Below are positions 1 to 64,000 of a DNA stretch of 64,000 bases, in pieces. Origin of the DNA: Bacteroidetes bacterium GWF2_38_335 (GTDB lineage: Bacteria > Bacteroidota > Bacteroidia > Bacteroidales > GWF2-38-335); the NCBI GenBank assembly GCA_001769535.1, contig MEOH01000026.1:248001-312000 (forward strand). The letters run 5' to 3'. The translations under genes were made by a program, and so were the position numbers. The stretch's first letter is position 1; each line of letters opens with the position of its first letter. The notes beneath the pieces were generated by a model that was not told where the DNA came from, did no database searches, and saw only the letters and a list, made by a program, of their open reading frames with translations.

Positions 1-339
1 TCCGCGCCAGGAACTTCCGGTAAGGTATCCGCGCACGATCATTTCGACTGCAAAAGGTTTGCAATGGTGGCCAATAGTGACCATGGGGTCGGGTGAAGAT
101 ATTTTCCAGTTTGGAACAATATCTGCGGTAGCATCCAGAAATTTTTCTGCAATCTGATTAAGAACCTGACCTTTATAAGGAATCCCTTTTGGAAGTACTA
201 CATCAAAGGCAGATAATCGATCAGAAACTACCATTACAAGATATTTATCATTGATATTATACACATCCCTGACTTTTCCTTTATAAAATGATTTCTGTCC
301 GGGAAATTTAAATTCTGTTTTTACAATTGCTTCGCTCAT
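1..339 (-). CDS. purC: SAICAR synthetase (PurC), N-terminal part, cut by the window edge
   Basis: Phosphoribosylaminoimidazole-succinocarboxamide synthase, a cytoplasmic ATP-dependent enzyme of de novo purine synthesis that joins CAIR and aspartate. Only the first 113 codons are in the window; the frame is open to base 1. Visible family signatures are GKVRDVY near residue 22, the [16 protein letters not shown] block near residues 41-56, and [13 protein letters not shown] near the cut. The ATG is at 339, 12 bases after the stop of the phoH-like gene, so the two are probably co-transcribed leftward. The visible part shows no damage. Identification is by direct recognition of the conserved N-terminal motifs. 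Confidence 0.93.
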
Positions 340-351
340 ATTATCAGTAGT

Positions 352-1299
352 TTAATCATTATTCTTTTCGTACGCTTCAACAATATTTCTCACCAAACGG
401 TGCCTGATGATATCCTTTTCATTAAAATTCAGGATTGAGATACCCTGTATATCCTGCAAGATGTTAACGGCTTTGAGCAGTCCGCTTGATTTTTTATTTG
501 GCAGGTCAATCTGTGTAAGATCTCCGGTTACAATAAACTTAGAATTTTCGCCCATACGGGTCAGGAACATTTTTATCTGGGCAGATGTGGCATTTTGCGC
601 CTCATCAAGTATCACAAAAGCATTGGCCAGGGTTCGTCCGCGCATAAACGCAAGCGGAGCAATTTCCAGCACTCCTTCTTCAAAGCAGTCATTCAGCTTT
701 TTATATGGAATCATATCCGTAAGGGCATCATAAAGAGGCTGTAAGTATGGATCGAGTTTTTCTTTTAAGTCACCGGGCAAAAAGCCGAGGTGTTCGCCTG
801 CTTCGACAGCCGGACGGGTAAGAATGATTCTTCGCACCTGTTTTTCCTTCAGTGCGCGCACCGCAAGAGCAACAGCAAGGTAAGTTTTTCCTGTACCTGC
901 CGGACCAACAGCAAACAGGAGGTCGTTGGTATTGATTTCCTCGACCATCTGAAACTGTGTTTTGTTGCGGGCTTTTATGGCGCGACCTTTATTTCCGTAG
1001 AGGATGACATCTGTTTCAATTTTAACGGTTTCCACAAAATCGCCATTGTCTTCCTCCATGATTTTTTCAATGGTGTACTCAGAAAGTTTATTGAATCTGT
1101 GATAATAGTCAATAAGCAAGTTAATTTTCTCTTCAAAACGGATGATTTCAGATTCCTCGCCTGCTACTTTGATCTCAGTTCCCCTCCCAATAATTTTCAA
1201 CTTAGGAAAATATCCAACCATTTTATTAAACTTTTTATTATTAATCCCATAAAAGTCAATAGGTTCAATATTTTCTATGAGTATCAGTTTCTCAATCAT
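352..1299 (-). CDS. phoH: PhoH family ATPase (PhoH/YbeZ-like)
   Basis: Predicted cytoplasmic P-loop ATPase of the PhoH family; relatives are linked to RNA metabolism, but the exact role is unsettled. Seen in the 315-residue protein: Walker A GPAGTGKT at 132-139, the family block RPAVEAGEHLGFLPGD around 162-177, Walker B VILDEAQN at 229-236, and a TGDLTQIDLP motif near 258-267. The roughly 100-residue N-terminal region before the ATPase core is normal for YbeZ-type members. It is the first gene of a leftward unit with purC (12-base gap) and is divergent from the DUF62 gene at 1398. Length is typical and no defects are seen. Confidence 0.92.
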   Translation of the reverse strand: MIEKLILIENIEPIDFYGINNKKFNKMVGYFPKLKIIGRGTEIKVAGEESEIIRFEEKINLLIDYYHRFNKLSEYTIEKIMEEDNGDFVETVKIETDVILYGNKGRAIKARNKTQFQMVEEINTNDLLFAVGPAGTGKTYLAVALAVRALKEKQVRRIILTRPAVEAGEHLGFLPGDLKEKLDPYLQPLYDALTDMIPYKKLNDCFEEGVLEIAPLAFMRGRTLANAFVILDEAQNATSAQIKMFLTRMGENSKFIVTGDLTQIDLPNKKSSGLLKAVNILQDIQGISILNFNEKDIIRHRLVRNIVEAYEKNND

Positions 1300-1321
1300 A
1301 AGCTTTTTCTAAAAAAATCAT

Positions 1322-1329
1322 TATTTTTG
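1322..1329 (+). promoter_or_regulatory. Candidate -7 promoter element (TATTTTTG) for the DUF62 gene
   Basis: Matches the Bacteroidota consensus TAnnTTTG and lies 68 bases before the ATG at 1398, in the 98-base divergent spacer. No convincing -33 TTG was seen. The same six fixed bases recur before many other genes in this window. Confidence 0.35.
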
Positions 1330-1397
1330 AAGGACGATACAAAGAAAAATAAATTAAAAGTTAAATACTAAATAACTTTTTCAGCAATTATTAACAA

Positions 1398-2174
1398 ATG
1401 CCTGTCATTACTTTAACATCGGACTGGAATATAAATAGCTTTTACACAAGTGCTGTAAGAGGTCATATTACCTGTCTTTGTCCGGATGCCAGAATCATCG
1501 ACATTTCCCACAATATTGATGCATTCAATGTGCCGCAGGCGGCATTTGTTCTCCGAAATTCCTTCAGACATTTTCCGGCGGGAAGCATACATATCATTGC
1601 AGTAAACAGTGAGCCTGATAAAGAAAAGCATCCGGTAATCGTTAAATACCGCGATCATTATTTCATATCTTCGGATAATGGGATTTACGGATTATTGATG
1701 GACAGTGACCCGGAGATGGTAATCCGCATTGAAACCAATATAGAAAGCACCTTTCCCGAGATGGATATTTTTGTTCCGATCGCATGTAAAATTGCCAATG
1801 GTGAAAATATTGAAAATCTAGGCATTAAAACAAGTGATTTATATCAACACTCAAACTTTCTTCCAACCTTTTCCGAGAACCTTATCAATGGCCGGGTAAT
1901 ATTCATTGATTCCTATTCAAACGCCATCTCGAACATTACACCCGATTTATTTGAAAAAGCGGGCAGTAACAAGCCATTTGATATTTTATTTAAAAGTAAT
2001 GCAAATAAAATAAACAAAATCAATAAGAAATACGTAGAAACCTCTGAGGGCGAACTTTTAGCCATCATTAATTCGGTCGGATTGCTTGAAATCGCAATGT
2101 ATAAGGGCAGATTGGCTGAATTAACAGGATTATCAATTGGAGATGTAATCAGAATTAAGTTCTATGATCGTTAG
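1398..2174 (+). CDS. SAM hydroxide adenosyltransferase-like (DUF62 family)
   Basis: 258-residue cytoplasmic protein of the DUF62 family. Characterised relatives hydrolyse S-adenosylmethionine to adenosine and methionine, and the same fold includes SAM-dependent chlorinases and fluorinases. Family landmarks are the N-terminal ITLTSDW segment, ARIIDISHNIDAFNV near residues 30-45, AAFVLRNSFRHFPAGSIHIIAV near 48-70, and FISSDNGIYGLL near 88-100. The last 11 bases overlap the next gene, suggesting translational coupling. The substrate is inferred from the family; a halogenase role is unlikely but not excluded. Confidence 0.85.
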   Translation: MPVITLTSDWNINSFYTSAVRGHITCLCPDARIIDISHNIDAFNVPQAAFVLRNSFRHFPAGSIHIIAVNSEPDKEKHPVIVKYRDHYFISSDNGIYGLLMDSDPEMVIRIETNIESTFPEMDIFVPIACKIANGENIENLGIKTSDLYQHSNFLPTFSENLINGRVIFIDSYSNAISNITPDLFEKAGSNKPFDILFKSNANKINKINKKYVETSEGELLAIINSVGLLEIAMYKGRLAELTGLSIGDVIRIKFYDR

Positions 2175-2469
2175 AGTAATAAAAATGACCTTAAAAGAAG
2201 CCCATGTGGATTCTTTTAAAAAACGCATCCCGATTATTTCTATTGAAGTAAGGCGGGTAAGCGGCTGTATGCACAACGATATCTTCAGGGATAAGAACAA
2301 AGACAATGTCTTTTACAGTTACACCATCTGGAACAGTGAAGAAGATATTGAAAAGTATCTTAATTCTCAGTACTACAAAGAGATATGGAATGATTTATGG
2401 GACTATTTCAAGATTGAGCCCCAGGCCTGGAAGATTGACAATATCTTTGATTACCCTGAGAGTTTATAG
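2164..2469 (+). CDS. ABM-domain (antibiotic biosynthesis monooxygenase-like) small protein
   Basis: 101-residue single-domain protein resembling the dimeric alpha/beta-barrel ABM family (quinol monooxygenase or YgiN-like, heme-degrading relatives). Seen: an initial beta strand (IVRVIKMTLK), a helix with FKKRIPIISIEVRRVSGC, the strand DNVFYSYTIWNSEEDIEKYLNS, and the helical tail YYKEIWNDLWDYF. The order matches ABM proteins. The start at 2164 overlaps the DUF62 stop by 11 bases in another frame; a second ATG at 2185 is possible. Substrate unknown. It is co-transcribed with the SAM hydrolase and followed by a strong hairpin. Confidence 0.72.
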   Translation: MIVRVIKMTLKEAHVDSFKKRIPIISIEVRRVSGCMHNDIFRDKNKDNVFYSYTIWNSEEDIEKYLNSQYYKEIWNDLWDYFKIEPQAWKIDNIFDYPESL

Positions 2470-2491
2470 GCAAGGTATTATAAAACAGAAG

Positions 2492-2544
2492 TTTAGCCAC
2501 AAATATACAAATGAGATTTTAGTATATATGTGGCTAAATTTTTT
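2492..2544. terminator. Bidirectional intrinsic terminator between convergent genes
   Basis: A 17-base arm starting TTTAGCCACA (2492-2508) pairs with 2522-2538 with a single mismatch around a 13-base loop, followed on the + strand by six T (2539-2544). It sits between the rightward ABM-like gene (ends 2469) and the leftward RNA helicase (ends 2570), so it can serve both. Confidence 0.8.
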
Positions 2545-2569
2545 ACACTAAATCCTGACCACTGCTTCA

Positions 2570-3913
2570 TTAACGACCTCTTCGTTGTTTTGAATAAGAT
2601 CTGTTTGAGAATTTATCGCCAGCGGGTTTTTGCCTGAAATTTTCTGTGTTTCTTCTGGGACGGGGTTGTTTGGGCTCCTTAACCGAGTGATGGTTGACCA
2701 ATGGAAAAGGGTGATCTTCAACAATGGCAATTTTTTTATCAATGAGTTTTTCAACATCGCGGAGAAATTCCTTTTCATCGGCATCGCAAAAGGATATTGC
2801 TGTGCCCTTTGCTCCTGCTCTGCCAGTGCGGCCAATCCTGTGCACATAGGTTTCGGCGATATTGGATATTTCATAATTGAAAACGTACTCCAAATCGTCA
2901 ATGTCAATGCCTCTGGCGGCAATGTCTGTAGCCACAAGGACTCGTGTTGATTGGTCCTTAAAATTTGCCAGTGCACGCTGTCTTGAGTTCTGTGCTTTGT
3001 TGCCATGAATGGCCTCGGCTTTGATGTCGTTTCTTGCCAGCATTTTTACCACCCTGTCGGCTCCATGCTTGGTTCGGGTAAAAACAAGAGCCGTTTTAAT
3101 GTCTTTGTTTTTCAGGACTTCGACCAGTAAAGCATTCTTATTTTCCTTGTCAACAAAATAAACGAACTGCTTGATAATGTCAACAGTAGATGACACAGGT
3201 GTAACTGATACTTTAACCGGATTATTCAATATTGAAGCCGAAAGTTTAACAATTTCGGGAGGCATAGTGGCGGAAAAAAACAGCGATTGTCTTTTTTTCG
3301 GGAGGATGGCGATTATTTTTTTCACATCATGAATGAATCCCATATCCAGCATGCGGTCGGCTTCATCAAGGACGAATATTTCAACATTCTGTAAGGTCAG
3401 GAATCGCTGATCAATTAAGTCTAAAAGTCGTCCGGGCGTTGCAATGACAATATCAACTCCTTTGGACAGGGCGGCCGTTTGCGGCGCTTTATTGACTCCG
3501 CCCAACAAAACAGTTGTTGCCAATCCGGCATGACGGCCATAGGCTTTAAAACTTTCTTCAATTTGAATGGCAAGTTCACGAGTTGGAGTAAGAATCAGTG
3601 ATCTGATTTTTCTCTTTTTGTCATAGGTTTTATTGGCAGATAATATCTGAATTATCGGAATGGCGAATGCTGCCGTCTTTCCCGTTCCCGTTTGGGCGCA
3701 GCCAAGCAAATCGTTTCCTTGTAAAACTAGTGGAATGGATTGCGACTGTATGGGTGTTGGCGTTGTATATCCTTCTTCCTCAATGGCTTTTAAAATGGGG
3801 TCAATAATGTTTAATGGTTCAAACTGATTGCCTTTTTTAATTTCTGTATTAATATTGTGGGATATTATTGGGGAATTTGAGTTGTCTGTTTTCTTTGTTA
3901 TTTTTCTAATCAT
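2570..3913 (-). CDS. DEAD-box ATP-dependent RNA helicase, RhlE-type
   Basis: 447-residue cytoplasmic RNA helicase that probably acts in ribosome assembly or mRNA turnover. Both RecA-like domains are complete: Q motif (YTTPTPIQ, ~49-56), motif I AQTGTGKT at 73-80, PTRELA at ~110-115, ATPGR at ~158-162, DEAD at 183-186 (as LDEADRMLDMGF), SAT at 214-216, and motif VI HRIGRTGRAG near 360. The tail is basic (KQRRGR) and rich in Arg/Lys/Asn, as in RhlE proteins, and probably binds RNA. A 30-residue N-terminal extension precedes the usual FEPL start. A -7 element at 4017-4024 implies a leader of about 100 bases. Confidence 0.93.
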   Translation of the reverse strand: MIRKITKKTDNSNSPIISHNINTEIKKGNQFEPLNIIDPILKAIEEEGYTTPTPIQSQSIPLVLQGNDLLGCAQTGTGKTAAFAIPIIQILSANKTYDKKRKIRSLILTPTRELAIQIEESFKAYGRHAGLATTVLLGGVNKAPQTAALSKGVDIVIATPGRLLDLIDQRFLTLQNVEIFVLDEADRMLDMGFIHDVKKIIAILPKKRQSLFFSATMPPEIVKLSASILNNPVKVSVTPVSSTVDIIKQFVYFVDKENKNALLVEVLKNKDIKTALVFTRTKHGADRVVKMLARNDIKAEAIHGNKAQNSRQRALANFKDQSTRVLVATDIAARGIDIDDLEYVFNYEISNIAETYVHRIGRTGRAGAKGTAISFCDADEKEFLRDVEKLIDKKIAIVEDHPFPLVNHHSVKEPKQPRPRRNTENFRQKPAGDKFSNRSYSKQRRGR

Positions 3914-4016
3914 TTGTTTTTATATCATTGTTTATTCATTTCCTTTTTATCAACCACTTCATTATCCAACATATAAACATCAGTAATCTGCAGATTTGGT
4001 TGACAAATAAGGGCTG

Positions 4017-4024
4017 CAAAGGTA
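4017..4024 (-). promoter_or_regulatory. Candidate -7 promoter element (TACCTTTG) for the RNA helicase
   Basis: TAnnTTTG match on the minus strand, about 103 bases before the helicase ATG at 3913. The long leader would suit the post-transcriptional or cold-shock control common for DEAD-box genes; that is inference. Confidence 0.45.
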
Positions 4025-4076
4025 GGTATAATAAATCAGATTATTAACCGATTATTTTGAAACCCTCAAATTCCAC

Positions 4077-5687
<1,611 letters not shown>

Positions 5688-5703
5688 TTATAAAAATTTA
5701 ATA

Positions 5704-5724
5704 TTTCCGGTAAAAATCCGGAAA
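5704..5724 (-). promoter_or_regulatory. Leader hairpin in the ABC-F 5' UTR
   Basis: Seven-base stem TTTCCGG/CCGGAAA with a 7-base loop, between the candidate -7 element (5731-5738) and the ABC-F start codon (5687). It could be a regulatory leader structure; no leader peptide was recognised. Confidence 0.35.
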
Positions 5725-5730
5725 AGGATG

Positions 5731-5738
5731 CAAAATTA
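5731..5738 (-). promoter_or_regulatory. Candidate -7 promoter element (TAATTTTG) for the ABC-F gene
   Basis: TAnnTTTG match on the minus strand 43 bases before the ATG at 5687. No clear -33 box was seen. Confidence 0.45.
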
Positions 5739-5846
5739 GTCTTTTTACTTTTAATTGTGGGTAATTATCACTTCAAAATGTTTTTAAGAATAATAAATCC
5801 ATTTGAGTTCACTTGTTCAGAATTCAAGTTTTTTTAATTTTATTTC

Positions 5847-5854
5847 TATCTTTG
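5847..5854 (+). promoter_or_regulatory. Candidate -7 promoter element (TATCTTTG) for the LamG-like protein
   Basis: Matches the strongest form of the Bacteroidota consensus (TAtcTTTG), 28 bases before the ATG at 5883, in an AT-rich spacer. Confidence 0.5.
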
Positions 5855-5882
5855 CTTAAGACAGCAATTAACAATTATTATC

Positions 5883-6902
5883 ATGAAAAGAATCTTATTT
5901 TATCTCATGTTGTTTTCTTTAAGTAATATTAACGCACAAAACAATGCAATTAATTTTATAGAAACTGCAAACAATTACATTATTGTACCAAACAATTCAG
6001 CTATAAATGTCACTGATAACTTTACAATTGAATTCTGGATACAACCGGGGCAAAAAGAAGAATGGGCAGTTTTATTTCAGGAAGGAAAATGCAACAATTC
6101 TTCATTTTCTTATAACATCCACATAAAAGAAGACAGCTCCTTTGTTTTTGCATTTAATTGTATTGGCAATTGTAATTATACCAATGCTTATCAATGTGAC
6201 ACAAAGATAAATTCTGGAGTTTGTATGCATATTGCAATCACCTACACGTCAACAGAAATAAAAATATATTATAATGGATTTTTGCAACCCGGACATATTT
6301 CGTTGGGATCCTATTGCGGGATTTTAAAAAATTCGAGCGAGCCCTTGCGTATCGCACACTATGTATATCTTGACGAAACCGTTGGGGCGTATTATACAGG
6401 ATTATTGGACGAATTAAAAATTTGGAACCGGGTGCTCACTCCTGCCGAAATATATGATAATTATATGTCGCTAATGACCGGCAGTGAAGAAGGACTGAAA
6501 TTGTACTATAAATTTTCAGAAGCTATTGAAGGAAGCGAAGACACTGTTTTAAATTATGCCACCACAGGAAGTGTATTAAATGGCATTACTTACAGTCTGA
6601 ATGAATACTCCCCATACACTTCACCATCTTGTTTTTTTTATACAGGAGTTGAAAATTATGGTTTAACAGAAAACAAAGTCAGTATCTATCCGAACCCATC
6701 ATCAGGTGATCTGAAAATCACTGGACATGACATAAACTCTATTGAAATAAGAGATTTAGTTGGCAATATTATTATCAAGAAGAATTTCAATTCCATGAGA
6801 AATATTAATCTTTCCCTTGATAATTTTGGAAATGGAATTTACTTTGTTTTGATACAAAACGGGAAAACAACAACAACTGAGCGATTAATTATTGTTGATT
6901 AG
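5883..6902 (+). CDS. Secreted LamG/concanavalin A-like protein with T9SS sorting domain
   Basis: 339 residues. A signal peptide (KRILFYLMLFSLSNINA) is followed by a LamG-like jelly-roll domain (~24-210) with the usual phrases DNFTIEFWIQPG, HIAITYTSTEIKIYYNG and LLDELKIWNRVLTPAEIYDNY. The last ~75 residues are a type A T9SS sorting domain beginning VSIYPNPSSGDLKITG and ending GIYFVLIQNGKTTTTERLIIVD. It is predicted to be exported by Sec, passed through T9SS and anchored at or released from the cell surface, probably binding a glycan. No catalytic domain is seen. Convergent with the GH18 gene, only 7 bases apart. The ligand is unknown. Confidence 0.88.
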   Translation: MKRILFYLMLFSLSNINAQNNAINFIETANNYIIVPNNSAINVTDNFTIEFWIQPGQKEEWAVLFQEGKCNNSSFSYNIHIKEDSSFVFAFNCIGNCNYTNAYQCDTKINSGVCMHIAITYTSTEIKIYYNGFLQPGHISLGSYCGILKNSSEPLRIAHYVYLDETVGAYYTGLLDELKIWNRVLTPAEIYDNYMSLMTGSEEGLKLYYKFSEAIEGSEDTVLNYATTGSVLNGITYSLNEYSPYTSPSCFFYTGVENYGLTENKVSIYPNPSSGDLKITGHDINSIEIRDLVGNIIIKKNFNSMRNINLSLDNFGNGIYFVLIQNGKTTTTERLIIVD

Positions 6903-6909
6903 ATATGTA

Positions 6910-8100
6910 TCAATTATTCAGAAAATCATCAATTGAATTGAGTAGAATTCCCTTATAATCATTTGAATACTCCCAAAACATCACTCCGCCTAAGCCCTTT
7001 TGTTTCAGGTATTCCAATTTCTTGTTTAAGGTCATTGTATCTTCGTAGGAAATGAAAATGGCTGAATCTTTGCTGTACATATATAATGCGTCACAATCGG
7101 TGCCGTAAAATTTCTGCAGGCCTTTTTTCCCGATATACTCATTTTTCAATGTTTTATAGTCAACAATAGTCCCTACTGTTTGGGCCTCCTGAAACAATCC
7201 ATCTGTTGATTCTTTCACTCCGTGCCACATCCTGCCATAAAAAGGAACGCCCAGAACGATTTTTTCAGCCGGAACGCCTGCTTTGATGTGATTTTCAACC
7301 GAAGTGACAACTGATCTGACATCTTCGTTTTTGGCTTTAACAGCAGGATCAATTGGGGAGGGTTTCAGATTGGAATGATGACCGGTGATTTTATGCAAAC
7401 CGTTATAAAAATCATAGGTCATGATGTTCATAAAATCAAGGTATTTATGGATTTCCCCAAGCTGTGTGTTGTCATGATAGGCCTGATCTGCGCCGGTGGC
7501 GATGGTGAGCAGATATCTGTTTTCGCCTTTGCGTGCTTCCTTGTCACTTTGGATATCAAGCAATTCCCTAACTTGCTTCAATAACAGGGTGAAATTCTCT
7601 GTATCTTCTTTTCTGTATGTGTTTCCTGCACCAATCTGATTGGGATATTCCCAGTCCAGATCAATTCCGTCAAGTTTATATTTAAGGATAAAAGTCAGGG
7701 CACTTTGTGCAAATTTCATGCGGGATGAATCGGTCAGTGCCACATCCGAAAAGTTCTTCGACCAGGTCCAGCCACCCACAGAAACCAGAATTTTAAGATC
7801 GGGGTTGACTTTTTTAAGTTTCTGCAGTTCAATGAGATCATTTTCATTGAGCGAGGCATTGTCAATGGTGTCATCGGTGCCGAATCGCACTTCGCAATCA
7901 ATAATGTTGGCAAAGGCATAATTAATATGCGTCAGCTTGTCTGCCTGAATGGTTGAAAAATCGAGTCCGCTCCAACCCGCTACATATCCCACTACTTTAT
8001 ACTTTTTGGAAACGGGTTTTTCTTCCTGCTTTTTCTCTGTTTTCTCGCATGAAGCAAGGAAAAAAGCGGCTATTAAAATGAAATAAAAGAAATTACGCAT
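6910..8100 (-). CDS. GH18 family glycoside hydrolase (chitinase-like) lipoprotein
   Basis: 396 residues from the ATG at 8100. That start is preferred because it gives a clean lipoprotein signal (RNFFYFILIAAFFLASC, lipobox LASC); a longer frame starts at 8133. GH18 signatures: KYKVVGYVAGW, the LKILVSVGGWTWSKNFSDVA strand-3 motif, and the catalytic DGIDLDWE whose terminal Glu (residue 151) is the general acid of the substrate-assisted mechanism. MTYDFYNG and GVPFYGRMW, also typical, follow. Probably an envelope-anchored enzyme cleaving beta-1,4-GlcNAc polymers (chitin or related glycans). An endo-beta-N-acetylglucosaminidase activity cannot be excluded. Confidence 0.92.
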   Translation of the reverse strand: MRNFFYFILIAAFFLASCEKTEKKQEEKPVSKKYKVVGYVAGWSGLDFSTIQADKLTHINYAFANIIDCEVRFGTDDTIDNASLNENDLIELQKLKKVNPDLKILVSVGGWTWSKNFSDVALTDSSRMKFAQSALTFILKYKLDGIDLDWEYPNQIGAGNTYRKEDTENFTLLLKQVRELLDIQSDKEARKGENRYLLTIATGADQAYHDNTQLGEIHKYLDFMNIMTYDFYNGLHKITGHHSNLKPSPIDPAVKAKNEDVRSVVTSVENHIKAGVPAEKIVLGVPFYGRMWHGVKESTDGLFQEAQTVGTIVDYKTLKNEYIGKKGLQKFYGTDCDALYMYSKDSAIFISYEDTMTLNKKLEYLKQKGLGGVMFWEYSNDYKGILLNSIDDFLNN

Positions 8101-8248
8101 AACAATTGATGTTTTAGGGGTGTAAAAATACATGGTTTTTATATTTTATCAAGCATAATTGTTTTCAATTTAATTTACACAATTCGCGTAGCCATGCTGT
8201 AAGTTATAAAAAACAAATGACATTATTTAGGTCAAACTTTATTAAGCA

Positions 8249-8405
8249 CGTCATTGCGAGGAGCTTACGTGGTTATTATCATTTATACAAAGTTTGTGCG
8301 ACGAAGCAATCTCCTTATAATAAATATGAATTTAATTGACAGATTGCTTCATCGCATTAACCTCTTCTATAAACGATTAACTCGACCACGCTCTTCGCAA
8401 TGACG
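8249..8405. repeat. Dispersed inverted-repeat element (CGTCATTGCGA type)
   Basis: Outer arms CGTCATTGCGAGGAG (8249-8263) and its near complement ending at 8405 match at 14 of 15 bases. Inner arms CGACGAAGCAATCTC (8299-8313) and 8340-8354 pair again. The internal sequence is AT-rich and non-coding. I recall sequences of this wording as dispersed repeats in Bacteroidota assemblies; copy number here cannot be measured. It lies in the 643-base spacer upstream of the GH18 and symporter genes. Confidence 0.7.
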
Positions 8406-8549
8406 TTCCCGACAGGGTTGTAAAACCCTATTATAACTTTATATGATGTAATAATGACATTTTTGATGATTTACATGGATTATTTATAAATGGTGCATAC
8501 ACCGTTAATAATTATCCGGCAATTTAAATAAATCTAAAAAGTCATTTTG

Positions 8550-8557
8550 TACTTTTG
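8550..8557 (+). promoter_or_regulatory. Possible -7 element (TACTTTTG) far upstream of the symporter
   Basis: TAnnTTTG match 187 bases before the symporter ATG at 8744. The intervening leader would contain the whole ATTAG array, so the assignment is weak. Confidence 0.25.
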
Positions 8558-8589
8558 GCGATGTGCAAATTAGCAAATGTGATGATGTG

Positions 8590-8668
8590 CTGATTAGCAA
8601 ATTAGCAAATTAGTTGATTAGTTGATTAGCAGTCCCGATAGCTATCGGGAAGCTGATTAGCTGATTAG
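8590..8668. repeat. 8-bp NNNATTAG tandem array interrupted by an 18-bp palindrome
   Basis: Five exact 8-base units at 8590-8629 (CTGATTAG, two CAAATTAG, two TTGATTAG), a 23-base interruption containing the perfect palindrome TCCCGATAGCTATCGGGA (8633-8650), then two more CTGATTAG units (8653-8668). Related words occur in inverse orientation at about 8705-8732 (CTAATCAGCACA). The array ends 75 bases before the symporter start codon. Confidence 0.85.
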
Positions 8669-8743
8669 TAAGATAAATGATTTACATAGGAGCAAATCAA
8701 TCATCTGCACATTTGCTAATCAGCACATTTACAAATTTATTAT

Positions 8744-10594
8744 ATGAAGTTAGCCACATTAGATATTGCGATTATCATTGTTTACCTGATCGGAACAATT
8801 CTGGTCGGATTCTGGATTTCCAAGAAAGCAAAGAAAAACCTTGACTCCTATTTCCTTGGCGGAAAAACCATGCCCTGGTATATGCTGGGACTTTCCAATG
8901 CATCAGGTCAGTTTGATATTTCGGGAACAATGACCATGGTTGCATGGCTGTTTTTATACGGAGTAAAATCTGCATGGATTCCGTGGCTATGGCCTGTATG
9001 GAATCAGATTTTCCTGATGGTTTTTCTTGCCATTTGGATGCGAAAATCTAACGTGCTTACCGGTGCGGAGTGGCTTAAAACGCGCTTTGGCGATGGAATG
9101 GGACTAAAAATGTCGCACCTGAGCGTAGTGGTTTTTGCCATTATTGCTGTTGTGGGCTTTACGGCTTATGCCTTTGTGGGAATTGGAAAATTTGCCACCA
9201 CTTTTTTACCATGGAATCTGGAAGCTGATTTCAGTCCGTTCTTTATTTCATCCGATCACATGTATGGTTTGATAATTTGCGGAATCACAACCCTTTATGT
9301 AATCAAAGGCGGAATGTATTCGGTTGTTTTCACCGAAGTGATGCAGTTTATCATCATGACTGTGGCCTGCATTGCTGTTGGAATTATTGCCCTTAACATG
9401 GTTTCTGCCGAACAAATTAAAGCATTGGTTCCGGAGGGATGGGAAAGTTTGTTTTTTAGTTGGAAACTCGATTTGCAATGGAACAACCTCCTCCCTGCCG
9501 CTCAAAAAGCCGTTGATAATGGCGGATACCAGATGTTTACCGCCTTTATGATGATGGCTATTTTCAGAGGAATATTCGCCAGCATTGCAGGTCCGGTTCC
9601 GGGATACGACATGCAGCGTGTACTGGCCACCCGCACTCCGAAAGAAGCATCCATGATGAGCGGCATCGTTTCGCTTGTGCTGTATTTCCCGAGATATTTG
9701 ATGATTGGCGGGTTTGTGCTGATCGGACTGGTATATTTCAAAGATCTCAATGTGGCCAATCCCGATGGCACTGTGGATTTCGAAAGAGTAATGCCCGAAG
9801 TGCTCATGAATTATATTCCGGTTGGGATTTTGGGTCTGGTACTGGCCGGACTGATTGCTGCATTCATGTCGACTTACGCGGCAAACGTGAATGCCGGTCC
9901 GGCTTACATAGTAAACGATTTATACAAGAAATTCCTGAAACCAAACGCCACCGACAAGCAATTGGTGAACATGAGTTATATTTCATCGGTAGCAGTTGTT
10001 GTTGTGGGGATCATCATCGGATTGAATATCGGCAGTGTAGATGAGCAATTTCAGTGGATCACCGGATCGCTGTTTGGCGGATATGCCTTTGCCAATGCGG
10101 TAAAATGGATTTGGTGGCGTTTTAATGGCTATGGTTATTTCTGGGGAATGATTTCGGGTTTGGCAGCATCACTGGCCATTCCAAAGATGTTACCCGATGC
10201 AGATTTTCTTGTGTCCTTCCCTATTATCTTCGGAATCAGCGTTGTGGGCTCCCTTTTGGGCTGTCTGCTCACCAAACCCGATAATGATGAAGTACTGATC
10301 AGTTTTTACAAATCAGTGAGACCATGGGGATTTTGGAAACCAATCAGAAAAAAAGCACAGGAACAATATCCCGGATTAAAGAAGAACACATTTTTCGCAA
10401 GAGACATGCTGAACAGTCTGAACGGCATCGTCTGGCAGATGACCCTCACCGTATTGCCGTTGTTTTTGCTGCTCAGGGAATGGAATGCATTTTTTGTGAC
10501 CTTGGGAATATGCCTTGCCAGCATGGTGTTGCTGAAGTTTTACTGGTATGATAAGCTGGAGAAGAGTTCGATGATTGATGAGTATCATAATTAG
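8744..10594 (+). CDS. Sodium:solute symporter (SSS family)
   Basis: 616-residue polytopic inner-membrane transporter with about 13-14 hydrophobic segments. SSS features: the first helix IAIIIVYLIGTILVGFWISK, then the LDSYFLGGKTMPWYMLGLSNASGQFD block (residues ~33-58) and PGYDMQRVLATRTPKEA near 290-305, plus LAGLIAAFMSTYAANVNAGPAYIVNDLY around 370-400. It is followed by a GH130 mannosylglucose phosphorylase in the same direction (344-base spacer), so the likely substrate is a sugar or beta-mannosyl disaccharide taken up with Na+; this is inferred from context. Fully intact. Confidence 0.9.
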   Translation: MKLATLDIAIIIVYLIGTILVGFWISKKAKKNLDSYFLGGKTMPWYMLGLSNASGQFDISGTMTMVAWLFLYGVKSAWIPWLWPVWNQIFLMVFLAIWMRKSNVLTGAEWLKTRFGDGMGLKMSHLSVVVFAIIAVVGFTAYAFVGIGKFATTFLPWNLEADFSPFFISSDHMYGLIICGITTLYVIKGGMYSVVFTEVMQFIIMTVACIAVGIIALNMVSAEQIKALVPEGWESLFFSWKLDLQWNNLLPAAQKAVDNGGYQMFTAFMMMAIFRGIFASIAGPVPGYDMQRVLATRTPKEASMMSGIVSLVLYFPRYLMIGGFVLIGLVYFKDLNVANPDGTVDFERVMPEVLMNYIPVGILGLVLAGLIAAFMSTYAANVNAGPAYIVNDLYKKFLKPNATDKQLVNMSYISSVAVVVVGIIIGLNIGSVDEQFQWITGSLFGGYAFANAVKWIWWRFNGYGYFWGMISGLAASLAIPKMLPDADFLVSFPIIFGISVVGSLLGCLLTKPDNDEVLISFYKSVRPWGFWKPIRKKAQEQYPGLKKNTFFARDMLNSLNGIVWQMTLTVLPLFLLLREWNAFFVTLGICLASMVLLKFYWYDKLEKSSMIDEYHN

Positions 10595-10649
10595 TTGAAA
10601 GTTCATAAAGTTCACAGTTGAAAGTCCAGAGACGCAATACTTGCGTCTC
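10593..10649. repeat. Short repeat plus perfect hairpin after the symporter gene
   Basis: The 10-mer AGTTGAAAGT occurs twice (10593-10602 and 10616-10625), followed by a perfect 9-bp stem GAGACGCAA with loop TAC (10629-10649). The hairpin could terminate symporter transcription but lacks a T-run; it looks like a dispersed palindrome. Confidence 0.6.
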
Positions 10650-10749
10650 CAATAAAACACAAAAAACAAATCCCGGCGGAAATGAATGTGAGGGTTTAAA
10701 GTTTAAATCGGGAAAATTCGATCACATAAAAATTGTAGTTATAGATTCC

Positions 10750-10838
10750 GAACCCGCTGGCTAGCGGGTTCAACAACAATAGCCGTAGGTGAAACCTACG
10801 GTTGTTGTATGGCTATTCCGGAACCCCGAAAGGGGTTC
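10750..10838. repeat. Cluster of three GC-rich hairpins between symporter and phosphorylase
   Basis: Three perfect stems follow each other: GAACCCGCT (10750-10771, 4-base loop), CCGTAGGT (10783-10801, loop GAA) and GAACCCC (10821-10838, loop GAAA). They are joined by CAACAACAA/TTGTTG-type linkers. The 10595-10938 spacer holds no gene that I can support. Confidence 0.7.
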
Positions 10839-10910
10839 AACAATCATAAAAAACAATCATTAATGCCAACCCAAAACCAATATACCCAAAATCATCACGA
10901 AAATCTTTCG

Positions 10911-10918
10911 TAAGTTTG
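10911..10918 (+). promoter_or_regulatory. Candidate -7 promoter element (TAAGTTTG) for the GH130 gene
   Basis: TAnnTTTG match 20 bases before the ATG at 10939. It suggests the phosphorylase can be transcribed independently of the symporter. Confidence 0.45.
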
Positions 10919-10938
10919 CAAAGCCAAATAACATTAAA

Positions 10939-12141
10939 ATGAAAAAAGAAGATTTCAATAAAAAAATCGCCGACATGTTTGCCGAACATCATGCATTCGT
11001 GAACATTAAGAACGAACAACTGAATTCAGACAACGGAATTTATAACCGATATTTATACCCCATCCTCACCCGCGAACATATTCCCGTACACTGGCGGTTT
11101 GACATGGATTACAATACCAATCCCAACCTTTTGCAGCGATTGGGTGTCAACACCACTTTCAATGCCGGAGCCATCATGCTCAATGACAAATATTACCTGA
11201 TTGCCCGCGTGGAGGGTTTTGATGTGAAATCATTCTTTGCTCTGGCCGAAAGCTCAGACGGAATCCATTTCAGGTTCGTCGGAAAACCCATTCACCTGCC
11301 CGTGACCAACAATCCCGAAATGAACGTTTATGATATCCGGCTGACACAACATGAGGATGGCTGGATTTACGGAACCTTCTGTGCCGAAAGAAAAGATATG
11401 TCCAAACCAGAGGACTCCTCAGCGGCTGTTGCAAGCTGCGGAATTGCCCGAACAAAAGATTTAATTAACTGGCAGCGACTGCCTGATTTAAAGTCAGATG
11501 CATTTCAACAACGCAATTGTGTTTTGCATCCTGAATTTGTCGATGGGAAGTATGCTTTTTACACCCGTCCGCAACAGGGATTTATTGATACAGGTGACAG
11601 CGGAATTGCATTTGGATTATGCGAAAATATCGAAAAAGCCGTTTTAAAAAACGAGGTCGTCTTTGAACCCAGAAAATATCACACCGTTAAGGAAGTCAAA
11701 AACGGACAGGGCCCCGCTCCCATTAAAACCGAAAAGGGATGGCTGCATTTGGCACACGGAGTGCGTCGCACGGCTGCCGGATTAAGATATGTGCTGTACA
11801 TGTTCATGACCGATCTGAAAGACCCTTCGAAGGTGATTCATCGTCCGGGTGGCCATTTCATCGAGCCGCTGGGCGAAGAGCGCGTGGGCGACGTGTCCAA
11901 TGTGGTTTTCAGCAACGGCTGGATTGTCAATGAAAAAGAGGAAGTTTTTATCTACTACGCCTCATCCGACACACGCATGCATGTAGCCGTCAGCACCATT
12001 GAAAAACTGCTAGATTATTGCATCAATACACCCGAGGATGCAGGGCGTACCGATCTTTGCGCTTTGCAGCGAAATGCAATGATTGATAAAAATCTGGAGG
12101 TTATAGATAAGGAGTTTCCGGGATTGAAGGGGTACTTGTAG
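10939..12141 (+). CDS. GH130 4-O-beta-D-mannosyl-D-glucose phosphorylase-like enzyme
   Basis: 400-residue cytoplasmic enzyme of glycoside hydrolase family 130. It closely resembles the GH130_1 mannosylglucose phosphorylases, which convert mannosyl-beta-1,4-glucose and phosphate into mannose-1-phosphate and glucose. Seen: [24 protein letters not shown] (~70-93), NVYD with the expected proton-donor Asp at 132, [22 protein letters not shown] block (~155-175), [42 protein letters not shown] with the phosphate-binding region, and [14 protein letters not shown]-like ending. Length fits the family. With the upstream Na+ symporter it suggests uptake and phosphorolysis of mannan-derived disaccharides. 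Epimerase and mannanase partners are not in the window. Confidence 0.88.
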
Positions 12142-12249
12142 TCGGGTACGGAGGCTTTATAAAAATACCTACACATCCTAAAGGAGGCAAGCGTTTCAGC
12201 ATAAGAATAAACGAAGCGCAAAGACAAAACAGATACAATGATTTATCTA

Positions 12250-14910
12250 TTACTGTTTAGTCACCTTCCATAATCCATATCCATCCTTAAACCTCAATTT
12301 TAAAATATACAATCCAGGGGCAAAATCTTCCATGTTCAGGCGAAATTCGGTTTGCTGATTATTTGTTCCGGCCCACACTAACTCCCCTGTTTCATTGAAA
12401 ATCTCTATTTGATAATTTTCAGAATATGCAGTCTGGGAAATTACAATAACATCTTTAACCGGATTGGGATATATTCTTACCTTACTATTGATTAGATCAT
12501 CAATTGAAACCAAAATGATATCTGATTTTAAAGTATCCGTCCTGCCGCATAAATTGGTTACCACCAGGGTAATTTTAAAAGTATCGGCTCCGGCATAATC
12601 ATGAACAGGGTTTTGTTCGTCTGAAAAAGTACCATCACCAAAATCCCAGTGCCATGAGAATGCATGATTTGATGTATCTGTAAAAGCCACCTGGAAATTA
12701 TCAGGAGTATATTCGAATCCGGCAACCGGAGTATCACAAATCATTATATCATCAATTCCAACGCCGGTGCTGCTGATGTCTTCATAAAATTTCAACCGGA
12801 TCTGGACTGTGCTGATACCTGCGTAAGCAGTCAGACTGTGTTTTACATTGATCCAGTCTCCGGAGCTTCCAACCCATGCATAACCCGAGTTATACCAATC
12901 AGGGTCGCTCATATGACCAAGTGTTGTCCATGTATTTCCTTCATCCTGTGAGATTTCAAACTGCAATCCCATAATTATTGTTTCATACCAAATGTTGAAA
13001 TTTATTTCAGGATCTGAGAGTGTTGAAAAATCAAAACACGGTAGAGTCAAATATGAATTTTCCATAAGACTGTGATAGCCTGTAAGGTTGGTAACCCAGC
13101 AATTACTTCCCGAAGCAGCATGTGTAATAACTGAATCGGCGGGTGTTCCCCATTCCCATGAAGAATTTAATCCCGAAGTAAAATATCCTCCATCGCCCGA
13201 TTCAAAATCCTCATAATAAGGAAATTCGTTAACAGACTTAAAATTATACAAACTGAAACGGGCGGTGTCATTAATACTTTCTTCATCACCGGGAAGCTGT
13301 GAATAAGCTGTAAGATTATATTGTCCATTTGTCGACAAATCTGCCAGTGAAGTGAAAGTCAGAATCAGTGTATCCTGAGAAATGATCAATGTGTCAAAAA
13401 ATTCAGAAACCGGAGTGCCACCGTTAATTTCATAAGCAAGATAAAAACCATCTTTGTCCAATAAGCCATAGTTAACAACCGAAACCGTTACAGGAACCAG
13501 GTCAATTCCACACCCGCCCAGCATATCGATATTAATAACCCCAAGGTCATCCGAAGGTGATTCATAGATTTTAAAATTATCGAAAGCGAATCCTTCCGAA
13601 ACTTCAGTAGAAGAACCTTCTAAATGAAACCTGAACTGAACTTGCGGCACGCCTGCCAATTCCGACAAGCCATGAATAGCAGTAACCCATTGAAGAGAGC
13701 TGCCATTCCATCCTTTTGAAGCGAGGGTAACCGGAGTATTATACCAGTTGAACCAACCATCGCCGACATCTCCCAACAGATCCCAATTTTGGCCGCCGTC
13801 GGTTGAATATTCAAAATTAACCACATCAATTTCGGCAGTTGCGTACCAGATATCGAATTCAACGATCGGACTTACCAAAGTCGAAAAATCGAAACATGGA
13901 GAAACAACATAAGAAAATTCATGGAAATTATTAAAACCGGTCAGATTTGTTACCCATGCATAATTGCCATCAGATGCTGTATTGATAGTGTCAGCATCAG
14001 GTATACCGCATTGCCAGCTTGACAGGGAAAAAGAAGAATTGGTATTGGAAGTAAACCAACCGCCGGAATCAATTTCGAAGCTTTCAAAATACGGAAATGA
14101 ATTGACCCAGCCCATGTGTTTAAAGCACCTTTCAATAGTATCGTTGGTTTGAACAGCATCGCCGGGAAAATCAATCCATACTTTCACACAATAAATTTCT
14201 CCGGGAATTGACATATCCGGTTGCACCCAAAACCCATAAAATTCACTATCGCCCGGCACAAGTACTATTGGCATGTTTTCACCATGCGGAGCACCCCCAT
14301 TTATTGAATAATAAATCTGAAAATTCGAAGCAGTATCTGAACCAAGGTTCATTAAATCCAAATTAATTGGAGTGGTTTCATCCATATCGCATGTTGAAAA
14401 AGGCTTATTAAAACCCTTTATCCAAACGTCTTTAGGATGAATTTCATAAATATTAATATCAAATGTGGTTGACGGATTAAAACCTGCAAAATTCCATGTG
14501 TCAATGATTATATAATAAACAGAATCCTTGATCACATTAACATTGTTTACTGTCATCGCAGTACTGCCCTCAATTTCGAAGGCAACACATTCAGAAAGAG
14601 GATCTGAAGGGCAACGTTTTAAAACAAAAGCCCCCACACCATAACCAATGCCGGTAAGTTCAATTCTGATGTTCATGTCAGCAGAAGGAATAAACTGAAA
14701 CACGAAGTCATTACCCAACAGATAATTATTTTCATTGCAAATGCTGGATGTGTAATCATTTACGAATCCGGCAGTTGTAAATCCTGCTTCAGTAAAAGGA
14801 ATTGAAGTTATCATGTATGGGTTGGCGCAATCTTTTCCCGGCTGGGCAATAGAGGAATACGAACAGCCAATCAACAGAAGAAGGATCAGCCTGAGCAGAT
14901 TTCTTTTCAT
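12250..14910 (-). CDS. Large secreted MAM-like/PKD protein with T9SS sorting domain
   Basis: 886 residues from the ATG at 14910, chosen because it begins the signal peptide (KRNLLRLILLLLIGCSYSSIA); a TTG at 14928 would add six residues. After an N-terminal region (GKDCANPYMITSIPFTEAGFT) come two similar MAM/jelly-roll-like modules, each opening with FPYFESFE or FPYYEDFE and GGWFTS/GGYFTS, with WVTNLTG and CFDFSTL repeated. Near residue 715-800 is a PKD domain (SWHWDFGDGTFSDEQNPVHDY). A T9SS domain (VRIYPNPVKDVIVISQ) ends it. Exported, surface-located, adhesive or matrix-associated; no enzyme motif is seen. Follows the M1 peptidase by 45 bases and is probably co-transcribed with it. Confidence 0.88.
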   Translation of the reverse strand: MKRNLLRLILLLLIGCSYSSIAQPGKDCANPYMITSIPFTEAGFTTAGFVNDYTSSICNENNYLLGNDFVFQFIPSADMNIRIELTGIGYGVGAFVLKRCPSDPLSECVAFEIEGSTAMTVNNVNVIKDSVYYIIIDTWNFAGFNPSTTFDINIYEIHPKDVWIKGFNKPFSTCDMDETTPINLDLMNLGSDTASNFQIYYSINGGAPHGENMPIVLVPGDSEFYGFWVQPDMSIPGEIYCVKVWIDFPGDAVQTNDTIERCFKHMGWVNSFPYFESFEIDSGGWFTSNTNSSFSLSSWQCGIPDADTINTASDGNYAWVTNLTGFNNFHEFSYVVSPCFDFSTLVSPIVEFDIWYATAEIDVVNFEYSTDGGQNWDLLGDVGDGWFNWYNTPVTLASKGWNGSSLQWVTAIHGLSELAGVPQVQFRFHLEGSSTEVSEGFAFDNFKIYESPSDDLGVINIDMLGGCGIDLVPVTVSVVNYGLLDKDGFYLAYEINGGTPVSEFFDTLIISQDTLILTFTSLADLSTNGQYNLTAYSQLPGDEESINDTARFSLYNFKSVNEFPYYEDFESGDGGYFTSGLNSSWEWGTPADSVITHAASGSNCWVTNLTGYHSLMENSYLTLPCFDFSTLSDPEINFNIWYETIIMGLQFEISQDEGNTWTTLGHMSDPDWYNSGYAWVGSSGDWINVKHSLTAYAGISTVQIRLKFYEDISSTGVGIDDIMICDTPVAGFEYTPDNFQVAFTDTSNHAFSWHWDFGDGTFSDEQNPVHDYAGADTFKITLVVTNLCGRTDTLKSDIILVSIDDLINSKVRIYPNPVKDVIVISQTAYSENYQIEIFNETGELVWAGTNNQQTEFRLNMEDFAPGLYILKLRFKDGYGLWKVTKQ

Positions 14911-14955
14911 AGAATTAGTTTTTAACAAGACTTATACCGGCACAAAATGGTTGCA

Positions 14956-16893
14956 TTATTTGATGATCAGTTTTTTAACCAATTTCATTTTGCCACTTGA
15001 AACGGAAATAAAATACATTCCGGATTCAAAGCTACTCACGTCAATATGTGTTTCAGCATTTGCCGAACTGTTTTTATATAAAATTTTTCCTGTTACATCA
15101 GTAATTGTGAACTCCCGCTCCATTTCATCAAGAAATGCCAATTTAATAAAATCGGTTGCAGGATTGGGGGAAACAGTGAAAAACACATTTTCAGATTCGT
15201 TTTCATAAATTCCGGCAACCACATCTCCGGGCTGATCAATAATCCAATCGCTTGGATCGACCACCATTCCTGTAACAGTTTTTGTTATTCCGGTTATTAA
15301 ATAATCTTCCACGCTTTCATCCTGAAAAACCCTGATGGTAGTATCGGTGCCATCTGAAAAATTGATCAGGTATTCCATGTGAGTCTGGAAGAACGGAGTA
15401 AACGAAGATGAAGTGCTTTCAGTAACAGTAAAATGAAGGTCAAAACCATCCTGATAATACAGCACATCGAAAATAGGAAATCCTTCGCCGTAGTACCAAT
15501 GATCGAAGTAGGTGTCATAATTTGTTCCGGTTACCGAATTCATAATATCCTTAAACTGGTCGCCAGTGGCATTGCTGTTGCCGTTGGTGTTCAGGTGTTC
15601 TTTTAATACTGCAAAAAACAAAGAGTCGTTGTTAATTTCAAAGCGCATCTGATGAATAATTGCAGCCCCTTTTTTATAAGACAGAGCGTAGCTGAAAATC
15701 CTGCCTTCATTGGTAGCCAGATCAAAAGGAACATAAACACTTCCTTCGGGTTCGCCCAGAGAATAATCATGGGCATCAAGCATCCAGGAGTCGGCATCTG
15801 CCTGAGTTTTTAAAAATTGCAGTGCAATATATTCAGAATAAGAGGCAAAACCCTCGTTGATCCAGATATCCTGCCATGTGGCGCAAGTAATGTAATCGCC
15901 AAACCACATGTGTGCCATTTCGTGGGCGATGATCCAGAATTCAAAATATCCCATAGTTGTCATGGTCTGATGCTCCATTCCGCCACCCAGCGGGGCAGCA
16001 CAATGACCGTATTTTTCATCAGCATAAGGATAAAGAATGTATTTATCTGAGAAAAGCTCTATCAGTCCGGCCGATTCATCAAGCGCTTCCTGATAATAAT
16101 CAAGATACCATGAAGCGTTATAAATATAATTTTGGATCAAAACAGGATCAGATCCAGCGGGATAGGCATAAAGACTGTAATCAGCATATTCAGCAACAGC
16201 AAATGAAATCAGGTAATAGGCAATGGGGTGACCGGATTTCCATTCATAGCGGACTTTACCGCTTCCCATATCGGTGATATTGGTCAGTACTCCGTTTGAC
16301 CCGGCTTTTAAGTTATTGTCAATGGTAAGAAAAACCCATGATGAGTCAGCTTTATCAGTAAGGACCTCCTTACACGGCCACCATTCTTTAGAGTGGAAAC
16401 TTTCTGATAATGTCCATGTAACCCAATCGCCGGTATAGTCATACTGATCGTTTGAAACACCTGAGAAAAACTCGGATGAACTTTCGGGCAGACCGTGATA
16501 ATAAATGATGGCGTCAAACAGTTGACCTGAGGGCATGGCCGGACTGACATTAATACTCAGGAGACTTCCTGAATGAGTATAGGTGCAAAGGTTGCCATCG
16601 ATTTTAACAGAATCAACGGTCATCACATCTTCCAGTTGCAGTGCAAACAAATCAAAAACATCAGCGGTGGTTTCGGCCTTAATGGTAACGTTACCAGCAA
16701 TGTATTTGGAAGTGTTAGTTACTTCAATATCAAGAAAATAAAATTTCACATCATATAAATCAAGCAAGGGATTTTTAGGTTCATTGGATTTTTTTGAGAT
16801 ACCCTTAAAATATTCAAAATGTGGATTATCCTGAGATTTAATAATAAAAGAAACGCAGAGGATAAAGATAAGTGTAAGGATCAGGTTTTTCAT
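14956..16893 (-). CDS. Secreted M1 family metallopeptidase with T9SS sorting domain
   Basis: 645 residues: signal peptide (KNLILTLIFILCVSFIIKS), M1 N-terminal beta domain (~40-240), catalytic domain and a T9SS tail (FFTVSPNPATDFIKLAF). Zinc site HEMAHMWFGD at 324-333 (His324, His328) with the third ligand Glu347 in INEGFASYSEY; exopeptidase-type motif GGGMEH at 303-308 in place of GAMEN. It lacks the long C-terminal helical domain of aminopeptidase N, so it is a compact form. Predicted to remove N-terminal residues from extracellular peptides. Leads a unit with the MAM-like protein at 12250-14910. Intact. Confidence 0.92.
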   Translation of the reverse strand: MKNLILTLIFILCVSFIIKSQDNPHFEYFKGISKKSNEPKNPLLDLYDVKFYFLDIEVTNTSKYIAGNVTIKAETTADVFDLFALQLEDVMTVDSVKIDGNLCTYTHSGSLLSINVSPAMPSGQLFDAIIYYHGLPESSSEFFSGVSNDQYDYTGDWVTWTLSESFHSKEWWPCKEVLTDKADSSWVFLTIDNNLKAGSNGVLTNITDMGSGKVRYEWKSGHPIAYYLISFAVAEYADYSLYAYPAGSDPVLIQNYIYNASWYLDYYQEALDESAGLIELFSDKYILYPYADEKYGHCAAPLGGGMEHQTMTTMGYFEFWIIAHEMAHMWFGDYITCATWQDIWINEGFASYSEYIALQFLKTQADADSWMLDAHDYSLGEPEGSVYVPFDLATNEGRIFSYALSYKKGAAIIHQMRFEINNDSLFFAVLKEHLNTNGNSNATGDQFKDIMNSVTGTNYDTYFDHWYYGEGFPIFDVLYYQDGFDLHFTVTESTSSSFTPFFQTHMEYLINFSDGTDTTIRVFQDESVEDYLITGITKTVTGMVVDPSDWIIDQPGDVVAGIYENESENVFFTVSPNPATDFIKLAFLDEMEREFTITDVTGKILYKNSSANAETHIDVSSFESGMYFISVSSGKMKLVKKLIIK

Positions 16894-16939
16894 TTTCGGT
16901 TTAATTAAACATTAATAAAACATATTGCTGAAAAGCAAT

Positions 16940-16947
16940 CAAAGTTA
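16940..16947 (-). promoter_or_regulatory. Candidate -7 promoter element (TAACTTTG) for the M1 peptidase unit
   Basis: TAnnTTTG match on the minus strand 46 bases before the ATG at 16893. Confidence 0.45.
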
Positions 16948-17064
16948 CTTAATAAAGTTTGAATGGTAAAAAAAATTATACGAGTGTATCGTTTTGAATA
17001 AAGGTTATTATAGGATTTTAGTGTAATAATTAACTGAAAAACACGAATATCCCAATATTTTCAC

Positions 17065-17072
17065 TATATTTG
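17065..17072 (+). promoter_or_regulatory. Candidate -7 element (TATATTTG) for the small ORF at 17191
   Basis: TAnnTTTG match in the divergent spacer (16894-17190), 118 bases before the ATG at 17191. The long leader lowers confidence. Confidence 0.35.
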
Positions 17073-17190
17073 CAATAATTCCATCCTCAAGATGAGAAAA
17101 CACCAAAGCCACTTAAAACAATCATTTCAGATTAAGTAAGTGTCATGACAGAAAATTAGTAGGTTTAAATTGTTACTTAAAAAGATAAAA

Positions 17191-17364
17191 ATGTTCGAAA
17201 AAAAACCGCTCAACATGAAATCCCCCGATCTATCAAAAATGCAGGTAGTTGTAATTGATCACCGCACAAGGATTTATATCCATCAGGGTGCTGATGTCGA
17301 AGCCGCAAAGGAACGCTATTATTCAAGATTAGAAAATACCAGAACACCTGTAACAAAAGTCTAG
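17191..17364 (+). CDS. Small conserved-looking protein of unknown function (57 aa)
   Basis: 57 residues from the ATG at 17191; a TTG at 17170 would add seven. Charged and soluble, with a beta-rich core (MQVVVIDHRTRIYIHQGAD) then a helix (VEAAKERYYSRLENT). I recall similar 50-60-residue hypothetical proteins in Bacteroidota with the same IDHRTxIYI...AKxRY pattern, but cannot name a family. Its stop codon overlaps the stop of the convergent hydrolase gene through the tetranucleotide CTAG at 17361-17364. No function is proposed. Confidence 0.6.
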   Translation: MFEKKPLNMKSPDLSKMQVVVIDHRTRIYIHQGADVEAAKERYYSRLENTRTPVTKV

Positions 17365-18698
17365 TTCTGGTTCATTACTTTTTTTATCCATTCAGCAGTT
17401 TTTAGTACAACATCATCGTTGAAGTTTTCAACCATGAATTTGTAATTGTAGTTTTCTACTCCGTCTTTCATGGATTTCACCTTTGAAAATGCATGGGTTG
17501 TGCCGTCCATTTGCATAAATTCTGCTTTTCCCGGATGGTAGAAATTTACTACATCTGCAATGGTTTTGTGCTCAAAATCAGAGAATGCTTCAAAATCAAA
17601 TTCGCCGAAAACTGAAAGCACATAGGAATCTATTTTGCTCCATATTTCGGTCATGTTGTAATCATCAATCTGCTGCAGGTATTTATAGCTTCTTGTAAAT
17701 AAATGGCCATTGCCGTCGTACTGCAAAAAATCGGTCATGATTTTTTCAAGTTCTTTGTTTTGGGCAATTTCTTCGGGAGATTTTTTTTGTTTATAAAACT
17801 GGTACATAATTTCCTGAACTCCCTTAACTGCTTTCTCATTTTCGAGATAATCAACACCAAAATAGGGATTCTGGAACCTGAACATTTCCGGAATATATTC
17901 GCTCCATGTTTTTATGGATGTGCCGTAAACAATGACGCCTTTGACCTGGTTTCGGGAAGCTATGACCGGACCAATAATTCCGCCCATCGAATGTCCATAG
18001 ATAAATACATTTTCGGTATCAACAAAATCATATTGTTTAAGTTTCTGCAAACCCAGTTCGAAAGCTTTTATTTCGGTGTTCAGATCAATTTCAGTACATT
18101 CCTGAGTATTCAGATTGTCCCCCTCGCCCGGTTTTTCAACACGCATTACCACAAAACCCTGCTTTGCCAGTTTCTTCACAAACTGACCATAAGGATGGTC
18201 GCCCAGATTATCCATTGAACTGCAGGTATAACCCTGAATAAACAAAACAGCGGGAAGTTTGCCTGTTAAAGCCGGTTTGTCAACAATCACACGAATTTTT
18301 CCGCCTTCGAAATCAAAAGAATCGTAAATGACTTCGCCCGATTCGGCAGTTTCCTGGCTCTTTCCCAAAACTGTACCTGTAAGCAGCAATACTTTTCCCT
18401 TTCTTTGTACTTCAACTCTGATTTTATCATTTTGTCTGAGCTTGTTGAGAGATGAGTTAAAATCAGCCTGTTTGGAAATTTTTAAGTCATTCAGCTTTAT
18501 TATTACATCACCCGGCAGTGCTTTAATTTTTTCAGCGGTTGATTTTTCAACTATTTTGAGGATCATCACTTCGGATTGCCCACTGGCATTAACCGAATCT
18601 TTTATATACGCACCGAAAAATGCTTTTCTTTGAAGATCCTGGGAATTGATTGATAGACAAACAATAACCAACCAAAAAAATATTACTGTTTTTTTCAT
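17361..18698 (-). CDS. Exported PDZ - alpha/beta-hydrolase fusion protein
   Basis: 445 residues from the ATG at 18698 (start of the signal peptide KKTVIFFWLVIVCLSINS); starts at 18704 and 18731 are also in frame. Residues ~22-115 form a PDZ-like domain (FFGAYIKDSV, KALPGDVIIKLNDLKI, KIRVEVQRKGKVLLLTGTV). The rest is an alpha/beta-hydrolase with the nucleophile elbow GHSMG at 235-239 and an oxyanion-type FIQGYTC strand near 155. C-terminal Asp and His candidates lie in FGEFDFEAF and DGTTHAF. Probably a periplasmic or secreted serine esterase or peptidase whose PDZ domain recruits substrates; the substrate is unknown. Intact. Confidence 0.82.
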   Translation of the reverse strand: MKKTVIFFWLVIVCLSINSQDLQRKAFFGAYIKDSVNASGQSEVMILKIVEKSTAEKIKALPGDVIIKLNDLKISKQADFNSSLNKLRQNDKIRVEVQRKGKVLLLTGTVLGKSQETAESGEVIYDSFDFEGGKIRVIVDKPALTGKLPAVLFIQGYTCSSMDNLGDHPYGQFVKKLAKQGFVVMRVEKPGEGDNLNTQECTEIDLNTEIKAFELGLQKLKQYDFVDTENVFIYGHSMGGIIGPVIASRNQVKGVIVYGTSIKTWSEYIPEMFRFQNPYFGVDYLENEKAVKGVQEIMYQFYKQKKSPEEIAQNKELEKIMTDFLQYDGNGHLFTRSYKYLQQIDDYNMTEIWSKIDSYVLSVFGEFDFEAFSDFEHKTIADVVNFYHPGKAEFMQMDGTTHAFSKVKSMKDGVENYNYKFMVENFNDDVVLKTAEWIKKVMNQN

Positions 18699-18719
18699 AA
18701 TCATGTATTTAACAAGCTT

Positions 18720-18727
18720 CAAATTTA
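18720..18727 (-). promoter_or_regulatory. Promoter (TAAATTTG with upstream TTG) for the PDZ-hydrolase
   Basis: TAnnTTTG on the minus strand, 21 bases before the ATG at 18698. A TTG on the same strand at 18749-18751 is 21 bases upstream, close to the usual -33 spacing, so this is one of the better candidates here. Confidence 0.5.
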
Positions 18728-18812
18728 GCATTTATAATTGTTTCTAAACAATAACCATCAATTAATGTATCGATCTGAAAGTCCAATTTCCCCAACTCCC
18801 AACCAACCACGA

Positions 18813-18861
18813 ATAACTCATAACCTATAACCTATAACTCATAACCTATAACTCATAACCA
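18813..18861. repeat. 7-bp ATAACYY tandem array
   Basis: Seven consecutive heptamers of the form ATAACTC or ATAACCT (18813-18861; the last one ends in CA). The array lies just downstream of the leftward receptor gene's stop-side neighbour, between the hydrolase start and the receptor stop. Non-coding. Confidence 0.85.
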
Positions 18862-18864
18862 AAA

Positions 18865-21285
18865 TCATCCCGCTCCCACGCCCAAATCAATCCTTTCATC
18901 CTGTCTGCGCTGGTAATTGTTGATGCGGTAAACAAAAGTCAGTCGTACGATGGGTGCTTCGCCTTTGAAACCAATTTCTGATTTGTATGCCGGGGTATCG
19001 GTTGAGATTTTGTAAGCAGATGTGCCGAAAATATCTTCAACATTTACCGAAATGGACGCTTTGCGTTTCATGATGTCTTTTCTGAATGCCACACTGATAT
19101 CATACATGGCTAATCTTGTTCCTACTGCTTCAACGCTCGGACCGTTATAAGTACCCGAAACCTGCAATTTTGTGGTTTGCTTGATTTTGAAGGTGGCAAC
19201 CATTCGGGCATCCCAGTTCAGACTGGTTTTATCAACTTCATTGCCTGCTACAAAGCCTTTCATCTGATAATTATAGATATTTCCTCCAAAATTCATGTTC
19301 AGCCATTTGTTGGGATCGATGTTCATCATCAACTCTGTTCCCATGGAATAGGTGTTATCCACATTTTCATAGAAAAGGAACAACCTGTTTAGTTCGTCAA
19401 TATTGATGCTCATGACTTTCGTATCGTGTGTGACGCGGTAATACAATCCGGCTGAGAAAAAGCCCTTTTTCAGTTTATGGAAGTAATTGAATTCATATGA
19501 GTCAATGTCTTCGGGTTTTAACATGGGATTTCCTTTTGACTTGTTGTATGTATCGGAATAATCGGGAAAAGGATTGAGTTCCCAGGGCTGCGGACGGTTA
19601 ATGCGGCGGCTGTAGCTTGCCTGAAGCTGATTCTCATTTTTGAGCTGTTTGCTTACATGAACTGTTGGGTAATAATTCCAGACTTCGAGATGAAACCTTT
19701 CACCAGTTGTTTTCTGGTCGAAAAGCCTATCCATATATTCTCCCCTCAATCCGAGCTGGTATGAAAAACCTTTTAATTCGTTTGAGAATGTTGAATAAGC
19801 CGAATGGATGTCCTGTCTGTATTCAATTTCATTGCACAAATCGGTATTTCTCGACCATATTGCTGCATCGGGATCAAAATCTTCATAAATATAATCGTGT
19901 GAACCCGGATTGATATGCGACATGAAGCCGGCCTCGAATTTTCCTTTTTTAAGTGGCAGGGTGTAATCTGTCTTAACTCTGAGGTTATCCCGGTAATTGT
20001 CGTTAGTAAAACGGTTTTTCCTGATGCTCAGCACGTTTTCATAGCCAGCATCGGTATATTCTTCGTTTGAAGTTTGTTCTTCATCAGAGTGCCATTTCCA
20101 TGCGGCCAGTGAAACGATGATGTTATGTCCTTCCTTTTTGAATTTATGCTCGTAATTGAGATGACCAGTTAGATACATTCCATCCATGAACAGATAATTG
20201 TCTGAATTAATGAAAATTTCATTATCGGTCATGTTATCCCATGCATGGTAAGTGGTTTCAAAATCTCTGATAAAGCCAAAACTGCCAAGGGTACTCATAA
20301 AAGTCAGGGTATTTTTATCGTTCAGGTAATTGTCAACTCCAGCTGTAATATTCCAAGGACGCATGGTTTGCACCCTGTCGCTGCGCTCGGTTAAATAAAG
20401 TGTGGTGTCGTTCATGAAGTTTGTGCGGTCTTCCCATGCTTCCATATTTGTGGGATTGCGGTTGTATGAAGCATTTATAAAAATATTTCTTTTTAAGGAT
20501 TTCATATTCAGATTGGTATTTCCCCCGAACTTGTTCCATGTTCCAAGATTCGCACTGACCATTCCATTGACACCCTCATCATTTTGTTTTTTCATGACAA
20601 TATTGATGATGCCTGTGGTTCCGTCGGGATCATATTTAGCTGACGGATTGGTGATGATCTCAATATTTTCGATGGCTTCGGCCGGAATTTGTTTAAGGAT
20701 TTCGGTGCCTTCAATCGGACTGGGTTTGCCGTCGATGAGGACGGTAAAGGAGCTGCTGCCGCGCAGCGCAACATTGCCATCCATGTCAACTGTAACCGAC
20801 GGGACATTGACAAGGGCATCGGCAGCGGAACCACCGGTGGCGTTCATGTTCTGACTCACATTAACTACTTTTTTATCAATTTTGTATTCGACGTATTTTT
20901 TTTCGCCCACCACTTCAACATCTCCAAGCTGCTGTACGGCCTGTTCGATGGATAGTTTTCCAAGGTCGATCACCTTTTTGTCTTTTGTAATGCTGATGTT
21001 TTTAATGGTCTGCTTTTTATAGCCGATAAAATCTGCCACCAGGTAATACTCGCCATATGGAAGATTTTCGATAACAAAGGAGCCGTCGGCTTTTGAAACT
21101 GTGCCGTCAAGCAATACAGAATCTTTTGCGCTGTAAATAGCAATATTCGCATATTCAAGCGGTTGCTTAAGTTGACCGTCAATGATGATACCGCTTATTT
21201 TACCGGAATTGGCAGCGGGATTGACTTCGGTGGCAAACAGGTTTGCCGAGATAATCATGGCAATAATTAAAATTACAGATTTCAT
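18865..21285 (-). CDS. Outer-membrane beta-barrel receptor (TonB-receptor-like, CarboxypepD_reg)
   Basis: 806 residues. Signal peptide (KSVILIIAMIISANLFA), then a carboxypeptidase-regulatory-like domain (~28-105: GKISGIIIDGQLKQPLEYANIAIYS, ADGSFVIENLPYGEYYLVADFIGY). A plug-like region (~125-235) has DALVNVPSVTVDMDGNVALRG, FTVLIDGKPSP and IEIITNPSAKYDPDGTTGIINIVMK. The remaining ~560 residues are an aromatic, alternating beta-barrel. This is the outer membrane beta-barrel family related to TonB-dependent receptors. No recognisable TonB box, so active transport is uncertain. The ligand is unknown. Intact. Confidence 0.88.
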   Translation of the reverse strand: MKSVILIIAMIISANLFATEVNPAANSGKISGIIIDGQLKQPLEYANIAIYSAKDSVLLDGTVSKADGSFVIENLPYGEYYLVADFIGYKKQTIKNISITKDKKVIDLGKLSIEQAVQQLGDVEVVGEKKYVEYKIDKKVVNVSQNMNATGGSAADALVNVPSVTVDMDGNVALRGSSSFTVLIDGKPSPIEGTEILKQIPAEAIENIEIITNPSAKYDPDGTTGIINIVMKKQNDEGVNGMVSANLGTWNKFGGNTNLNMKSLKRNIFINASYNRNPTNMEAWEDRTNFMNDTTLYLTERSDRVQTMRPWNITAGVDNYLNDKNTLTFMSTLGSFGFIRDFETTYHAWDNMTDNEIFINSDNYLFMDGMYLTGHLNYEHKFKKEGHNIIVSLAAWKWHSDEEQTSNEEYTDAGYENVLSIRKNRFTNDNYRDNLRVKTDYTLPLKKGKFEAGFMSHINPGSHDYIYEDFDPDAAIWSRNTDLCNEIEYRQDIHSAYSTFSNELKGFSYQLGLRGEYMDRLFDQKTTGERFHLEVWNYYPTVHVSKQLKNENQLQASYSRRINRPQPWELNPFPDYSDTYNKSKGNPMLKPEDIDSYEFNYFHKLKKGFFSAGLYYRVTHDTKVMSINIDELNRLFLFYENVDNTYSMGTELMMNIDPNKWLNMNFGGNIYNYQMKGFVAGNEVDKTSLNWDARMVATFKIKQTTKLQVSGTYNGPSVEAVGTRLAMYDISVAFRKDIMKRKASISVNVEDIFGTSAYKISTDTPAYKSEIGFKGEAPIVRLTFVYRINNYQRRQDERIDLGVGAG

Positions 21286-21626
21286 ACGCTTATGTTTTAA
21301 TAATAATAGTCCAAATACAATTTATAAACGGGTGTATGCAATAGTCGAACCAAAGATTATAAGAGTATGAAATATAGTATTTTACATGAATTTATCACAT
21401 TAAATAAATGTACGGTATCGTACATGTTTGTGCATAATTGGACATGGGTAACGGAGGTTGCGGTGCGCTGCTCCTTGATGGCAATTTATGGATTGGTTGG
21501 CTCATTTTACAACAAAAATGATTATCAATTTATAACAAAGAGATCCCTCGCTGCACTCGGGATGACAATTCATGTTTTGGATTGGTCAGATGGGAAGGGG
21601 AATGCGTTTCAGAATGCTTAACAGTT
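21286..21626. other. Spacer without a supported gene; contains a dispersed-repeat fragment
   Basis: Holds the receptor's upstream region and, at 21541-21567, the phrase AGATCCCTCGCTGCACTCGG, resembling 53109-53133 and common dispersed repeats. A rightward open frame across it (21367-21621) translates the repeat and is not believable as a gene. Confidence 0.6.
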
Positions 21627-22322
21627 CTATTTCAGAATAACAAGTCCTGATTTTTTATACTCATCATACTTTTCTAATAAAACAGAAAACTCATTTTTTA
21701 CTTCTTTAATAATGGATTCATAGTCTGATTGTGTTAATCCATATTCGTTAAGTTTGCTATGAAATTTTAGTGAAAGTGAATCAATTTTATGTTGGTATAA
21801 GTTTAATTTCGGACTGTATTTTTTTGATATTTCAAACAAATCATCTGACGTTTTGGATTCAGCAATAGCCATTTCAAAATAATTTACCGATGAATCTTTT
21901 AAAGAAATCATTTCATTTTTGAATTCAACTAATTTATCACTTTGTTTAACATTTGAATTAAAGTCAGAATCTCTTTGAATAACTGAATAGCTAATAATCT
22001 GAATAACAAAAAGTAAAGAATAAATAACAATTATTACCAGCAAAGTAGTTCTGAAATATTTTTTCTTGTAATCTAAACCCTTATAAGGGATCATAGAAAA
22101 AACTAGACTAAGTAAATGACTGGCAACAGGTATTCCTATGAATATCATTATTAGTGAGCTTTTTAATGCTTGTATGAAAGAATATTCTATATACTCTCCT
22201 CTCATATTATAACCGCCATTACGGTTGAAAATATTATATATAAGCAAATTAGCTATTGCCAATAAAATAATTACTAAAATGTATTTATTTCTTTGTTTTT
22301 TTAAATCAATTATTTTTTCCAT
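21627..22322 (-). CDS. Membrane protein of unknown function (three TM segments)
   Basis: 231 residues with three hydrophobic spans: ~14-32 (ILVIILLAIANLLIYNIF), ~52-78 (LKSSLIMIFIGIPVASHLL) and ~89-112 (TLLVIIVIYSLLFVIQII). A polar, helical C-terminal half (~115-231) rich in Ser, Lys and Asp probably forms a coiled coil. No family recognised. The ATG at 22322 is 24 bases after the stop of the alpha-2-macroglobulin gene, so it is likely the second gene of that operon and may work with it at the envelope. No signal of damage. Confidence 0.75.
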   Translation of the reverse strand: MEKIIDLKKQRNKYILVIILLAIANLLIYNIFNRNGGYNMRGEYIEYSFIQALKSSLIMIFIGIPVASHLLSLVFSMIPYKGLDYKKKYFRTTLLVIIVIYSLLFVIQIISYSVIQRDSDFNSNVKQSDKLVEFKNEMISLKDSSVNYFEMAIAESKTSDDLFEISKKYSPKLNLYQHKIDSLSLKFHSKLNEYGLTQSDYESIIKEVKNEFSVLLEKYDEYKKSGLVILK

Positions 22323-22346
22323 TAGCTTTCACAAATTGAGAATTCT

Positions 22347-25300
22347 TTATTTCACAACCACAACCTTTCCCTTAGAATACGAACAAATATCGGGGTAATA
22401 CATTTGCTGCAAGACTGCCGGGAGCAGATGAAGTTTTCCTTCAAATCGTGGCACAAATTCAACTGTAAATCTGTGCTTTCCTTCCGGAAGATTATCGCAG
22501 GCAATGACTGTTTTATGCTTGTATTGTTTGCGGTATGTTTCGTAGCGGGTCGAAGTGTTTTCTTTGTAAATGCAGCCAGCCGGAATGGGTATTTCGAGGA
22601 AGGCATACTCAACGGGTTTATAAACGATTACTTCAATAACCAGACTGGCTTTTTCACCGGCTTTTAAGGTATCAGTTTGTTTGCCTCCCAGCATGATTTT
22701 TGAGGTTATTTTCATCAGAGAATCCTTGCCTGTTGGCTCTTTCATGATTTCTTCGTCCTGAATGAACATCTTAAGCTCTGATCCTTTCTTCTCAATTTTT
22801 ACCGGTTCTCCGGGCTGCACCCTTACCAGATATGGATAATCTTTCCCATAAACCTTTCCGTTTATCGTCAGGTTCGAGGTGAGTTCTTTCTCCAGCGTGC
22901 TTTCCTTTAGCATGTCTGCCAAAAAGGTCTCCACCATGGTTGCCTGCTCAATGGTATTGTTTAATTTCTTCTTGTAATTGAGAAAATATGAACGTGTTTT
23001 TTCCAGCTTATCTTCCTGTCCGCCAGCATTCTTTAATATCTGATATGCAAGCATGGATGTTTGCAGGACATTTACCTTGATGTCAAAAAATTCTTCGCCC
23101 CAATAAATGCCATCAGGATCTTTCACAAATCTTCTTAGCACCGGCTCTATTGATACAGTGCTGTCAATGCTTTGCTGAAATTTGATGAATTGCAGACTGT
23201 CCTGGAAACTGAGGCGTTTTCGTTGAAATTCATTTACGTATTTTCCGTATTCCATAGGGAACGGAATAGATGCCAGCATGTTAAGGGCTTCAAGTTTGCG
23301 GTTGTCGGGCAAATAGTCAATTTTGCTTTTTAGCCATGTACCTGATTTTATATGGCTTTTTGTACGGTAACCATCGGCTACCGCTCTGTTTAAAGCATCA
23401 GTAATATAAATGGTAAGCCAGATATCGGAGGTTCCTTTTTCCCACCAACCCCATGAACCGTCAGCATTTTGCCTGTCCTCAAGAAGTTTGATGTATTTTA
23501 CCAGTTCTTTTTCATCTTTAAACTCACCACCAAGATGGGCGACCATTTTCTTTTCCAAAAGCATGGCTTTTATTTTGGATGCTGTTTGTTCGTTGCAACC
23601 ATATTCATACTCTTTTACTTTTAAAATTTCCTGCTTAACAAGGTCCAATGGATCATTTGTTATGTAAAGTTTTCTTGCAAATAATTCAGGAGATGGTGCA
23701 ATGGTGATTACCGTATCATTTTTCATTCTGATTAACCTGGAATTTACCTGTTTCACACCGTTAAAACTTACGAACAGATATCTTTCTTCTCCATCAATAT
23801 ATCCGTCGCCCTTATCCAGCTTATAAGTTAATTTTGCGGTATCCGGACGGGAAAACGAGATCATTTTTTTCTCAATGGCGGAATTTTCAGGAGATAATGC
23901 CCCGGAATAAACAGAAACCCCATCAATCAAAAATTCAGTATTTATCTTAATAGATTTACCTGTATAATTTAAAATCTTACCTGTAATGAAGATAGAATCG
24001 CCTGCAACAAGGTAGTCGGGAATACCCAAGCTGGCGCTCAAAGGTTTATATGCTTTTGTGTCGAAAGTGCCAATTCCGGTTTGTTTATTTCCGTTCATGG
24101 CCGGAATGATAGTCCTCCACTGTGTGATGTTATCAGGGTAAACCACAGTAAAGTGGGCCTCTCCTGTCTTACCGGTAAGCAAATTGGGAACCCAGAATCC
24201 ATAATCCCTGAAATTTTTCCTGATGCGGTTGCTGTTCTCATCGTTTTTGAGGGCTTCAATGGCTTCTTCACCAAGGATTTCTTTGTTTCCGAGTTGGTTG
24301 GAGGCAACTCCGGGCACTGCTTTGATTTCCTGAGAAATCATTCCAAGCATAACTACAGTTGTGTCGGCCATAGCGCCATAACCCCATGAATAAGAACTAT
24401 TTAAAACCGCATTGTCAGCGTTTAAAAAACTATGCAATTCATTCTCAAAATCATAACTTATATTGTTACTTATTGCGCACCCATTAGCGTCAATTGTCAA
24501 AAATGGCACTTCGGAAATTGGTTTTTTCAAAAACACCTGATTGTTAATTCCTTTAGTGATATTCACGTTGTAAGCATTGCAATCGCCCGAATATAGCTCT
24601 CTTATTTTAAACATATAAACACCGGGTTCGACATTGTATATTTCGAAATAACCTTCTTCGTTGGTCACTCCGCCTGCCTTAAAAAATCCGGCTTTTTCAG
24701 CAAAAATCACAGCATTATCAATGGGATTTCCATAACCATCGGTATAAAACCCGCTGATCATGGTTTTTCCGTCTTTGGTTTTAGAGGTAGTTGTGCGTAT
24801 GTTGGAAATGATGGTTGGGGGCGAACTGAACGGTTTAACGGGAGGTTTGTTCAAACGAATAATAATGGCTTCATAATTATCGGTGATTTCCTTGTCATAC
24901 TTTTTAAGGTCGGTTGAATCGTAACGGATGTAGTTTGTGCCATTTGCGTACAGCTCGTGGTTTCTGATGAGGAAATAGGAGCTGTCTTTTAGCACGATAT
25001 AGATGTCATATTTTCCGGGTTTTGGGGTTTTATTGATAATCCCGTGACCAAAAGTTGCAAAAGTTGATGATTCGGTTGTTTGTGAAAATACTCCCATCCA
25101 CAGAATTTCCTTGCCTGAATTATGTCTGATTTCCAGTTTGCATTTTTCTTTTTCATAATAGCCGGTCATTTCATGATCCTTAAGCAAAGGATGTCTTTCT
25201 TTTACAACGATGTATTTGTAAGGTTCCAGGTGATACTTATCGGATACAGGTCTGTCTTTCTTTTTAACAATTTTTGGACAGACAACTGCTTTAGTATAAA

Positions 25301-28028
25301 AATCCCAGCTCGCATTGCTTGATGAAAGATATGCATTCTTTAGTGGATTAGGGTAAAGAACCGGCTGGTCAAAGTAATTGGTGTCGCGGGTGATATGGTA
25401 CAAATAACCAGGTTCAAAATATATTGTATAAGCGGTATCTTTAGACGTGTCAACAATATTGATATTTCCTTTTCTAAAAGGGCCAATGCAGCCAAAATTT
25501 CCAAATTCCTCATCATAAAATGAACCCTGATATGCATAATCAATATAAAATACAGTGCTGTCCTGTTCAATATACATTCCGTAATAATTGCCTCCTGTAT
25601 TCAACACAAGCATGTGTTTTTTCAGCATTTCCTGCTCTTCTTCAGTGTAACGACTTAAGTTTTCAAGGTTCAGATATCCAAAATTCCTGTTATTATAAGC
25701 GCTGTCAACATTTAGACAGATAAAGGATTTGAGTCCTTTTTTAAGTTCAATGTCATTTATGGTGTAATAGCTATCCATGACCTTGATTTTCATTTCATAT
25801 TTCCCGGGTTTTACTTTTATGGACAGTGGTCTTTTATAAGTGGTTCCACTGATATAAACCGGCTCATTGTTCAAATAAACCGTGTAAATCTGGAGAAGAT
25901 TTTGTTTTCGCAATACATAGGGTGTGAACTCAGCCCACTCGCTGTTAATGGAATCATAAGCGTAACCTAGTCCGCCTTCGCCATAAATAAGTCCGTAATA
26001 TGGCGTTTCGCGCAGCTTCAGCAGATCAATGAATCTTGAAGAAATGGGGTTGTAACCGTTATAATAGATTGGTTCGGTTTGAACGGTAAATGGAGATAAA
26101 ATTTCGAAATGATTGGTCCCGAAATAAGGCAAAACAGGAAGGGGAATATCTCCAAACTGAGCGTTCACGGACCAGGCAGTAAGGTTTACGTTTTCAACGG
26201 GATTATTTTTATAATCGGTAACTTTAACAGAAACCGGAACACGTGCTCCGGGAAAAATAATTTCAGGCTGATCAATGAGGACATTGAGCTTTTTTTCCTG
26301 GATATGGAAGCTTTTTTCAAGGGTATAATCTGTGTTTTTCCACCTAAAGCTATAAATCACATAATAAGAATCAAGTGATTCATCGGCAGTAACATAAGAC
26401 AAAGCATCACTCCTGCCCGATTTGAATTTTTTCTTGTCTTTGAACAACTGGTAACTTACCGGAAGTTTAAGGTCATTTTTTAGTGAGATGTAAATAGAAT
26501 CGTGGGTACGTTTTCCGGTTACAAACATGAGTTCGTTTATTTTTTCGGGAGTATATATTTCGCGCAGTGTTTTTCCTTTGTCATCTGTTAAAACATATCT
26601 TGTAGCTGCATAATTGAGTTTTTCGGAATAAGGAAGTTTCACGATTTTTTTCTCTATTTCCTGATAATTATAATAAGAAATGAGGGTTGCGCTTTTTGAA
26701 TTGTCTGGTTTTGACAGGAAGAAAAAATCTGCTTTCACTGAATCACCGCTAACTTCCAGTGTATAGTTTTCATTGTTTGCATCATAGGTGAAAAGCATGG
26801 TAAAATCGGCTGATTCATTTTCCAGGTTTGATAAATGTGCATAAGCTCTGAAATTCAAGATGGCATTGCCAAACATACTGTCGGGCAATAAAATTTCGGT
26901 TTCGCCCGAAATATCCAAAGTTTGGTTTTTGGCATAAAATTCATTGAACCAGCTATCAGGAAGAAAAAATGTTTTTCCATAAAAATTGGTCATGTTCTGC
27001 AGATAAATTTTCAAGTCATAATTGGCATCCAGCAAAGGCAGGTTATTTGCGTCGGTGGCTTTTAAATACATGGTAACCGGATCATTCTTTTTAAAATAGT
27101 CCTTTTTCAATCGGGCGTTATAAGTAACTTTTGCCAGTGTGTAATCTTCTACCCTGAATGGCTCGCGTTTTAGCAAGGTATTGCTTTTTGTTCTGTATTC
27201 AATGGAGTAGTTTTTGTCAATTAAAAAAGTATCCGGAATAACAAATTCCCACACATAAGCTCCGTCAGAAACGGGATTCAGGTTGCGATACGGAGTGCTG
27301 CTGTTGAGGTTGTCCGAATCAACCACCCTCACTTTCATTTTCTTTTTCCAGGGGCGGCCTTTTTCATCTACCAGAAAAGCCTTTGATTTAACAGTATCCA
27401 GCAAGTGGTATTTGGGTTGGTTAAAAGCCACATATCCCGGAAGGATACGCAGTCCGGCCATTCCGCTTCGAGAGTATTTAATCTGACTGTCGCGGTAATT
27501 TGGCCGGGGAGCATCGTTGGCATACAGTCTTTTCATTGAAAAATATTCGCCTTTAGTAATAATTACGGTGTCATTGACTTCGCGGGGCGGTACCGGGTAG
27601 CAGCCGCAGTCTTCGCGGTACTGATATTTCTTGTTTTTTATGGTCACCTCGGCATCGGTAACCAGATTGCCAAGATAATCGTTCACAATGATCCATACCT
27701 CACGGTTGTAGCCGGTTGAGCGCACCTGAAAATAGGGTGATTCGAAGGAAGAAAAAGCGATGTTGTTATTTTGTGCTTTTAATGTGAGATAATATCCTTT
27801 TGGCAGGGAATCGTAATAAAAAACGCTGTCGGTATAAAAATTTGTGTACAGGTTTGTGAGAAGGTCTGTTTTTGTATCAAGCGTATGTTTTCTGAAAAAC
27901 TCCAGTGCCTGGGGTAAAGTAAGTTTGTACACATATGTTTTATGGGAATAAAACTTGTTGTCGGTTATTTTTTGGCTGAATCCCTGAATAAACAAGGCCA
28001 TCATCAGCAATAATAAAGTTTTTTTCAT
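22347..28028 (-). CDS. Alpha-2-macroglobulin family protein with thioester motif
   Basis: 1893 residues with a signal peptide (KKTLLLLMMALFIQGFS). Macroglobulin-like domains occupy the N-terminal half. A carboxypeptidase-regulatory-like insert lies at ~1080-1160 (MISGFYTDGYGNPIDNAVIF). The A2M core follows (NITQWRTIIPAMNG, ~1300) with the thioester-type motif GCNEQ at 1477-1481 (Cys1478), matching CxEQ, then the alpha-alpha toroid (NADGSWGWWEKG). Bacterial A2Ms are thought to trap proteases in the periplasm or at the surface. No lipobox, so not a lipoprotein like E. coli YfhM. No pbpC-like transglycosylase neighbour, its common partner elsewhere. Followed by a small membrane protein. Intact. 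Confidence 0.9.
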   Translation of the reverse strand: MKKTLLLLMMALFIQGFSQKITDNKFYSHKTYVYKLTLPQALEFFRKHTLDTKTDLLTNLYTNFYTDSVFYYDSLPKGYYLTLKAQNNNIAFSSFESPYFQVRSTGYNREVWIIVNDYLGNLVTDAEVTIKNKKYQYREDCGCYPVPPREVNDTVIITKGEYFSMKRLYANDAPRPNYRDSQIKYSRSGMAGLRILPGYVAFNQPKYHLLDTVKSKAFLVDEKGRPWKKKMKVRVVDSDNLNSSTPYRNLNPVSDGAYVWEFVIPDTFLIDKNYSIEYRTKSNTLLKREPFRVEDYTLAKVTYNARLKKDYFKKNDPVTMYLKATDANNLPLLDANYDLKIYLQNMTNFYGKTFFLPDSWFNEFYAKNQTLDISGETEILLPDSMFGNAILNFRAYAHLSNLENESADFTMLFTYDANNENYTLEVSGDSVKADFFFLSKPDNSKSATLISYYNYQEIEKKIVKLPYSEKLNYAATRYVLTDDKGKTLREIYTPEKINELMFVTGKRTHDSIYISLKNDLKLPVSYQLFKDKKKFKSGRSDALSYVTADESLDSYYVIYSFRWKNTDYTLEKSFHIQEKKLNVLIDQPEIIFPGARVPVSVKVTDYKNNPVENVNLTAWSVNAQFGDIPLPVLPYFGTNHFEILSPFTVQTEPIYYNGYNPISSRFIDLLKLRETPYYGLIYGEGGLGYAYDSINSEWAEFTPYVLRKQNLLQIYTVYLNNEPVYISGTTYKRPLSIKVKPGKYEMKIKVMDSYYTINDIELKKGLKSFICLNVDSAYNNRNFGYLNLENLSRYTEEEQEMLKKHMLVLNTGGNYYGMYIEQDSTVFYIDYAYQGSFYDEEFGNFGCIGPFRKGNINIVDTSKDTAYTIYFEPGYLYHITRDTNYFDQPVLYPNPLKNAYLSSSNASWDFYTKAVVCPKIVKKKDRPVSDKYHLEPYKYIVVKERHPLLKDHEMTGYYEKEKCKLEIRHNSGKEILWMGVFSQTTESSTFATFGHGIINKTPKPGKYDIYIVLKDSSYFLIRNHELYANGTNYIRYDSTDLKKYDKEITDNYEAIIIRLNKPPVKPFSSPPTIISNIRTTTSKTKDGKTMISGFYTDGYGNPIDNAVIFAEKAGFFKAGGVTNEEGYFEIYNVEPGVYMFKIRELYSGDCNAYNVNITKGINNQVFLKKPISEVPFLTIDANGCAISNNISYDFENELHSFLNADNAVLNSSYSWGYGAMADTTVVMLGMISQEIKAVPGVASNQLGNKEILGEEAIEALKNDENSNRIRKNFRDYGFWVPNLLTGKTGEAHFTVVYPDNITQWRTIIPAMNGNKQTGIGTFDTKAYKPLSASLGIPDYLVAGDSIFITGKILNYTGKSIKINTEFLIDGVSVYSGALSPENSAIEKKMISFSRPDTAKLTYKLDKGDGYIDGEERYLFVSFNGVKQVNSRLIRMKNDTVITIAPSPELFARKLYITNDPLDLVKQEILKVKEYEYGCNEQTASKIKAMLLEKKMVAHLGGEFKDEKELVKYIKLLEDRQNADGSWGWWEKGTSDIWLTIYITDALNRAVADGYRTKSHIKSGTWLKSKIDYLPDNRKLEALNMLASIPFPMEYGKYVNEFQRKRLSFQDSLQFIKFQQSIDSTVSIEPVLRRFVKDPDGIYWGEEFFDIKVNVLQTSMLAYQILKNAGGQEDKLEKTRSYFLNYKKKLNNTIEQATMVETFLADMLKESTLEKELTSNLTINGKVYGKDYPYLVRVQPGEPVKIEKKGSELKMFIQDEEIMKEPTGKDSLMKITSKIMLGGKQTDTLKAGEKASLVIEVIVYKPVEYAFLEIPIPAGCIYKENTSTRYETYRKQYKHKTVIACDNLPEGKHRFTVEFVPRFEGKLHLLPAVLQQMYYPDICSYSKGKVVVVK

Positions 28029-28202
28029 AGTGCGCTGTATAAAACAATAGGGTTTTGTGCCCGGAATTTAAACGTAAAAAATCAAAGGCAGTTTTAAAAT
28101 TTATATCAAATTTCAAACCAAATAGTGTAAAACTTACTTATGAGATGCCTTAATTTTAGAAAATGCATAATAGCTTTTTACTATTAAAAGTAAAAGTATG
28201 TG

Positions 28203-28236
28203 AAAATAACCCCAACATCAATGCCGGGGTTATTTT
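28203..28236. terminator. Hairpin terminator after cutC
   Basis: Perfect 11-bp stem: AAAATAACCCC at 28203-28213 pairs with 28226-28236 around a 12-base loop. On the minus strand it starts immediately after the cutC stop (28237-28239) and ends in TTATTTTC. The + strand also has a T-rich tail, but no rightward gene ends here. Confidence 0.8.
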
Positions 28237-28986
28237 TTATTTTTCCGATAATACCCTCCGCATCTCCGCAATCTGCCTCTGATCAACCGATACATAGGAA
28301 AACTCATTATAATCTTTGATCACATTTCCCATGGTGAGGTTTTTATTGAAGTACTGCATTTTGCCCTGGACAAATGTTTTTGCACTGGCATGAAACTCGG
28401 TGCATCCAGTGCCTGAAACCAAGTTCGCAATATTTTCTGCAGTCACTCCACTCCCCGGCATGATGATGATTTCAGAACCAAATTTTTCCTGCAACTCATG
28501 AAGCAGTTCAATGCCTTCGATGGCAGTGTTTTGCTGACCTGAGGTAAGAATTCTCTCCACCCCGATGTCAATCAACTCTCTGATGGCTTTATGTGGATCG
28601 TTGCACATGTCAAATGCACGATGCGAAGTAACCCGCAGCGGATAGGCGGTTTTAATTACCTTTTCCATTCGTGGCAAATCGTAGGTTCCATTAGGCTTTA
28701 ATATTCCGGTCACAATGCCATCGGCGCCCATATCTCTGGCTTTTCTGATGTCTCTGATGATTACTTCAAACTCATATTCGTTGTAACAGAAGTCTCCGCC
28801 GCGCGGACGAATTATAGGATGCAGGCCAATTTTAATTTTTTCGCGCACATATTTAATGGTTCCGGCAGAGGGAGTGGTTCCGCCTTCCAGAAAATTATCA
28901 CAAAGTTCAACCCTGTCGGCACCGTTTTTTTGAGCAAGAATAGCTGACTCGGCAGAGTAGCAGCATATTTCGAGAAGTTTTTTCAT
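28237..28986 (-). CDS. cutC: CutC family protein (copper homeostasis protein CutC)
   Basis: 249-residue cytoplasmic TIM-barrel protein. CutC signatures: LLEICCYSAESAILAQKNGADRVELC-like opening, GGTTPSAG near 36-43, IIRPRGGDFCYNEYEFEVI (~58-76), VTSHRAFDMC (~119-128), ERILTSGQQNTA (~145-156) and PGSGVTAENI (~177-186). Traditionally named for copper tolerance in E. coli, but the family's biochemical role is not settled. Here it lies 8 bases downstream of a GH97 glycosidase in the same transcript, so a sugar-related role is possible (inference from context). Intact, typical length, and followed by a strong hairpin. Confidence 0.92.
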   Translation of the reverse strand: MKKLLEICCYSAESAILAQKNGADRVELCDNFLEGGTTPSAGTIKYVREKIKIGLHPIIRPRGGDFCYNEYEFEVIIRDIRKARDMGADGIVTGILKPNGTYDLPRMEKVIKTAYPLRVTSHRAFDMCNDPHKAIRELIDIGVERILTSGQQNTAIEGIELLHELQEKFGSEIIIMPGSGVTAENIANLVSGTGCTEFHASAKTFVQGKMQYFNKNLTMGNVIKDYNEFSYVSVDQRQIAEMRRVLSEK

Positions 28987-28994
28987 AATTCAAT

Positions 28995-30950
28995 TTATAA
29001 AGGTCTTAAAATGGCAGCAAATCCGCCGCCTGGTTTCATATCAATAGTCAGTTTATCTTTTTGGTTGATTTTTTTTATCAAACACTTATAATCCTGTGCA
29101 TTTCTGTCAGCATTTATTCCATCGGCAATGAAATTCATTTCATAGGTGCCGGTAATAAAATCAAGCGGAATTTCGATTTTTCTATCTGCCCAGTCAGTCA
29201 TGGCTCCAATATACCAATTTTCACCTTTACGTCTGGCAACCACAATATAATCGCCGACTTTGGCTTCTAAAACTCTGGTTTCATCCCAGGTAGTTGGAAT
29301 CTGCGTAATAAAATCAACAGATTCCTGTTCCTTCAAATAAACCGAAGGAGATTCACACATCATCTGCAAAGGAGCTTCATAAACCACATACATGGCAATC
29401 TGGTGGCAGCGTGTACCTTGTGACATGGGACGGGTAAAATTGGCATAAAAACCACCTTTATTGGCGTTCAGCATGGAGCCCGGGGTGTAATCCATTGGGC
29501 CGGCTACCATTCTGGTAAACGGAATGGTCAGATTGTGATCGGGAGTCATAAAATCAATCCATTTATTGTTTTCCCCACCCCTTACTCCTTCAAAATTCAG
29601 AACATTGGGATATTTACGCTGTAAGCCCGAGGGTTTAAAACATCCGTGAAAATCAACCAATAAATTATACTCAGCAGCTTTGGCGGCAATTTCCTCATAA
29701 GAGGATACCATTGCCTGATCGGATCTTTGCATAAAATCGACCTTCACTCCCTTTGCACCCCAGGCGCTGTAGGTTTTTAAGATAACATCCATATTTTCTG
29801 ACAAAGGTTTCCAAAGAACCCATAAAATGATACCAACTCCTTTGCTGTTGGCGTAATCAATGAGTTTTTTCACATCAATATCCGGATTATAATCTAAAAT
29901 TTCGGTAGTACTTTTAGTCCATCCCTCATCAAAAATCACATATTCAATTTTATTGGCTGCGGCAAAATCAATATAATACTTATAGGTTTCGGTATTAAGA
30001 CCGGCTCTGAAATCAACCCCGAAAATATTATTGTAATTATACCAGTCCCATGCTACTTTACCGGGTTTGATCCATGAAGTATTTTCAAGAACGCAGGGCT
30101 CGGCCAAATTATATGACAGAGTGCTTTCAATAATTTTTCTGTCATCATTGGTGGCAATAAATATTCTCCATGGATATTTTCTGGCTTTTTGTCCTGTTGC
30201 AATATAATCAGCTTCTTCAGTGATAAGTTCGGAACGATCGGGTGAGGATTTTTCGTTTGGTATAGCCTTTAAAACATATTTTGGAAATATAGATAACAAA
30301 CCATCCCCGGTGGCTTTCAGAAAAGTGTTTGGATAATCATGAAGAGCCGATTCGGTAAAAAGAATTTTTGTGCCGGCCCGAGTATCAAATAAAACCGGAA
30401 GTGAGCAAAAGCTCTCATCCTTTATTTCTGAAAGCAAAACATGATTATAGCCCCTTTCATTGTGAGAGTACATTTTTTCCTCGAAAGGAAACCATGAGCC
30501 TGATCCTTCGGGCAAATTAAGGCGCATCAGCTCATTGTTGACATTTTTATCATTGCCGAGTAAGTCTTCGAAACAATAGGCAACACCATCGTTGTATGCC
30601 CTGAAATACAAGTTTATATCATTATCGAGCATCAAAACAAGTTCATTATAATGATCGGTTATTTCAGCATATTTATAAGAAATTTCGGGTTTGATTACAG
30701 ATTTGTTTTCCGAAGTAGCGGATTTCTTTACTTTTCCTTTGCCGGCAGTGCGGCCGTCGCTGAATTCAATATCAATCATGGTTTTATCGACTATCTGTGC
30801 TTTTGCAACAGAAAGTTTCCATGAAATTCCCTGGTCGGCATTGATGGTAAGAACAACATTTCCATCGGGAGATTTCAGATTATAATCCTTTGCATTTGAC
30901 TGAAAAAGAAAGGAACATGTGAAAACAATAATAATTGAAAAAATTTTCAT
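28995..30950 (-). CDS. GH97 family glycoside hydrolase (alpha-glucosidase/alpha-galactosidase type)
   Basis: 651 residues with a signal peptide (KIFSIIIVFTCSFLFQSNA). An N-terminal beta-super-sandwich (~22-290) opens with YNLKSPDGNVVLTI. A (beta/alpha)8 catalytic domain follows (WKPGKVAWDWYNYN-like, IEYVIFDEGWTKST, GVGIILWVLWKPLSENMD) and a C-terminal beta domain ends it. The GVKVDFMQRSDQ motif carries an Asp where retaining GH97 alpha-galactosidases have their nucleophile, and LNFEGVRGGENNKW supplies the acid/base Glu. This favours the retaining subgroup over the inverting SusB-type glucosidases (inference). Probably periplasmic, acting on alpha-linked oligosaccharides. First gene of the operon with cutC. 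Confidence 0.9.
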   Translation of the reverse strand: MKIFSIIIVFTCSFLFQSNAKDYNLKSPDGNVVLTINADQGISWKLSVAKAQIVDKTMIDIEFSDGRTAGKGKVKKSATSENKSVIKPEISYKYAEITDHYNELVLMLDNDINLYFRAYNDGVAYCFEDLLGNDKNVNNELMRLNLPEGSGSWFPFEEKMYSHNERGYNHVLLSEIKDESFCSLPVLFDTRAGTKILFTESALHDYPNTFLKATGDGLLSIFPKYVLKAIPNEKSSPDRSELITEEADYIATGQKARKYPWRIFIATNDDRKIIESTLSYNLAEPCVLENTSWIKPGKVAWDWYNYNNIFGVDFRAGLNTETYKYYIDFAAANKIEYVIFDEGWTKSTTEILDYNPDIDVKKLIDYANSKGVGIILWVLWKPLSENMDVILKTYSAWGAKGVKVDFMQRSDQAMVSSYEEIAAKAAEYNLLVDFHGCFKPSGLQRKYPNVLNFEGVRGGENNKWIDFMTPDHNLTIPFTRMVAGPMDYTPGSMLNANKGGFYANFTRPMSQGTRCHQIAMYVVYEAPLQMMCESPSVYLKEQESVDFITQIPTTWDETRVLEAKVGDYIVVARRKGENWYIGAMTDWADRKIEIPLDFITGTYEMNFIADGINADRNAQDYKCLIKKINQKDKLTIDMKPGGGFAAILRPL

Positions 30951-31060
30951 CTCTTTTTTATTTTAATCAAATATTATAAGTAATACTATTTTTATAAAAT
31001 ATTATCTTACAGACATTTGCATCGAAATTTAATGCCATTTCAAATATTCTGTCAAGCATA

Positions 31061-31077
31061 CAAAAATAGCAAAATTA
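31061..31077 (-). promoter_or_regulatory. Two adjacent candidate -7 elements for the GH97-cutC operon
   Basis: TATTTTTG (31061-31068) and TAATTTTG (31070-31077) on the minus strand, about 110-127 bases before the GH97 ATG at 30950. Only one need be used. Confidence 0.4.
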
Positions 31078-31226
31078 AAACGACAAAAAAGCTAAAATAA
31101 AATGATTGTATTGATTAAGAAAAATTGGCATCTAATTTTTGTATTCTTTCACAAACAGGGTAAACAGATATATAGCTCAATAATCATTTCACTGAAACTA
31201 TATTTCGTCAACCAAATATCTTTTAC

Positions 31227-31234
31227 TAATTTTG
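31227..31234 (+). promoter_or_regulatory. -7 element (TAATTTTG) directly abutting the VWA gene
   Basis: TAnnTTTG ending only 4 bases before the ATG at 31239, which would give a leaderless or nearly leaderless transcript if used. A TTCG at 31204-31207 is 19 bases upstream, resembling the -33 TTTG. Confidence 0.45.
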
Positions 31235-31238
31235 TGCT

Positions 31239-33335
31239 ATGACATTGCTTTTTAATATTTCTTTTGGTTATTCGCCCTGGCTGATATTTTTTTGCATCAT
31301 TGCAGGAGCTGTTTATGCAGGTTTGCTTTATTTTCGTGATAAGAAGCTGGTTGAGGTAAATAAAAACATCATCCGTTCCATGGCGGTCCTTCGATTTATT
31401 ACCGTATCATTTCTTGCTTTCCTGCTTCTTTCTCCGCTGATCGTGATGCTTGAAAACACTATTGAAAAGCCCATTATTATTGTGGCGCGCGACAATTCGG
31501 AATCCATTCTGATCAATAAAGATTCTACTTATTACAAAGGTGAATATGTTGACCAGACAAAAGATTTCATTGAAAGTCTAAAGAATGATTTTGAAGTTAT
31601 AGAACTGGCCTTTGGCGATGTGGTTTCAGAAGATAAAGGATTTACATTTGATCAGAAAACAACGAATTTTTCAGAGCTGACACGGGAAATTTTTACCAGA
31701 TTTTCGGGCCGTAATATCGGCGCAGTAATTCTTTCGACCGATGGCATTTACAACAAGGGAAGTAATCCGTATTATGAAACCGGTGATTTTGATTTTCCTG
31801 TATATACAGTTGCTTTGGGAGATACTTCACTTCAAAGGGATTTATTTATTTCGGAACTCAATACAAATAAGATTGCCTTTTTGGGAAATAATTTTCCGGT
31901 TCAGGTAATTGTGAAGGCAAATAAATTAAAAGGGCAGACAACAAAAATTTCTTTATTTCACAATTCAGAGACAGTATTTTCAGAGGTCATTAAAATTGAA
32001 TCAGAGGAGTTTGAAAAAACAATAAATTTGCAAACAGAGGCTAAACCTGCAGGATTGCAAAGATACCGGATATCGCTCATGGCACTTGATGGCGAGATAA
32101 GTAAAGAAAACAACCACCGTGATTTTGTAGTGGAAGTAATTGAGAACAGACAAAAAATACTGGTTCTTTCAAATTCCCCGCACCCTGATGTAGCCGCATT
32201 GAAAAAAGCATTTGAAAAAAATGAGAATTTCGAGGTTATCCACCAGAACATAAATGATTTTACAGGCAAAATCACCGATTATAATCTTGTGGTGTTACAC
32301 CAGTTGCCTTCAGTTAAAAATCCCGCTACTACTGTTTTGGCCGATCTTTTAAAAAATAATATTTCGGTTTTGTTTGTATTGGGATCACAATCCAACATCA
32401 AACAAATAAACGCACTAAACACGGGATTCAGCATCTCACAGCGAGTCAATTCAATTGATGAGTCACAAGGCATATTCAACAAAGATTTTCTCAGTTTTGA
32501 AGTCAATGAGGATTTTGTGGAAATGGTTCGGTTTTTACCCCCGTTGAGCAGTCCGTACGGAGAATACGCCATCAACGGGGATGCCGGAGTGGTTTTCTGG
32601 CAGAAGATCAAAAACGTGACAACTTCGCGTCCGCTTATTTTCTTTACCGATTACAACAGTACAAAAATAGGATGTATTTGCGGTGAAGGAATCTGGAAAT
32701 GGAGAATACAGGACTTTGTTCAAAACAACTCACACAATCTTTTTGATGAGTTTTTCAATAAGATTTCACAGTATCTGTCATTAAAACTAAAAAAACAGCA
32801 GTTTACTGTTTCTGCAAAAAATGTTTATCCGGAGAATGAATCAGTTCTTTTCAGTGCCGAACTTTATAACGAATCATATGAACTTGTAAATGAAGCAGAT
32901 GTGACACTTGAAATAACCGATCAGAATAATAAAAAATACCCGTTTACTTTTAGTAAAACAGACAATGCGTACCGGCTAAATGCAGGAATGTTTCCTCCGG
33001 GTGATTACACATGGGTTGCCAAAGTAACCAATTATAAAAAAGCATACTCCGCAGGTGGAAAATTTACAGTTGTGCCGGTTCAGATGGAAGCCCAGAATAC
33101 CCGTGCAGACCATGGATTGTTATTCAGAATAGCGGAAAAAACCGGAGGAAAAATGTTTTTTCCTTCCCAATACGACCAACTTCTTGATCACATCAGGTCA
33201 AATAAAGATATTGTTCCGGTTTCCTATTCCGACAAGAATTACAAGGATTTGATCAATTTGAAATGGATATTTTTTGCATTGCTGGTTCTGATATCCGCCG
33301 AATGGTTTTTTAGAAAATATTTTGGATCGTATTAA
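31239..33335 (+). CDS. Membrane protein with VWA-like extracytoplasmic domain
   Basis: 698 residues. Two N-terminal TM segments (~12-30, IFFCIIAGAVYAGLLYF; ~47-68, VLRFITVSFLAFLLLSPLIVM) and one near the C-terminus (~673-690, WIFFALLVLISAEWFF). The periplasmic region includes a von Willebrand A-like fold (IIIVARDNSESI near 78-89, IGAVILSTDGIYNKGSNP near 160-177), although the MIDAS is DxSxS-degenerate (DNSES), followed by Ig-like beta domains. Bacteroidota genomes carry many such conserved membrane proteins of unknown function. It heads a rightward run with the DUF4419 gene (47 bases) and mnmE (9 bases). Confidence 0.75.
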   Translation: MTLLFNISFGYSPWLIFFCIIAGAVYAGLLYFRDKKLVEVNKNIIRSMAVLRFITVSFLAFLLLSPLIVMLENTIEKPIIIVARDNSESILINKDSTYYKGEYVDQTKDFIESLKNDFEVIELAFGDVVSEDKGFTFDQKTTNFSELTREIFTRFSGRNIGAVILSTDGIYNKGSNPYYETGDFDFPVYTVALGDTSLQRDLFISELNTNKIAFLGNNFPVQVIVKANKLKGQTTKISLFHNSETVFSEVIKIESEEFEKTINLQTEAKPAGLQRYRISLMALDGEISKENNHRDFVVEVIENRQKILVLSNSPHPDVAALKKAFEKNENFEVIHQNINDFTGKITDYNLVVLHQLPSVKNPATTVLADLLKNNISVLFVLGSQSNIKQINALNTGFSISQRVNSIDESQGIFNKDFLSFEVNEDFVEMVRFLPPLSSPYGEYAINGDAGVVFWQKIKNVTTSRPLIFFTDYNSTKIGCICGEGIWKWRIQDFVQNNSHNLFDEFFNKISQYLSLKLKKQQFTVSAKNVYPENESVLFSAELYNESYELVNEADVTLEITDQNNKKYPFTFSKTDNAYRLNAGMFPPGDYTWVAKVTNYKKAYSAGGKFTVVPVQMEAQNTRADHGLLFRIAEKTGGKMFFPSQYDQLLDHIRSNKDIVPVSYSDKNYKDLINLKWIFFALLVLISAEWFFRKYFGSY

Positions 33336-33382
33336 CTTAGGATTTATTAATCTGTAGGACAAAACAACCAAAAAGCTCTACA

Positions 33383-34924
33383 ATGAAAAAACTGACTCTG
33401 CTTTTTTTTATTTTATATTGCCTGACAGGATTATCGCAGAACAGGGTGATTATTCCTGTTTCAAATACAGTTATTGCTGATACCCTGATGGACGAAACAA
33501 ATATGAAAAAAGCCATTGAGAGAAAGTTGAACCATAAGGTGGAGATATTTGATGAAAAAGAAGCCGAAAAACCGGTTGTTCTTACCAAAATGCATTCATT
33601 GGTTGCTGCGGTCCATTTTGGCTTCAGCCACCACCGTCCCGTCGTCCTTTCTCCAGATATTATTTGGCTCACCCTATTACAAGGATTTGCAATTCACATT
33701 ACAACCCATTCTGATTCACTCAAAAAAGCACTGCTCATTGACCGTGCAAACACGGCCATTCTGGTAAAAAACGACGAACTGGTCAGGGGCAAAAGCAATC
33801 AATGGCCTGAAACAATTAGTGCCCTGGTTGATTCAACCTGTAAAAATGTAAACCAAAATTATTTTGGTATTTTTAATACAAACTACTCCACCACCGACAA
33901 AAACACAAGCCTTGCCTATAAGATCACTTTTTTGAACAGTGTTGATGACTATTTTGATTATTCGGCACAAACAGCATGCGGGATTCCTTATATTGTTCTC
34001 GAAGGCAAACCTGAAGACTGGGCACAACTTAATCAAAATGTAAAAAAAATGTATGGGTATGGGATTGACAACTGGGTAAGAAAAATGGATAAACTCACCC
34101 AAAACATCTACAGGTCAGCCATTGGAAAATCTGATAACGCTTTCTGGAAAAACATCTATAAATATAATGAGCAAAGTGGTGGAAACACAGTTACAGGATG
34201 GATTGTTGATATGTTCCCTTATTTGGTCTCCAATGGTGAAAACATTAAATTCAGAAAAAATGAATACATTTCTTATACTTTAAAAGATTCAATCATCAAT
34301 TTAGAACAAAATTTAAGACATCATGAATGGGTCAGAGGAGTAACGGGTGGAGACTTTCCATCGGGTTATTCACAAGTTGACCTGAATTGGATTTATTATA
34401 ACGACACCTTGAAGATGAACCTGATTGCAGGATTTTTTGCTCTTGAACAGAACAATCAATCAAAGGAACTGAAGCCAATCATTTCATGGTGTATTATCGA
34501 CAAATCAGACACCTCTGCCATTGAAAAAACACAATTTGAAATTGAAAATGATTTTTGGGACTTTGAAAACGAAATTGATAATTTTCAATTTAGCTGCAGT
34601 AGCTTTGATTGGACAAACAACAATGTTGACGACAGCCCGAGATATCGCTTAAACAATAAAAAAACCCTGGACTATCACAGTTTCAAGGAATTTTTGAACG
34701 ATAGTATCGGACTTAATTACTGCGCCAAAAACCCGCGCACTTTTAAATTGTCTTTTACAATTGATGAAACAGGACAGTGCAAGGATATTGTTTTCACCAT
34801 CAGCGAAAAGGAATGTGAACAGTTTAAAGAAGGAATAATTGCCATCCTGATGAAAAAAAATGCATGGCACCCCGCAGTCCACGACGGTAAAAAAGTTAGT
34901 TTTAAAGCGAATTATGATTTTTAA
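33383..34924 (+). CDS. Exported DUF4419 domain protein
   Basis: 513 residues with a signal peptide (KKLTLLFFILYCLTGLS). The DUF4419 domain spans ~65-390: HSLVAAVHFGFSHHRPVVLSPDIIWLTLLQGFA, a long helical stretch, then CGIPYIVLEGKPEDWAQL near 205-222 and VTGWIVDMFPYL near 270-282. The C-terminal ~90 residues (FKLSFTIDETGQCKDIVFTIS) resemble the TonB C-terminal-like fold found at the end of exported Bacteroidota proteins, but this is a weak resemblance. The function of DUF4419 is unknown. Stop at 34924, 9 bases before mnmE. Intact. Confidence 0.8.
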   Translation: MKKLTLLFFILYCLTGLSQNRVIIPVSNTVIADTLMDETNMKKAIERKLNHKVEIFDEKEAEKPVVLTKMHSLVAAVHFGFSHHRPVVLSPDIIWLTLLQGFAIHITTHSDSLKKALLIDRANTAILVKNDELVRGKSNQWPETISALVDSTCKNVNQNYFGIFNTNYSTTDKNTSLAYKITFLNSVDDYFDYSAQTACGIPYIVLEGKPEDWAQLNQNVKKMYGYGIDNWVRKMDKLTQNIYRSAIGKSDNAFWKNIYKYNEQSGGNTVTGWIVDMFPYLVSNGENIKFRKNEYISYTLKDSIINLEQNLRHHEWVRGVTGGDFPSGYSQVDLNWIYYNDTLKMNLIAGFFALEQNNQSKELKPIISWCIIDKSDTSAIEKTQFEIENDFWDFENEIDNFQFSCSSFDWTNNNVDDSPRYRLNNKKTLDYHSFKEFLNDSIGLNYCAKNPRTFKLSFTIDETGQCKDIVFTISEKECEQFKEGIIAILMKKNAWHPAVHDGKKVSFKANYDF

Positions 34925-34933
34925 TGACAGACT

Positions 34934-36310
34934 ATGAACAACGACACCATATGCGCCATAGCAACCCCGCACGGATCGGGCGGAGTAGCTATCATCAGAA
35001 TTTCCGGAAAAGATTCTGCAAAGATTGCAGACACCATATTTTCAGGTTCAAATAATGCGAAAATTAAGGACCAGAAGCCATTTTCAGTTTCCTATGGAAA
35101 AATTGTAAACGGAAAAACAGAGCTGGATGATGTTTTGGTAAGCTATTTTAAGTCACCCCACTCCTACACCGGCGAGGATGTTGTTGAGATATCCTGCCAC
35201 GGCTCGGTTTACATTCAACAGGAATTATTGCGGTTGCTGATTTCTGCAGGAGCACGGCTGGCCGCACCGGGCGAATTCACCATGCGCGCATTCATGAACG
35301 GTAAAATGGACTTAAGTCAGGCCGAAGCAGTAGCCGACCTCATTTCGACCACCAACAAGGCATCGCACCGAATGGCATTTAATCAGATGCGCGGCGGGTT
35401 CTCAAGGGAGCTTGAACTGCTCAGGGAAAAACTCCTGCATTTTGTTTCGATGATAGAGCTGGAATTGGATTTTGGTGAGGAAGAAGTTGAATTTGCAAAC
35501 AGAAAAGAGCTGATAAATCTGGTAGAGGAAATCAGCGAAAAAATTACTTCACTTATTAACTCATTTTCAGTTGGAAATGCTATAAAATCAGGAATTCCGG
35601 TTGCCATTGCCGGCGAAACGAATGTTGGCAAATCAACTTTATTGAATGCTATTCTCAACGAGGATCGTGCCATTGTTTCAGAGATACCCGGAACCACCCG
35701 CGACACCATCGAAGATGTGATAAATATGGAAGGAACCGGCTTCAGGTTTATAGATACAGCCGGAATCAGGACCACCCAGGACAAAATCGAAAGCATGGGA
35801 ATTGAGCGAACATGGTCGAAAGTTCAGCAGGCCAGCATCATACTTTACATGACCGATGCCCGTTCGGAGTCAGATAAAATAGCATTGGAACTGGATGAGA
35901 TAAAACAAAAGATTTCCGGGCATCAGCATCTGATCGTTGTGATCAATAAAACCGATCTTTGTGAGCCAATAGAAATCAGGAAACGACTGGCAAATTACGA
36001 ACTTATCGAAATATCCGCAAAGAAGAAGACCAATGTAGATTTGCTAAAGAAAAAAATACTTGAAAAAGCAGCCCTTCCCGAGGTAACCTCCGAAAGCGTA
36101 ATCGTGAGCAATGCCCGTCATTTCGAAGCTTTGAAATTGGCATCATCTGCACTGGAGCGAATAAAAGCCGATTTATCGGAAAACATTTCAGAAGAACTCC
36201 TCACCAGCGACATCCGGGAAGTAATGAACCATTTGGGAAGCATCACAGGACAAATATCTAATGATGAGGTGCTTGGTAATATATTTAAGAATTTTTGTAT
36301 AGGCAAGTAA
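34934..36310 (+). CDS. mnmE: tRNA modification GTPase MnmE
   Basis: 458 residues. With MnmG, MnmE forms the complex that adds the (carboxymethyl)aminomethyl group at U34 of tRNAs reading split codon boxes. N-terminal tetrahydrofolate-binding domain (DTICAIATPHGSGGVAIIRISG, SYTGEDVVEISCHG). The helical domain encloses a complete Ras-like G domain: G1 GETNVGKS 227-234, K-loop GTTRDT 253-258, G3 DTAG 274-277 and G4 NKTD 338-341. It ends in the diagnostic FCIGK with the catalytic Cys. Follows the DUF4419 gene by 9 bases. No defects. Confidence 0.97.
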   Translation: MNNDTICAIATPHGSGGVAIIRISGKDSAKIADTIFSGSNNAKIKDQKPFSVSYGKIVNGKTELDDVLVSYFKSPHSYTGEDVVEISCHGSVYIQQELLRLLISAGARLAAPGEFTMRAFMNGKMDLSQAEAVADLISTTNKASHRMAFNQMRGGFSRELELLREKLLHFVSMIELELDFGEEEVEFANRKELINLVEEISEKITSLINSFSVGNAIKSGIPVAIAGETNVGKSTLLNAILNEDRAIVSEIPGTTRDTIEDVINMEGTGFRFIDTAGIRTTQDKIESMGIERTWSKVQQASIILYMTDARSESDKIALELDEIKQKISGHQHLIVVINKTDLCEPIEIRKRLANYELIEISAKKKTNVDLLKKKILEKAALPEVTSESVIVSNARHFEALKLASSALERIKADLSENISEELLTSDIREVMNHLGSITGQISNDEVLGNIFKNFCIGK

Positions 36311-37022
36311 ATTGAACTTATACCATAACCAACTGAAACAATAACTTCTAAATTATAATAAGAAACTCTATTTTTTTCCATCCCTTGCAGTAGTCAAGGA
36401 ATACTTGACAACTGAATTCATTTTCAATTCATCTTCCCTGAAAATATTATTAATGTATAAACTAAAAAATTGTTTAGAAGAATCAAATGATTCAAAATAA
36501 CCAAACCATTAAAAAAACGAATAAAAAATGTTGATAATTTTTTGATTCTAGTCCTCACCAAGCGCTACAATCCCAGGGTTTTGCCCTTGCTCCACACAAT
36601 TTTAAAGGTCTGAAAGGCCGATTTGTATCACCACAGGGAGAAACATAGTGCAACCCTGTGTAAAAAAAACATTTTCCACATTTATCTCAAATAGGATTTT
36701 ATATTAGCATAGGGTTGCATTTCATTTCACCCTACGCGCTTACAATCCCAGGGCTTTGCCCTTGCTGATTTCTTCACGGAGAAACAATAAAAACAACAAA
36801 GCCTTAAAAAATAAATATGTAAAAATTAGAAACTGGTGATACATTGACGAAGTCAGGAGAAATTGTTTCCCTGCTTTTCTATTACTGTTTTGTTTTGATA
36901 TCAAAAAAAAAGAGGAATGTATAAAAAAACGACTTCTTTTATCTTCATATTAAACCTTCAACCGGTTTATCAGTCAAACCCGTCAGTTGTATAAATTTTA
37001 TTATCAGCATTGATTTTATTAA
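36311..37022. other. Long spacer with direct repeats and hairpins, no gene seen
   Basis: Contains a 6-bp GTCAAG hairpin (36393-36409), a hairpin CACAGGG/CCCTGTG around 36632-36660, and two copies of a ~30-base direct repeat at 36562-36591 and 36736-36766. Each copy carries AGGG/CCCT complementarity (CCCAGGGCTTTGCCCTTG-like). Otherwise AT-rich; no coding potential that I would support. Confidence 0.7.
36562..36766. repeat. Pair of direct repeats (GCGCTACAATCCCAGGG... type)
   Basis: 36562-36591 and 36736-36766 match with one insertion and one substitution. Both share ACAATCCCAGGG then TTTGCCCTTGCT. Probably two copies of a dispersed palindromic element. Confidence 0.75.
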
Positions 37023-37030
37023 TAATTTTG
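37023..37030 (+). promoter_or_regulatory. Candidate -7 promoter element (TAATTTTG) for the GLPGLI gene
   Basis: TAnnTTTG match 25 bases before the ATG at 37056, at the end of a repeat-rich spacer. Confidence 0.5.
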
Positions 37031-37055
37031 AAGCAAACTCTATAATTTACATTTA

Positions 37056-37853
37056 ATGAAAAAGATTTTATTCAGTCTGGTTATCATTTCCTTTTTTCTA
37101 AGTTCAGGAAAAACCTTTGCACAGGACACCCTGGGGGGAACCGTTAAATATATGCAAATAACAAAACTTGATTTTTCCGGCAGAAAAGGAAGAGGCATGG
37201 ATGATCAGCGTTTCAAGGATTTTATTGCCGACCTGCCCGAAGAAAGCAAAATTGTAAAAACGCTGTACTTTACTGAAAAAGCATCCCTTTATGAGGAAGT
37301 GGCTGCCGAAAACGCTTCTGTTGACCCAAAAGAAAGACGGGCAGCCATGTTCATGAGCATGGGCAGAAAACCAAAAGCCAGTGTGGAAAAGGTTTATATC
37401 GATCTTGAGAACAGCAAGAAAACAGAATTATTGATGTTTATGACACGTAATTTTATTGTGGAATCTGACATTGAAGCAAAAAGCTGGAAATTGTCGAACG
37501 AAATGAAAAAAATCCAGGGATTTACCTGCATGAAAGCCGAGATGATCATTACCAAAGACAGCGCCCGAACCGACAGCATTGTAGCATGGTTCACACCTGA
37601 AATTCCGCTTTCAATTGGTCCGGAAAATTATACCGGACTGCCCGGATTGGTTATGGCTGTTGAAAAGAACAGGGAAACCATTTTGCTTGCTTCTACAGTT
37701 GAAATGACGCTTCCAAAAGACGGGACAATTGTTGTGCCATCGGATGGCAAAAAAGTTACTAAAGAAGAACTTGACCAGATAATAAAGGAAAAAATCGAGG
37801 AATTTAAAGCTTCGGGAGGAGGAATGGGTCCGGGAGGCGGAAGGCCCCATTAG
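37056..37853 (+). CDS. GLPGLI family exported protein
   Basis: 265 residues with a signal peptide (KKILFSLVIISFFLSSGKTFA). The family signature appears as ENYTGLPGLVMAVE near residues 190-203, with WFTPEIPLSIGPENY before it and a C-terminal charged/Gly-rich tail (GGGMGPGGGRPH). Members are exported Bacteroidota proteins of unknown function that often sit beside an outer-membrane barrel of the type found 62 bases downstream here, so the two probably act together at the outer membrane. Gly-Pro-His tails also end the neighbour (GPRHGPGSGF). Intact. Confidence 0.88.
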   Translation: MKKILFSLVIISFFLSSGKTFAQDTLGGTVKYMQITKLDFSGRKGRGMDDQRFKDFIADLPEESKIVKTLYFTEKASLYEEVAAENASVDPKERRAAMFMSMGRKPKASVEKVYIDLENSKKTELLMFMTRNFIVESDIEAKSWKLSNEMKKIQGFTCMKAEMIITKDSARTDSIVAWFTPEIPLSIGPENYTGLPGLVMAVEKNRETILLASTVEMTLPKDGTIVVPSDGKKVTKEELDQIIKEKIEEFKASGGGMGPGGGRPH

Positions 37854-37856
37854 TAG

Positions 37857-37876
37857 GGACATGCTTCTGCATGTCC
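37857..37876. promoter_or_regulatory. Intercistronic hairpin between GLPGLI gene and its barrel partner
   Basis: Perfect stem GGACATGC/GCATGTCC with a TTCT loop, 4 bases after the GLPGLI stop. There is no T-run, so it is more likely an RNA-stability element or dispersed palindrome than a full terminator. Confidence 0.55.
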
Positions 37877-37915
37877 TAACAGTAAAACAGAAAAAGAAAC
37901 TCAAAACAAAGAATA

Positions 37916-40612
37916 ATGACCAGGCATTTAATTTTTATCGGATTCCTATTAATAACAATAACAGGTTTTTCTCAAAAAACAATTTCAGGCAGAGTGATTG
38001 ATGAGCAGGGCGCTCCGTTAAGCTACGCCACTGTTGCATTGCTTAACCCCTCCGACTCCACCCTCATGTTTTTTGGTATTACCAATACAACAGGGGTTTA
38101 TCAGATCAAAAATGTAAAAAAAGGCAATTATGTGATGCAGTTTTCTTATGTAGGTGCCAAAACATCCACAAAAAACATTACTGTTTCAGATGATTCCCCA
38201 TTAAATTATGGTGATAAGGTAATGCAAAGCCAGATGCTGGGTGAGGTAAAAGTAATAGCTGAATATATTCCAATAACTTTTAATAAGGATACCATTGAAT
38301 ATAATGCAAAGGCATTTGCAGTAAAACCTGATGCCGTTGCTGAAGATCTTTTGAAAAAAATCCCGGGCGTGGAAGTGGATGAATCGGGCAACGTAAAAGC
38401 ACAGGGCGAAGACGTTACAAAAGTATTGGTTGACGGCAAAGAGTTTTTTGGCAAAGATTTGAAAGTCGCCACAAAAAATCTGCCTGCAAATGCAATTGAC
38501 AAGGTTCAGGTTTATGACAAAAAAAGTGAAGATGCCGAGTTTATGGGAACTGATGATGGTGTGCGCGACAGGACAATTAACCTGGTACTTAATGAAAAGT
38601 ATAAAAAGGGGTATTTCGGAAATGTTGAAGCCGGCGGATCACCCAAAACTGGCGGATCATCACAGGAATATTTTAAAACTGAGGGGAAAATCTATCGCTT
38701 TTCATCAAAATCTCAAATTGCTGCATTGGGAATGTATAACAACATCAATGAATTTGGATATTCATCTAAAGGCCATGAAGAATGGGGAAAAACAATCGAT
38801 GGTTTAAACAAAACAGTAGCCGGCGGATTTAATATGTCCTATAACCCCACGTCAAAGAAAAGATATTTCTTAAGTTATTTGGGCAGTTCCATCAAAAAGG
38901 ATATTTTAAGGGAATCATTTAAAAAGAATTTTCTGGCCAACGGTTCATACATTCAGGATTCTGAAAGGGATGAAAACGAGGATGAAATTCCCCATATTGC
39001 CAATTTTGGTGTCAGACATCAGTTTGGAACAAACAGCAAACTTACCCTTGATGGCGACTTTGATTTAAGTTCAACAAACAACATGTCCAATTCCCTGACC
39101 AACACCAGTTTTGAAGACACTACCGTAAATATTTTAGAGAACAACACCCTTACCAACTCAAAATTATCAAATGCCAGTGCCAAAGCGGTTTATATTCAGA
39201 AACTCAAAGAAAAGAAAACACAGCTTAAGTTGAATACTGCTTTTATGTATGATAAAGGGCTTTCTGAACTTGACTGGGAAAATCTTACCACATTTATGAA
39301 TCCAACAAGTTTTGAATTTGTTGAACAATTCCAGGATAACAATACCGAAAAACTGAACTATTCCTTCAGTCCGACCATTGTCCAGGAAATTGCCCCATTA
39401 TGGACCCTTACCGCTGAGGTAAACCTCGGATCAGATAACGAGTCGCTGCAAAGAACCTTTGGCTCCATGGAAGTTATAAATGATACACTGAGTGCAGATT
39501 TTAAAACCAAAAGAAATTTCATGCAACCAGCTATTACCTTTCAAAAGGGAACCGAAAAAGCCCAGCTTAAAATTACTCTGGGCCTGGAACTTGACGCTTT
39601 TGATAAAATCAATACAGGTTATGACAACAGTATTGGCTCAACCATCGAAGAAAATTATTCATTCTTTACTCCGGGTCTGAGCTACGAAAATAATTACAAA
39701 ACGGGAAGAAGAATAAAAATGAAGTATAATTCTGGTGTTAATATGCCCTCGGTAAGCCAATTATTGCCTATTATCAACACCATAGATCCAACATCAATTT
39801 ATAAGGGAAATATTGACCTAAAACCTGAGTATAGCCATAATATCAGCATGATGTGGTCAATATTTGACCAGTTTTCATTTACATCGTTATTCACAAGGAT
39901 TGGGGCAAGTTACACTCAGGACAAAATAAGCTTTTCACAAACAGTATCTGAAAGCTTTTTTCAACAAATTACTCCGGTTAATGTAGATTACAGTCAATCC
40001 CTATTTGGGTTCTTTTATTTTTCGACACCTTTTCGTCCGCTTGGAATAAAAATCAACCTCAGAGGGAGTGAGAATTACACTCAGGGACTTAGTTTCATAA
40101 ATGAAGTAGAGAATATCAATACCAGTTTAGCCCATTCATTAAAAATGAGTATTGAAAACCGCACTAAGAAAAAATGGGATGTTAGTATAGGAGGCGCATT
40201 CAGTATTACCGATTCAAAATTTTCTATCTCTGACAGCATGAATAGCATATACAACAACACCAGTTATTTTGCGGATATTAGATTTACGCCAAACAAAAAA
40301 TGGAGTATCAGTGCCAAAGGCAATGTTGTAAATTACAGTTCAAAAAGTTTCAATGAAGATTTAAGCATTCCGTTAATTGAAAGCGGCATCAGTTATTTTT
40401 TCCTGAAATCAGAAAAAGCTTCGCTGACAATCAAAGGGTATGATCTGCTCAACAAGAGCTCAAATATCAGTCAGGTTACCACAGCCAGCTACATTATGCA
40501 AAGCAATACCAACACCATTGGCAGGTATGTGATGCTGGTATTCAGATTAAAAATAGGCAACGGCGGTGAAGAAGAAGGCGGTCCAAGGCACGGGCCGGGA
40601 TCGGGTTTTTAG
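37916..40612 (+). CDS. Outer-membrane beta-barrel protein (GLPGLI partner)
   Basis: 898 residues. Signal peptide (TRHLIFIGFLLITITGFS), carboxypeptidase-regulatory-like domain (~22-100: TISGRVIDEQGAPLSYATVALL, GNYVMQFSYVGAK), a plug-like part (~115-215: DAVAEDLLKKIPGVEVDESGNVKAQGE, KVLVDGKEFFGKD, DGVRDRTINLVL) and a ~650-residue barrel. It belongs to the same outer-membrane barrel family as the 18865-21285 protein. Gly-rich C-terminus (GGEEEGGPRHGPGSGF), mirroring its GLPGLI neighbour. Co-transcription is likely (62-base gap with a hairpin). Ligand unknown. Confidence 0.88.
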   Translation: MTRHLIFIGFLLITITGFSQKTISGRVIDEQGAPLSYATVALLNPSDSTLMFFGITNTTGVYQIKNVKKGNYVMQFSYVGAKTSTKNITVSDDSPLNYGDKVMQSQMLGEVKVIAEYIPITFNKDTIEYNAKAFAVKPDAVAEDLLKKIPGVEVDESGNVKAQGEDVTKVLVDGKEFFGKDLKVATKNLPANAIDKVQVYDKKSEDAEFMGTDDGVRDRTINLVLNEKYKKGYFGNVEAGGSPKTGGSSQEYFKTEGKIYRFSSKSQIAALGMYNNINEFGYSSKGHEEWGKTIDGLNKTVAGGFNMSYNPTSKKRYFLSYLGSSIKKDILRESFKKNFLANGSYIQDSERDENEDEIPHIANFGVRHQFGTNSKLTLDGDFDLSSTNNMSNSLTNTSFEDTTVNILENNTLTNSKLSNASAKAVYIQKLKEKKTQLKLNTAFMYDKGLSELDWENLTTFMNPTSFEFVEQFQDNNTEKLNYSFSPTIVQEIAPLWTLTAEVNLGSDNESLQRTFGSMEVINDTLSADFKTKRNFMQPAITFQKGTEKAQLKITLGLELDAFDKINTGYDNSIGSTIEENYSFFTPGLSYENNYKTGRRIKMKYNSGVNMPSVSQLLPIINTIDPTSIYKGNIDLKPEYSHNISMMWSIFDQFSFTSLFTRIGASYTQDKISFSQTVSESFFQQITPVNVDYSQSLFGFFYFSTPFRPLGIKINLRGSENYTQGLSFINEVENINTSLAHSLKMSIENRTKKKWDVSIGGAFSITDSKFSISDSMNSIYNNTSYFADIRFTPNKKWSISAKGNVVNYSSKSFNEDLSIPLIESGISYFFLKSEKASLTIKGYDLLNKSSNISQVTTASYIMQSNTNTIGRYVMLVFRLKIGNGGEEEGGPRHGPGSGF

Positions 40613-40676
40613 TAAATTTTCACGTAATAAATGATTAAAAAAGCTTTAAATAACTTTTTTTTCACACCTGTTTTAT

Positions 40677-43115
40677 TTACTTTTTATTGATCATCGCATA
40701 ATCTAAGTAATACAGGATTTTAACTGACAAACTGTTTGTCTGGGGCGAATCAAGCGTATGTGAGAAATTCTTTGACCAGGAACTTTCAATTATCTGACCT
40801 TCAGTTTCAATGGCATTTTTATATACGATTGAGATGGTGCTGCCCGGAGCAAATTGCCATGAATAAATAAAGTCAATGTTAAAAGCATTGTAGCTGTAAT
40901 CATTGATTTCATTGTATACATCATTCGGAGAAATTTCACCGTCTGCCTGCAATGTATAATAATCTTTGTAATTACCTGAATTCCAATAATGCCTGCCCCT
41001 TATCGAAATGCTCATATCATTCTTTATTACATATTTAGCCGATAAAATATTTTCATATACCCGCAGGTTTCTTCCACCATAGATGATATTGCCCAGGCTG
41101 TCAACATTGGCAAACCCGATATCGTAATTATCATTGCTGTATCCGCTGTTTGCAACAATCTGAAATTTATTATTGACACGGTACAATGCATAAACGCCAA
41201 AATTAATATTGCCCCCGCTGTATTTTTCAATAAAATTACCATAACTCATGTTGAAATTGATATAAAGCTGTTTTCTCGAATCTGAACCCAAATTGGTATA
41301 AAAAGCGTATTTTTTATAAACTCTTGAGTAATAACCGGCAACCCGTGGCTCATAATAATCATATGCCTTAAAAGGATTTATGATTGTACCAATACTAAAA
41401 GTTGAATAGTTTTTCAAAACTAAAGTACAGTCATAATTGATCTGACTGAATACCGATTTTGTTGTTTCAGGATTTGTCAGATAATCAAATGTGAATGAAT
41501 TATATGATTCCCTGAAATACTTTTTTGGGATGAATGTATTGTACAAAAGGTAAACCCGCTCCTTCTGCTTGTTACCAATAACCTGATAGCCCATATCGCT
41601 GGGGTCAAAAGTCTTTCCGACATAGGTATGAGAATATCCGAACTGAAAATTGCCTGATGCTTTTCGTACCCCGATAAAATATTTTGTTCCCAGCTGATTT
41701 CCAAAATAGTTTTCAGCTGTTGTATCGGCCATATATTGCTGGCTTAATGAAATACTCCCGTCGGTAGCCCATTTATTTTTTTTGTCCATGAACGTAAAAC
41801 CCGACCCGGTAACATTGGCATCATTGTATTTTTTATCACGCAACACATTGGTGTTGATGAAATAAACTGAGGAGTTATTTTTCAATGCCTGATCAAAAAC
41901 AACCATATTGTAGTTCGTCAATGGCTCGGTGAGTATCTTCCTGTCGTTTCCCTCAGCATCTTCAACAATTGCATACATATTATCGGTGATTGCATTAAAG
42001 ACGCCAATACCCAGACCATTGTTATTTCTGCCCGACAGCTTTATTGCATTCAGTAGTTTTGAAACAGACGGGTTTTTCTTTATTTTTTCTCCCTCGCTTA
42101 TCATGTAAGGCAAATAATAATATCCACCGGGAGTTTGCCCGATTCTTCTGGAATAAAAAAGAACATCTTTTTCAAAAAGTTCGGTTCCTTCTTTGAAAAA
42201 CGGACGGTTTTCATTGAAAACAACTTCGGTATAGCTCAGGTTTTTTACCTTGTTATCTGATTGGGTCTGGCTAAAATCAGGCAAAAGTGTAAGGTCCATC
42301 GTGTATTTTTCATTGATTCCGTACTTTAAATCGGCGCCGAAATTATAGGAATTTGAATTCTGGTAGCTGGTGCTGTTGTCGATATTGGCAACGGGTTCGC
42401 TGTTATAGAAAAAATTTGCAAAGGGAGTTACCGATAATCTGAGCGGGGGTTTAATATCCTTAAATCCAGCAATTCTTCCCCATTGTGTGCGGGTATTAGC
42501 CAAGGTTCTTTCGGTAAGTGCCCATTGTATATATTCCTGATTACGGGTAATGGTTCTGATGACCTGGAATCCCCACTCCTGCTCCGGCACTGAAGGAAAG
42601 CGCAAAGCTGAATATGGAATTTTCATTTCGGCAATCCAACCGTTTTCCACAATTTTAACCTTGCTTTGCCATACGGCATCGAATGTGGGATCAGAATCTT
42701 TATAATCCATCTGTACACCCGAAGCTGTCAGACCAAAAACATAAGCATCAAAGGTGTTATAGGTATCAAAACCTATGTAAAATTTGTCGGCAACAATGCT
42801 TTGGTCATCACGTGATCCGGCCATGCGAAAAATGCTGTCTGCAGAAGGCTCATAAATATATGCTGCCACATAAATGGCATTGTTGTCGTAAACAATCCAT
42901 ACTTCGGTTTTTTGTGTGGGGACTGTGTTAAATGCAGGTTCGCGCTGTATAAAATCACTGCACACAGAAACTTTTTTCCATGCACCATCATTTAAAATCC
43001 CGTCAATAACCGGCGGTTCGGCAACCCTGACTGTTGTGTATTTTTTGAGATAGTTTTGTGACAACCCAACTAAGTTAAGTATTATAAAAACAGATAGTAT
43101 AACGGCTCTTTTCAT
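40677..43115 (-). CDS. DUF5916 outer-membrane protein with CBM9-like N-terminal domain
   Basis: 812 residues. Signal peptide (KRAVILSVFIILNLVGLS). A carbohydrate-binding family 9-like domain (~28-215) shows PPVIDGILNDGAWKKVSVCSDF, KTEVWIVYDNNAIYVAAYIYEP and WIAEMKIPYSALRFP. The DUF5916 region follows with TMDLTLLPDFSQTQSDNKVKNLSYTEVVFNENRPFFKEG (~270-310), a typical motif, then an aromatic beta-barrel to the C-terminus. Predicted outer membrane; function unknown, perhaps binding or passing an oligosaccharide or peptide. A 15-base palindrome at 43164-43178 lies 49 bases upstream of the start. Intact. Confidence 0.87.
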   Translation of the reverse strand: MKRAVILSVFIILNLVGLSQNYLKKYTTVRVAEPPVIDGILNDGAWKKVSVCSDFIQREPAFNTVPTQKTEVWIVYDNNAIYVAAYIYEPSADSIFRMAGSRDDQSIVADKFYIGFDTYNTFDAYVFGLTASGVQMDYKDSDPTFDAVWQSKVKIVENGWIAEMKIPYSALRFPSVPEQEWGFQVIRTITRNQEYIQWALTERTLANTRTQWGRIAGFKDIKPPLRLSVTPFANFFYNSEPVANIDNSTSYQNSNSYNFGADLKYGINEKYTMDLTLLPDFSQTQSDNKVKNLSYTEVVFNENRPFFKEGTELFEKDVLFYSRRIGQTPGGYYYLPYMISEGEKIKKNPSVSKLLNAIKLSGRNNNGLGIGVFNAITDNMYAIVEDAEGNDRKILTEPLTNYNMVVFDQALKNNSSVYFINTNVLRDKKYNDANVTGSGFTFMDKKNKWATDGSISLSQQYMADTTAENYFGNQLGTKYFIGVRKASGNFQFGYSHTYVGKTFDPSDMGYQVIGNKQKERVYLLYNTFIPKKYFRESYNSFTFDYLTNPETTKSVFSQINYDCTLVLKNYSTFSIGTIINPFKAYDYYEPRVAGYYSRVYKKYAFYTNLGSDSRKQLYINFNMSYGNFIEKYSGGNINFGVYALYRVNNKFQIVANSGYSNDNYDIGFANVDSLGNIIYGGRNLRVYENILSAKYVIKNDMSISIRGRHYWNSGNYKDYYTLQADGEISPNDVYNEINDYSYNAFNIDFIYSWQFAPGSTISIVYKNAIETEGQIIESSWSKNFSHTLDSPQTNSLSVKILYYLDYAMINKK

Positions 43116-43163
43116 GATTTAAAGATTAAGGGATTTGACAATGAAAATACCAAATAGCAAAAA

Positions 43164-43178
43164 CCTGACCTGGTCAGG
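43164..43178. promoter_or_regulatory. Operator-like palindrome upstream of the DUF5916 gene
   Basis: CCTGACC-T-GGTCAGG is perfectly symmetric over seven bases each side of one central base, 49 bases before the DUF5916 ATG. Candidate -7 matches on the minus strand lie further out (43271-43278 TATATTTG; 43368-43375 TAAATTTG), so the palindrome would be in the leader. Function is inferred only from its symmetry. Confidence 0.35.
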
Positions 43179-43596
43179 CCGGGATTGTTAAGTGCGTTTA
43201 AAGTTTCAGCAGATATTAACCGGCAGTAAGTAGCCACAGGAATAATATCCATTTTTTGAAGCTTTATAAACAAATATACGGTACAGGAAAATTACTTGTT
43301 TATTTCCGTATGAAAAATGTACGGTTTTGATACAGTATTTAAACTTCGGTTATTTTATATTGATAAACAAATTTAGATTTCGGGTTTTTTTCCAAAATTA
43401 CACAATTACTTGTTCGATTGTTTCATTTTCATGCCACCCAATAATCGGACAATCGAACTATCAATTTTAATACCTGTTTGCCTATAAGAATAGCAGCAAA
43501 TCAACTAAAATAGTTGATTGATAAATATTAATTATCTTTTATTGTATTAAAAAATGGTGCTGAGTTATATTTTTTACTGCCTTGGAAAAAGCAAAC
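43179..43596. other. AT-rich spacer with one 10-bp inverted repeat
   Basis: Contains GTTCGATTGT (43412-43421) and its perfect complement (43449-43458) around 27 bases, downstream of the CHAT gene and upstream of the DUF5916 gene. No gene seen. Confidence 0.6.
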
Positions 43597-45759
43597 TCAT
43601 TCAATCAACACAAAAGCTCCCCAAAAGTATGGGTCATATTTTTGTCCCATTGCTTTCTGAGTTTCGGTAAAAGCAGCACGAATATCCTTAGTTTTTAAAA
43701 CCCTGTCATAAAAATCAGTCATAAATTCCTCCGTTTCCTTATCGGGAACCTGCCACAGACTCATAATGATAAACCTCACTCCTGCCATTTTAAAAGCCCG
43801 TTGCAATCCAAATACTCCTTCGCTGCCCTGAATATCTCCCAAACCAGTCTCACAGGCTGATAATGCAACCAATGCAGTGTTACTCATATTCAGTTGTGAT
43901 ACTTCAAAGGCAGTCATAATTCCTTCATCTGCAGTGTCATTAACCATTGAAGCATTGATATTGTTTGCTCCGGCAAAAATCAACCCGGACCGTTTCATTG
44001 GATCGGCATTGTTAATGAAAAAAGACGCAGCTGAAATATCTGATCCTCTGAATTTTATATCACCATACTCCACCAGTTGTTCTTGTGATGACCCATCGCC
44101 GTTTGCCATTTCTTCCTGCATCAATTTAATGGCAGGATCGGGAAAGAAAAAGCCATGAGTGGCCAGATGCAGAATTGATGGACCGCCTCCCTTTTGTGCA
44201 AATATATTTTTAAAAGCTTTTTCTGTGGCTACATCACCCGAAAAGCCCTTTGCCTTAATACTGCTTTTCTTAAATTGGTTAAGAATTATATTCATTTCAG
44301 ATAAGGTACCCGGAAGATAATTCCATCCCCCTTCCCCAGAGGCCTCAATATTTTCAGGGAAATTGAAATTTATTCCTCCAAAAACGGCAGCAGTTAATTT
44401 TTTCCCGGGTTCAAAGGGTAAACTATTAATAAGCTTTCCGGTAGTGCTCATTTGAATTAATTTATACCGATCACATAATAGTCCGTTTCCTTTACCTATA
44501 GAAGCAAATGATATGTTGTTTAAAATTCCGGATGGCGTGAAATAAATTGTCTGAATATTTGAAAGATAAGATTCAAAAGGCAGCCATATTATATTGTACA
44601 GCAACTCATTGACATTGTTTTTAGAGCCATAAATCCGTTGGATTTGATTTATATTGTTTTCATTTTTACCAATTATTTCATTTAAATCCTGTTCCATGAA
44701 AAGCTTAATGGTAATTGGCTCCTTGCAATCCGGGGTAATCAGGAAGGCTACATAATAAATCTGATTTTTATTGTCGTTTAAAAAATAATGGGAAAATTCA
44801 ATGGCGGCCTCTCCTTTTTTCAATTGTTTCTGTACATCTTTCCATGTAACATTAAAAATGCTTTGGATATCAGCATATTGGATGCACAAATTTGCCAGTT
44901 TATGCTCAATTTCGGTGGACTGCATTTCGAGTGTTTTGGCTCCCTCGGTATTTCCTGTGCCTTGAGCTTCAGAGAAAAGTCTCCTGATTTGTTTTAATCT
45001 TTCGTATGTATTCAGCAAGACTGTATCGCTGCTGTTTCGGATCACATCAGCCATTGCTTTTGAACTTTTCAACATCAGTCCCTTAAAAATAAGCTCATTG
45101 TCATAACATAACTGAGAAAGACTGTCAATTTCGTTAGCATATTTGGAGTTAAATCCGTTCATCTGCATAAAAACACTTCTAAACAACTCCATGTGCTCTT
45201 CTTTTTCGCTTTCACCAAGGAAAGCAAAGCTGTTTCGGAATTCGTTGAGAAAAAGTTCCCTTGATTTGGTGTAAGCCCTGAAGGATTTTTCTTTGTTACC
45301 AGCCAAAAAACTTGTATGGGCAAGTTTAAAATATTCATAAGGCATGTCAGAAATATAATTAAGCCGGATAAATCCCTGAATAGACTCTTCATGGCAGGCA
45401 ATTGCTTTTTCATATTGACCCTGATAATAATAAATTATTCCCATGTTTGCCAGGCATGATAGAACCTGTACATCATTTTTATTTTTTCTCCCAATCTCTG
45501 CAGCACTTTCAAAATATTTTACCGCATCTTCAAATTTTTCCTGTCCTACACAACATGAACCAAGACCGATAAAGCAATTTGATTCAAGATCTGCATTGTT
45601 TAATTCACGGGCAAGATCAAGAGCAGGTAAATAATAATTTTGAGCTTCTTCAAATTTCCCATTAAAATAGCAAATCCTTCCCATGTTAGTCAGGTCGGCA
45701 CACAAATCATTTTTATTTCCGGCAAGTTTACTTATTCTGAGAGCTTCTTCATAATACAA
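43597..45759 (-). CDS. TPR-CHAT protein, main (catalytic) part downstream of an in-frame stop
   Basis: 720 codons counted from a TTG; reading through the upstream TAA joins it in the same frame to the exported 224-residue part. Residues ~1-165 are 40-residue TPR units (YYEEALRIS, NGKFEEAQNYY, QEKFEDAVKYF, QGQYEKAIA). A helical linker follows, then a CHAT (caspase HetF-associated) peptidase domain at ~390-720. His535 (HLATHGFFF) and Cys636 (ALSACETGLGDIQGSEG) form the expected dyad, with the conserved VRFIIMSLWQVPD and end YDPYFWGAFVLIE. The dyad is complete, so the catalytic half is not decayed. If translation restarts, the product would lack a signal peptide. Probably an extracytoplasmic protease in its full form. 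Confidence 0.88.
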   Translation of the reverse strand: MYYEEALRISKLAGNKNDLCADLTNMGRICYFNGKFEEAQNYYLPALDLARELNNADLESNCFIGLGSCCVGQEKFEDAVKYFESAAEIGRKNKNDVQVLSCLANMGIIYYYQGQYEKAIACHEESIQGFIRLNYISDMPYEYFKLAHTSFLAGNKEKSFRAYTKSRELFLNEFRNSFAFLGESEKEEHMELFRSVFMQMNGFNSKYANEIDSLSQLCYDNELIFKGLMLKSSKAMADVIRNSSDTVLLNTYERLKQIRRLFSEAQGTGNTEGAKTLEMQSTEIEHKLANLCIQYADIQSIFNVTWKDVQKQLKKGEAAIEFSHYFLNDNKNQIYYVAFLITPDCKEPITIKLFMEQDLNEIIGKNENNINQIQRIYGSKNNVNELLYNIIWLPFESYLSNIQTIYFTPSGILNNISFASIGKGNGLLCDRYKLIQMSTTGKLINSLPFEPGKKLTAAVFGGINFNFPENIEASGEGGWNYLPGTLSEMNIILNQFKKSSIKAKGFSGDVATEKAFKNIFAQKGGGPSILHLATHGFFFPDPAIKLMQEEMANGDGSSQEQLVEYGDIKFRGSDISAASFFINNADPMKRSGLIFAGANNINASMVNDTADEGIMTAFEVSQLNMSNTALVALSACETGLGDIQGSEGVFGLQRAFKMAGVRFIIMSLWQVPDKETEEFMTDFYDRVLKTKDIRAAFTETQKAMGQKYDPYFWGAFVLIE

Positions 45760-45780
45760 CTGTGCCTTTGCATTAGCTCT

Positions 45781-46455
45781 TTAAATTGAATACGCTTCGC
45801 CCAAAACAATGCACGTGCTTCTGATTTGCAGATTGTTTTTCTGTTCCTTTGAGATTTCCATTGATCTCTCATAATAAGTGATTGCCTCGGGATAATCACC
45901 TTTTATAATATATTTTTTACCTAAACTAATCAGGCTTTTAGATTCATTTTCCTTTAAATTAAATTGTTTTGAATAATCTGCAGCAATAATTAAATTTTCA
46001 ATGGCTTTATCAAGATTTCCCATTTCACCCCATGTATTGCCGATATTCAAGAGGTTGCGGGCAACAATTTCGTGGCTGTTAATAAATTGAGCCATTTTTC
46101 GGGAAAGCTCATAATACCTAAGTGCAGATGTGTAATTTTTTATATTTTTATTGTAGTTACCTAAAGTTTTCAGGGCATCCGATTTAATTCTGTATAGTGA
46201 TTTGTTTTTTAGAGAATCTTCAAGTATATAAACAGTGTCGGACAGGTTGGATAAGTAGAAAAGCATTAACTCGGTATCCCTTGTTTCATAGTATTTACTC
46301 AGTTCCAGGTGAATTTTATAGCTTATGGTATCCGATGATTTTCCGCTAATAGGAGGTGCTGCAGAAAGCAGGTTTTTCAAGGAATCGACATTATTCTGAG
46401 ACCTTGCAGAAAAAAGAATTACAAAAAACACACCTGAAAACAATAGAATTTTCAT
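45781..46455 (-). CDS. TPR-CHAT protein, N-terminal signal peptide and TPR part, ended by in-frame TAA
   Basis: 224 residues: a signal peptide (KILLFSGVFFVILFSARS), then TPR units with a strict 40-residue period (YYELSRKM, then NLIIAADY, then YYERSMEI). TAA at 45783-45781 (codon 225) stops it in mid-repeat. The next codons in the SAME frame (RANAKAQLYYEEALRIS) continue the repeat with the spacing kept at 40. So this is the N-terminus of one ~952-residue TPR-CHAT gene broken by a single nonsense codon, not a separate gene. Starts 70 bases after the TPR-SpoIIE gene. A sequencing error or strain mutation is equally possible. Confidence 0.85.
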   Translation of the reverse strand: MKILLFSGVFFVILFSARSQNNVDSLKNLLSAAPPISGKSSDTISYKIHLELSKYYETRDTELMLFYLSNLSDTVYILEDSLKNKSLYRIKSDALKTLGNYNKNIKNYTSALRYYELSRKMAQFINSHEIVARNLLNIGNTWGEMGNLDKAIENLIIAADYSKQFNLKENESKSLISLGKKYIIKGDYPEAITYYERSMEISKEQKNNLQIRSTCIVLGEAYSI

Positions 46456-46525
46456 GATATAAACAGGTTAATACCTTGCGAAAGTAGTGAAATAAACCGA
46501 CCTCAGAAAATATAAAAACAATAGC

Positions 46526-48550
46526 TTAAATCCTGATTCCCGCTACACAAACATCATCAACCTGAGTGATGTTGCCTTTCCATTCGCTAAATGTTTTTAA
46601 AATGATTTCCTTTTGTTTTTCCATTTCATGATCTTTAACCGAAATCAAAAGTTCCTTAAAACGTATTGATTTGAATTTTTTGCCGGAATCACCGCCAAAT
46701 TGGTCGGCAAAACCATCGGTAAACATATAAAGGATATCACCTGTTTCAAGTTTTAAATTGTTTGACAAGAATGGCACCCGGTTAGGATGCATGCCAACGG
46801 GCTGTTTGCTCGGACGAATCTCTTCTATTTCAGAACTTCCGTTTCTAATAATCCAGAGTGCATTGTTAGCGCCCGACCATTGAAGTGTTTTCAAATCGGG
46901 ATTAAAGACACACAGACTGGCATCCATACCATCTTTAACTTCATTTTCACCCTTTTTGAAGTTATCAACAACCATATCAGCAACATGATCAAGTACTTTT
47001 CCGGATTCAAAAATTTCCATTTCCTTAAAAGCCCTGTTAAGAAAGTCACAGCACATAACACTAACCATTGCTCCCGGCACACCATGTCCGGTGCAATCGC
47101 AAACTGCAAAACCAATTTTGTTTTCCACCTGGTTAAACCAATAAAAATCACCAGCAACAATATCCTTTGGAAGGTAAATTATAAATAAGTCAGGAATTTG
47201 CTTTTTGATATATGAAACAGGAGGTAAAATAGCTTCCTGAATATGTTTAGCGTACTGAATACTATCCGTAATATGCCTGTTTTTCTCCTCAATGATTTGA
47301 TTTTTAAGCTCTAAAGCTTCAGCTGTTTTCTTTTTCATTCGGTACCTTGACCAGATAAACAAAACCAGTGCAATAAACAAGAGTAATAAAGATATCCCGA
47401 TATAAATGAAATCCTGTTTTCTTCGTGCTTCAAATTCCTGTTCTTTTTCAAGAAGTGTTATTTTTTGTTTTTGCTTATCAGATTCATATCCGGCTTCAAG
47501 TTCAGCTATCTTTTTCAAAGCATTTTCATTGGATATCTCATCAACAACTTCTATATACCTGTTTTGAATAATAAAGGCACTGTCATAAAACCCTGAAGAA
47601 GCCAGAATCTTTGAATATTCAAGGGCTGCCATTCCAATTTCCTTTTTGGCACCGACTGTACTTGAAACAAGATAAGCCTTTCTAAAATAATACAGCGCCG
47701 AATCTTTTTGATTCATGCTTTTAAAATTCGATCCGATGTTGATCAGTGTCAAGGCCAATCCCTGCCTGTCGCCCAGTTCTTCTTTGATGAGCATAGATTC
47801 CCTGAATAATTTGACAGCTTCATTATTTTTTCCGGTATTCAAATATGCAATTCCAAGGTTATCAAGTGAAGAAGACATTACGTAGAGATCCTGATTTTTC
47901 CTGCCTGCTTCGAGAGACATGCTTGCGTATTTTATTGCTTCTTCGAAAGCTTCCATTTTAACAAAAAGCTCACCCATATAGGTATAGCTATCTCCTTTTG
48001 TTATTGCATCGCCACTTTCCAGGGCTTTTTTGAAATAATCAAGTGCTCTTGAATAGTTTCCCTGATACATTTGAATCAGACCCAAACCATTCAAACAATT
48101 TGATTTTCCGGTATTATCTTTAATTTTTTCATATAAGGACATGCCTTGAGCCAGATAATCAATAGCTGCACCGTATTTTCCCATTAAAATATATATATCA
48201 CCAATATAGAAAAACACATCGGCTTTCCCTTTTTTGTAATCAATCCGGGTAGCCTCAACAAGCGCGTTTTCAAGAAAAAAAAGTGCTTTTTCGTATTCAT
48301 CCATATAATATGATGATTTTCCGGCATCGTTCAGTGCATTTACATATTGTTCTGTCCCCCGCTCAGAAATATTTATTTCTTCAAGGGCAACCTTAAGTGC
48401 ATCTTCGGGATTGTTTAGCACAAGATCTTCGACCACCATGTGCAGCGAATCGGGCTTGCTTAACTTTTTATTCTGTGGTATTTCAGAATGAGCCTGACAA
48501 ACAAACAGAACTACACAAACAATGTTTATTAAAATCTGATTAACTTTCAT
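46526..48550 (-). CDS. TPR sensor - transmembrane - SpoIIE (PP2C-type) phosphatase
   Basis: 674 residues: signal peptide (KVNQILINIVCVVLFVCQA), about seven TPR units (~70-330), a coiled coil (~340-378), one TM helix (381-400, FIYIGISLLLLFIALVLFIW), a second coiled coil (~405-430), and a SpoIIE phosphatase domain (~435-674). Metal-binding acidic residues are present: Asp468 in VAGDFYWF, Asp485 in CDCTGHGVPGAM, Asp612 in MFTDGFADQFGG and Asp665/666 in QVDDVCVA. Topology places the TPRs in the periplasm and the phosphatase in the cytoplasm. Such enzymes usually dephosphorylate anti-sigma-factor antagonists; no STAS or anti-sigma gene is adjacent. Operon with the TPR-CHAT gene. Confidence 0.92.
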   Translation of the reverse strand: MKVNQILINIVCVVLFVCQAHSEIPQNKKLSKPDSLHMVVEDLVLNNPEDALKVALEEINISERGTEQYVNALNDAGKSSYYMDEYEKALFFLENALVEATRIDYKKGKADVFFYIGDIYILMGKYGAAIDYLAQGMSLYEKIKDNTGKSNCLNGLGLIQMYQGNYSRALDYFKKALESGDAITKGDSYTYMGELFVKMEAFEEAIKYASMSLEAGRKNQDLYVMSSSLDNLGIAYLNTGKNNEAVKLFRESMLIKEELGDRQGLALTLINIGSNFKSMNQKDSALYYFRKAYLVSSTVGAKKEIGMAALEYSKILASSGFYDSAFIIQNRYIEVVDEISNENALKKIAELEAGYESDKQKQKITLLEKEQEFEARRKQDFIYIGISLLLLFIALVLFIWSRYRMKKKTAEALELKNQIIEEKNRHITDSIQYAKHIQEAILPPVSYIKKQIPDLFIIYLPKDIVAGDFYWFNQVENKIGFAVCDCTGHGVPGAMVSVMCCDFLNRAFKEMEIFESGKVLDHVADMVVDNFKKGENEVKDGMDASLCVFNPDLKTLQWSGANNALWIIRNGSSEIEEIRPSKQPVGMHPNRVPFLSNNLKLETGDILYMFTDGFADQFGGDSGKKFKSIRFKELLISVKDHEMEKQKEIILKTFSEWKGNITQVDDVCVAGIRI

Positions 48551-48579
48551 TTTATAAATCTGATTTTCAGGTTATGGAA

Positions 48580-48587
48580 CAAAGATA
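48580..48587 (-). promoter_or_regulatory. Promoter -7 element (TATCTTTG) for the TPR-SpoIIE / TPR-CHAT operon
   Basis: TAnnTTTG in its preferred TAtcTTTG form on the minus strand, 29 bases before the ATG at 48550. No match was seen in the 70-base gap before the CHAT gene, supporting a single transcript. Confidence 0.55.
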
Positions 48588-48808
48588 GAAAAATAGTATT
48601 AAGATGAAAGTCGAATAGAAAAAAAACATGAATCGGAATTATACAATTCAAAAATAAACGATAATTATTTGAAGTAATTTTAAGGGATGTTAATTAAAAG
48701 TAGCTTATACTATCATTTTTACTGTTTAAAAAGATGTATTTTATTGTGAAGTATTTAGTATTTTTACGCCTTAATAAATTTTAGAAAAAATAAGTAAAAA
48801 AAATTGCA

Positions 48809-49798
48809 ATGTCAAAAATTGAAGTTTTGAATCTGATAGGAAATACACCAATGGTGCATTTAAAAACACTTGATCCCAAACCTGGTGTAGAGATACATGC
48901 AAAACTCGAGTTTATGAATCCGACGGGAAGTATAAAAGACCGGATTATTGCATATATGGTTCAGAAAGGTATTGAAGCAGGATATATCAAAAAAGACACA
49001 ACCCTTGTTGAGGGGAGTTCAGGTAACACAGGCGCATCTGTTGCCATGATTGCTTCGTGTATGGGACTAAAATCAATTCTATTTGTTCCTGATAAATGCA
49101 GTGATGAAAAAGTCGCAATAATAAGATCTTATGGCGCCGAAGTAGTCGTAAAACCAGCTTCTGCTCCTTCCACTTCTGATGAAGAATATGGAAATGCTGC
49201 CGCAAAAAAAGCAAGAGAAAATGCAAGCTTTTATCATATTAACCAATACAACAGTCAATTAAATCCCGAAGCCCATTACATGACAATTGGCAAAGAGATA
49301 TGGAATGACATGGATGGTAAAATCGATGTATTTGTAGCTACGGCATCTACAGGTGGAACTATATCCGGAATTGCAAGACGATTAAAAGAAAATAACCCGA
49401 AAATAAAAATTGTATTGGCTGATCCTGAAGGATCTGTTTACAAACCTTATTTTGACGGTAAAGAAGATTATCTGTCATACAAAAAGTCATTTAAAGTTGA
49501 GGGAGCCGGAAAGGGTGCCCTTGTTGAAGCTATGAATTTTGGCATCGTGGATGAAGCCATATCATTTAATGATGAGAATGCCATAGGCATGGTACTTCGG
49601 CTGGCCCGCCAGGAAGGCCTGATGGTTGGTGGTTCAAGCGGAGGTAATGTTTGGGCTGCTTTAGAAATTGCAAAGAGAATGGAAGGCCCTGCTAAAATAG
49701 TAACTGTAATGCCTGACAGCGGTTTTAAATATCTGAGCAAAATCTTTAATCCCACATGGCTAAAGGAAGTTGGTCTGGGACATCTTATTGCTGAATAA
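48809..49798 (+). CDS. Cysteine synthase / cystathionine beta-synthase-like PLP enzyme
   Basis: 329-residue fold-type II PLP enzyme. Seen: NLIGNTPMVHLK (9-19), the Schiff-base lysine in SIKDR (Lys43), phosphate/substrate loop EGSSGNTGAS (68-77), TASTGGTISGIARRLKE near 178-194 and GLMVGGSSGGNVWAA near 270-285. The C-terminus reads MPDSGFKYLSKIFN, which is closer to bacterial cystathionine beta-synthase/CysM-like members than to CysK. It probably forms cysteine from O-acetylserine or a related substrate, in the cytoplasm. Divergent from the TPR-SpoIIE operon and alone in its unit. Exact reaction not decidable. Confidence 0.9.
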   Translation: MSKIEVLNLIGNTPMVHLKTLDPKPGVEIHAKLEFMNPTGSIKDRIIAYMVQKGIEAGYIKKDTTLVEGSSGNTGASVAMIASCMGLKSILFVPDKCSDEKVAIIRSYGAEVVVKPASAPSTSDEEYGNAAAKKARENASFYHINQYNSQLNPEAHYMTIGKEIWNDMDGKIDVFVATASTGGTISGIARRLKENNPKIKIVLADPEGSVYKPYFDGKEDYLSYKKSFKVEGAGKGALVEAMNFGIVDEAISFNDENAIGMVLRLARQEGLMVGGSSGGNVWAALEIAKRMEGPAKIVTVMPDSGFKYLSKIFNPTWLKEVGLGHLIAE

Positions 49799-49925
49799 AA
49801 CAGTGTTTTGCTGATATTTGAGCAGACTCTCAAACAATCACACATGGAAGGGATGATCAAAAATAGACTGGCGGGTTGAAGCCGTCTGTATTACCTGATC
49901 CTTTTGTAGTAAACCACGAATTTTA

Positions 49926-50762
49926 TCAGTCTATTATAACCAATTTCTCGGTTGCAAATAAAATACCGTTTTGTGTAAGTTGAATGAAATACAATCCACC
50001 GGGTAATTTATCGCGTTGAATTGACACAGACTGTCCGGAAATATTACTGATTTGTTTAATCACCTGTCCTGATGAATTATAAAGCGTAACCTCGGCATTT
50101 TTCAATACCTGATTTGATTGCAGTATTGTTTCAACGGAAAAAGGATTAGGGTAAATTGTTATGGCCTGATTGTTATATATTTCTCCCATGCCATTTATAA
50201 ACATTATCTGAACATTATCAATAAAATTCCATCCTCTCCTTTCTCCTTTATTTCCAAATGTTATATACTGTCCGCTAAGCGGAGCAATAAAGTCAAAAGC
50301 AGTCTCGGTCCATCCGGTCTGGACAACAGGCTGCACCGAATAAATCTGTATTCCAAAACTTATTTCTTCATCAGAAACACCGATTAACAAACTGTCATAA
50401 ACAGTGAAATTTGTGTCCGCTTTTTGAGAAAAGGTAAGATGGTATCCGTTACCAGCAATCAGCGGCGAGCTTAGTTTTAAAGCAACCTGATCGGGAGATC
50501 CAATATTCGAAGCAAGAGAAATAAACCATTCACCTTTGGCCGGAATTGCATATCCGCAAGTACCTTTCTGTATATCGACTTCTTCGCCGGGACCAAATGC
50601 AAAGCAGTCACTCATCAATGAGTTAAATGTACTATTCGGATTATTCCATAAGCAATCTGTTGCCAGGTTGTCTTCAAAACTACCGTTTATAACAGTTTGC
50701 GAATATGCTTTTGTACTGATAATTACAGTTACAATCAATAATGCCAAAATACCTGTTTTCAT
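49926..50762 (-). CDS. Secreted T9SS cargo protein (jelly-roll domain)
   Basis: 278 residues: signal peptide (KTGILALLIVTVIISTKAYS), then a beta-rich domain opening TVINGSFEDNLATDCLWNN and containing YAIPAKGEWFISLAS and FIAPLSGQYITFGNKGERRGWNFIDNVQI, which resembles a galactose-binding/jelly-roll fold. The last ~75 residues are a type A T9SS sorting domain (ITIYPNPFSVETILQ ... GGLYFIQLTQNGILFATEKLVIID). Surface-exposed or released; ligand unknown. Its ATG is 26 bases after the preceding lipoprotein stop, so it is the last gene of a three-gene leftward cluster. Confidence 0.86.
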   Translation of the reverse strand: MKTGILALLIVTVIISTKAYSQTVINGSFEDNLATDCLWNNPNSTFNSLMSDCFAFGPGEEVDIQKGTCGYAIPAKGEWFISLASNIGSPDQVALKLSSPLIAGNGYHLTFSQKADTNFTVYDSLLIGVSDEEISFGIQIYSVQPVVQTGWTETAFDFIAPLSGQYITFGNKGERRGWNFIDNVQIMFINGMGEIYNNQAITIYPNPFSVETILQSNQVLKNAEVTLYNSSGQVIKQISNISGQSVSIQRDKLPGGLYFIQLTQNGILFATEKLVIID

Positions 50763-50788
50763 ACTTTTTATTATTAGAACGGTTGGTG

Positions 50789-51367
50789 TTATTTCAAGCG
50801 AAAGGTACTCATAATTTTCTCTCCGACAATAATATAGCTGTCAAACTTGTCAAGTTCACACATTAGTTGCAACCCGCATGCCGAATCACCTTTTAAGAAA
50901 ATATACTGAACAACTTTCAAACTATTTTTTTCTTCAATGCTTGTAAATGTCAGATTGTGACCCTGCATGCCATTTAAACTCAGTTTTTCATTTGCGATCA
51001 GCTCCCTGTTTTCGACTTTTTCAATTTCCTTAATGGATACCGCAATGTATTCATCGAATGATTTACCTTTTAAATCATCAAACATTAATAAAATATTTTC
51101 AGGATTTTTATCCCCCCTGTTTTCAAAAAGCACAAAAGAAGTTCCATCTTTTCCGGTTGTATCAATCTCCCAGTTCCCGGGATATTCAATCGAATAATCG
51201 TCAGTTTCAAAAATCAGCCACTTGCCAGAATCAGCTGAGCTTTTCATTTGGCCATTCAATGAATCCCTGCTATTGTCTGTATTTTTTTCTTTATCGGTGG
51301 CCGGCTGGTTACAGGCTATAAAACCAATAAACAATAAGCTTAAGTTTAAAAATTTTATTGTTTTCAT
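50789..51367 (-). CDS. Lipoprotein of unknown function (PsbP/DUF1795-like fold possible)
   Basis: 192 residues. Lipoprotein signal KTIKFLNLSLLFIGFIAC with a GFIAC lipobox, then a low-complexity polar linker (NQPATDKEKNTDNSRDSLN). The domain that follows (~50-192) reads DDYSIEYPGNWEIDT, then ISKEIEK-like helices and a C-terminal MSTFRLK. The YSIEYPGNWE phrase is typical of PsbP-like/DUF1795 proteins, but I cannot assign a function. Middle gene of a three-gene cluster (38 bases after the upstream lipoprotein, 26 before the T9SS gene). Probably anchored to an envelope membrane. Confidence 0.78.
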   Translation of the reverse strand: MKTIKFLNLSLLFIGFIACNQPATDKEKNTDNSRDSLNGQMKSSADSGKWLIFETDDYSIEYPGNWEIDTTGKDGTSFVLFENRGDKNPENILLMFDDLKGKSFDEYIAVSIKEIEKVENRELIANEKLSLNGMQGHNLTFTSIEEKNSLKVVQYIFLKGDSACGLQLMCELDKFDSYIIVGEKIMSTFRLK

Positions 51368-51405
51368 ATTAGGTTTGTAATTATCATTGAGCGGATATAA
51401 TTTTT

Positions 51406-51900
51406 TTATTTAGTCTGTTTGCTAAAATAATACAATGTATCAGATGGAAAATCAAATTCTTTTTGCTCCCCTGAGCCCCAACACCCGCTTCCATACTCTC
51501 TGTATTCCTGAGTTGTGTCGCAATAAACAAAAAGACATAGAGTTGAAGTAACCGGGGCATACAAGTCAACATAGTAATTATTGCAAGCATGTACCATTCC
51601 TGTGCATTCAAAGTTTCCGAATTGATCAAAATCAATACATATTTCAGTTGGAATCCCAAGTCCGTTATTTATATATGTCAATTTTTGACCTTTAACCTTT
51701 CCTTTTATATAAAAATTTACAAAAGCAAAGGTATCCACATCGGTATTAATATTCACGGTAGTAAACCACGAAACAGAATCAATAGTGAGATTTAAATCGT
51801 TTTGTGTACATTTAATCATTATTGGTTCTACCTTATCACAAGAAGCAAAGGCAAATACTAAAAGTAAAATAGCAGTATATATTTTCAATATTTTTTTCAC
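51406..51900 (-). CDS. Small lipoprotein of unknown function
   Basis: 164 residues. Signal peptide KKILKIYTAILLLVFAFASC with lipobox FASC. The mature part is beta-rich with several cysteines (IMIKCTQND, EICIDFDQFGNFECTGMVHACNNYYVDLYAPVTSTLCLFVYCD), which might form disulphides. No family recognised. It is the first gene of the three-gene cluster ending at 49926 and has a good -7 element 72 bases upstream. The function is not proposed. Confidence 0.72.
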   Translation of the reverse strand: MKKILKIYTAILLLVFAFASCDKVEPIMIKCTQNDLNLTIDSVSWFTTVNINTDVDTFAFVNFYIKGKVKGQKLTYINNGLGIPTEICIDFDQFGNFECTGMVHACNNYYVDLYAPVTSTLCLFVYCDTTQEYREYGSGCWGSGEQKEFDFPSDTLYYFSKQTK

Positions 51901-51972
51901 AGATAAAATTTAGGTGCTTTAACAATTTATAACTCTCTAATATTTTGCAACTTCAATTTGAATATTTCCTTT

Positions 51973-51980
51973 CAAAGATA
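51973..51980 (-). promoter_or_regulatory. Promoter -7 element (TATCTTTG) for the three-gene exported-protein cluster
   Basis: TAnnTTTG in its preferred form on the minus strand, 72 bases before the ATG at 51900. Confidence 0.5.
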
Positions 51981-52165
51981 AATGTTTTTCAGGTAGAAGT
52001 CAATAAATATTCCGGTGTATTTAAATTGCAAGTCACTTTTTATTAATTGACAGACAGTTGATTTTGTATCAAAATTCACCTATGCAAGGCATGAACTCTT
52101 CAAATATGCCGGCTGACTGTTAAATAAGTCATGGTTATACTGTGATGCTTTTTATATTCTTATGA

Positions 52166-52801
52166 TCAGCCGGTAAGCTTTTTACATTTCACTAAAATAC
52201 ATTTCAAAGGAGGTTCATTTTTCATGTGTTTTATCGGCTCGTCAACCTCTGTGATTTCGAATAAACCAAAATGCTCAAACTCACTTTTAGCCGAATCTTT
52301 GTCATAAAAAAACACCCTCACTCCTTTCCTTAATTCATATCGGTCGCTGCTCAGATATTTTCCCGTTCGGTACATTGATGCTTTCTTTGAGACTGCGGTA
52401 AATATCATATGTCCGCCTGGGCTGAGCTGATTATAACAATCGCTTATAAATTTTTTCCTTTCGCGGTTGTTTAACAGGTGAATCAGGGCATAACAAAATA
52501 TTCCGTCATATTTTTTATTATCAAAGGGCATGTTGATCACTGAACCATGGTGGATTTTAATATCCAGTCCGTTTTCCTGTTTAGCCAGATCTATAGCAGT
52601 TTTGGAAATCTCAATACCAGTGAGGCGGAATCCGTTTTCCATGAAAATTTTTGCATTTCTCCCGTACCCGATGCCCGGAATTAATATTTCCTTTGCTTTG
52701 GCAGCAAGAAAGAAGTCTTTAGCCATTATTGCCGAGTCCGATGGTTCAAAGCCCCACATCGTTTGCATTTCCTTAAAACTCGATTCCCAAAATTCGGTCA
52801 T
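52166..52801 (-). CDS. Class I SAM-dependent methyltransferase
   Basis: 211-residue cytoplasmic protein with the seven-stranded methyltransferase core: motif I IPGIGYGRNAKIFMENGF near 37-54, acidic strand 2 LTGIEIS near 56-62, motif III/post-I IHHGSVINMPFDNKKYDGIFCYALIHLL near 82-109, and LSPGGHMIFTAVSK near 125-138. Motif I reads IPGIGYGRN rather than DLGCGxG, a form seen in tellurite-resistance or thiopurine-type methyltransferases. Substrate not identifiable. It stands alone between repeat-rich spacers. Intact. Confidence 0.85.
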   Translation of the reverse strand: MTEFWESSFKEMQTMWGFEPSDSAIMAKDFFLAAKAKEILIPGIGYGRNAKIFMENGFRLTGIEISKTAIDLAKQENGLDIKIHHGSVINMPFDNKKYDGIFCYALIHLLNNRERKKFISDCYNQLSPGGHMIFTAVSKKASMYRTGKYLSSDRYELRKGVRVFFYDKDSAKSEFEHFGLFEITEVDEPIKHMKNEPPLKCILVKCKKLTG

Positions 52802-53227
52802 TGTTTGTCATTTTAATATTCTGCTGACTTACCGCGTGTCGGTTTTTTTGGCTTAAAACCCGCATAAGCATCCGCCGGTAGTAAAGTTAATTAAATGCAG
52901 TGAGCTTTCAAAATCGATGGTTGCAAAAAAACGCGCTTTTACCTGCCGTTTTTTTCACTCTGTAATGAACTACCCCGTTGCAAGCAAACGGGGTATCAAC
53001 TTAGTATTTATTACATATCCGCCCCAAGGGGCGAGGAACCGAGTTTACGAGCTTCGCAAACGCTGAAGCTTAATGCGAAAGTGTTCGGCGAAGCCAATAA
53101 AACCTTAGAGATCCCTCGGCTTTCCTCGGGATCCCTGCCTGCACTGCCGTTTCGGCTGGCAAGAGTTCGACTAAATAATTTCAGTTCACTATCGTTCCTG
53201 AAATTATAGTCTCACTGATTTAATTTA
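52802..53227. repeat. Palindrome-rich spacer, no gene seen
   Basis: Contains a 9-bp stem TACCCCGTT/AACGGGGTA (52971-52995), the perfect hairpin CGCCCCAAGGGGCG (53020-53033), a TTCGCA/TGCGAA pairing (53053-53089) and a GATCCC/GGGATC hairpin (53110-53133) resembling the 21541 fragment. Unlike the AT-rich surroundings it is locally GC-rich. A composite of dispersed elements is the simplest reading. Confidence 0.7.
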
Positions 53228-53776
53228 CTAATATTTCCCAAAGCCAATTCGAATCTTTTTTATAGTTCCGTAACTATAGTAAAATGTCAGCAAACTGAAA
53301 TACTTCTTTTCTCTAAAGTCATAGGACATTGTCAACTCATCATTGATTTTGAGAAAAGATTTAGGTTTTCCATATTTTTTAACAACAAAAGTCGAATCCA
53401 AGTTTGATATTGATTCTCCATTTAGAGTAATTGATGAGCCATTAAATATTTCAATATGTGGCTTTGTAGTTTTCTTTGTCAGGGTGTCAGGGCTGGAATA
53501 ATAAAAACCAACAACAAATAGATTATTATCATAAAATAATTCATTATAAGCTAAGCTTTTAGAATTTTCAGGATCAAAGGAATATGTTGAGTCCGGGGCA
53601 CCAATTGCCGCTATAAGCTTTCCATAGGAATATTTGCAATTTACCTCTCCAATACCTTTAGATAAATTAATATTTTGAGAATAACCGTAGTTTGTGCAAA
53701 TGAAAAAGCAAAGTATGCTCATCAGTTGTTTTATTACTCTTAAATTGTCTTTTATTCTTTCAACTTGTTTATTCAT
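53228..53776 (-). CDS. Exported protein of unknown function
   Basis: 182 residues. The start at 53776 is kept because it supplies a basic n-region (QVERIKDNLRVIK) for the hydrophobic stretch LMSILCFFICTNYGYS; a second ATG at 53722 lacks charge. The mature protein is beta-rich with YGKLIAAIGAPDSTYSF and VVKKYGKPKSFLKINDE, two GxPxxxY/GKPK-like turns that suggest a duplicated small fold, perhaps SmpA/BamE-like, but this is weak. 29 bases downstream of the T9SS protein at 53806-54711, so probably co-transcribed. Unknown function. Confidence 0.65.
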   Translation of the reverse strand: MNKQVERIKDNLRVIKQLMSILCFFICTNYGYSQNINLSKGIGEVNCKYSYGKLIAAIGAPDSTYSFDPENSKSLAYNELFYDNNLFVVGFYYSSPDTLTKKTTKPHIEIFNGSSITLNGESISNLDSTFVVKKYGKPKSFLKINDELTMSYDFREKKYFSLLTFYYSYGTIKKIRIGFGKY

Positions 53777-53805
53777 GACGTTTTGTTCAATAAGAAGACA
53801 GCCAG

Positions 53806-54711
53806 TTATTCCATCATTATCTTTTCCGTCTTAATTGTCTCTCCATTGCAAATAATTCTAATAATATACAGCCCTGATTTAAATTCATTTCGGTCAATAA
53901 CAGAAGTCTTATTTATTTTTTGTTTAGATACTTTTCTGCCTAAATAATCAAATATTTCAAGAATATATTCTTTATCAGGGTCACCGTTTTCTATTTTGAT
54001 TGTTGCATTGTCTATAATTGGGTTTGGATAAATACATATTTTTTCATTAGATTCCATTTCGCTTATTTCAGTCCAGTAATAATAGCATGATGTGTATGAG
54101 GAATTTTGGTAAATCAAAGTACTATTTTCTGAATGACACAATAATTGGTATGAATCACCTCCAACCAAAAATGCTTCCCAATGCAAAATTCCACTTTTAC
54201 TTCCTATTCCTTCAATCCAGAATTCTGATGCGTCTGGAAAAGTATCTCCGGGAAAAACAGGATTCATGTGAAACTGTTCTCTATACTCGCCACCTAAAAA
54301 GACACTGTCAATATTACTAACCTTAAATGTCATTGGCGATAACGAATAACTGTCTCCATAACCACAAATACCATATACTTCGACAATATCATTTATTGCT
54401 AAACCGAAATCATAGAGTAAAAATTCAGTGGTTGAGTCTGTACGATAATATACTTTTCCGTCAACTGTTTCCCTTACATACCCATATGTCTCCCAAATTG
54501 TTTGAAATTCGTCAGTAGAGCGAAATACTTTTTTATAGTCAAAAAAATCAATAGTTGTATCTCCCTCAAATTTTATGCTTTCTGTAATTATTGTAAAAGA
54601 TGGCAACCTATGTATTACTGTACTCCACCTTTTTGTTGTATCAACTATCGTCTGAGCATTAATTTGTAAAAAACTCAGGGCTATTATTAAAATCATAGCA
54701 ATTTTTCTCAT
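53806..54711 (-). CDS. Secreted T9SS cargo protein of unknown function
   Basis: 301 residues from the ATG at 54711, which starts the signal peptide (RKIAMILIIALSFLQINA); an in-frame start at 54759 adds 16 residues. The middle part (IVDTTKRWSTVIHRLPSF to ILHWEAFLVGGDSYQLLC) resembles Bacteroidota secreted proteins that have a repeated YRTDSTTEFLLYDFGL-like beta structure. The last ~70 residues are a T9SS type A sorting domain (KICIYPNPIIDNATIKIENG ... GLYIIRIICNGETIKTEKIMME). Surface or secreted. No enzymatic motif. Likely leads a two-gene unit with the 53228-53776 protein. Confidence 0.84.
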   Translation of the reverse strand: MRKIAMILIIALSFLQINAQTIVDTTKRWSTVIHRLPSFTIITESIKFEGDTTIDFFDYKKVFRSTDEFQTIWETYGYVRETVDGKVYYRTDSTTEFLLYDFGLAINDIVEVYGICGYGDSYSLSPMTFKVSNIDSVFLGGEYREQFHMNPVFPGDTFPDASEFWIEGIGSKSGILHWEAFLVGGDSYQLLCHSENSTLIYQNSSYTSCYYYWTEISEMESNEKICIYPNPIIDNATIKIENGDPDKEYILEIFDYLGRKVSKQKINKTSVIDRNEFKSGLYIIRIICNGETIKTEKIMME

Positions 54712-54759
54712 AGTTCTTTTTTTTATGGGCTGTAACTCGTTTATTACCTGAAAAACCAT

Positions 54760-55088
54760 ACATAGAATGCCAATTCAGGCATATAACCGAACCTTTTCTC
54801 ACTGGCTATATCCACCTCAATACTACAAAAAAAAAATCAAACCATCAAATTTAAATACCTAAGCTAATGCGCATGCAGACCATCGAACCATCGAACTACC
54901 TTAACATCAAACTATCAAATGCCAGCTAAAGTCGAGCATCCCCAAATTTCAATTTTGTGGCAAACCAATCAACCTACTTAATCAAAAATAATCCACCATC
55001 AACCATTACCCCCTTTCTCTTCGTAATAATATTTCAATTTTATTTGCATGAAAAAAGTAACCAACTTATTTTAGCAAAAACAACGACC
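54760..55088. other. Spacer with a short low-complexity array (CATCGAAC/CATCAAAC)
   Basis: At about 54890-54930 the words CCATCGAAC, CATCAAAC and TATCAAAT are repeated with small changes. An open frame begins at 54957, but the first 44 codons before the ATG at 55089 have no signal-peptide-like start and are unlikely to be translated. No gene seen. Confidence 0.55.
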
Positions 55089-56513
55089 ATGAAAAAGCGC
55101 TTTTTATTCCTTTTTATTATATGTATTAACCTTTTTGGTTTTTCACAGGAAATTAAACCTTTTATAGGTGCCGGATATAATTTTTCCTATTCAGCCCTGC
55201 GTGGAATAAACCGCTTTCTGGATGCTTATAACAGATCTCCGGTTCACGGAACAGGGTTTAATCTGATCGACCCTTTTAAGCATGTAACCGGACTTAACGG
55301 ACATAATATTGTAATTGGCGTAACTATTGACCAGAATATAGCCGAGATTAACTGGACAAGAAAATTCGACTACAGCACAGCTCTTTTCTCGCCCTACGCC
55401 CGAAGGGATGTTGGATTCAAGACCAGGACCTTCGGATTGGGTTATTTTGTCCCTGTATACAAGTACCCAAACCTCTCACTTAATGTATACGGTGGTTTTC
55501 ACATGGATTTTATCAAAGCACGTCTTTTGACAAAAGTTGCATATTCCGAAGCCGCATTCGATACTCTTGAATGGAAAGAATTATCAATGGAAAATGGCAG
55601 GGGAAATTTTTCAATGCTCTCTCCTACCTTAAAACTGGTGTTTACTCCATTTAAAAATGTCCCCGTTTCTTTTTGTGTAAGCACATATTGGCAAATGTGT
55701 TGGAAAAATCATGATTTTTCTGAGATGGATTCTGAAATGCCCAATAACTGGCCAAGTGTTGAAACGTACGACTCGCTAAAATCATCAGGAGGCAATGTGG
55801 GTGTGGTTTTCCAGATTGTTTATGCTCCGGGTTTTAAAAAATCTGAACGTGAACCCAAAAGAAAAATTATTGATGAGCCGGTGGTCACTGATGTTGTTCT
55901 TTCAGGTATAATTAAAGATGAAGCAACAAATTTACCTGTTACCGATGCCAACATTAAAATCGAAAAATTTGCTGATGGCAAATGGGTTGAAATCATTTCA
56001 ATGAAATCCGGAGCAACCGGCGATTATAACATTCGGATCCCAAAGGGTTTGAAATACAGGGTATCCGCATCTTCTTTTGGCTACAATGATAAATCGGAGG
56101 AGTTTCTCATTGAGGACTACTCCCCTTCTGAATATAAAAAAGACCTTCTGTTAAGCAAATTCAAAACCGGTGAAAGCATTACCCTGCAAAATATATATTT
56201 CAAAAAAGCTTCAGCCGTACTGCTTGAAGAATCCTTCCCTGAACTCGATAAATTATTCAGTTTTCTGAAAAATAATCCTTCTGTGGAAATAGAAATTGCC
56301 GGACATACAAGCAGCGAGGGCGATGACGATTATAATCTTAAACTTTCAAAAGAAAGAGCCGAATCAATTGCAGCATACCTGATAACCAAAGGCATTGACA
56401 AAACACGCATGACACCCGTGGGCTATGGTGAAAAATTCCCGAAAGTTGAAGAAAAAACCGAAGACGACCGCAAACTGAACCGCCGTGTGGAATTTAAAAT
56501 ATTAAAACAATAA
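55089..56513 (+). CDS. OmpA family outer-membrane protein with carboxypeptidase-regulatory-like domain
   Basis: 474 residues from the ATG at 55089, where the signal peptide begins (KKRFLFLFIICINLFGFS); a longer frame starts at 54957. Residues ~20-260 are a small beta-barrel or beta-rich domain (IKPFIGAGYNFSYSALRG, GFKTRTFGLGYFVPVYKYPNLSL). A carboxypeptidase-regulatory-like domain sits at ~275-350 (LSGIIKDEATNLPVTDANIKI). The OmpA-like peptidoglycan-binding domain is at ~370-474 (VEIEIAGHTSSEGDDDYNLKLSKERAESIAAYLITKG, VGYGEKFP, RKLNRRVEFKI). It links the outer membrane to peptidoglycan; similar proteins occur near T9SS accessory genes, but no T9SS component is adjacent. Confidence 0.88.
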   Translation: MKKRFLFLFIICINLFGFSQEIKPFIGAGYNFSYSALRGINRFLDAYNRSPVHGTGFNLIDPFKHVTGLNGHNIVIGVTIDQNIAEINWTRKFDYSTALFSPYARRDVGFKTRTFGLGYFVPVYKYPNLSLNVYGGFHMDFIKARLLTKVAYSEAAFDTLEWKELSMENGRGNFSMLSPTLKLVFTPFKNVPVSFCVSTYWQMCWKNHDFSEMDSEMPNNWPSVETYDSLKSSGGNVGVVFQIVYAPGFKKSEREPKRKIIDEPVVTDVVLSGIIKDEATNLPVTDANIKIEKFADGKWVEIISMKSGATGDYNIRIPKGLKYRVSASSFGYNDKSEEFLIEDYSPSEYKKDLLLSKFKTGESITLQNIYFKKASAVLLEESFPELDKLFSFLKNNPSVEIEIAGHTSSEGDDDYNLKLSKERAESIAAYLITKGIDKTRMTPVGYGEKFPKVEEKTEDDRKLNRRVEFKILKQ

Positions 56514-56576
56514 CCCGGCTTAATAGATTTACAGCTTAGTTTCTTTATCAAAGAGGTTGTGTTTATTTAAGCATCC

Positions 56577-56594
56577 CCATTCGCGCATTCGCGG
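56577..56594. repeat. 18-bp dispersed repeat, copy 1 (inverted relative to 62876-62893)
   Basis: CCATTCGCGCATTCGCGG lies after the OmpA-like gene. Its exact reverse complement occurs at 62876-62893, after the DUF4197 gene. Confidence 0.7.
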
Positions 56595-56660
56595 CATCCC
56601 AATATAACAAAGGCCCTCACATTTCTGCAAAGGCCCTTGTAATATTTAATTCACTAAAAT

Positions 56661-59600
56661 CTACCGCACAATAATCTTTGTTCTGAATACATTTTCACCC
56701 GAAAGCTCAATCATATAATAACCAGGTGTCAGTTCATTCTTTTCAATTGTGAAAGAACCAGAGTTAATTTCAGATCTGCGAACTACCTTTCCGGTAACAT
56801 CAAAAATTGAAAGCTCATACATTTTGTTATCAGGATTGGTAAATTCAACTGTTGTCATCACGTTAAACGGATTGGGGTACACCCTGATCTGTTCATCTGT
56901 CGACACAATCGGTGAAATTCCGGTGGCAATGCCGTTATCTTCCAGGTTTGAAACTGATTGACTGTACGGACCTGTCAGGTCTTTACTTCCAAGACAGTCA
57001 GGACCCGGTTTCACAGCAGCGACTTGATAGAAATACTGAATACCGTCAAGTGCTGTGATATCGGTGTATGTGAATGTTCCGATGTCGTAGGCAATGGAGT
57101 CAATCTGAACAAGGTTGTCCGGAGCAGTTCCCCTGAAAATTCTGTAGGTTGTAAAAGAAAAACCTTCGTAATGGTTCCAGGTGAGTGCGTATCCGGCGGT
57201 TGTTGACGACGGACTAACATTCAGGTGCAATGTTTTATGGTAGCTGCTCAATTCCGATTCATTTCCGCAGGTATCCACCACGGTAATTTCATATTTATCG
57301 GAGTGGATTTGAGGATCGGATGTTCCATCAAGACAGATACTCTGACTGTCATAATCAATACTTGCCAGATAATCAAACTCACCAGTATAGGATTGTTTGT
57401 AAACATTGTAATAGGCAATTTGCTGATCGGTTGTTTTTTCCCAAACCACAAGGTTTTTGCCCGAAACGGGATCGACAGTTACAATACAAACCGGGACCGG
57501 CAATGCTGCCACAGAAATTTCAGCATTGTCATATTGCTCACAGCCATTATTATCGGTAACAGTTACATAATAACTTCCCTCGCCTATTCCCGAGATGTTT
57601 TCGGTTGTAGCGCTGTTGGACCATAAAAAGTCATAGGGAGCACTTCCTCCGGTTGCATAAACGGTAATCATTCCATTATCAAATCCGCACCCTGCATTGG
57701 TTGATTCCAGTTCAAGTTCAATGGCGTCGGGCTGTCCGATTTCAATAATATCAGAGCTCAGACAGCCATTGGCATCAACCACATTGATGATGTAAGTACC
57801 GGGGAACAAGCCGACTGCGGTTTGTGTATGCTGACCGTTGCTCCAGGAATACAGATACGGAGTGGTTCCGCCTGTTGCAGAAACTGTTGCCTGACCATTT
57901 CCATAACCGTAACATGAAACATCGGTTCCTGCAACATCTGCTGCAAGCACATCAGGTTGGTCAACCACAACTGATTCTACTGATTGGTCACCGCAGCCGT
58001 CAGCAACAGTTACATAATAAGTTCCGGCTGTTAATCCGCTAACCATTGAACTGCTGCCACCCACTGACCAGTTGTAACTGTAAGGGGTTTTTCCGCCGGT
58101 TGCCGAAACGCTGGCTTCACCGTCGTTTCCGCCGTAGCAACTTACATCAAAGGAAATCGGTGAAGTTGATAACTGTTCTGGTTGGGCAATGATAACGGTT
58201 TGATAAGTATGCCCTGAACAAGCGTCGGTAACTGTAACATTATAGGTACCAGCCAAAACATTGGTCAGGTCCTGAGTAAAATACCCGCCAGTCCAGACAT
58301 AAGTATATGGTGTAGTACCACCGGTTACAGTAAGGTTTGCATCACCATCGGCATCACCGTAGCATGTTGCATCCGATCCGGTAACAGACGAGCTCAAAAT
58401 TGCTGGTTGGGTAATTGTAATACTGTTTGTGGCAGCAGCACAACCATTGGCATCCACAACGTTAACAAAGAAAGTTGCCGGGTACAAATTGGTAATGGTT
58501 GCTGTTGTACCGCCATTGCTCCAATAATAAGCATACGGAGGAGTTCCGCCTGATGGACTTACTGTACCGGTTCCGTTTGTTCCGTTATAACAAGTCACAT
58601 TGGTACTTGAAACACCGGCTGTGAGCAATGTGGGTTGGGTAATGACAACAGACTCATTAAGTACACAACCAAAATCATCGGTAAGTGTCATGTTGTAAGT
58701 ACCGATAGCCAATCCTGTGAGATCCTGAGAATGAGATCCTGTTGACCAGTCGTAGCTGATTGGCTCACCTCCGCCATCAACAGTCACATTGATCGAGCCA
58801 TCGCTCCCGCCGAAACAGTTCACATTTTCTGAAACAACTGAGAGTTCAGGAATCAAATCGGTGATAATTGCGGATGAAACACTGGAAATCAATGATACAG
58901 TGCTAGCCGTTCCGTTGTTTGATGTTGTTGTCAGAGTGGCAGTGCCAACGGTGAAAGTAAGGGTGTTTACAGTTGGTGCAAAAGTGGCTTCATGGCAATC
59001 AGCCGAATGGCCATCATAATCGGTTTTCACTAGATAATATTTGCTGTACTGTGGTGTAAAATTATAGGTATATCCGCACAGGATAAAACCTTTATCGTTA
59101 ACACGGTCAATGGAAGTAAAGATATCATCCGAAGTACTTCCATAAGTTTTTGTCCAGATGTGGTTACCGCTCAGATCAAACTTTGATAATGAAGCGTCAG
59201 AATATGTTCCAGTGTTTATATATCCGGCCATGTATAAATATGAGTTATCCTGAATCACATCATTGAAATCAGCATATTGAGAAAAAGTTTTCGACCATGA
59301 AATAGTCCCGGTGCTTGTGATTTTTGTTATAAATCCTCCGATACCTGACTTTCCAACGATTACATAGCCACCATCATTTACCTGAATAACCTTTCTTACA
59401 TATTCATAATTGGCAGTCCCAAACAATTTTGTCCATGTAACATTTCCCGAAGCATCAGTTTTGACCAGTTGGATATCATTTCCACCGGCACCGGAATTAC
59501 TGTTAGTACCTGCAAACAGGTATCCACCATCGTATGACTGTATCATTGCCTGCAATTCCTGGTATCCCACTGCCCCGTAGGTTTTAGTCCAAAGCTGTGT

Positions 59601-61382
59601 TCCTGATTCATCGGTACAAATGACATAAAAATCATCGCTTCCTGCACCGTAGTTATCGGTTTTTCCGCCAAAGAGGTAGTTAGAATTTCTTAGCTGAATG
59701 GCTGCGGCAATATTCTCATTGTTAACGGTTCCTCCAAAACGTTTTGTCCAAACAATTTCACCGCTGTTGTTCACTTTTGATGCAAAGCATCGGTCGTCGG
59801 AGTCTTCATCGGGCGAAGTAAAACCCCCGAAAATATAGCCCCCGTCATTGGTTTCAAAAACGTTGCTGATGGTATTGAGATAATCCCATGCATAGCTTTT
59901 TTGCCACTGAATCTGGTTGTCGTAGGTCAGTTTCAATAAGGTCTGGTTAGACTGAACCAAAGAATTGTTCCAGGGTTCGCCCGACAATAGATATCCGCCA
60001 TCGCGGGTCTGCATGATCATTGATCTGTTGCAATCGAGGAAATCATGCCCGACTGTATTCTGGTATCTAGAAGGGTCACATTCAACATCAGTAATATGAT
60101 AATATGAATTCGATTTAATCAGAGTAGTGACTGTTGTTTGAGTAAAAGTATAGTTTGCAACTGTTGAACCACCGTTTGTTGTGGTGTATGTAGGATTTGT
60201 AACCACAAAATATTTCAGGTCATCATCACAAGCTCCTGAATTTCCGTCAACATCGGTTTTAATGATGTTGATCTCAGTCCGGTTAGTTTCAGAATAATTG
60301 CTGTTAGGAAATGAAAAACAAAAACTATTGTCGGAGTTCACACAAAGTTGTACTTCGGGATTGTTATAAAAACTGTTATTATAAACTTTTGCCCATGATA
60401 CTGAGGTACCTGAAGGCATTTTCAATAAGCAGGATTTTTGTTGATCGGTTTCGTCATAGGTCTCACCAAAAATATAATAATCGGTGCCAATTGCTTTAAT
60501 CGAAAAACCATAGTCATTGCCATAAGAACGACCAACAGTACGGTCATTATAAAGTGACCCTGTGCTATATGTTTCAAGAATGTAAATATCATTCTGTCCT
60601 TCACCTGCACTGCTTGTTGATCCGGTAAAAACAAACCTGCCTGATGCCAGTTCTACAACGTCGTAAAGGGTTTCCATTGCTGCCCCGCCATAAGTTTTTT
60701 CCCAAAGCAGGTTTCCCGATGCGTCAAGCTTAAAAAAGTATCCATCATATTGCCCCCCGGTGGCAAAGGATGAGTTTGATGTTCCACAAGCAAGGTATCC
60801 TCCATCAGAAGTCTGAATTATTGCTTGCGGTCTGTCATAGCTGGTTCCTCCTACCTGCTTGCAAAATTCAATAACCCCTGAAGCTGAAACCTTCACTACC
60901 ATAAAATCATAATTACCTGCGCCTGCAACATATTCATAAAGTATAACACAACCGCCGTCGGAAGTAGTGTTCATATCTGCAAAGTTGGATTGGGCAGCCG
61001 GACTGAATGTTCTGGACCATAAAATGGTTCCGGAACTGTTCATCTTAACAACATAAATACCATTTCCAGTTACTCCAAAGCTTTTTGTAAAACCGGCAAC
61101 GATCAGATCCCCTGTCGAAGTTTTTTGAAGTCTGTATCCATAATCTTCATCAGTACCGCCGAATACCTTTGTCCAAAGAGTATCACCTGCCGAATTCATT
61201 TTTAACAGCATAATATCGTTGCTGACATTGACCATGGAAACAAAATTGCCGTCGGATGTCTGAATTGTTTGTGAACTGTTGCTCATATAGACATAATCAA
61301 TACCAATAGCTTTATTGATGGTTTGAGAATTTACTGCAATAAATAGAAATGCAGAAATACAAAGAAGTAAAGTCCTTTTCAT
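56661..61382 (-). CDS. Giant T9SS protein with two repeat-domain blocks and six SprB repeats
   Basis: 1573 residues: signal peptide (KRTLLLCISAFLFIAVNS). Two propeller-like blocks of ~50-residue units (~20-360 and ~445-800) use phrases such as GDTLWTKVFGGTDEDYG, QTSDGGYLACG and DGGYIFGGFT. Six SprB-type repeats of ~74 residues follow (~846-1294; CFGGSDGSINVTVDGG, CYNGTNGTGTVSPSGG and so on), then FN3-like segments (~1300-1480) and a T9SS type A domain (IRVYPNPFNVMTTVEF ... GYYMIELSGENVFRTKIIVR). Surface adhesin-like; SprB of Flavobacterium works in gliding, but these short repeats also occur in non-gliders. No enzyme motif. Intact. Confidence 0.9.
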   Translation of the reverse strand: MKRTLLLCISAFLFIAVNSQTINKAIGIDYVYMSNSSQTIQTSDGNFVSMVNVSNDIMLLKMNSAGDTLWTKVFGGTDEDYGYRLQKTSTGDLIVAGFTKSFGVTGNGIYVVKMNSSGTILWSRTFSPAAQSNFADMNTTSDGGCVILYEYVAGAGNYDFMVVKVSASGVIEFCKQVGGTSYDRPQAIIQTSDGGYLACGTSNSSFATGGQYDGYFFKLDASGNLLWEKTYGGAAMETLYDVVELASGRFVFTGSTSSAGEGQNDIYILETYSTGSLYNDRTVGRSYGNDYGFSIKAIGTDYYIFGETYDETDQQKSCLLKMPSGTSVSWAKVYNNSFYNNPEVQLCVNSDNSFCFSFPNSNYSETNRTEINIIKTDVDGNSGACDDDLKYFVVTNPTYTTTNGGSTVANYTFTQTTVTTLIKSNSYYHITDVECDPSRYQNTVGHDFLDCNRSMIMQTRDGGYLLSGEPWNNSLVQSNQTLLKLTYDNQIQWQKSYAWDYLNTISNVFETNDGGYIFGGFTSPDEDSDDRCFASKVNNSGEIVWTKRFGGTVNNENIAAAIQLRNSNYLFGGKTDNYGAGSDDFYVICTDESGTQLWTKTYGAVGYQELQAMIQSYDGGYLFAGTNSNSGAGGNDIQLVKTDASGNVTWTKLFGTANYEYVRKVIQVNDGGYVIVGKSGIGGFITKITSTGTISWSKTFSQYADFNDVIQDNSYLYMAGYINTGTYSDASLSKFDLSGNHIWTKTYGSTSDDIFTSIDRVNDKGFILCGYTYNFTPQYSKYYLVKTDYDGHSADCHEATFAPTVNTLTFTVGTATLTTTSNNGTASTVSLISSVSSAIITDLIPELSVVSENVNCFGGSDGSINVTVDGGGEPISYDWSTGSHSQDLTGLAIGTYNMTLTDDFGCVLNESVVITQPTLLTAGVSSTNVTCYNGTNGTGTVSPSGGTPPYAYYWSNGGTTATITNLYPATFFVNVVDANGCAAATNSITITQPAILSSSVTGSDATCYGDADGDANLTVTGGTTPYTYVWTGGYFTQDLTNVLAGTYNVTVTDACSGHTYQTVIIAQPEQLSTSPISFDVSCYGGNDGEASVSATGGKTPYSYNWSVGGSSSMVSGLTAGTYYVTVADGCGDQSVESVVVDQPDVLAADVAGTDVSCYGYGNGQATVSATGGTTPYLYSWSNGQHTQTAVGLFPGTYIINVVDANGCLSSDIIEIGQPDAIELELESTNAGCGFDNGMITVYATGGSAPYDFLWSNSATTENISGIGEGSYYVTVTDNNGCEQYDNAEISVAALPVPVCIVTVDPVSGKNLVVWEKTTDQQIAYYNVYKQSYTGEFDYLASIDYDSQSICLDGTSDPQIHSDKYEITVVDTCGNESELSSYHKTLHLNVSPSSTTAGYALTWNHYEGFSFTTYRIFRGTAPDNLVQIDSIAYDIGTFTYTDITALDGIQYFYQVAAVKPGPDCLGSKDLTGPYSQSVSNLEDNGIATGISPIVSTDEQIRVYPNPFNVMTTVEFTNPDNKMYELSIFDVTGKVVRRSEINSGSFTIEKNELTPGYYMIELSGENVFRTKIIVR
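57500..58845 (-). repeat. Array of six SprB repeats within the giant T9SS gene
   Basis: Six copies of ~74 residues (about 222 bases), each with a Cys-[YFG]-x-[GD] opening, the TGG(T/K)(T/P)PY core, a Trp-Ser (or Trp-Thr) strand, and an exit xQP before the next unit. Coordinates are approximate (within ~20 bases). Divergence between copies is high, so this is a protein repeat rather than recent DNA duplication. Confidence 0.8.
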
Positions 61383-61458
61383 TTTAAGGGTTTTTAAATT
61401 TAGTTTTTAAGTTACGGTATTTTGAACCAGAGTTTTGTGAAAATGCCGTTTTATTTAA

Positions 61459-61466
61459 CAAAGGTA
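61459..61466 (-). promoter_or_regulatory. Promoter -7 element (TACCTTTG) for the giant T9SS gene
   Basis: TAnnTTTG match on the minus strand 76 bases before the ATG at 61382. Confidence 0.45.
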
Positions 61467-61548
61467 ATAATAATTAGAAAAAAAACGAATTTGCGGCACA
61501 AAATTACAAACAGCTAATTTGCAAATTATTAAGCAACTTTACTTATTA

Positions 61549-61926
61549 CTATTTTTTGCTTTTCTTACGCATTTCAGCTTTCTGTAAATTTTCAACAATT
61601 CTGAACACAACAATCTTTTCAATGAGTTTTTTGGGCAGGGGTTTATCATAAGGAAACTGTATTGCTCCTTTTGAAAATGTATAACCGGTTAATTCTTCCC
61701 TGAAATTTTCTATTCCCGAGGAAGTAGGGTAAAATCCAAGGTGGTTTTTGTGTGCGGCAAAATAAACCAGAATTCCATTTTGCTTGAATGCGGGCATTCC
61801 GTAACTGATTACTTCCTCCGACTCAGGTGCGGATTTTTTAATAATATGATATAGCTCATCCAGATGCTTTTGAAATTCTACCTGCTGATTGTCAATATAT
61901 TGTTTGATTATGTTGTTGGGTTCCAT
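61549..61926 (-). CDS. DUF1801 (YdhG-like) small protein
   Basis: 125-residue cytoplasmic protein of the DUF1801 family. Seen: KHLDELYHIIKKSAPESEEVISYGMPAFKQNGILVYFAAHKNHLGFYPT, where MPAF and the FAAHKNHLGFYP block are diagnostic, then a GAIQFPYDKPLPKKLIEKIV C-terminal helix pair and a basic end (MRKKSKK). The family includes proteins annotated as iron chaperone-like; the actual role is unproven. The -7 element lies 10 bases upstream. No neighbour in the same direction. Confidence 0.85.
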   Translation of the reverse strand: MEPNNIIKQYIDNQQVEFQKHLDELYHIIKKSAPESEEVISYGMPAFKQNGILVYFAAHKNHLGFYPTSSGIENFREELTGYTFSKGAIQFPYDKPLPKKLIEKIVVFRIVENLQKAEMRKKSKK

Positions 61927-61936
61927 TTTTTTATTT

Positions 61937-61944
61937 CAAAATTA
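61937..61944 (-). promoter_or_regulatory. Promoter -7 element (TAATTTTG) for the DUF1801 gene
   Basis: TAnnTTTG match on the minus strand, 10 bases before the ATG at 61926, so the leader would be very short. Confidence 0.45.
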
Positions 61945-61999
61945 ATAAATATTGCAAAATTTTAAACTATGCTGCTTTAAATTTATCTATTGCTACGCT

Positions 62000-62042
62000 A
62001 TCCCAAGTCTCCCGACTTGGGATATGTCTCCCGACTTGGGAT
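62000..62042. repeat. Hairpin followed by a duplicated 17-mer
   Basis: A 9-bp stem ATCCCAAGT/ACTTGGGAT (62000-62023) with loop CTCCCG. Its right arm is contained in an exact 17-base direct repeat GTCTCCCGACTTGGGAT (62007-62023 and 62026-62042). Confidence 0.85.
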
Positions 62043-62134
62043 TTGTAACACCAATTGTAATAACTATATCACCACATTTACCCAATATCGAAAAAAAATT
62101 CATAACTTTAACCAAATTAATATCTTAAAAAACC

Positions 62135-62860
62135 ATGAAAAAAGCAATAATCATACTATTGGTAATCACCACAATCAGTGCATGTGACATATTTCAGCAG
62201 GTTGCAAAAACAGCTACTGATTCGATGAATGAGCCATCGCTCAGCACTTCAGAAATGGCCGAAGGATTAAAGAGTGCTTTGGCAGTAGGAACAGACAATT
62301 CTGTTAAACTGCTGAATGCCGAAAACGGGTTTTTGAATGACAACACTGTGAAGATTCCATTTCCTCAGGAAATCATCAAAGTAAAGGAAAAACTTGAGGC
62401 TGCAGGTTTATCAGACCTTACCAATAAATTTGTTTCAGAACTTAATAAAGGAGCATCCGTAGCTGTAAAAGAAGCATTGCCTATTTTCAAACAAGCCATT
62501 ACCGACATGACCATTGACGATGCGAAAAATATACTTTTAGGAGAAAAAAATGCCGCTACTACCTATTTCAAATCAAAAACCAAGTCAAAACTCTACACTT
62601 CTTTTAAACCCAAAGTGACCACCGTTCTTGAAAACTACGGAATTAATACTGCTTACACCAAGATGATGGAAGCTTACAATAAAATACCTTTGGTAACCCC
62701 TCAAAACACTGACCTTCCCGATTACGTGACCAATAAAGCAATGGACGGGTTATTTCTTAAAATTACCTTAGAAGAAGCAAAAATCCGTGAAAACATCAAT
62801 TCGCGGGTGAATGATATTTTAAAGAAAGTTTTTGCCTGGGCTGATTCGCAGAAGAAGTAG
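62135..62860 (+). CDS. DUF4197 domain lipoprotein
   Basis: 241 residues. Lipoprotein signal KKAIIILLVITTISAC (lipobox SAC), then an almost all-helical DUF4197 domain: LSTSEMAEGLKSALAVGTDNSVKLL, TVKIPFPQEIIKVKEKLEAAGLSDLTNKFVSELNKGASVAVKEALPIFKQAI, and a C-terminal DYVTNKAMDGLFLKITLEEAKIREN. The family is widespread in the Gram-negative envelope; function unknown. Length and layout are typical for the family. Rightward, alone, with the repeat 62876-62893 immediately after the stop. Confidence 0.9.
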   Translation: MKKAIIILLVITTISACDIFQQVAKTATDSMNEPSLSTSEMAEGLKSALAVGTDNSVKLLNAENGFLNDNTVKIPFPQEIIKVKEKLEAAGLSDLTNKFVSELNKGASVAVKEALPIFKQAITDMTIDDAKNILLGEKNAATTYFKSKTKSKLYTSFKPKVTTVLENYGINTAYTKMMEAYNKIPLVTPQNTDLPDYVTNKAMDGLFLKITLEEAKIRENINSRVNDILKKVFAWADSQKK

Positions 62861-62875
62861 GTTGGTTTGATTAAG

Positions 62876-62893
62876 CCGCGAATGCGCGAATGG
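62876..62893. repeat. 18-bp dispersed repeat, copy 2
   Basis: CCGCGAATGCGCGAATGG, exact reverse complement of 56577-56594, just downstream of the DUF4197 gene. Confidence 0.7.
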
Positions 62894-62947
62894 TATGGTG
62901 GCTAATTTTTCAGCATTCACTTCCTGAAAAAAGATTTTAGATTTTTA

Positions 62948-64000
62948 TTACAGCTTAATAAATTTTCCGATGGCAATTCCATTTTCTGTTGTTACCCTGA
63001 CATAATAAACCCCAACAGGCAAGTTGCTTATAACAATTTTATGACTTGTTGATTCCATTTTTTTGTTCATCAAAACATCATAGATTTCGACAAGGGATAA
63101 TTGATCAACTGATAGATTGATCTCTGTTGTAGCCGGATTTGGAAAAACACTGACAATAATTTCCGGTTTGATATTTTCTTCTATCGAATTCGGGATAGTT
63201 AATGGATTTCCCCATTCTTCACTCCCCTTAAGGAAATAAACAAGATCTGAGCAAGGCATACAGTTTGTATACATTTCAACATCGAAATTATTATATATAT
63301 CACCGCATCCCTTGACATATTTCTCATATACCCAGGCGCCGGAATCAAAGTATGGAGTATTGAAACAAGTATCTTCATCAAACTTACGAAACTCCTGCCC
63401 TAAATTACAGAGTAACATTCTTCCGTTATACTCTAAACTATCAGTAAATACAATATAATTCATTAAGTAGGAACTTCCCCCACCTGATGTAATTATTGAT
63501 TCTAAAGGCAGAAAATTTCTGATATTTTGTCCGTAGTGAATAATACTATCAAGATTTGTATAATATTTGGTGATGGTATCGATAGTGTGAAAATATGTCC
63601 CTGGCCCGATGTCATTATTACCCCATAAATTATAATCAAAATCATAAAAAACAGTATCATTAGTTATTGAATAATACTTATTTATAACCTTTTTTACTTC
63701 GTATTGAGAAAAGTAATGATTACCAAAACTGAATATCTTATGAAACTCATCTCCAATATTAAAGTCATAAACATCTTTGACCAGCAGCAAATCATTTACT
63801 CCTGAAGAAACTGCAATTTGTTTATATTTAACAATTGGGTAGTGAGAATCGCTTTCAGAAAACTCTCTGAAGTTGAACATCTCAATCAATCCATAATTCT
63901 TGCTTAAAACAATGTGCTGGTTATTCAAGTCGCTTGTGATTGGATTATCTGATGAATCGAACACCTGCAATTCAATATATTTCACCGAGTCTGTTTGCCC
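62948..64000 (-). CDS. T9SS cargo protein, 3' part (5' end beyond the window)
   Basis: At least 350 codons. The frame is open to base 64000 (residues GQTDSVKYIELQVFDSSDN), and a GTG at 63985 would be a poor start without a signal peptide, so the true start is outside. Seen: a domain with LNNQHIVLSKNYGLIEMFNF (typical of Bacteroidota secreted proteins), repeated TDTITKYYTNLDS-like beta strands, and CFNTPYFDSGAWVYEKYVKGCGD. The C-terminal ~70 residues are a T9SS type A domain (VSVFPNPATTEINLSV ... VGVYYVRVTTENGIAIGKFIKL). Function unknown. Confidence 0.85.
   Translation of the reverse strand, partial: GQTDSVKYIELQVFDSSDNPITSDLNNQHIVLSKNYGLIEMFNFREFSESDSHYPIVKYKQIAVSSGVNDLLLVKDVYDFNIGDEFHKIFSFGNHYFSQYEVKKVINKYYSITNDTVFYDFDYNLWGNNDIGPGTYFHTIDTITKYYTNLDSIIHYGQNIRNFLPLESIITSGGGSSYLMNYIVFTDSLEYNGRMLLCNLGQEFRKFDEDTCFNTPYFDSGAWVYEKYVKGCGDIYNNFDVEMYTNCMPCSDLVYFLKGSEEWGNPLTIPNSIEENIKPEIIVSVFPNPATTEINLSVDQLSLVEIYDVLMNKKMESTSHKIVISNLPVGVYYVRVTTENGIAIGKFIKL

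Follow-up and report, generated by a model that had tools for sequence, protein, structure and literature searches.

An intact SpoIIE phosphatase gene beside an interrupted TPR-CHAT gene in Bacteroidetes bacterium GWF2_38_335, and a related three-gene neighbourhood in its order

The window, a 64,000-nucleotide stretch of contig MEOH01000026.1 from Bacteroidetes bacterium GWF2_38_335, carries an intact gene for a TPR-containing SpoIIE phosphatase followed on the same strand by a TPR-CHAT gene whose frame is split by an in-frame stop codon. An earlier note on this DNA had tied an exported TPR-CHAT protein genetically to a transmembrane (TM) SpoIIE phosphatase; the exact window pair is not conserved, but the general idea does recur within the window's order, Bacteroidales, together with a third gene, sm, which codes for an undescribed exported protein. 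The explanation that we favour by a little is that the intact SpoIIE sensor-phosphatase stands beside a TPR-CHAT gene that was recently broken or was mis-sequenced, the pair being a decayed instance of this broader module tendency.

The SpoIIE and TPR-CHAT genes of the window

The SpoIIE gene is organised as had been read earlier, with an N-terminal hydrophobic stretch, TPRs, one TM-like segment and a SpoIIE domain. Pfam assigned three TPR_12 stretches and SpoIIE to the 674-aa protein (whole-protein E 2.3e-22), its PF07228 score of 80.3 bits passing the curated cut-off of 25, and the Kyte-Doolittle profile is hydrophobic at the N-terminus, with a single strong TM-like peak at residue 381; Y_Y_Y and Reg_prop had no Pfam match in this TPR-bearing protein. 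The claim that the metal-ligand positions are intact also holds, as five conserved positions are present in the window row of the alignment, with Asp in VCDCTGHG, DGMD, FTDG and QVDD; the conserved Asp positions, which agree in 46-49 of 52 rows, are taken here to be the metal ligands. The TPR parts encoded in the window are predicted, from hydropathy only, to be periplasmic. The -7-type element TATCTTTG ahead of the gene was found again (TAnnTTTG is the Bacteroidota -7 element), but a single promoter for both genes does not follow from it: the motif search found no exact TANNTTTG in the 70-bp gap between them, but a promoter of another kind may lie there.

Table 1 Features of the SpoIIE and TPR-CHAT genes (positions within the window)
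Feature	Position	Strand	Basis
TPR-TM-SpoIIE (SiaA-like PPM) phosphatase gene, intact, 674 aa	46526..48550	-	Pfam SpoIIE; NCBIfam; PDB 6k4e
Predicted single TM helix, residues 381-399	47354..47410	-	Kyte-Doolittle hydropathy 3.01
SpoIIE domain, residues 477-673	46532..47122	-	Pfam match; conserved Asp positions
TATCTTTG, match to TAnnTTTG	48580..48587	-	Consensus match only
70-bp gap between SpoIIE and CHAT genes, no exact TAnnTTTG	46456..46525	-	ORF list and motif search
Signal-peptide and TPR piece of TPR-CHAT gene, 224 aa, ends at in-frame TAA	45781..46455	-	ORF list, Pfam, hydropathy
In-frame TAA splitting TPR-CHAT gene	45781..45783	-	ORF list, frame reading
TPR and CHAT piece, same frame, 720-aa ORF from TTG 45759, without own signal peptide	43597..45780	-	ORF list, Pfam, hydropathy
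CHAT domain, residues 385-719 of TPR and CHAT piece	43603..44607	-	Pfam, E 1.6e-47
Predicted catalytic His, His535 of TPR and CHAT piece	44155..44157	-	Alignment
Predicted catalytic Cys, Cys636 of TPR and CHAT piece	43852..43854	-	Alignment

The second gene had been described as one exported TPR-CHAT gene, and its signal peptide, TPRs, CHAT domain, His/Cys dyad and lack of a TM segment were all recovered, but not as a single continuous gene, the frame 46455-43597 being interrupted by the TAA (ORF list, frame translation), the sole internal stop in 953 codons. Seven stops with at least 130 open codons on either side were found in the window and six other 17-20 kb stretches of the same genome, and by eye only this one cuts a single domain array, the six others looking like gene boundaries or an antisense frame. 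The stop could be explained by an assembly error. The PF12770 (CHAT peptidase) match and the dyad are present while a continuous translatable frame is absent, and hydropathy gave no TM-like segment in the CHAT pieces besides the signal peptide. The CHAT piece shares 26-45% identity with 13 relatives, with His535 and Cys636, which we take to be the catalytic residues expected of CHAT, in invariant columns. A check of dyad conservation among CHAT relatives, proposed earlier, came out in favour of the dyad: in an alignment of 253 rows, some duplicates and fragments included, the His is present in 243 of the 246 rows that have a residue at its column, and the Cys in all 242 that have one at its own. 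In a sequence search the CHAT piece matched no CHAT structure in the PDB, only its TPR part (residues 2-167) finding a match, and PADLOC returned generic TPR models alone for the window proteins.

Conservation of the pair and the sm module

Profile searches of the 5.27-Mb genome gave nine CHAT genes and, for SpoIIE, 43 matches that correspond to about 41 genes, with the SpoIIE genes clustering with one another by position. Adjacency was counted for 123 CHAT ORFs from chosen regions (all nine of this genome, most other CHAT matches, and SpoIIE-rich genomes among the matches listed), with SpoIIE genes taken as first-look candidates. Genes were defined simply as the longest ORFs, and the pieces of a split CHAT gene counted as separate ORFs. 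SpoIIE was an immediate neighbour of CHAT six times versus 1.8 expected, and four times versus 1.8 when the module locus L289 was excluded, which is not significant (Poisson 0.11). By the ORF calls, 118 of the 123 have no SpoIIE as immediate neighbour, a figure that includes the window, where the broken ORF comes between SpoIIE and CHAT.

The congener G001 possesses an orthologue of the window SpoIIE (60% identity), but the gene adjoining it is by eye a GNAT gene and the 18.5 kb that were read contain no CHAT, which rules out the exact SpoIIE-CHAT pair as a conserved operon; with the window CHAT broken as well, the neighbourhood check suggested earlier went against the pair. Since the window CHAT is also one of nine copies, we do not see the two genes as an ancient system. 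Elsewhere, a tandem TPR-SpoIIE and TPR-CHAT pair lies on contig C19 of the same genome, with the CHAT start codon 12 bp past the SpoIIE stop, and locus L172 has a SpoIIE-CHAT-SpoIIE-CHAT order, all on one strand; for the two CHAT genes on contig C9 of this genome, the 20 kb that were read showed no SpoIIE.

The recurring neighbourhood comprises sm, coding for an exported protein of about 270 aa, a propeller-TM-SpoIIE gene and a TPR-CHAT gene. The survey covered 42 of the 46 sm matches, all but the four weakest fragments, and the core cut (E<=4.2e-48) was chosen once the match list was known. Of the 24 core loci within the window's order, 15 have sm directly beside propeller-TM-SpoIIE and 11 have TPR-CHAT at most four genes away; at least four of the 24 (G260, G324, G191, G369) are on contigs of 4-6 kb, too short to show partners. 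At the loci outside the discovery set sm is beside a propeller-type SpoIIE in 11 of 19 and CHAT is within four genes in six; with eight slots and 20 CHAT in 2,500 genes, p is at most 0.064 for any one locus, which gives the latter count a binomial probability of 9e-4, several of the loci coming from the same families. The sm-SpoIIE-CHAT neighbourhood within this order is beyond chance.

The genome studied here carries the module on contig C19 (L099), where its one sm match is located, and the window lies outside the module definition, with neither sm nor a propeller-type SpoIIE beside CHAT. At 13 module loci a hydrophobic N-terminus was found in 14 of 16 CHAT, 12 of 13 sm (the remaining one being truncated where the region ends) and every one of the 12 propeller-SpoIIE frames, each of the latter also having a TM-like segment, and the frames of module genes, read stop to stop, often abut or overlap. 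In the three module phosphatases that were checked with Pfam, the ectodomains are of the Y_Y_Y/propeller type and no TPR was matched, an argument against TPR-TPR contact, by which CHAT might sense or cleave the phosphatase, being the general rule. In the CHAT tree, which left out L171, L174 and L175 (apparent duplicates of the G047, G191 and G138 contigs) and the repeats L321, L340 and L341, module membership, with 18 tips labelled, requires 12 changes, compared with 17.6 on average and at least 14 after shuffling, so module CHAT genes fall in many lineages and membership is loose. The tips nearest to the window CHAT are those of the G390 module and of contig C9, and it is therefore not clearly outside the module lineages. 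In G001, two sm genes lack both partners in their vicinity.

The link of the module to CHAT failed beyond the order: none of five core-scoring sm genes has CHAT on its contig. Two of the genomes concerned, G529 and G660, lack SpoIIE altogether, and a same-strand SpoIIE that apparently adjoins sm is seen in G741 alone (positions only). Among six weaker genomes, only G708 has CHAT near sm, both matches being weak (E 5.7e-10 for CHAT) and some 3.7 kb apart (positions only).

At E<=0.01 the sm protein went unmatched in Pfam (two of two tried), NCBIfam (two of two) and PADLOC (one of one), and its profile gave no PDB hit with an E-value under 0.59. An AlphaFold model from three sequences was weak (pLDDT 63.9, pTM 0.50), and Foldseek with it gave one match at E<=0.001, the rest being weak, of low TM-score and largely immunoglobulin-like; the model suggests that sm is probably a beta-rich protein.

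Comparison with known systems

The only PDB hit of the window SpoIIE domain at E<=0.001 was 6k4e, a 'Putative serine phosphatase' (E 1.4e-28) that we take to be SiaA. The best NCBIfam match was likewise SiaA (NF038263, equivalog), with 167 bits against a cut-off of 700 and in the C-terminal part only, and therefore the protein is said to work like SiaA rather than to be SiaA. SiaABCD of Pseudomonas aeruginosa is a partner-switching pathway with the PPM phosphatase SiaA, the kinase SiaB and the phosphoprotein SiaC (PMC7647112). The window protein is similarly a membrane phosphatase with an extracytoplasmic part and a SpoIIE/PPM domain closest to SiaA, in a genome with SiaC and SiaB-like genes; unlike SiaA, its ectodomain is made of TPRs, or of Y_Y_Y/propeller repeats in the module. 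We know of no CHAT or sm gene in the SiaABCD operon. RsbU/SpoIIE sigma-factor partner switching involves the same Pfam phosphatase family, PF07228, whereas the closest models for the window protein are those of SiaA.

Three SiaC genes over cut-off are present in this genome, each directly behind an ORF that was judged by eye, and is taken here, to be SiaB-like; around the window SpoIIE no siaBC gene was seen by eye in the ORF list. As the SpoIIE domain resembles SiaA and the genome has these SiaC genes, SiaC-type partner switching is the likely output, with SiaC as putative substrate. CHAT, SiaB-like, SiaC-like and propeller-profile SpoIIE genes lie side by side at L184, the only locus with SiaB and SiaC beside CHAT and SpoIIE, L129, a further CHAT region, having a lone SiaC-like gene.

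Craspase is a TPR-CHAT protease (PMC9729208), and the window gene resembles it in the TPR array and caspase-like CHAT domain and differs in having a signal peptide and a position beside phosphatase genes. No gRAMP/CRISPR-type ORF was noticed by eye in the ORF list at 38000-54000. The TPR-CHAT protein of Craspase (Csx29) is encoded beside gRAMP (Cas7-11) and CRISPR. HetF, a CHAT protein of heterocyst-forming cyanobacteria, is described as a putative protease with a regulatory role that loses function upon active-site mutation, and the domain legend there names CHAT, TM and TPR (PMC8406250), a TM that the window CHAT pieces lack. A literature search, with most subscription journals outside its scope, found nothing on TPR-CHAT in Bacteroidetes or on SpoIIE with a propeller or with a caspase in Bacteroidales; two papers came up for CHAT with SpoIIE and one for SpoIIE with tetratricopeptide repeats in Bacteroidetes, and the other CHAT-, caspase-, HetF- and Sia-related matches listed contained no CHAT-SpoIIE pairing.

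Proposed mechanism and alternatives

What the analysis shows is gene content, intact active-site residues and gene neighbourhoods. A tentative proposal, possible though short of probable, is an undescribed trans-envelope protease-phosphatase module of this order in which exported TPR-CHAT and sm would feed a propeller- or TPR-sensor SpoIIE controlling SiaB/SiaC partner switching, the window pair being a TPR-type variant with a broken protease gene. In the explanation favoured above, the window SpoIIE protein most likely works like SiaA: its exported TPR domain would read an envelope signal and relay it through the single TM helix, and in the cytoplasm its PPM domain would dephosphorylate a SiaC-like protein phosphorylated by a SiaB-like kinase; in the module, the CHAT protease would probably process sm or the sensor ectodomain and so set phosphatase output. 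We infer the location of the proteins, SiaC as substrate, the direction of regulation and the placing of CHAT on the input side. If the module works as proposed, bacterial CHAT proteases would gain an envelope-to-cytoplasm signalling role outside CRISPR and cyanobacterial development, and SpoIIE-domain phosphatases, with about 41 genes in this genome, a candidate input. The window pair alone matters less; it warns that two genes in a suggestive arrangement may turn out to be broken and without conservation.

It is unlikely, if worth weighing, that both families are simply expanded and that SpoIIE and CHAT meet by accident or in signalling-gene clusters without any functional link. The numbers and clustering of these genes, the 118 CHAT genes without a SpoIIE neighbour and the lack of CHAT with the five core-scoring sm genes found beyond the order all agree with such chance meetings, whereas the 6/19 CHAT rate at non-discovery loci, even with families shared by several of them, and the abutting or overlapping module frames do not. 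A less probable reading still takes the stop as an assembly error and the window pair as a working trans-envelope unit, its exported TPR-CHAT acting on the SpoIIE TPR ectodomain; the otherwise open 953-codon frame, the invariant catalytic columns, the tandem pairs at C19 and L172 and the nearest tips in the tree favour it, but the congener orthologue without CHAT, the non-significant adjacency outside L289 and the two C9 CHAT genes without SpoIIE in the stretch read count against it. It is hardly to be believed that each CHAT-gene piece yields a protein of its own, the first an exported TPR protein and the second a TPR-CHAT protease located, like the phosphatase domain, in the cytoplasm: both pieces are long and open with a similar third-position G+C of 0.33, but the TAA falls inside a TPR unit (by eye) and the longest downstream ORF begins with the TTG at 45759.

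The SpoIIE gene and the interrupted CHAT gene

The earlier note described a TPR-TM-SpoIIE phosphatase gene operon-linked to a gene for an exported TPR-CHAT protease, an observation which is confirmed in part. The SpoIIE gene is as noted, with TPRs, a hydrophobic N-terminus, a single strong TM-like segment (residue 381) and the SpoIIE domain at the C-terminus, whereas the CHAT gene, taken there as single, has its frame interrupted by a TAA codon. The SpoIIE domain has a single PDB match at E ≤ 0.001, namely 6k4e, which we take to be the PPM domain of SiaA, and NCBIfam likewise points to SiaA, with a score below the SiaA equivalog cut-off; the protein most likely works in the manner of SiaA.

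Features of the SpoIIE-CHAT region in the window
Feature	Position	Strand	Remarks
SpoIIE gene, 674 aa	46526-48550	minus	TPR_12 stretches and C-terminal SpoIIE domain
TPR-CHAT frame	46455-43597	minus	70 bp downstream of the SpoIIE ORF
In-frame TAA	45783-45781	minus	falls inside a TPR unit, interrupts the TPR-CHAT frame
Predicted catalytic His codon of CHAT	44157-44155	minus	
Predicted catalytic Cys codon of CHAT	43854-43852	minus	

The TPR-CHAT frame begins with a signal peptide-like N-terminus followed by TPRs and, beyond the TAA, is open across further TPRs and a complete CHAT domain; the gene belongs to the CHAT family by domain, yet is not translatable whole as assembled. Since its 953 codons contain no other internal stop, both predicted catalytic codons are present and third-position G+C does not differ between the two pieces (0.33 each), the break is either recent or an assembly error. 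By eye, it is the sole such stop splitting one domain array in the window and six other stretches of the same genome. Among other CHAT genes, L123 (contig C31 of genome G027) looks split and G070:C470:3167-4222 carries an in-frame TAA, so broken copies may not be rare.

Across 253 CHAT rows, duplicates included, the predicted catalytic His is kept in 243 of 246 and the Cys in 242 of 242 having a residue at the column. Frames longer than 700 aa mostly have a hydrophobic N-terminus (190/221), with another TM-like segment in 28/221. The nearest tips to the window CHAT in the CHAT tree are module CHATs of G390 and the two CHATs on contig C9 of the window genome. Its domain content resembles that of the Craspase TPR-CHAT protein (PMC9729208) and of HetF (PMC8406250). 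No description of a SpoIIE-CHAT pairing was found among the matches listed in the open literature searched.

Conservation and frequency of the pairing

In the 5.27-Mb draft genome, CHAT is matched 9 times and SpoIIE 43 times, the latter corresponding to about 41 genes. A cluster on contig C22 includes two SpoIIE genes (L024 and L025, at 193939 and 198404) whose phosphatase domains are near-identical at the start (first 60 residues compared), probably a recent duplication.

The window SpoIIE gene has a clear orthologue in the congener genome G001 (60% over residues 21-674), with a GNAT-like gene on the opposite strand downstream and no CHAT in the 18.5 kb read; the single CHAT match of G001 lies on a different contig of only 4.1 kb without SpoIIE. 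Judged from these two genomes, the genus therefore does not conserve this exact pair.

Among 123 CHAT ORFs from 45 genomes (207 neighbour slots), SpoIIE is the immediate neighbour 6 times, involving 5 CHAT genes, versus 1.8 expected from SpoIIE density (Poisson 0.011); the window pair is not counted because the broken ORF separates SpoIIE and CHAT. Two of the six belong to module locus L289, without which the remaining four (L100, L114, L115, L276) are not significant (0.11). Tandems of TPR-SpoIIE and TPR-CHAT genes are found on contig C19 of the window genome, where 12 bp separate the SpoIIE stop from the CHAT start codon, and at L172 (JAGXRQ010000063.1, 1-10454, a MAG labelled Bacteroidetes), where closely spaced SpoIIE and CHAT genes, all of one strand, alternate twice. 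In the named-genome survey, a SpoIIE gene was present in the flanks at 5 of 79 loci (L172, L175, L176, L183, L184), the flanks being up to 8 kb each side and many ended by contig ends. The earlier interpretation of the pair is partly supported; the pair itself is of modest interest, and the better lead is a module found elsewhere in the same genome.

The sm, propeller-SpoIIE and TPR-CHAT module

In the neighbourhoods read, a trio recurs, consisting of a ~270-aa exported protein (sm) with no Pfam or NCBIfam match, a ~1,090-aa SpoIIE protein and a TPR-CHAT protein. The module SpoIIE proteins checked contain Y_Y_Y (3/3) and a weak Reg_prop propeller match (2/3), the remaining ones being assigned to the propeller type by a purpose-built profile. 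The sm profile (A2) gave 46 matches in 40 of 393 genomes of the order, 42 of which were read. Core matches (E ≤ 4.2e-48, a cut set after the list was seen) directly adjoin a propeller-type SpoIIE gene in 15/24 cases and a gene with a detected SpoIIE domain in 16/24, with CHAT at most four genes away in 11/24, versus 1/18 distant matches having both SpoIIE adjoining and CHAT near. Without the five discovery genomes, these core values are 11/19, 12/19 and 6/19, the last having a probability of 9e-4 at a generous per-locus chance of 0.064 (20 CHAT among 2,500 genes, 8 slots), although the loci are not fully independent because several come from the same genera or families. The distant sm-like branch (L322-L337, L339) is almost without SpoIIE or CHAT neighbours, CHAT being absent from the stretch in 17 of the 18 distant matches read.

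The gene order is CHAT-CHAT-sm-SpoIIE in G390 and G138 (likewise in G375, with one more ORF between the CHATs), sm-SpoIIE-CHAT in G343 and G167, and sm-CHAT in G019 and G228. Stop-to-stop frames often abut or overlap, with true start codons somewhat further in. On C19 of the window genome, sm-SpoIIE is followed by one opposite-strand gene and then TPR-CHAT (L099). The ~28-kb cluster there (about 97-125 kb; L099, L100) comprises sm, propeller-SpoIIE, TPR-CHAT, TPR-SpoIIE and two more TPR-CHAT genes, and also a WD40-like gene whose C-terminus looks caspase-like by eye.

Several results count against the module. A search of 395 genomes sampled from the class found sm outside the order in 11 genomes (match positions only), 9 of which have CHAT somewhere. 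The contigs of the five core-scoring matches there (G529, G660, G578, G741, G727) all lack CHAT; in G741, sm apparently adjoins a SpoIIE frame of 1,056 aa on the same strand, SpoIIE lies about 1.6 kb away on the opposite strand in G727, and there is no SpoIIE on the sm contig of G578 or anywhere in the G529 and G660 genomes. The only one of the six weaker genomes with a CHAT match close to sm is G708, where both matches are weak (CHAT E 5.7e-10) and lie about 3.7 kb apart. Within the genus, neither SpoIIE nor CHAT is near either of the two sm genes of G001. In the CHAT tree, module CHATs are scattered over many branches (with 18 of 231 tips labelled, 12 changes, as against a mean of 17.6 and a minimum of 14 in shuffles), and CHAT therefore seems to be a member that recurs and can be exchanged, not a constant component.

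A possible route to SiaC

The window genome encodes three SiaC proteins scoring over the cut-off, each gene directly behind a SiaB-like ORF (SiaB recognized by eye). In P. aeruginosa, SiaC phosphorylation is balanced by SiaA and SiaB via a partner switch (PMC7647112). Based on this switch, the 6k4e and SiaA matches, the SiaC and SiaB-like genes and locus L184, we propose that an envelope signal would reach the TPR or propeller ectodomain of the SpoIIE protein and, through its phosphatase domain, SiaC as the putative substrate; sm and the exported CHAT protease of the module may act on the input side of the phosphatase. At L184 (genes at 6813-15278), CHAT, SiaB-like, SiaC-like and an opposite-strand SpoIIE gene all adjoin; no other locus seen shows a direct link between CHAT and a SiaB/SiaC pair.
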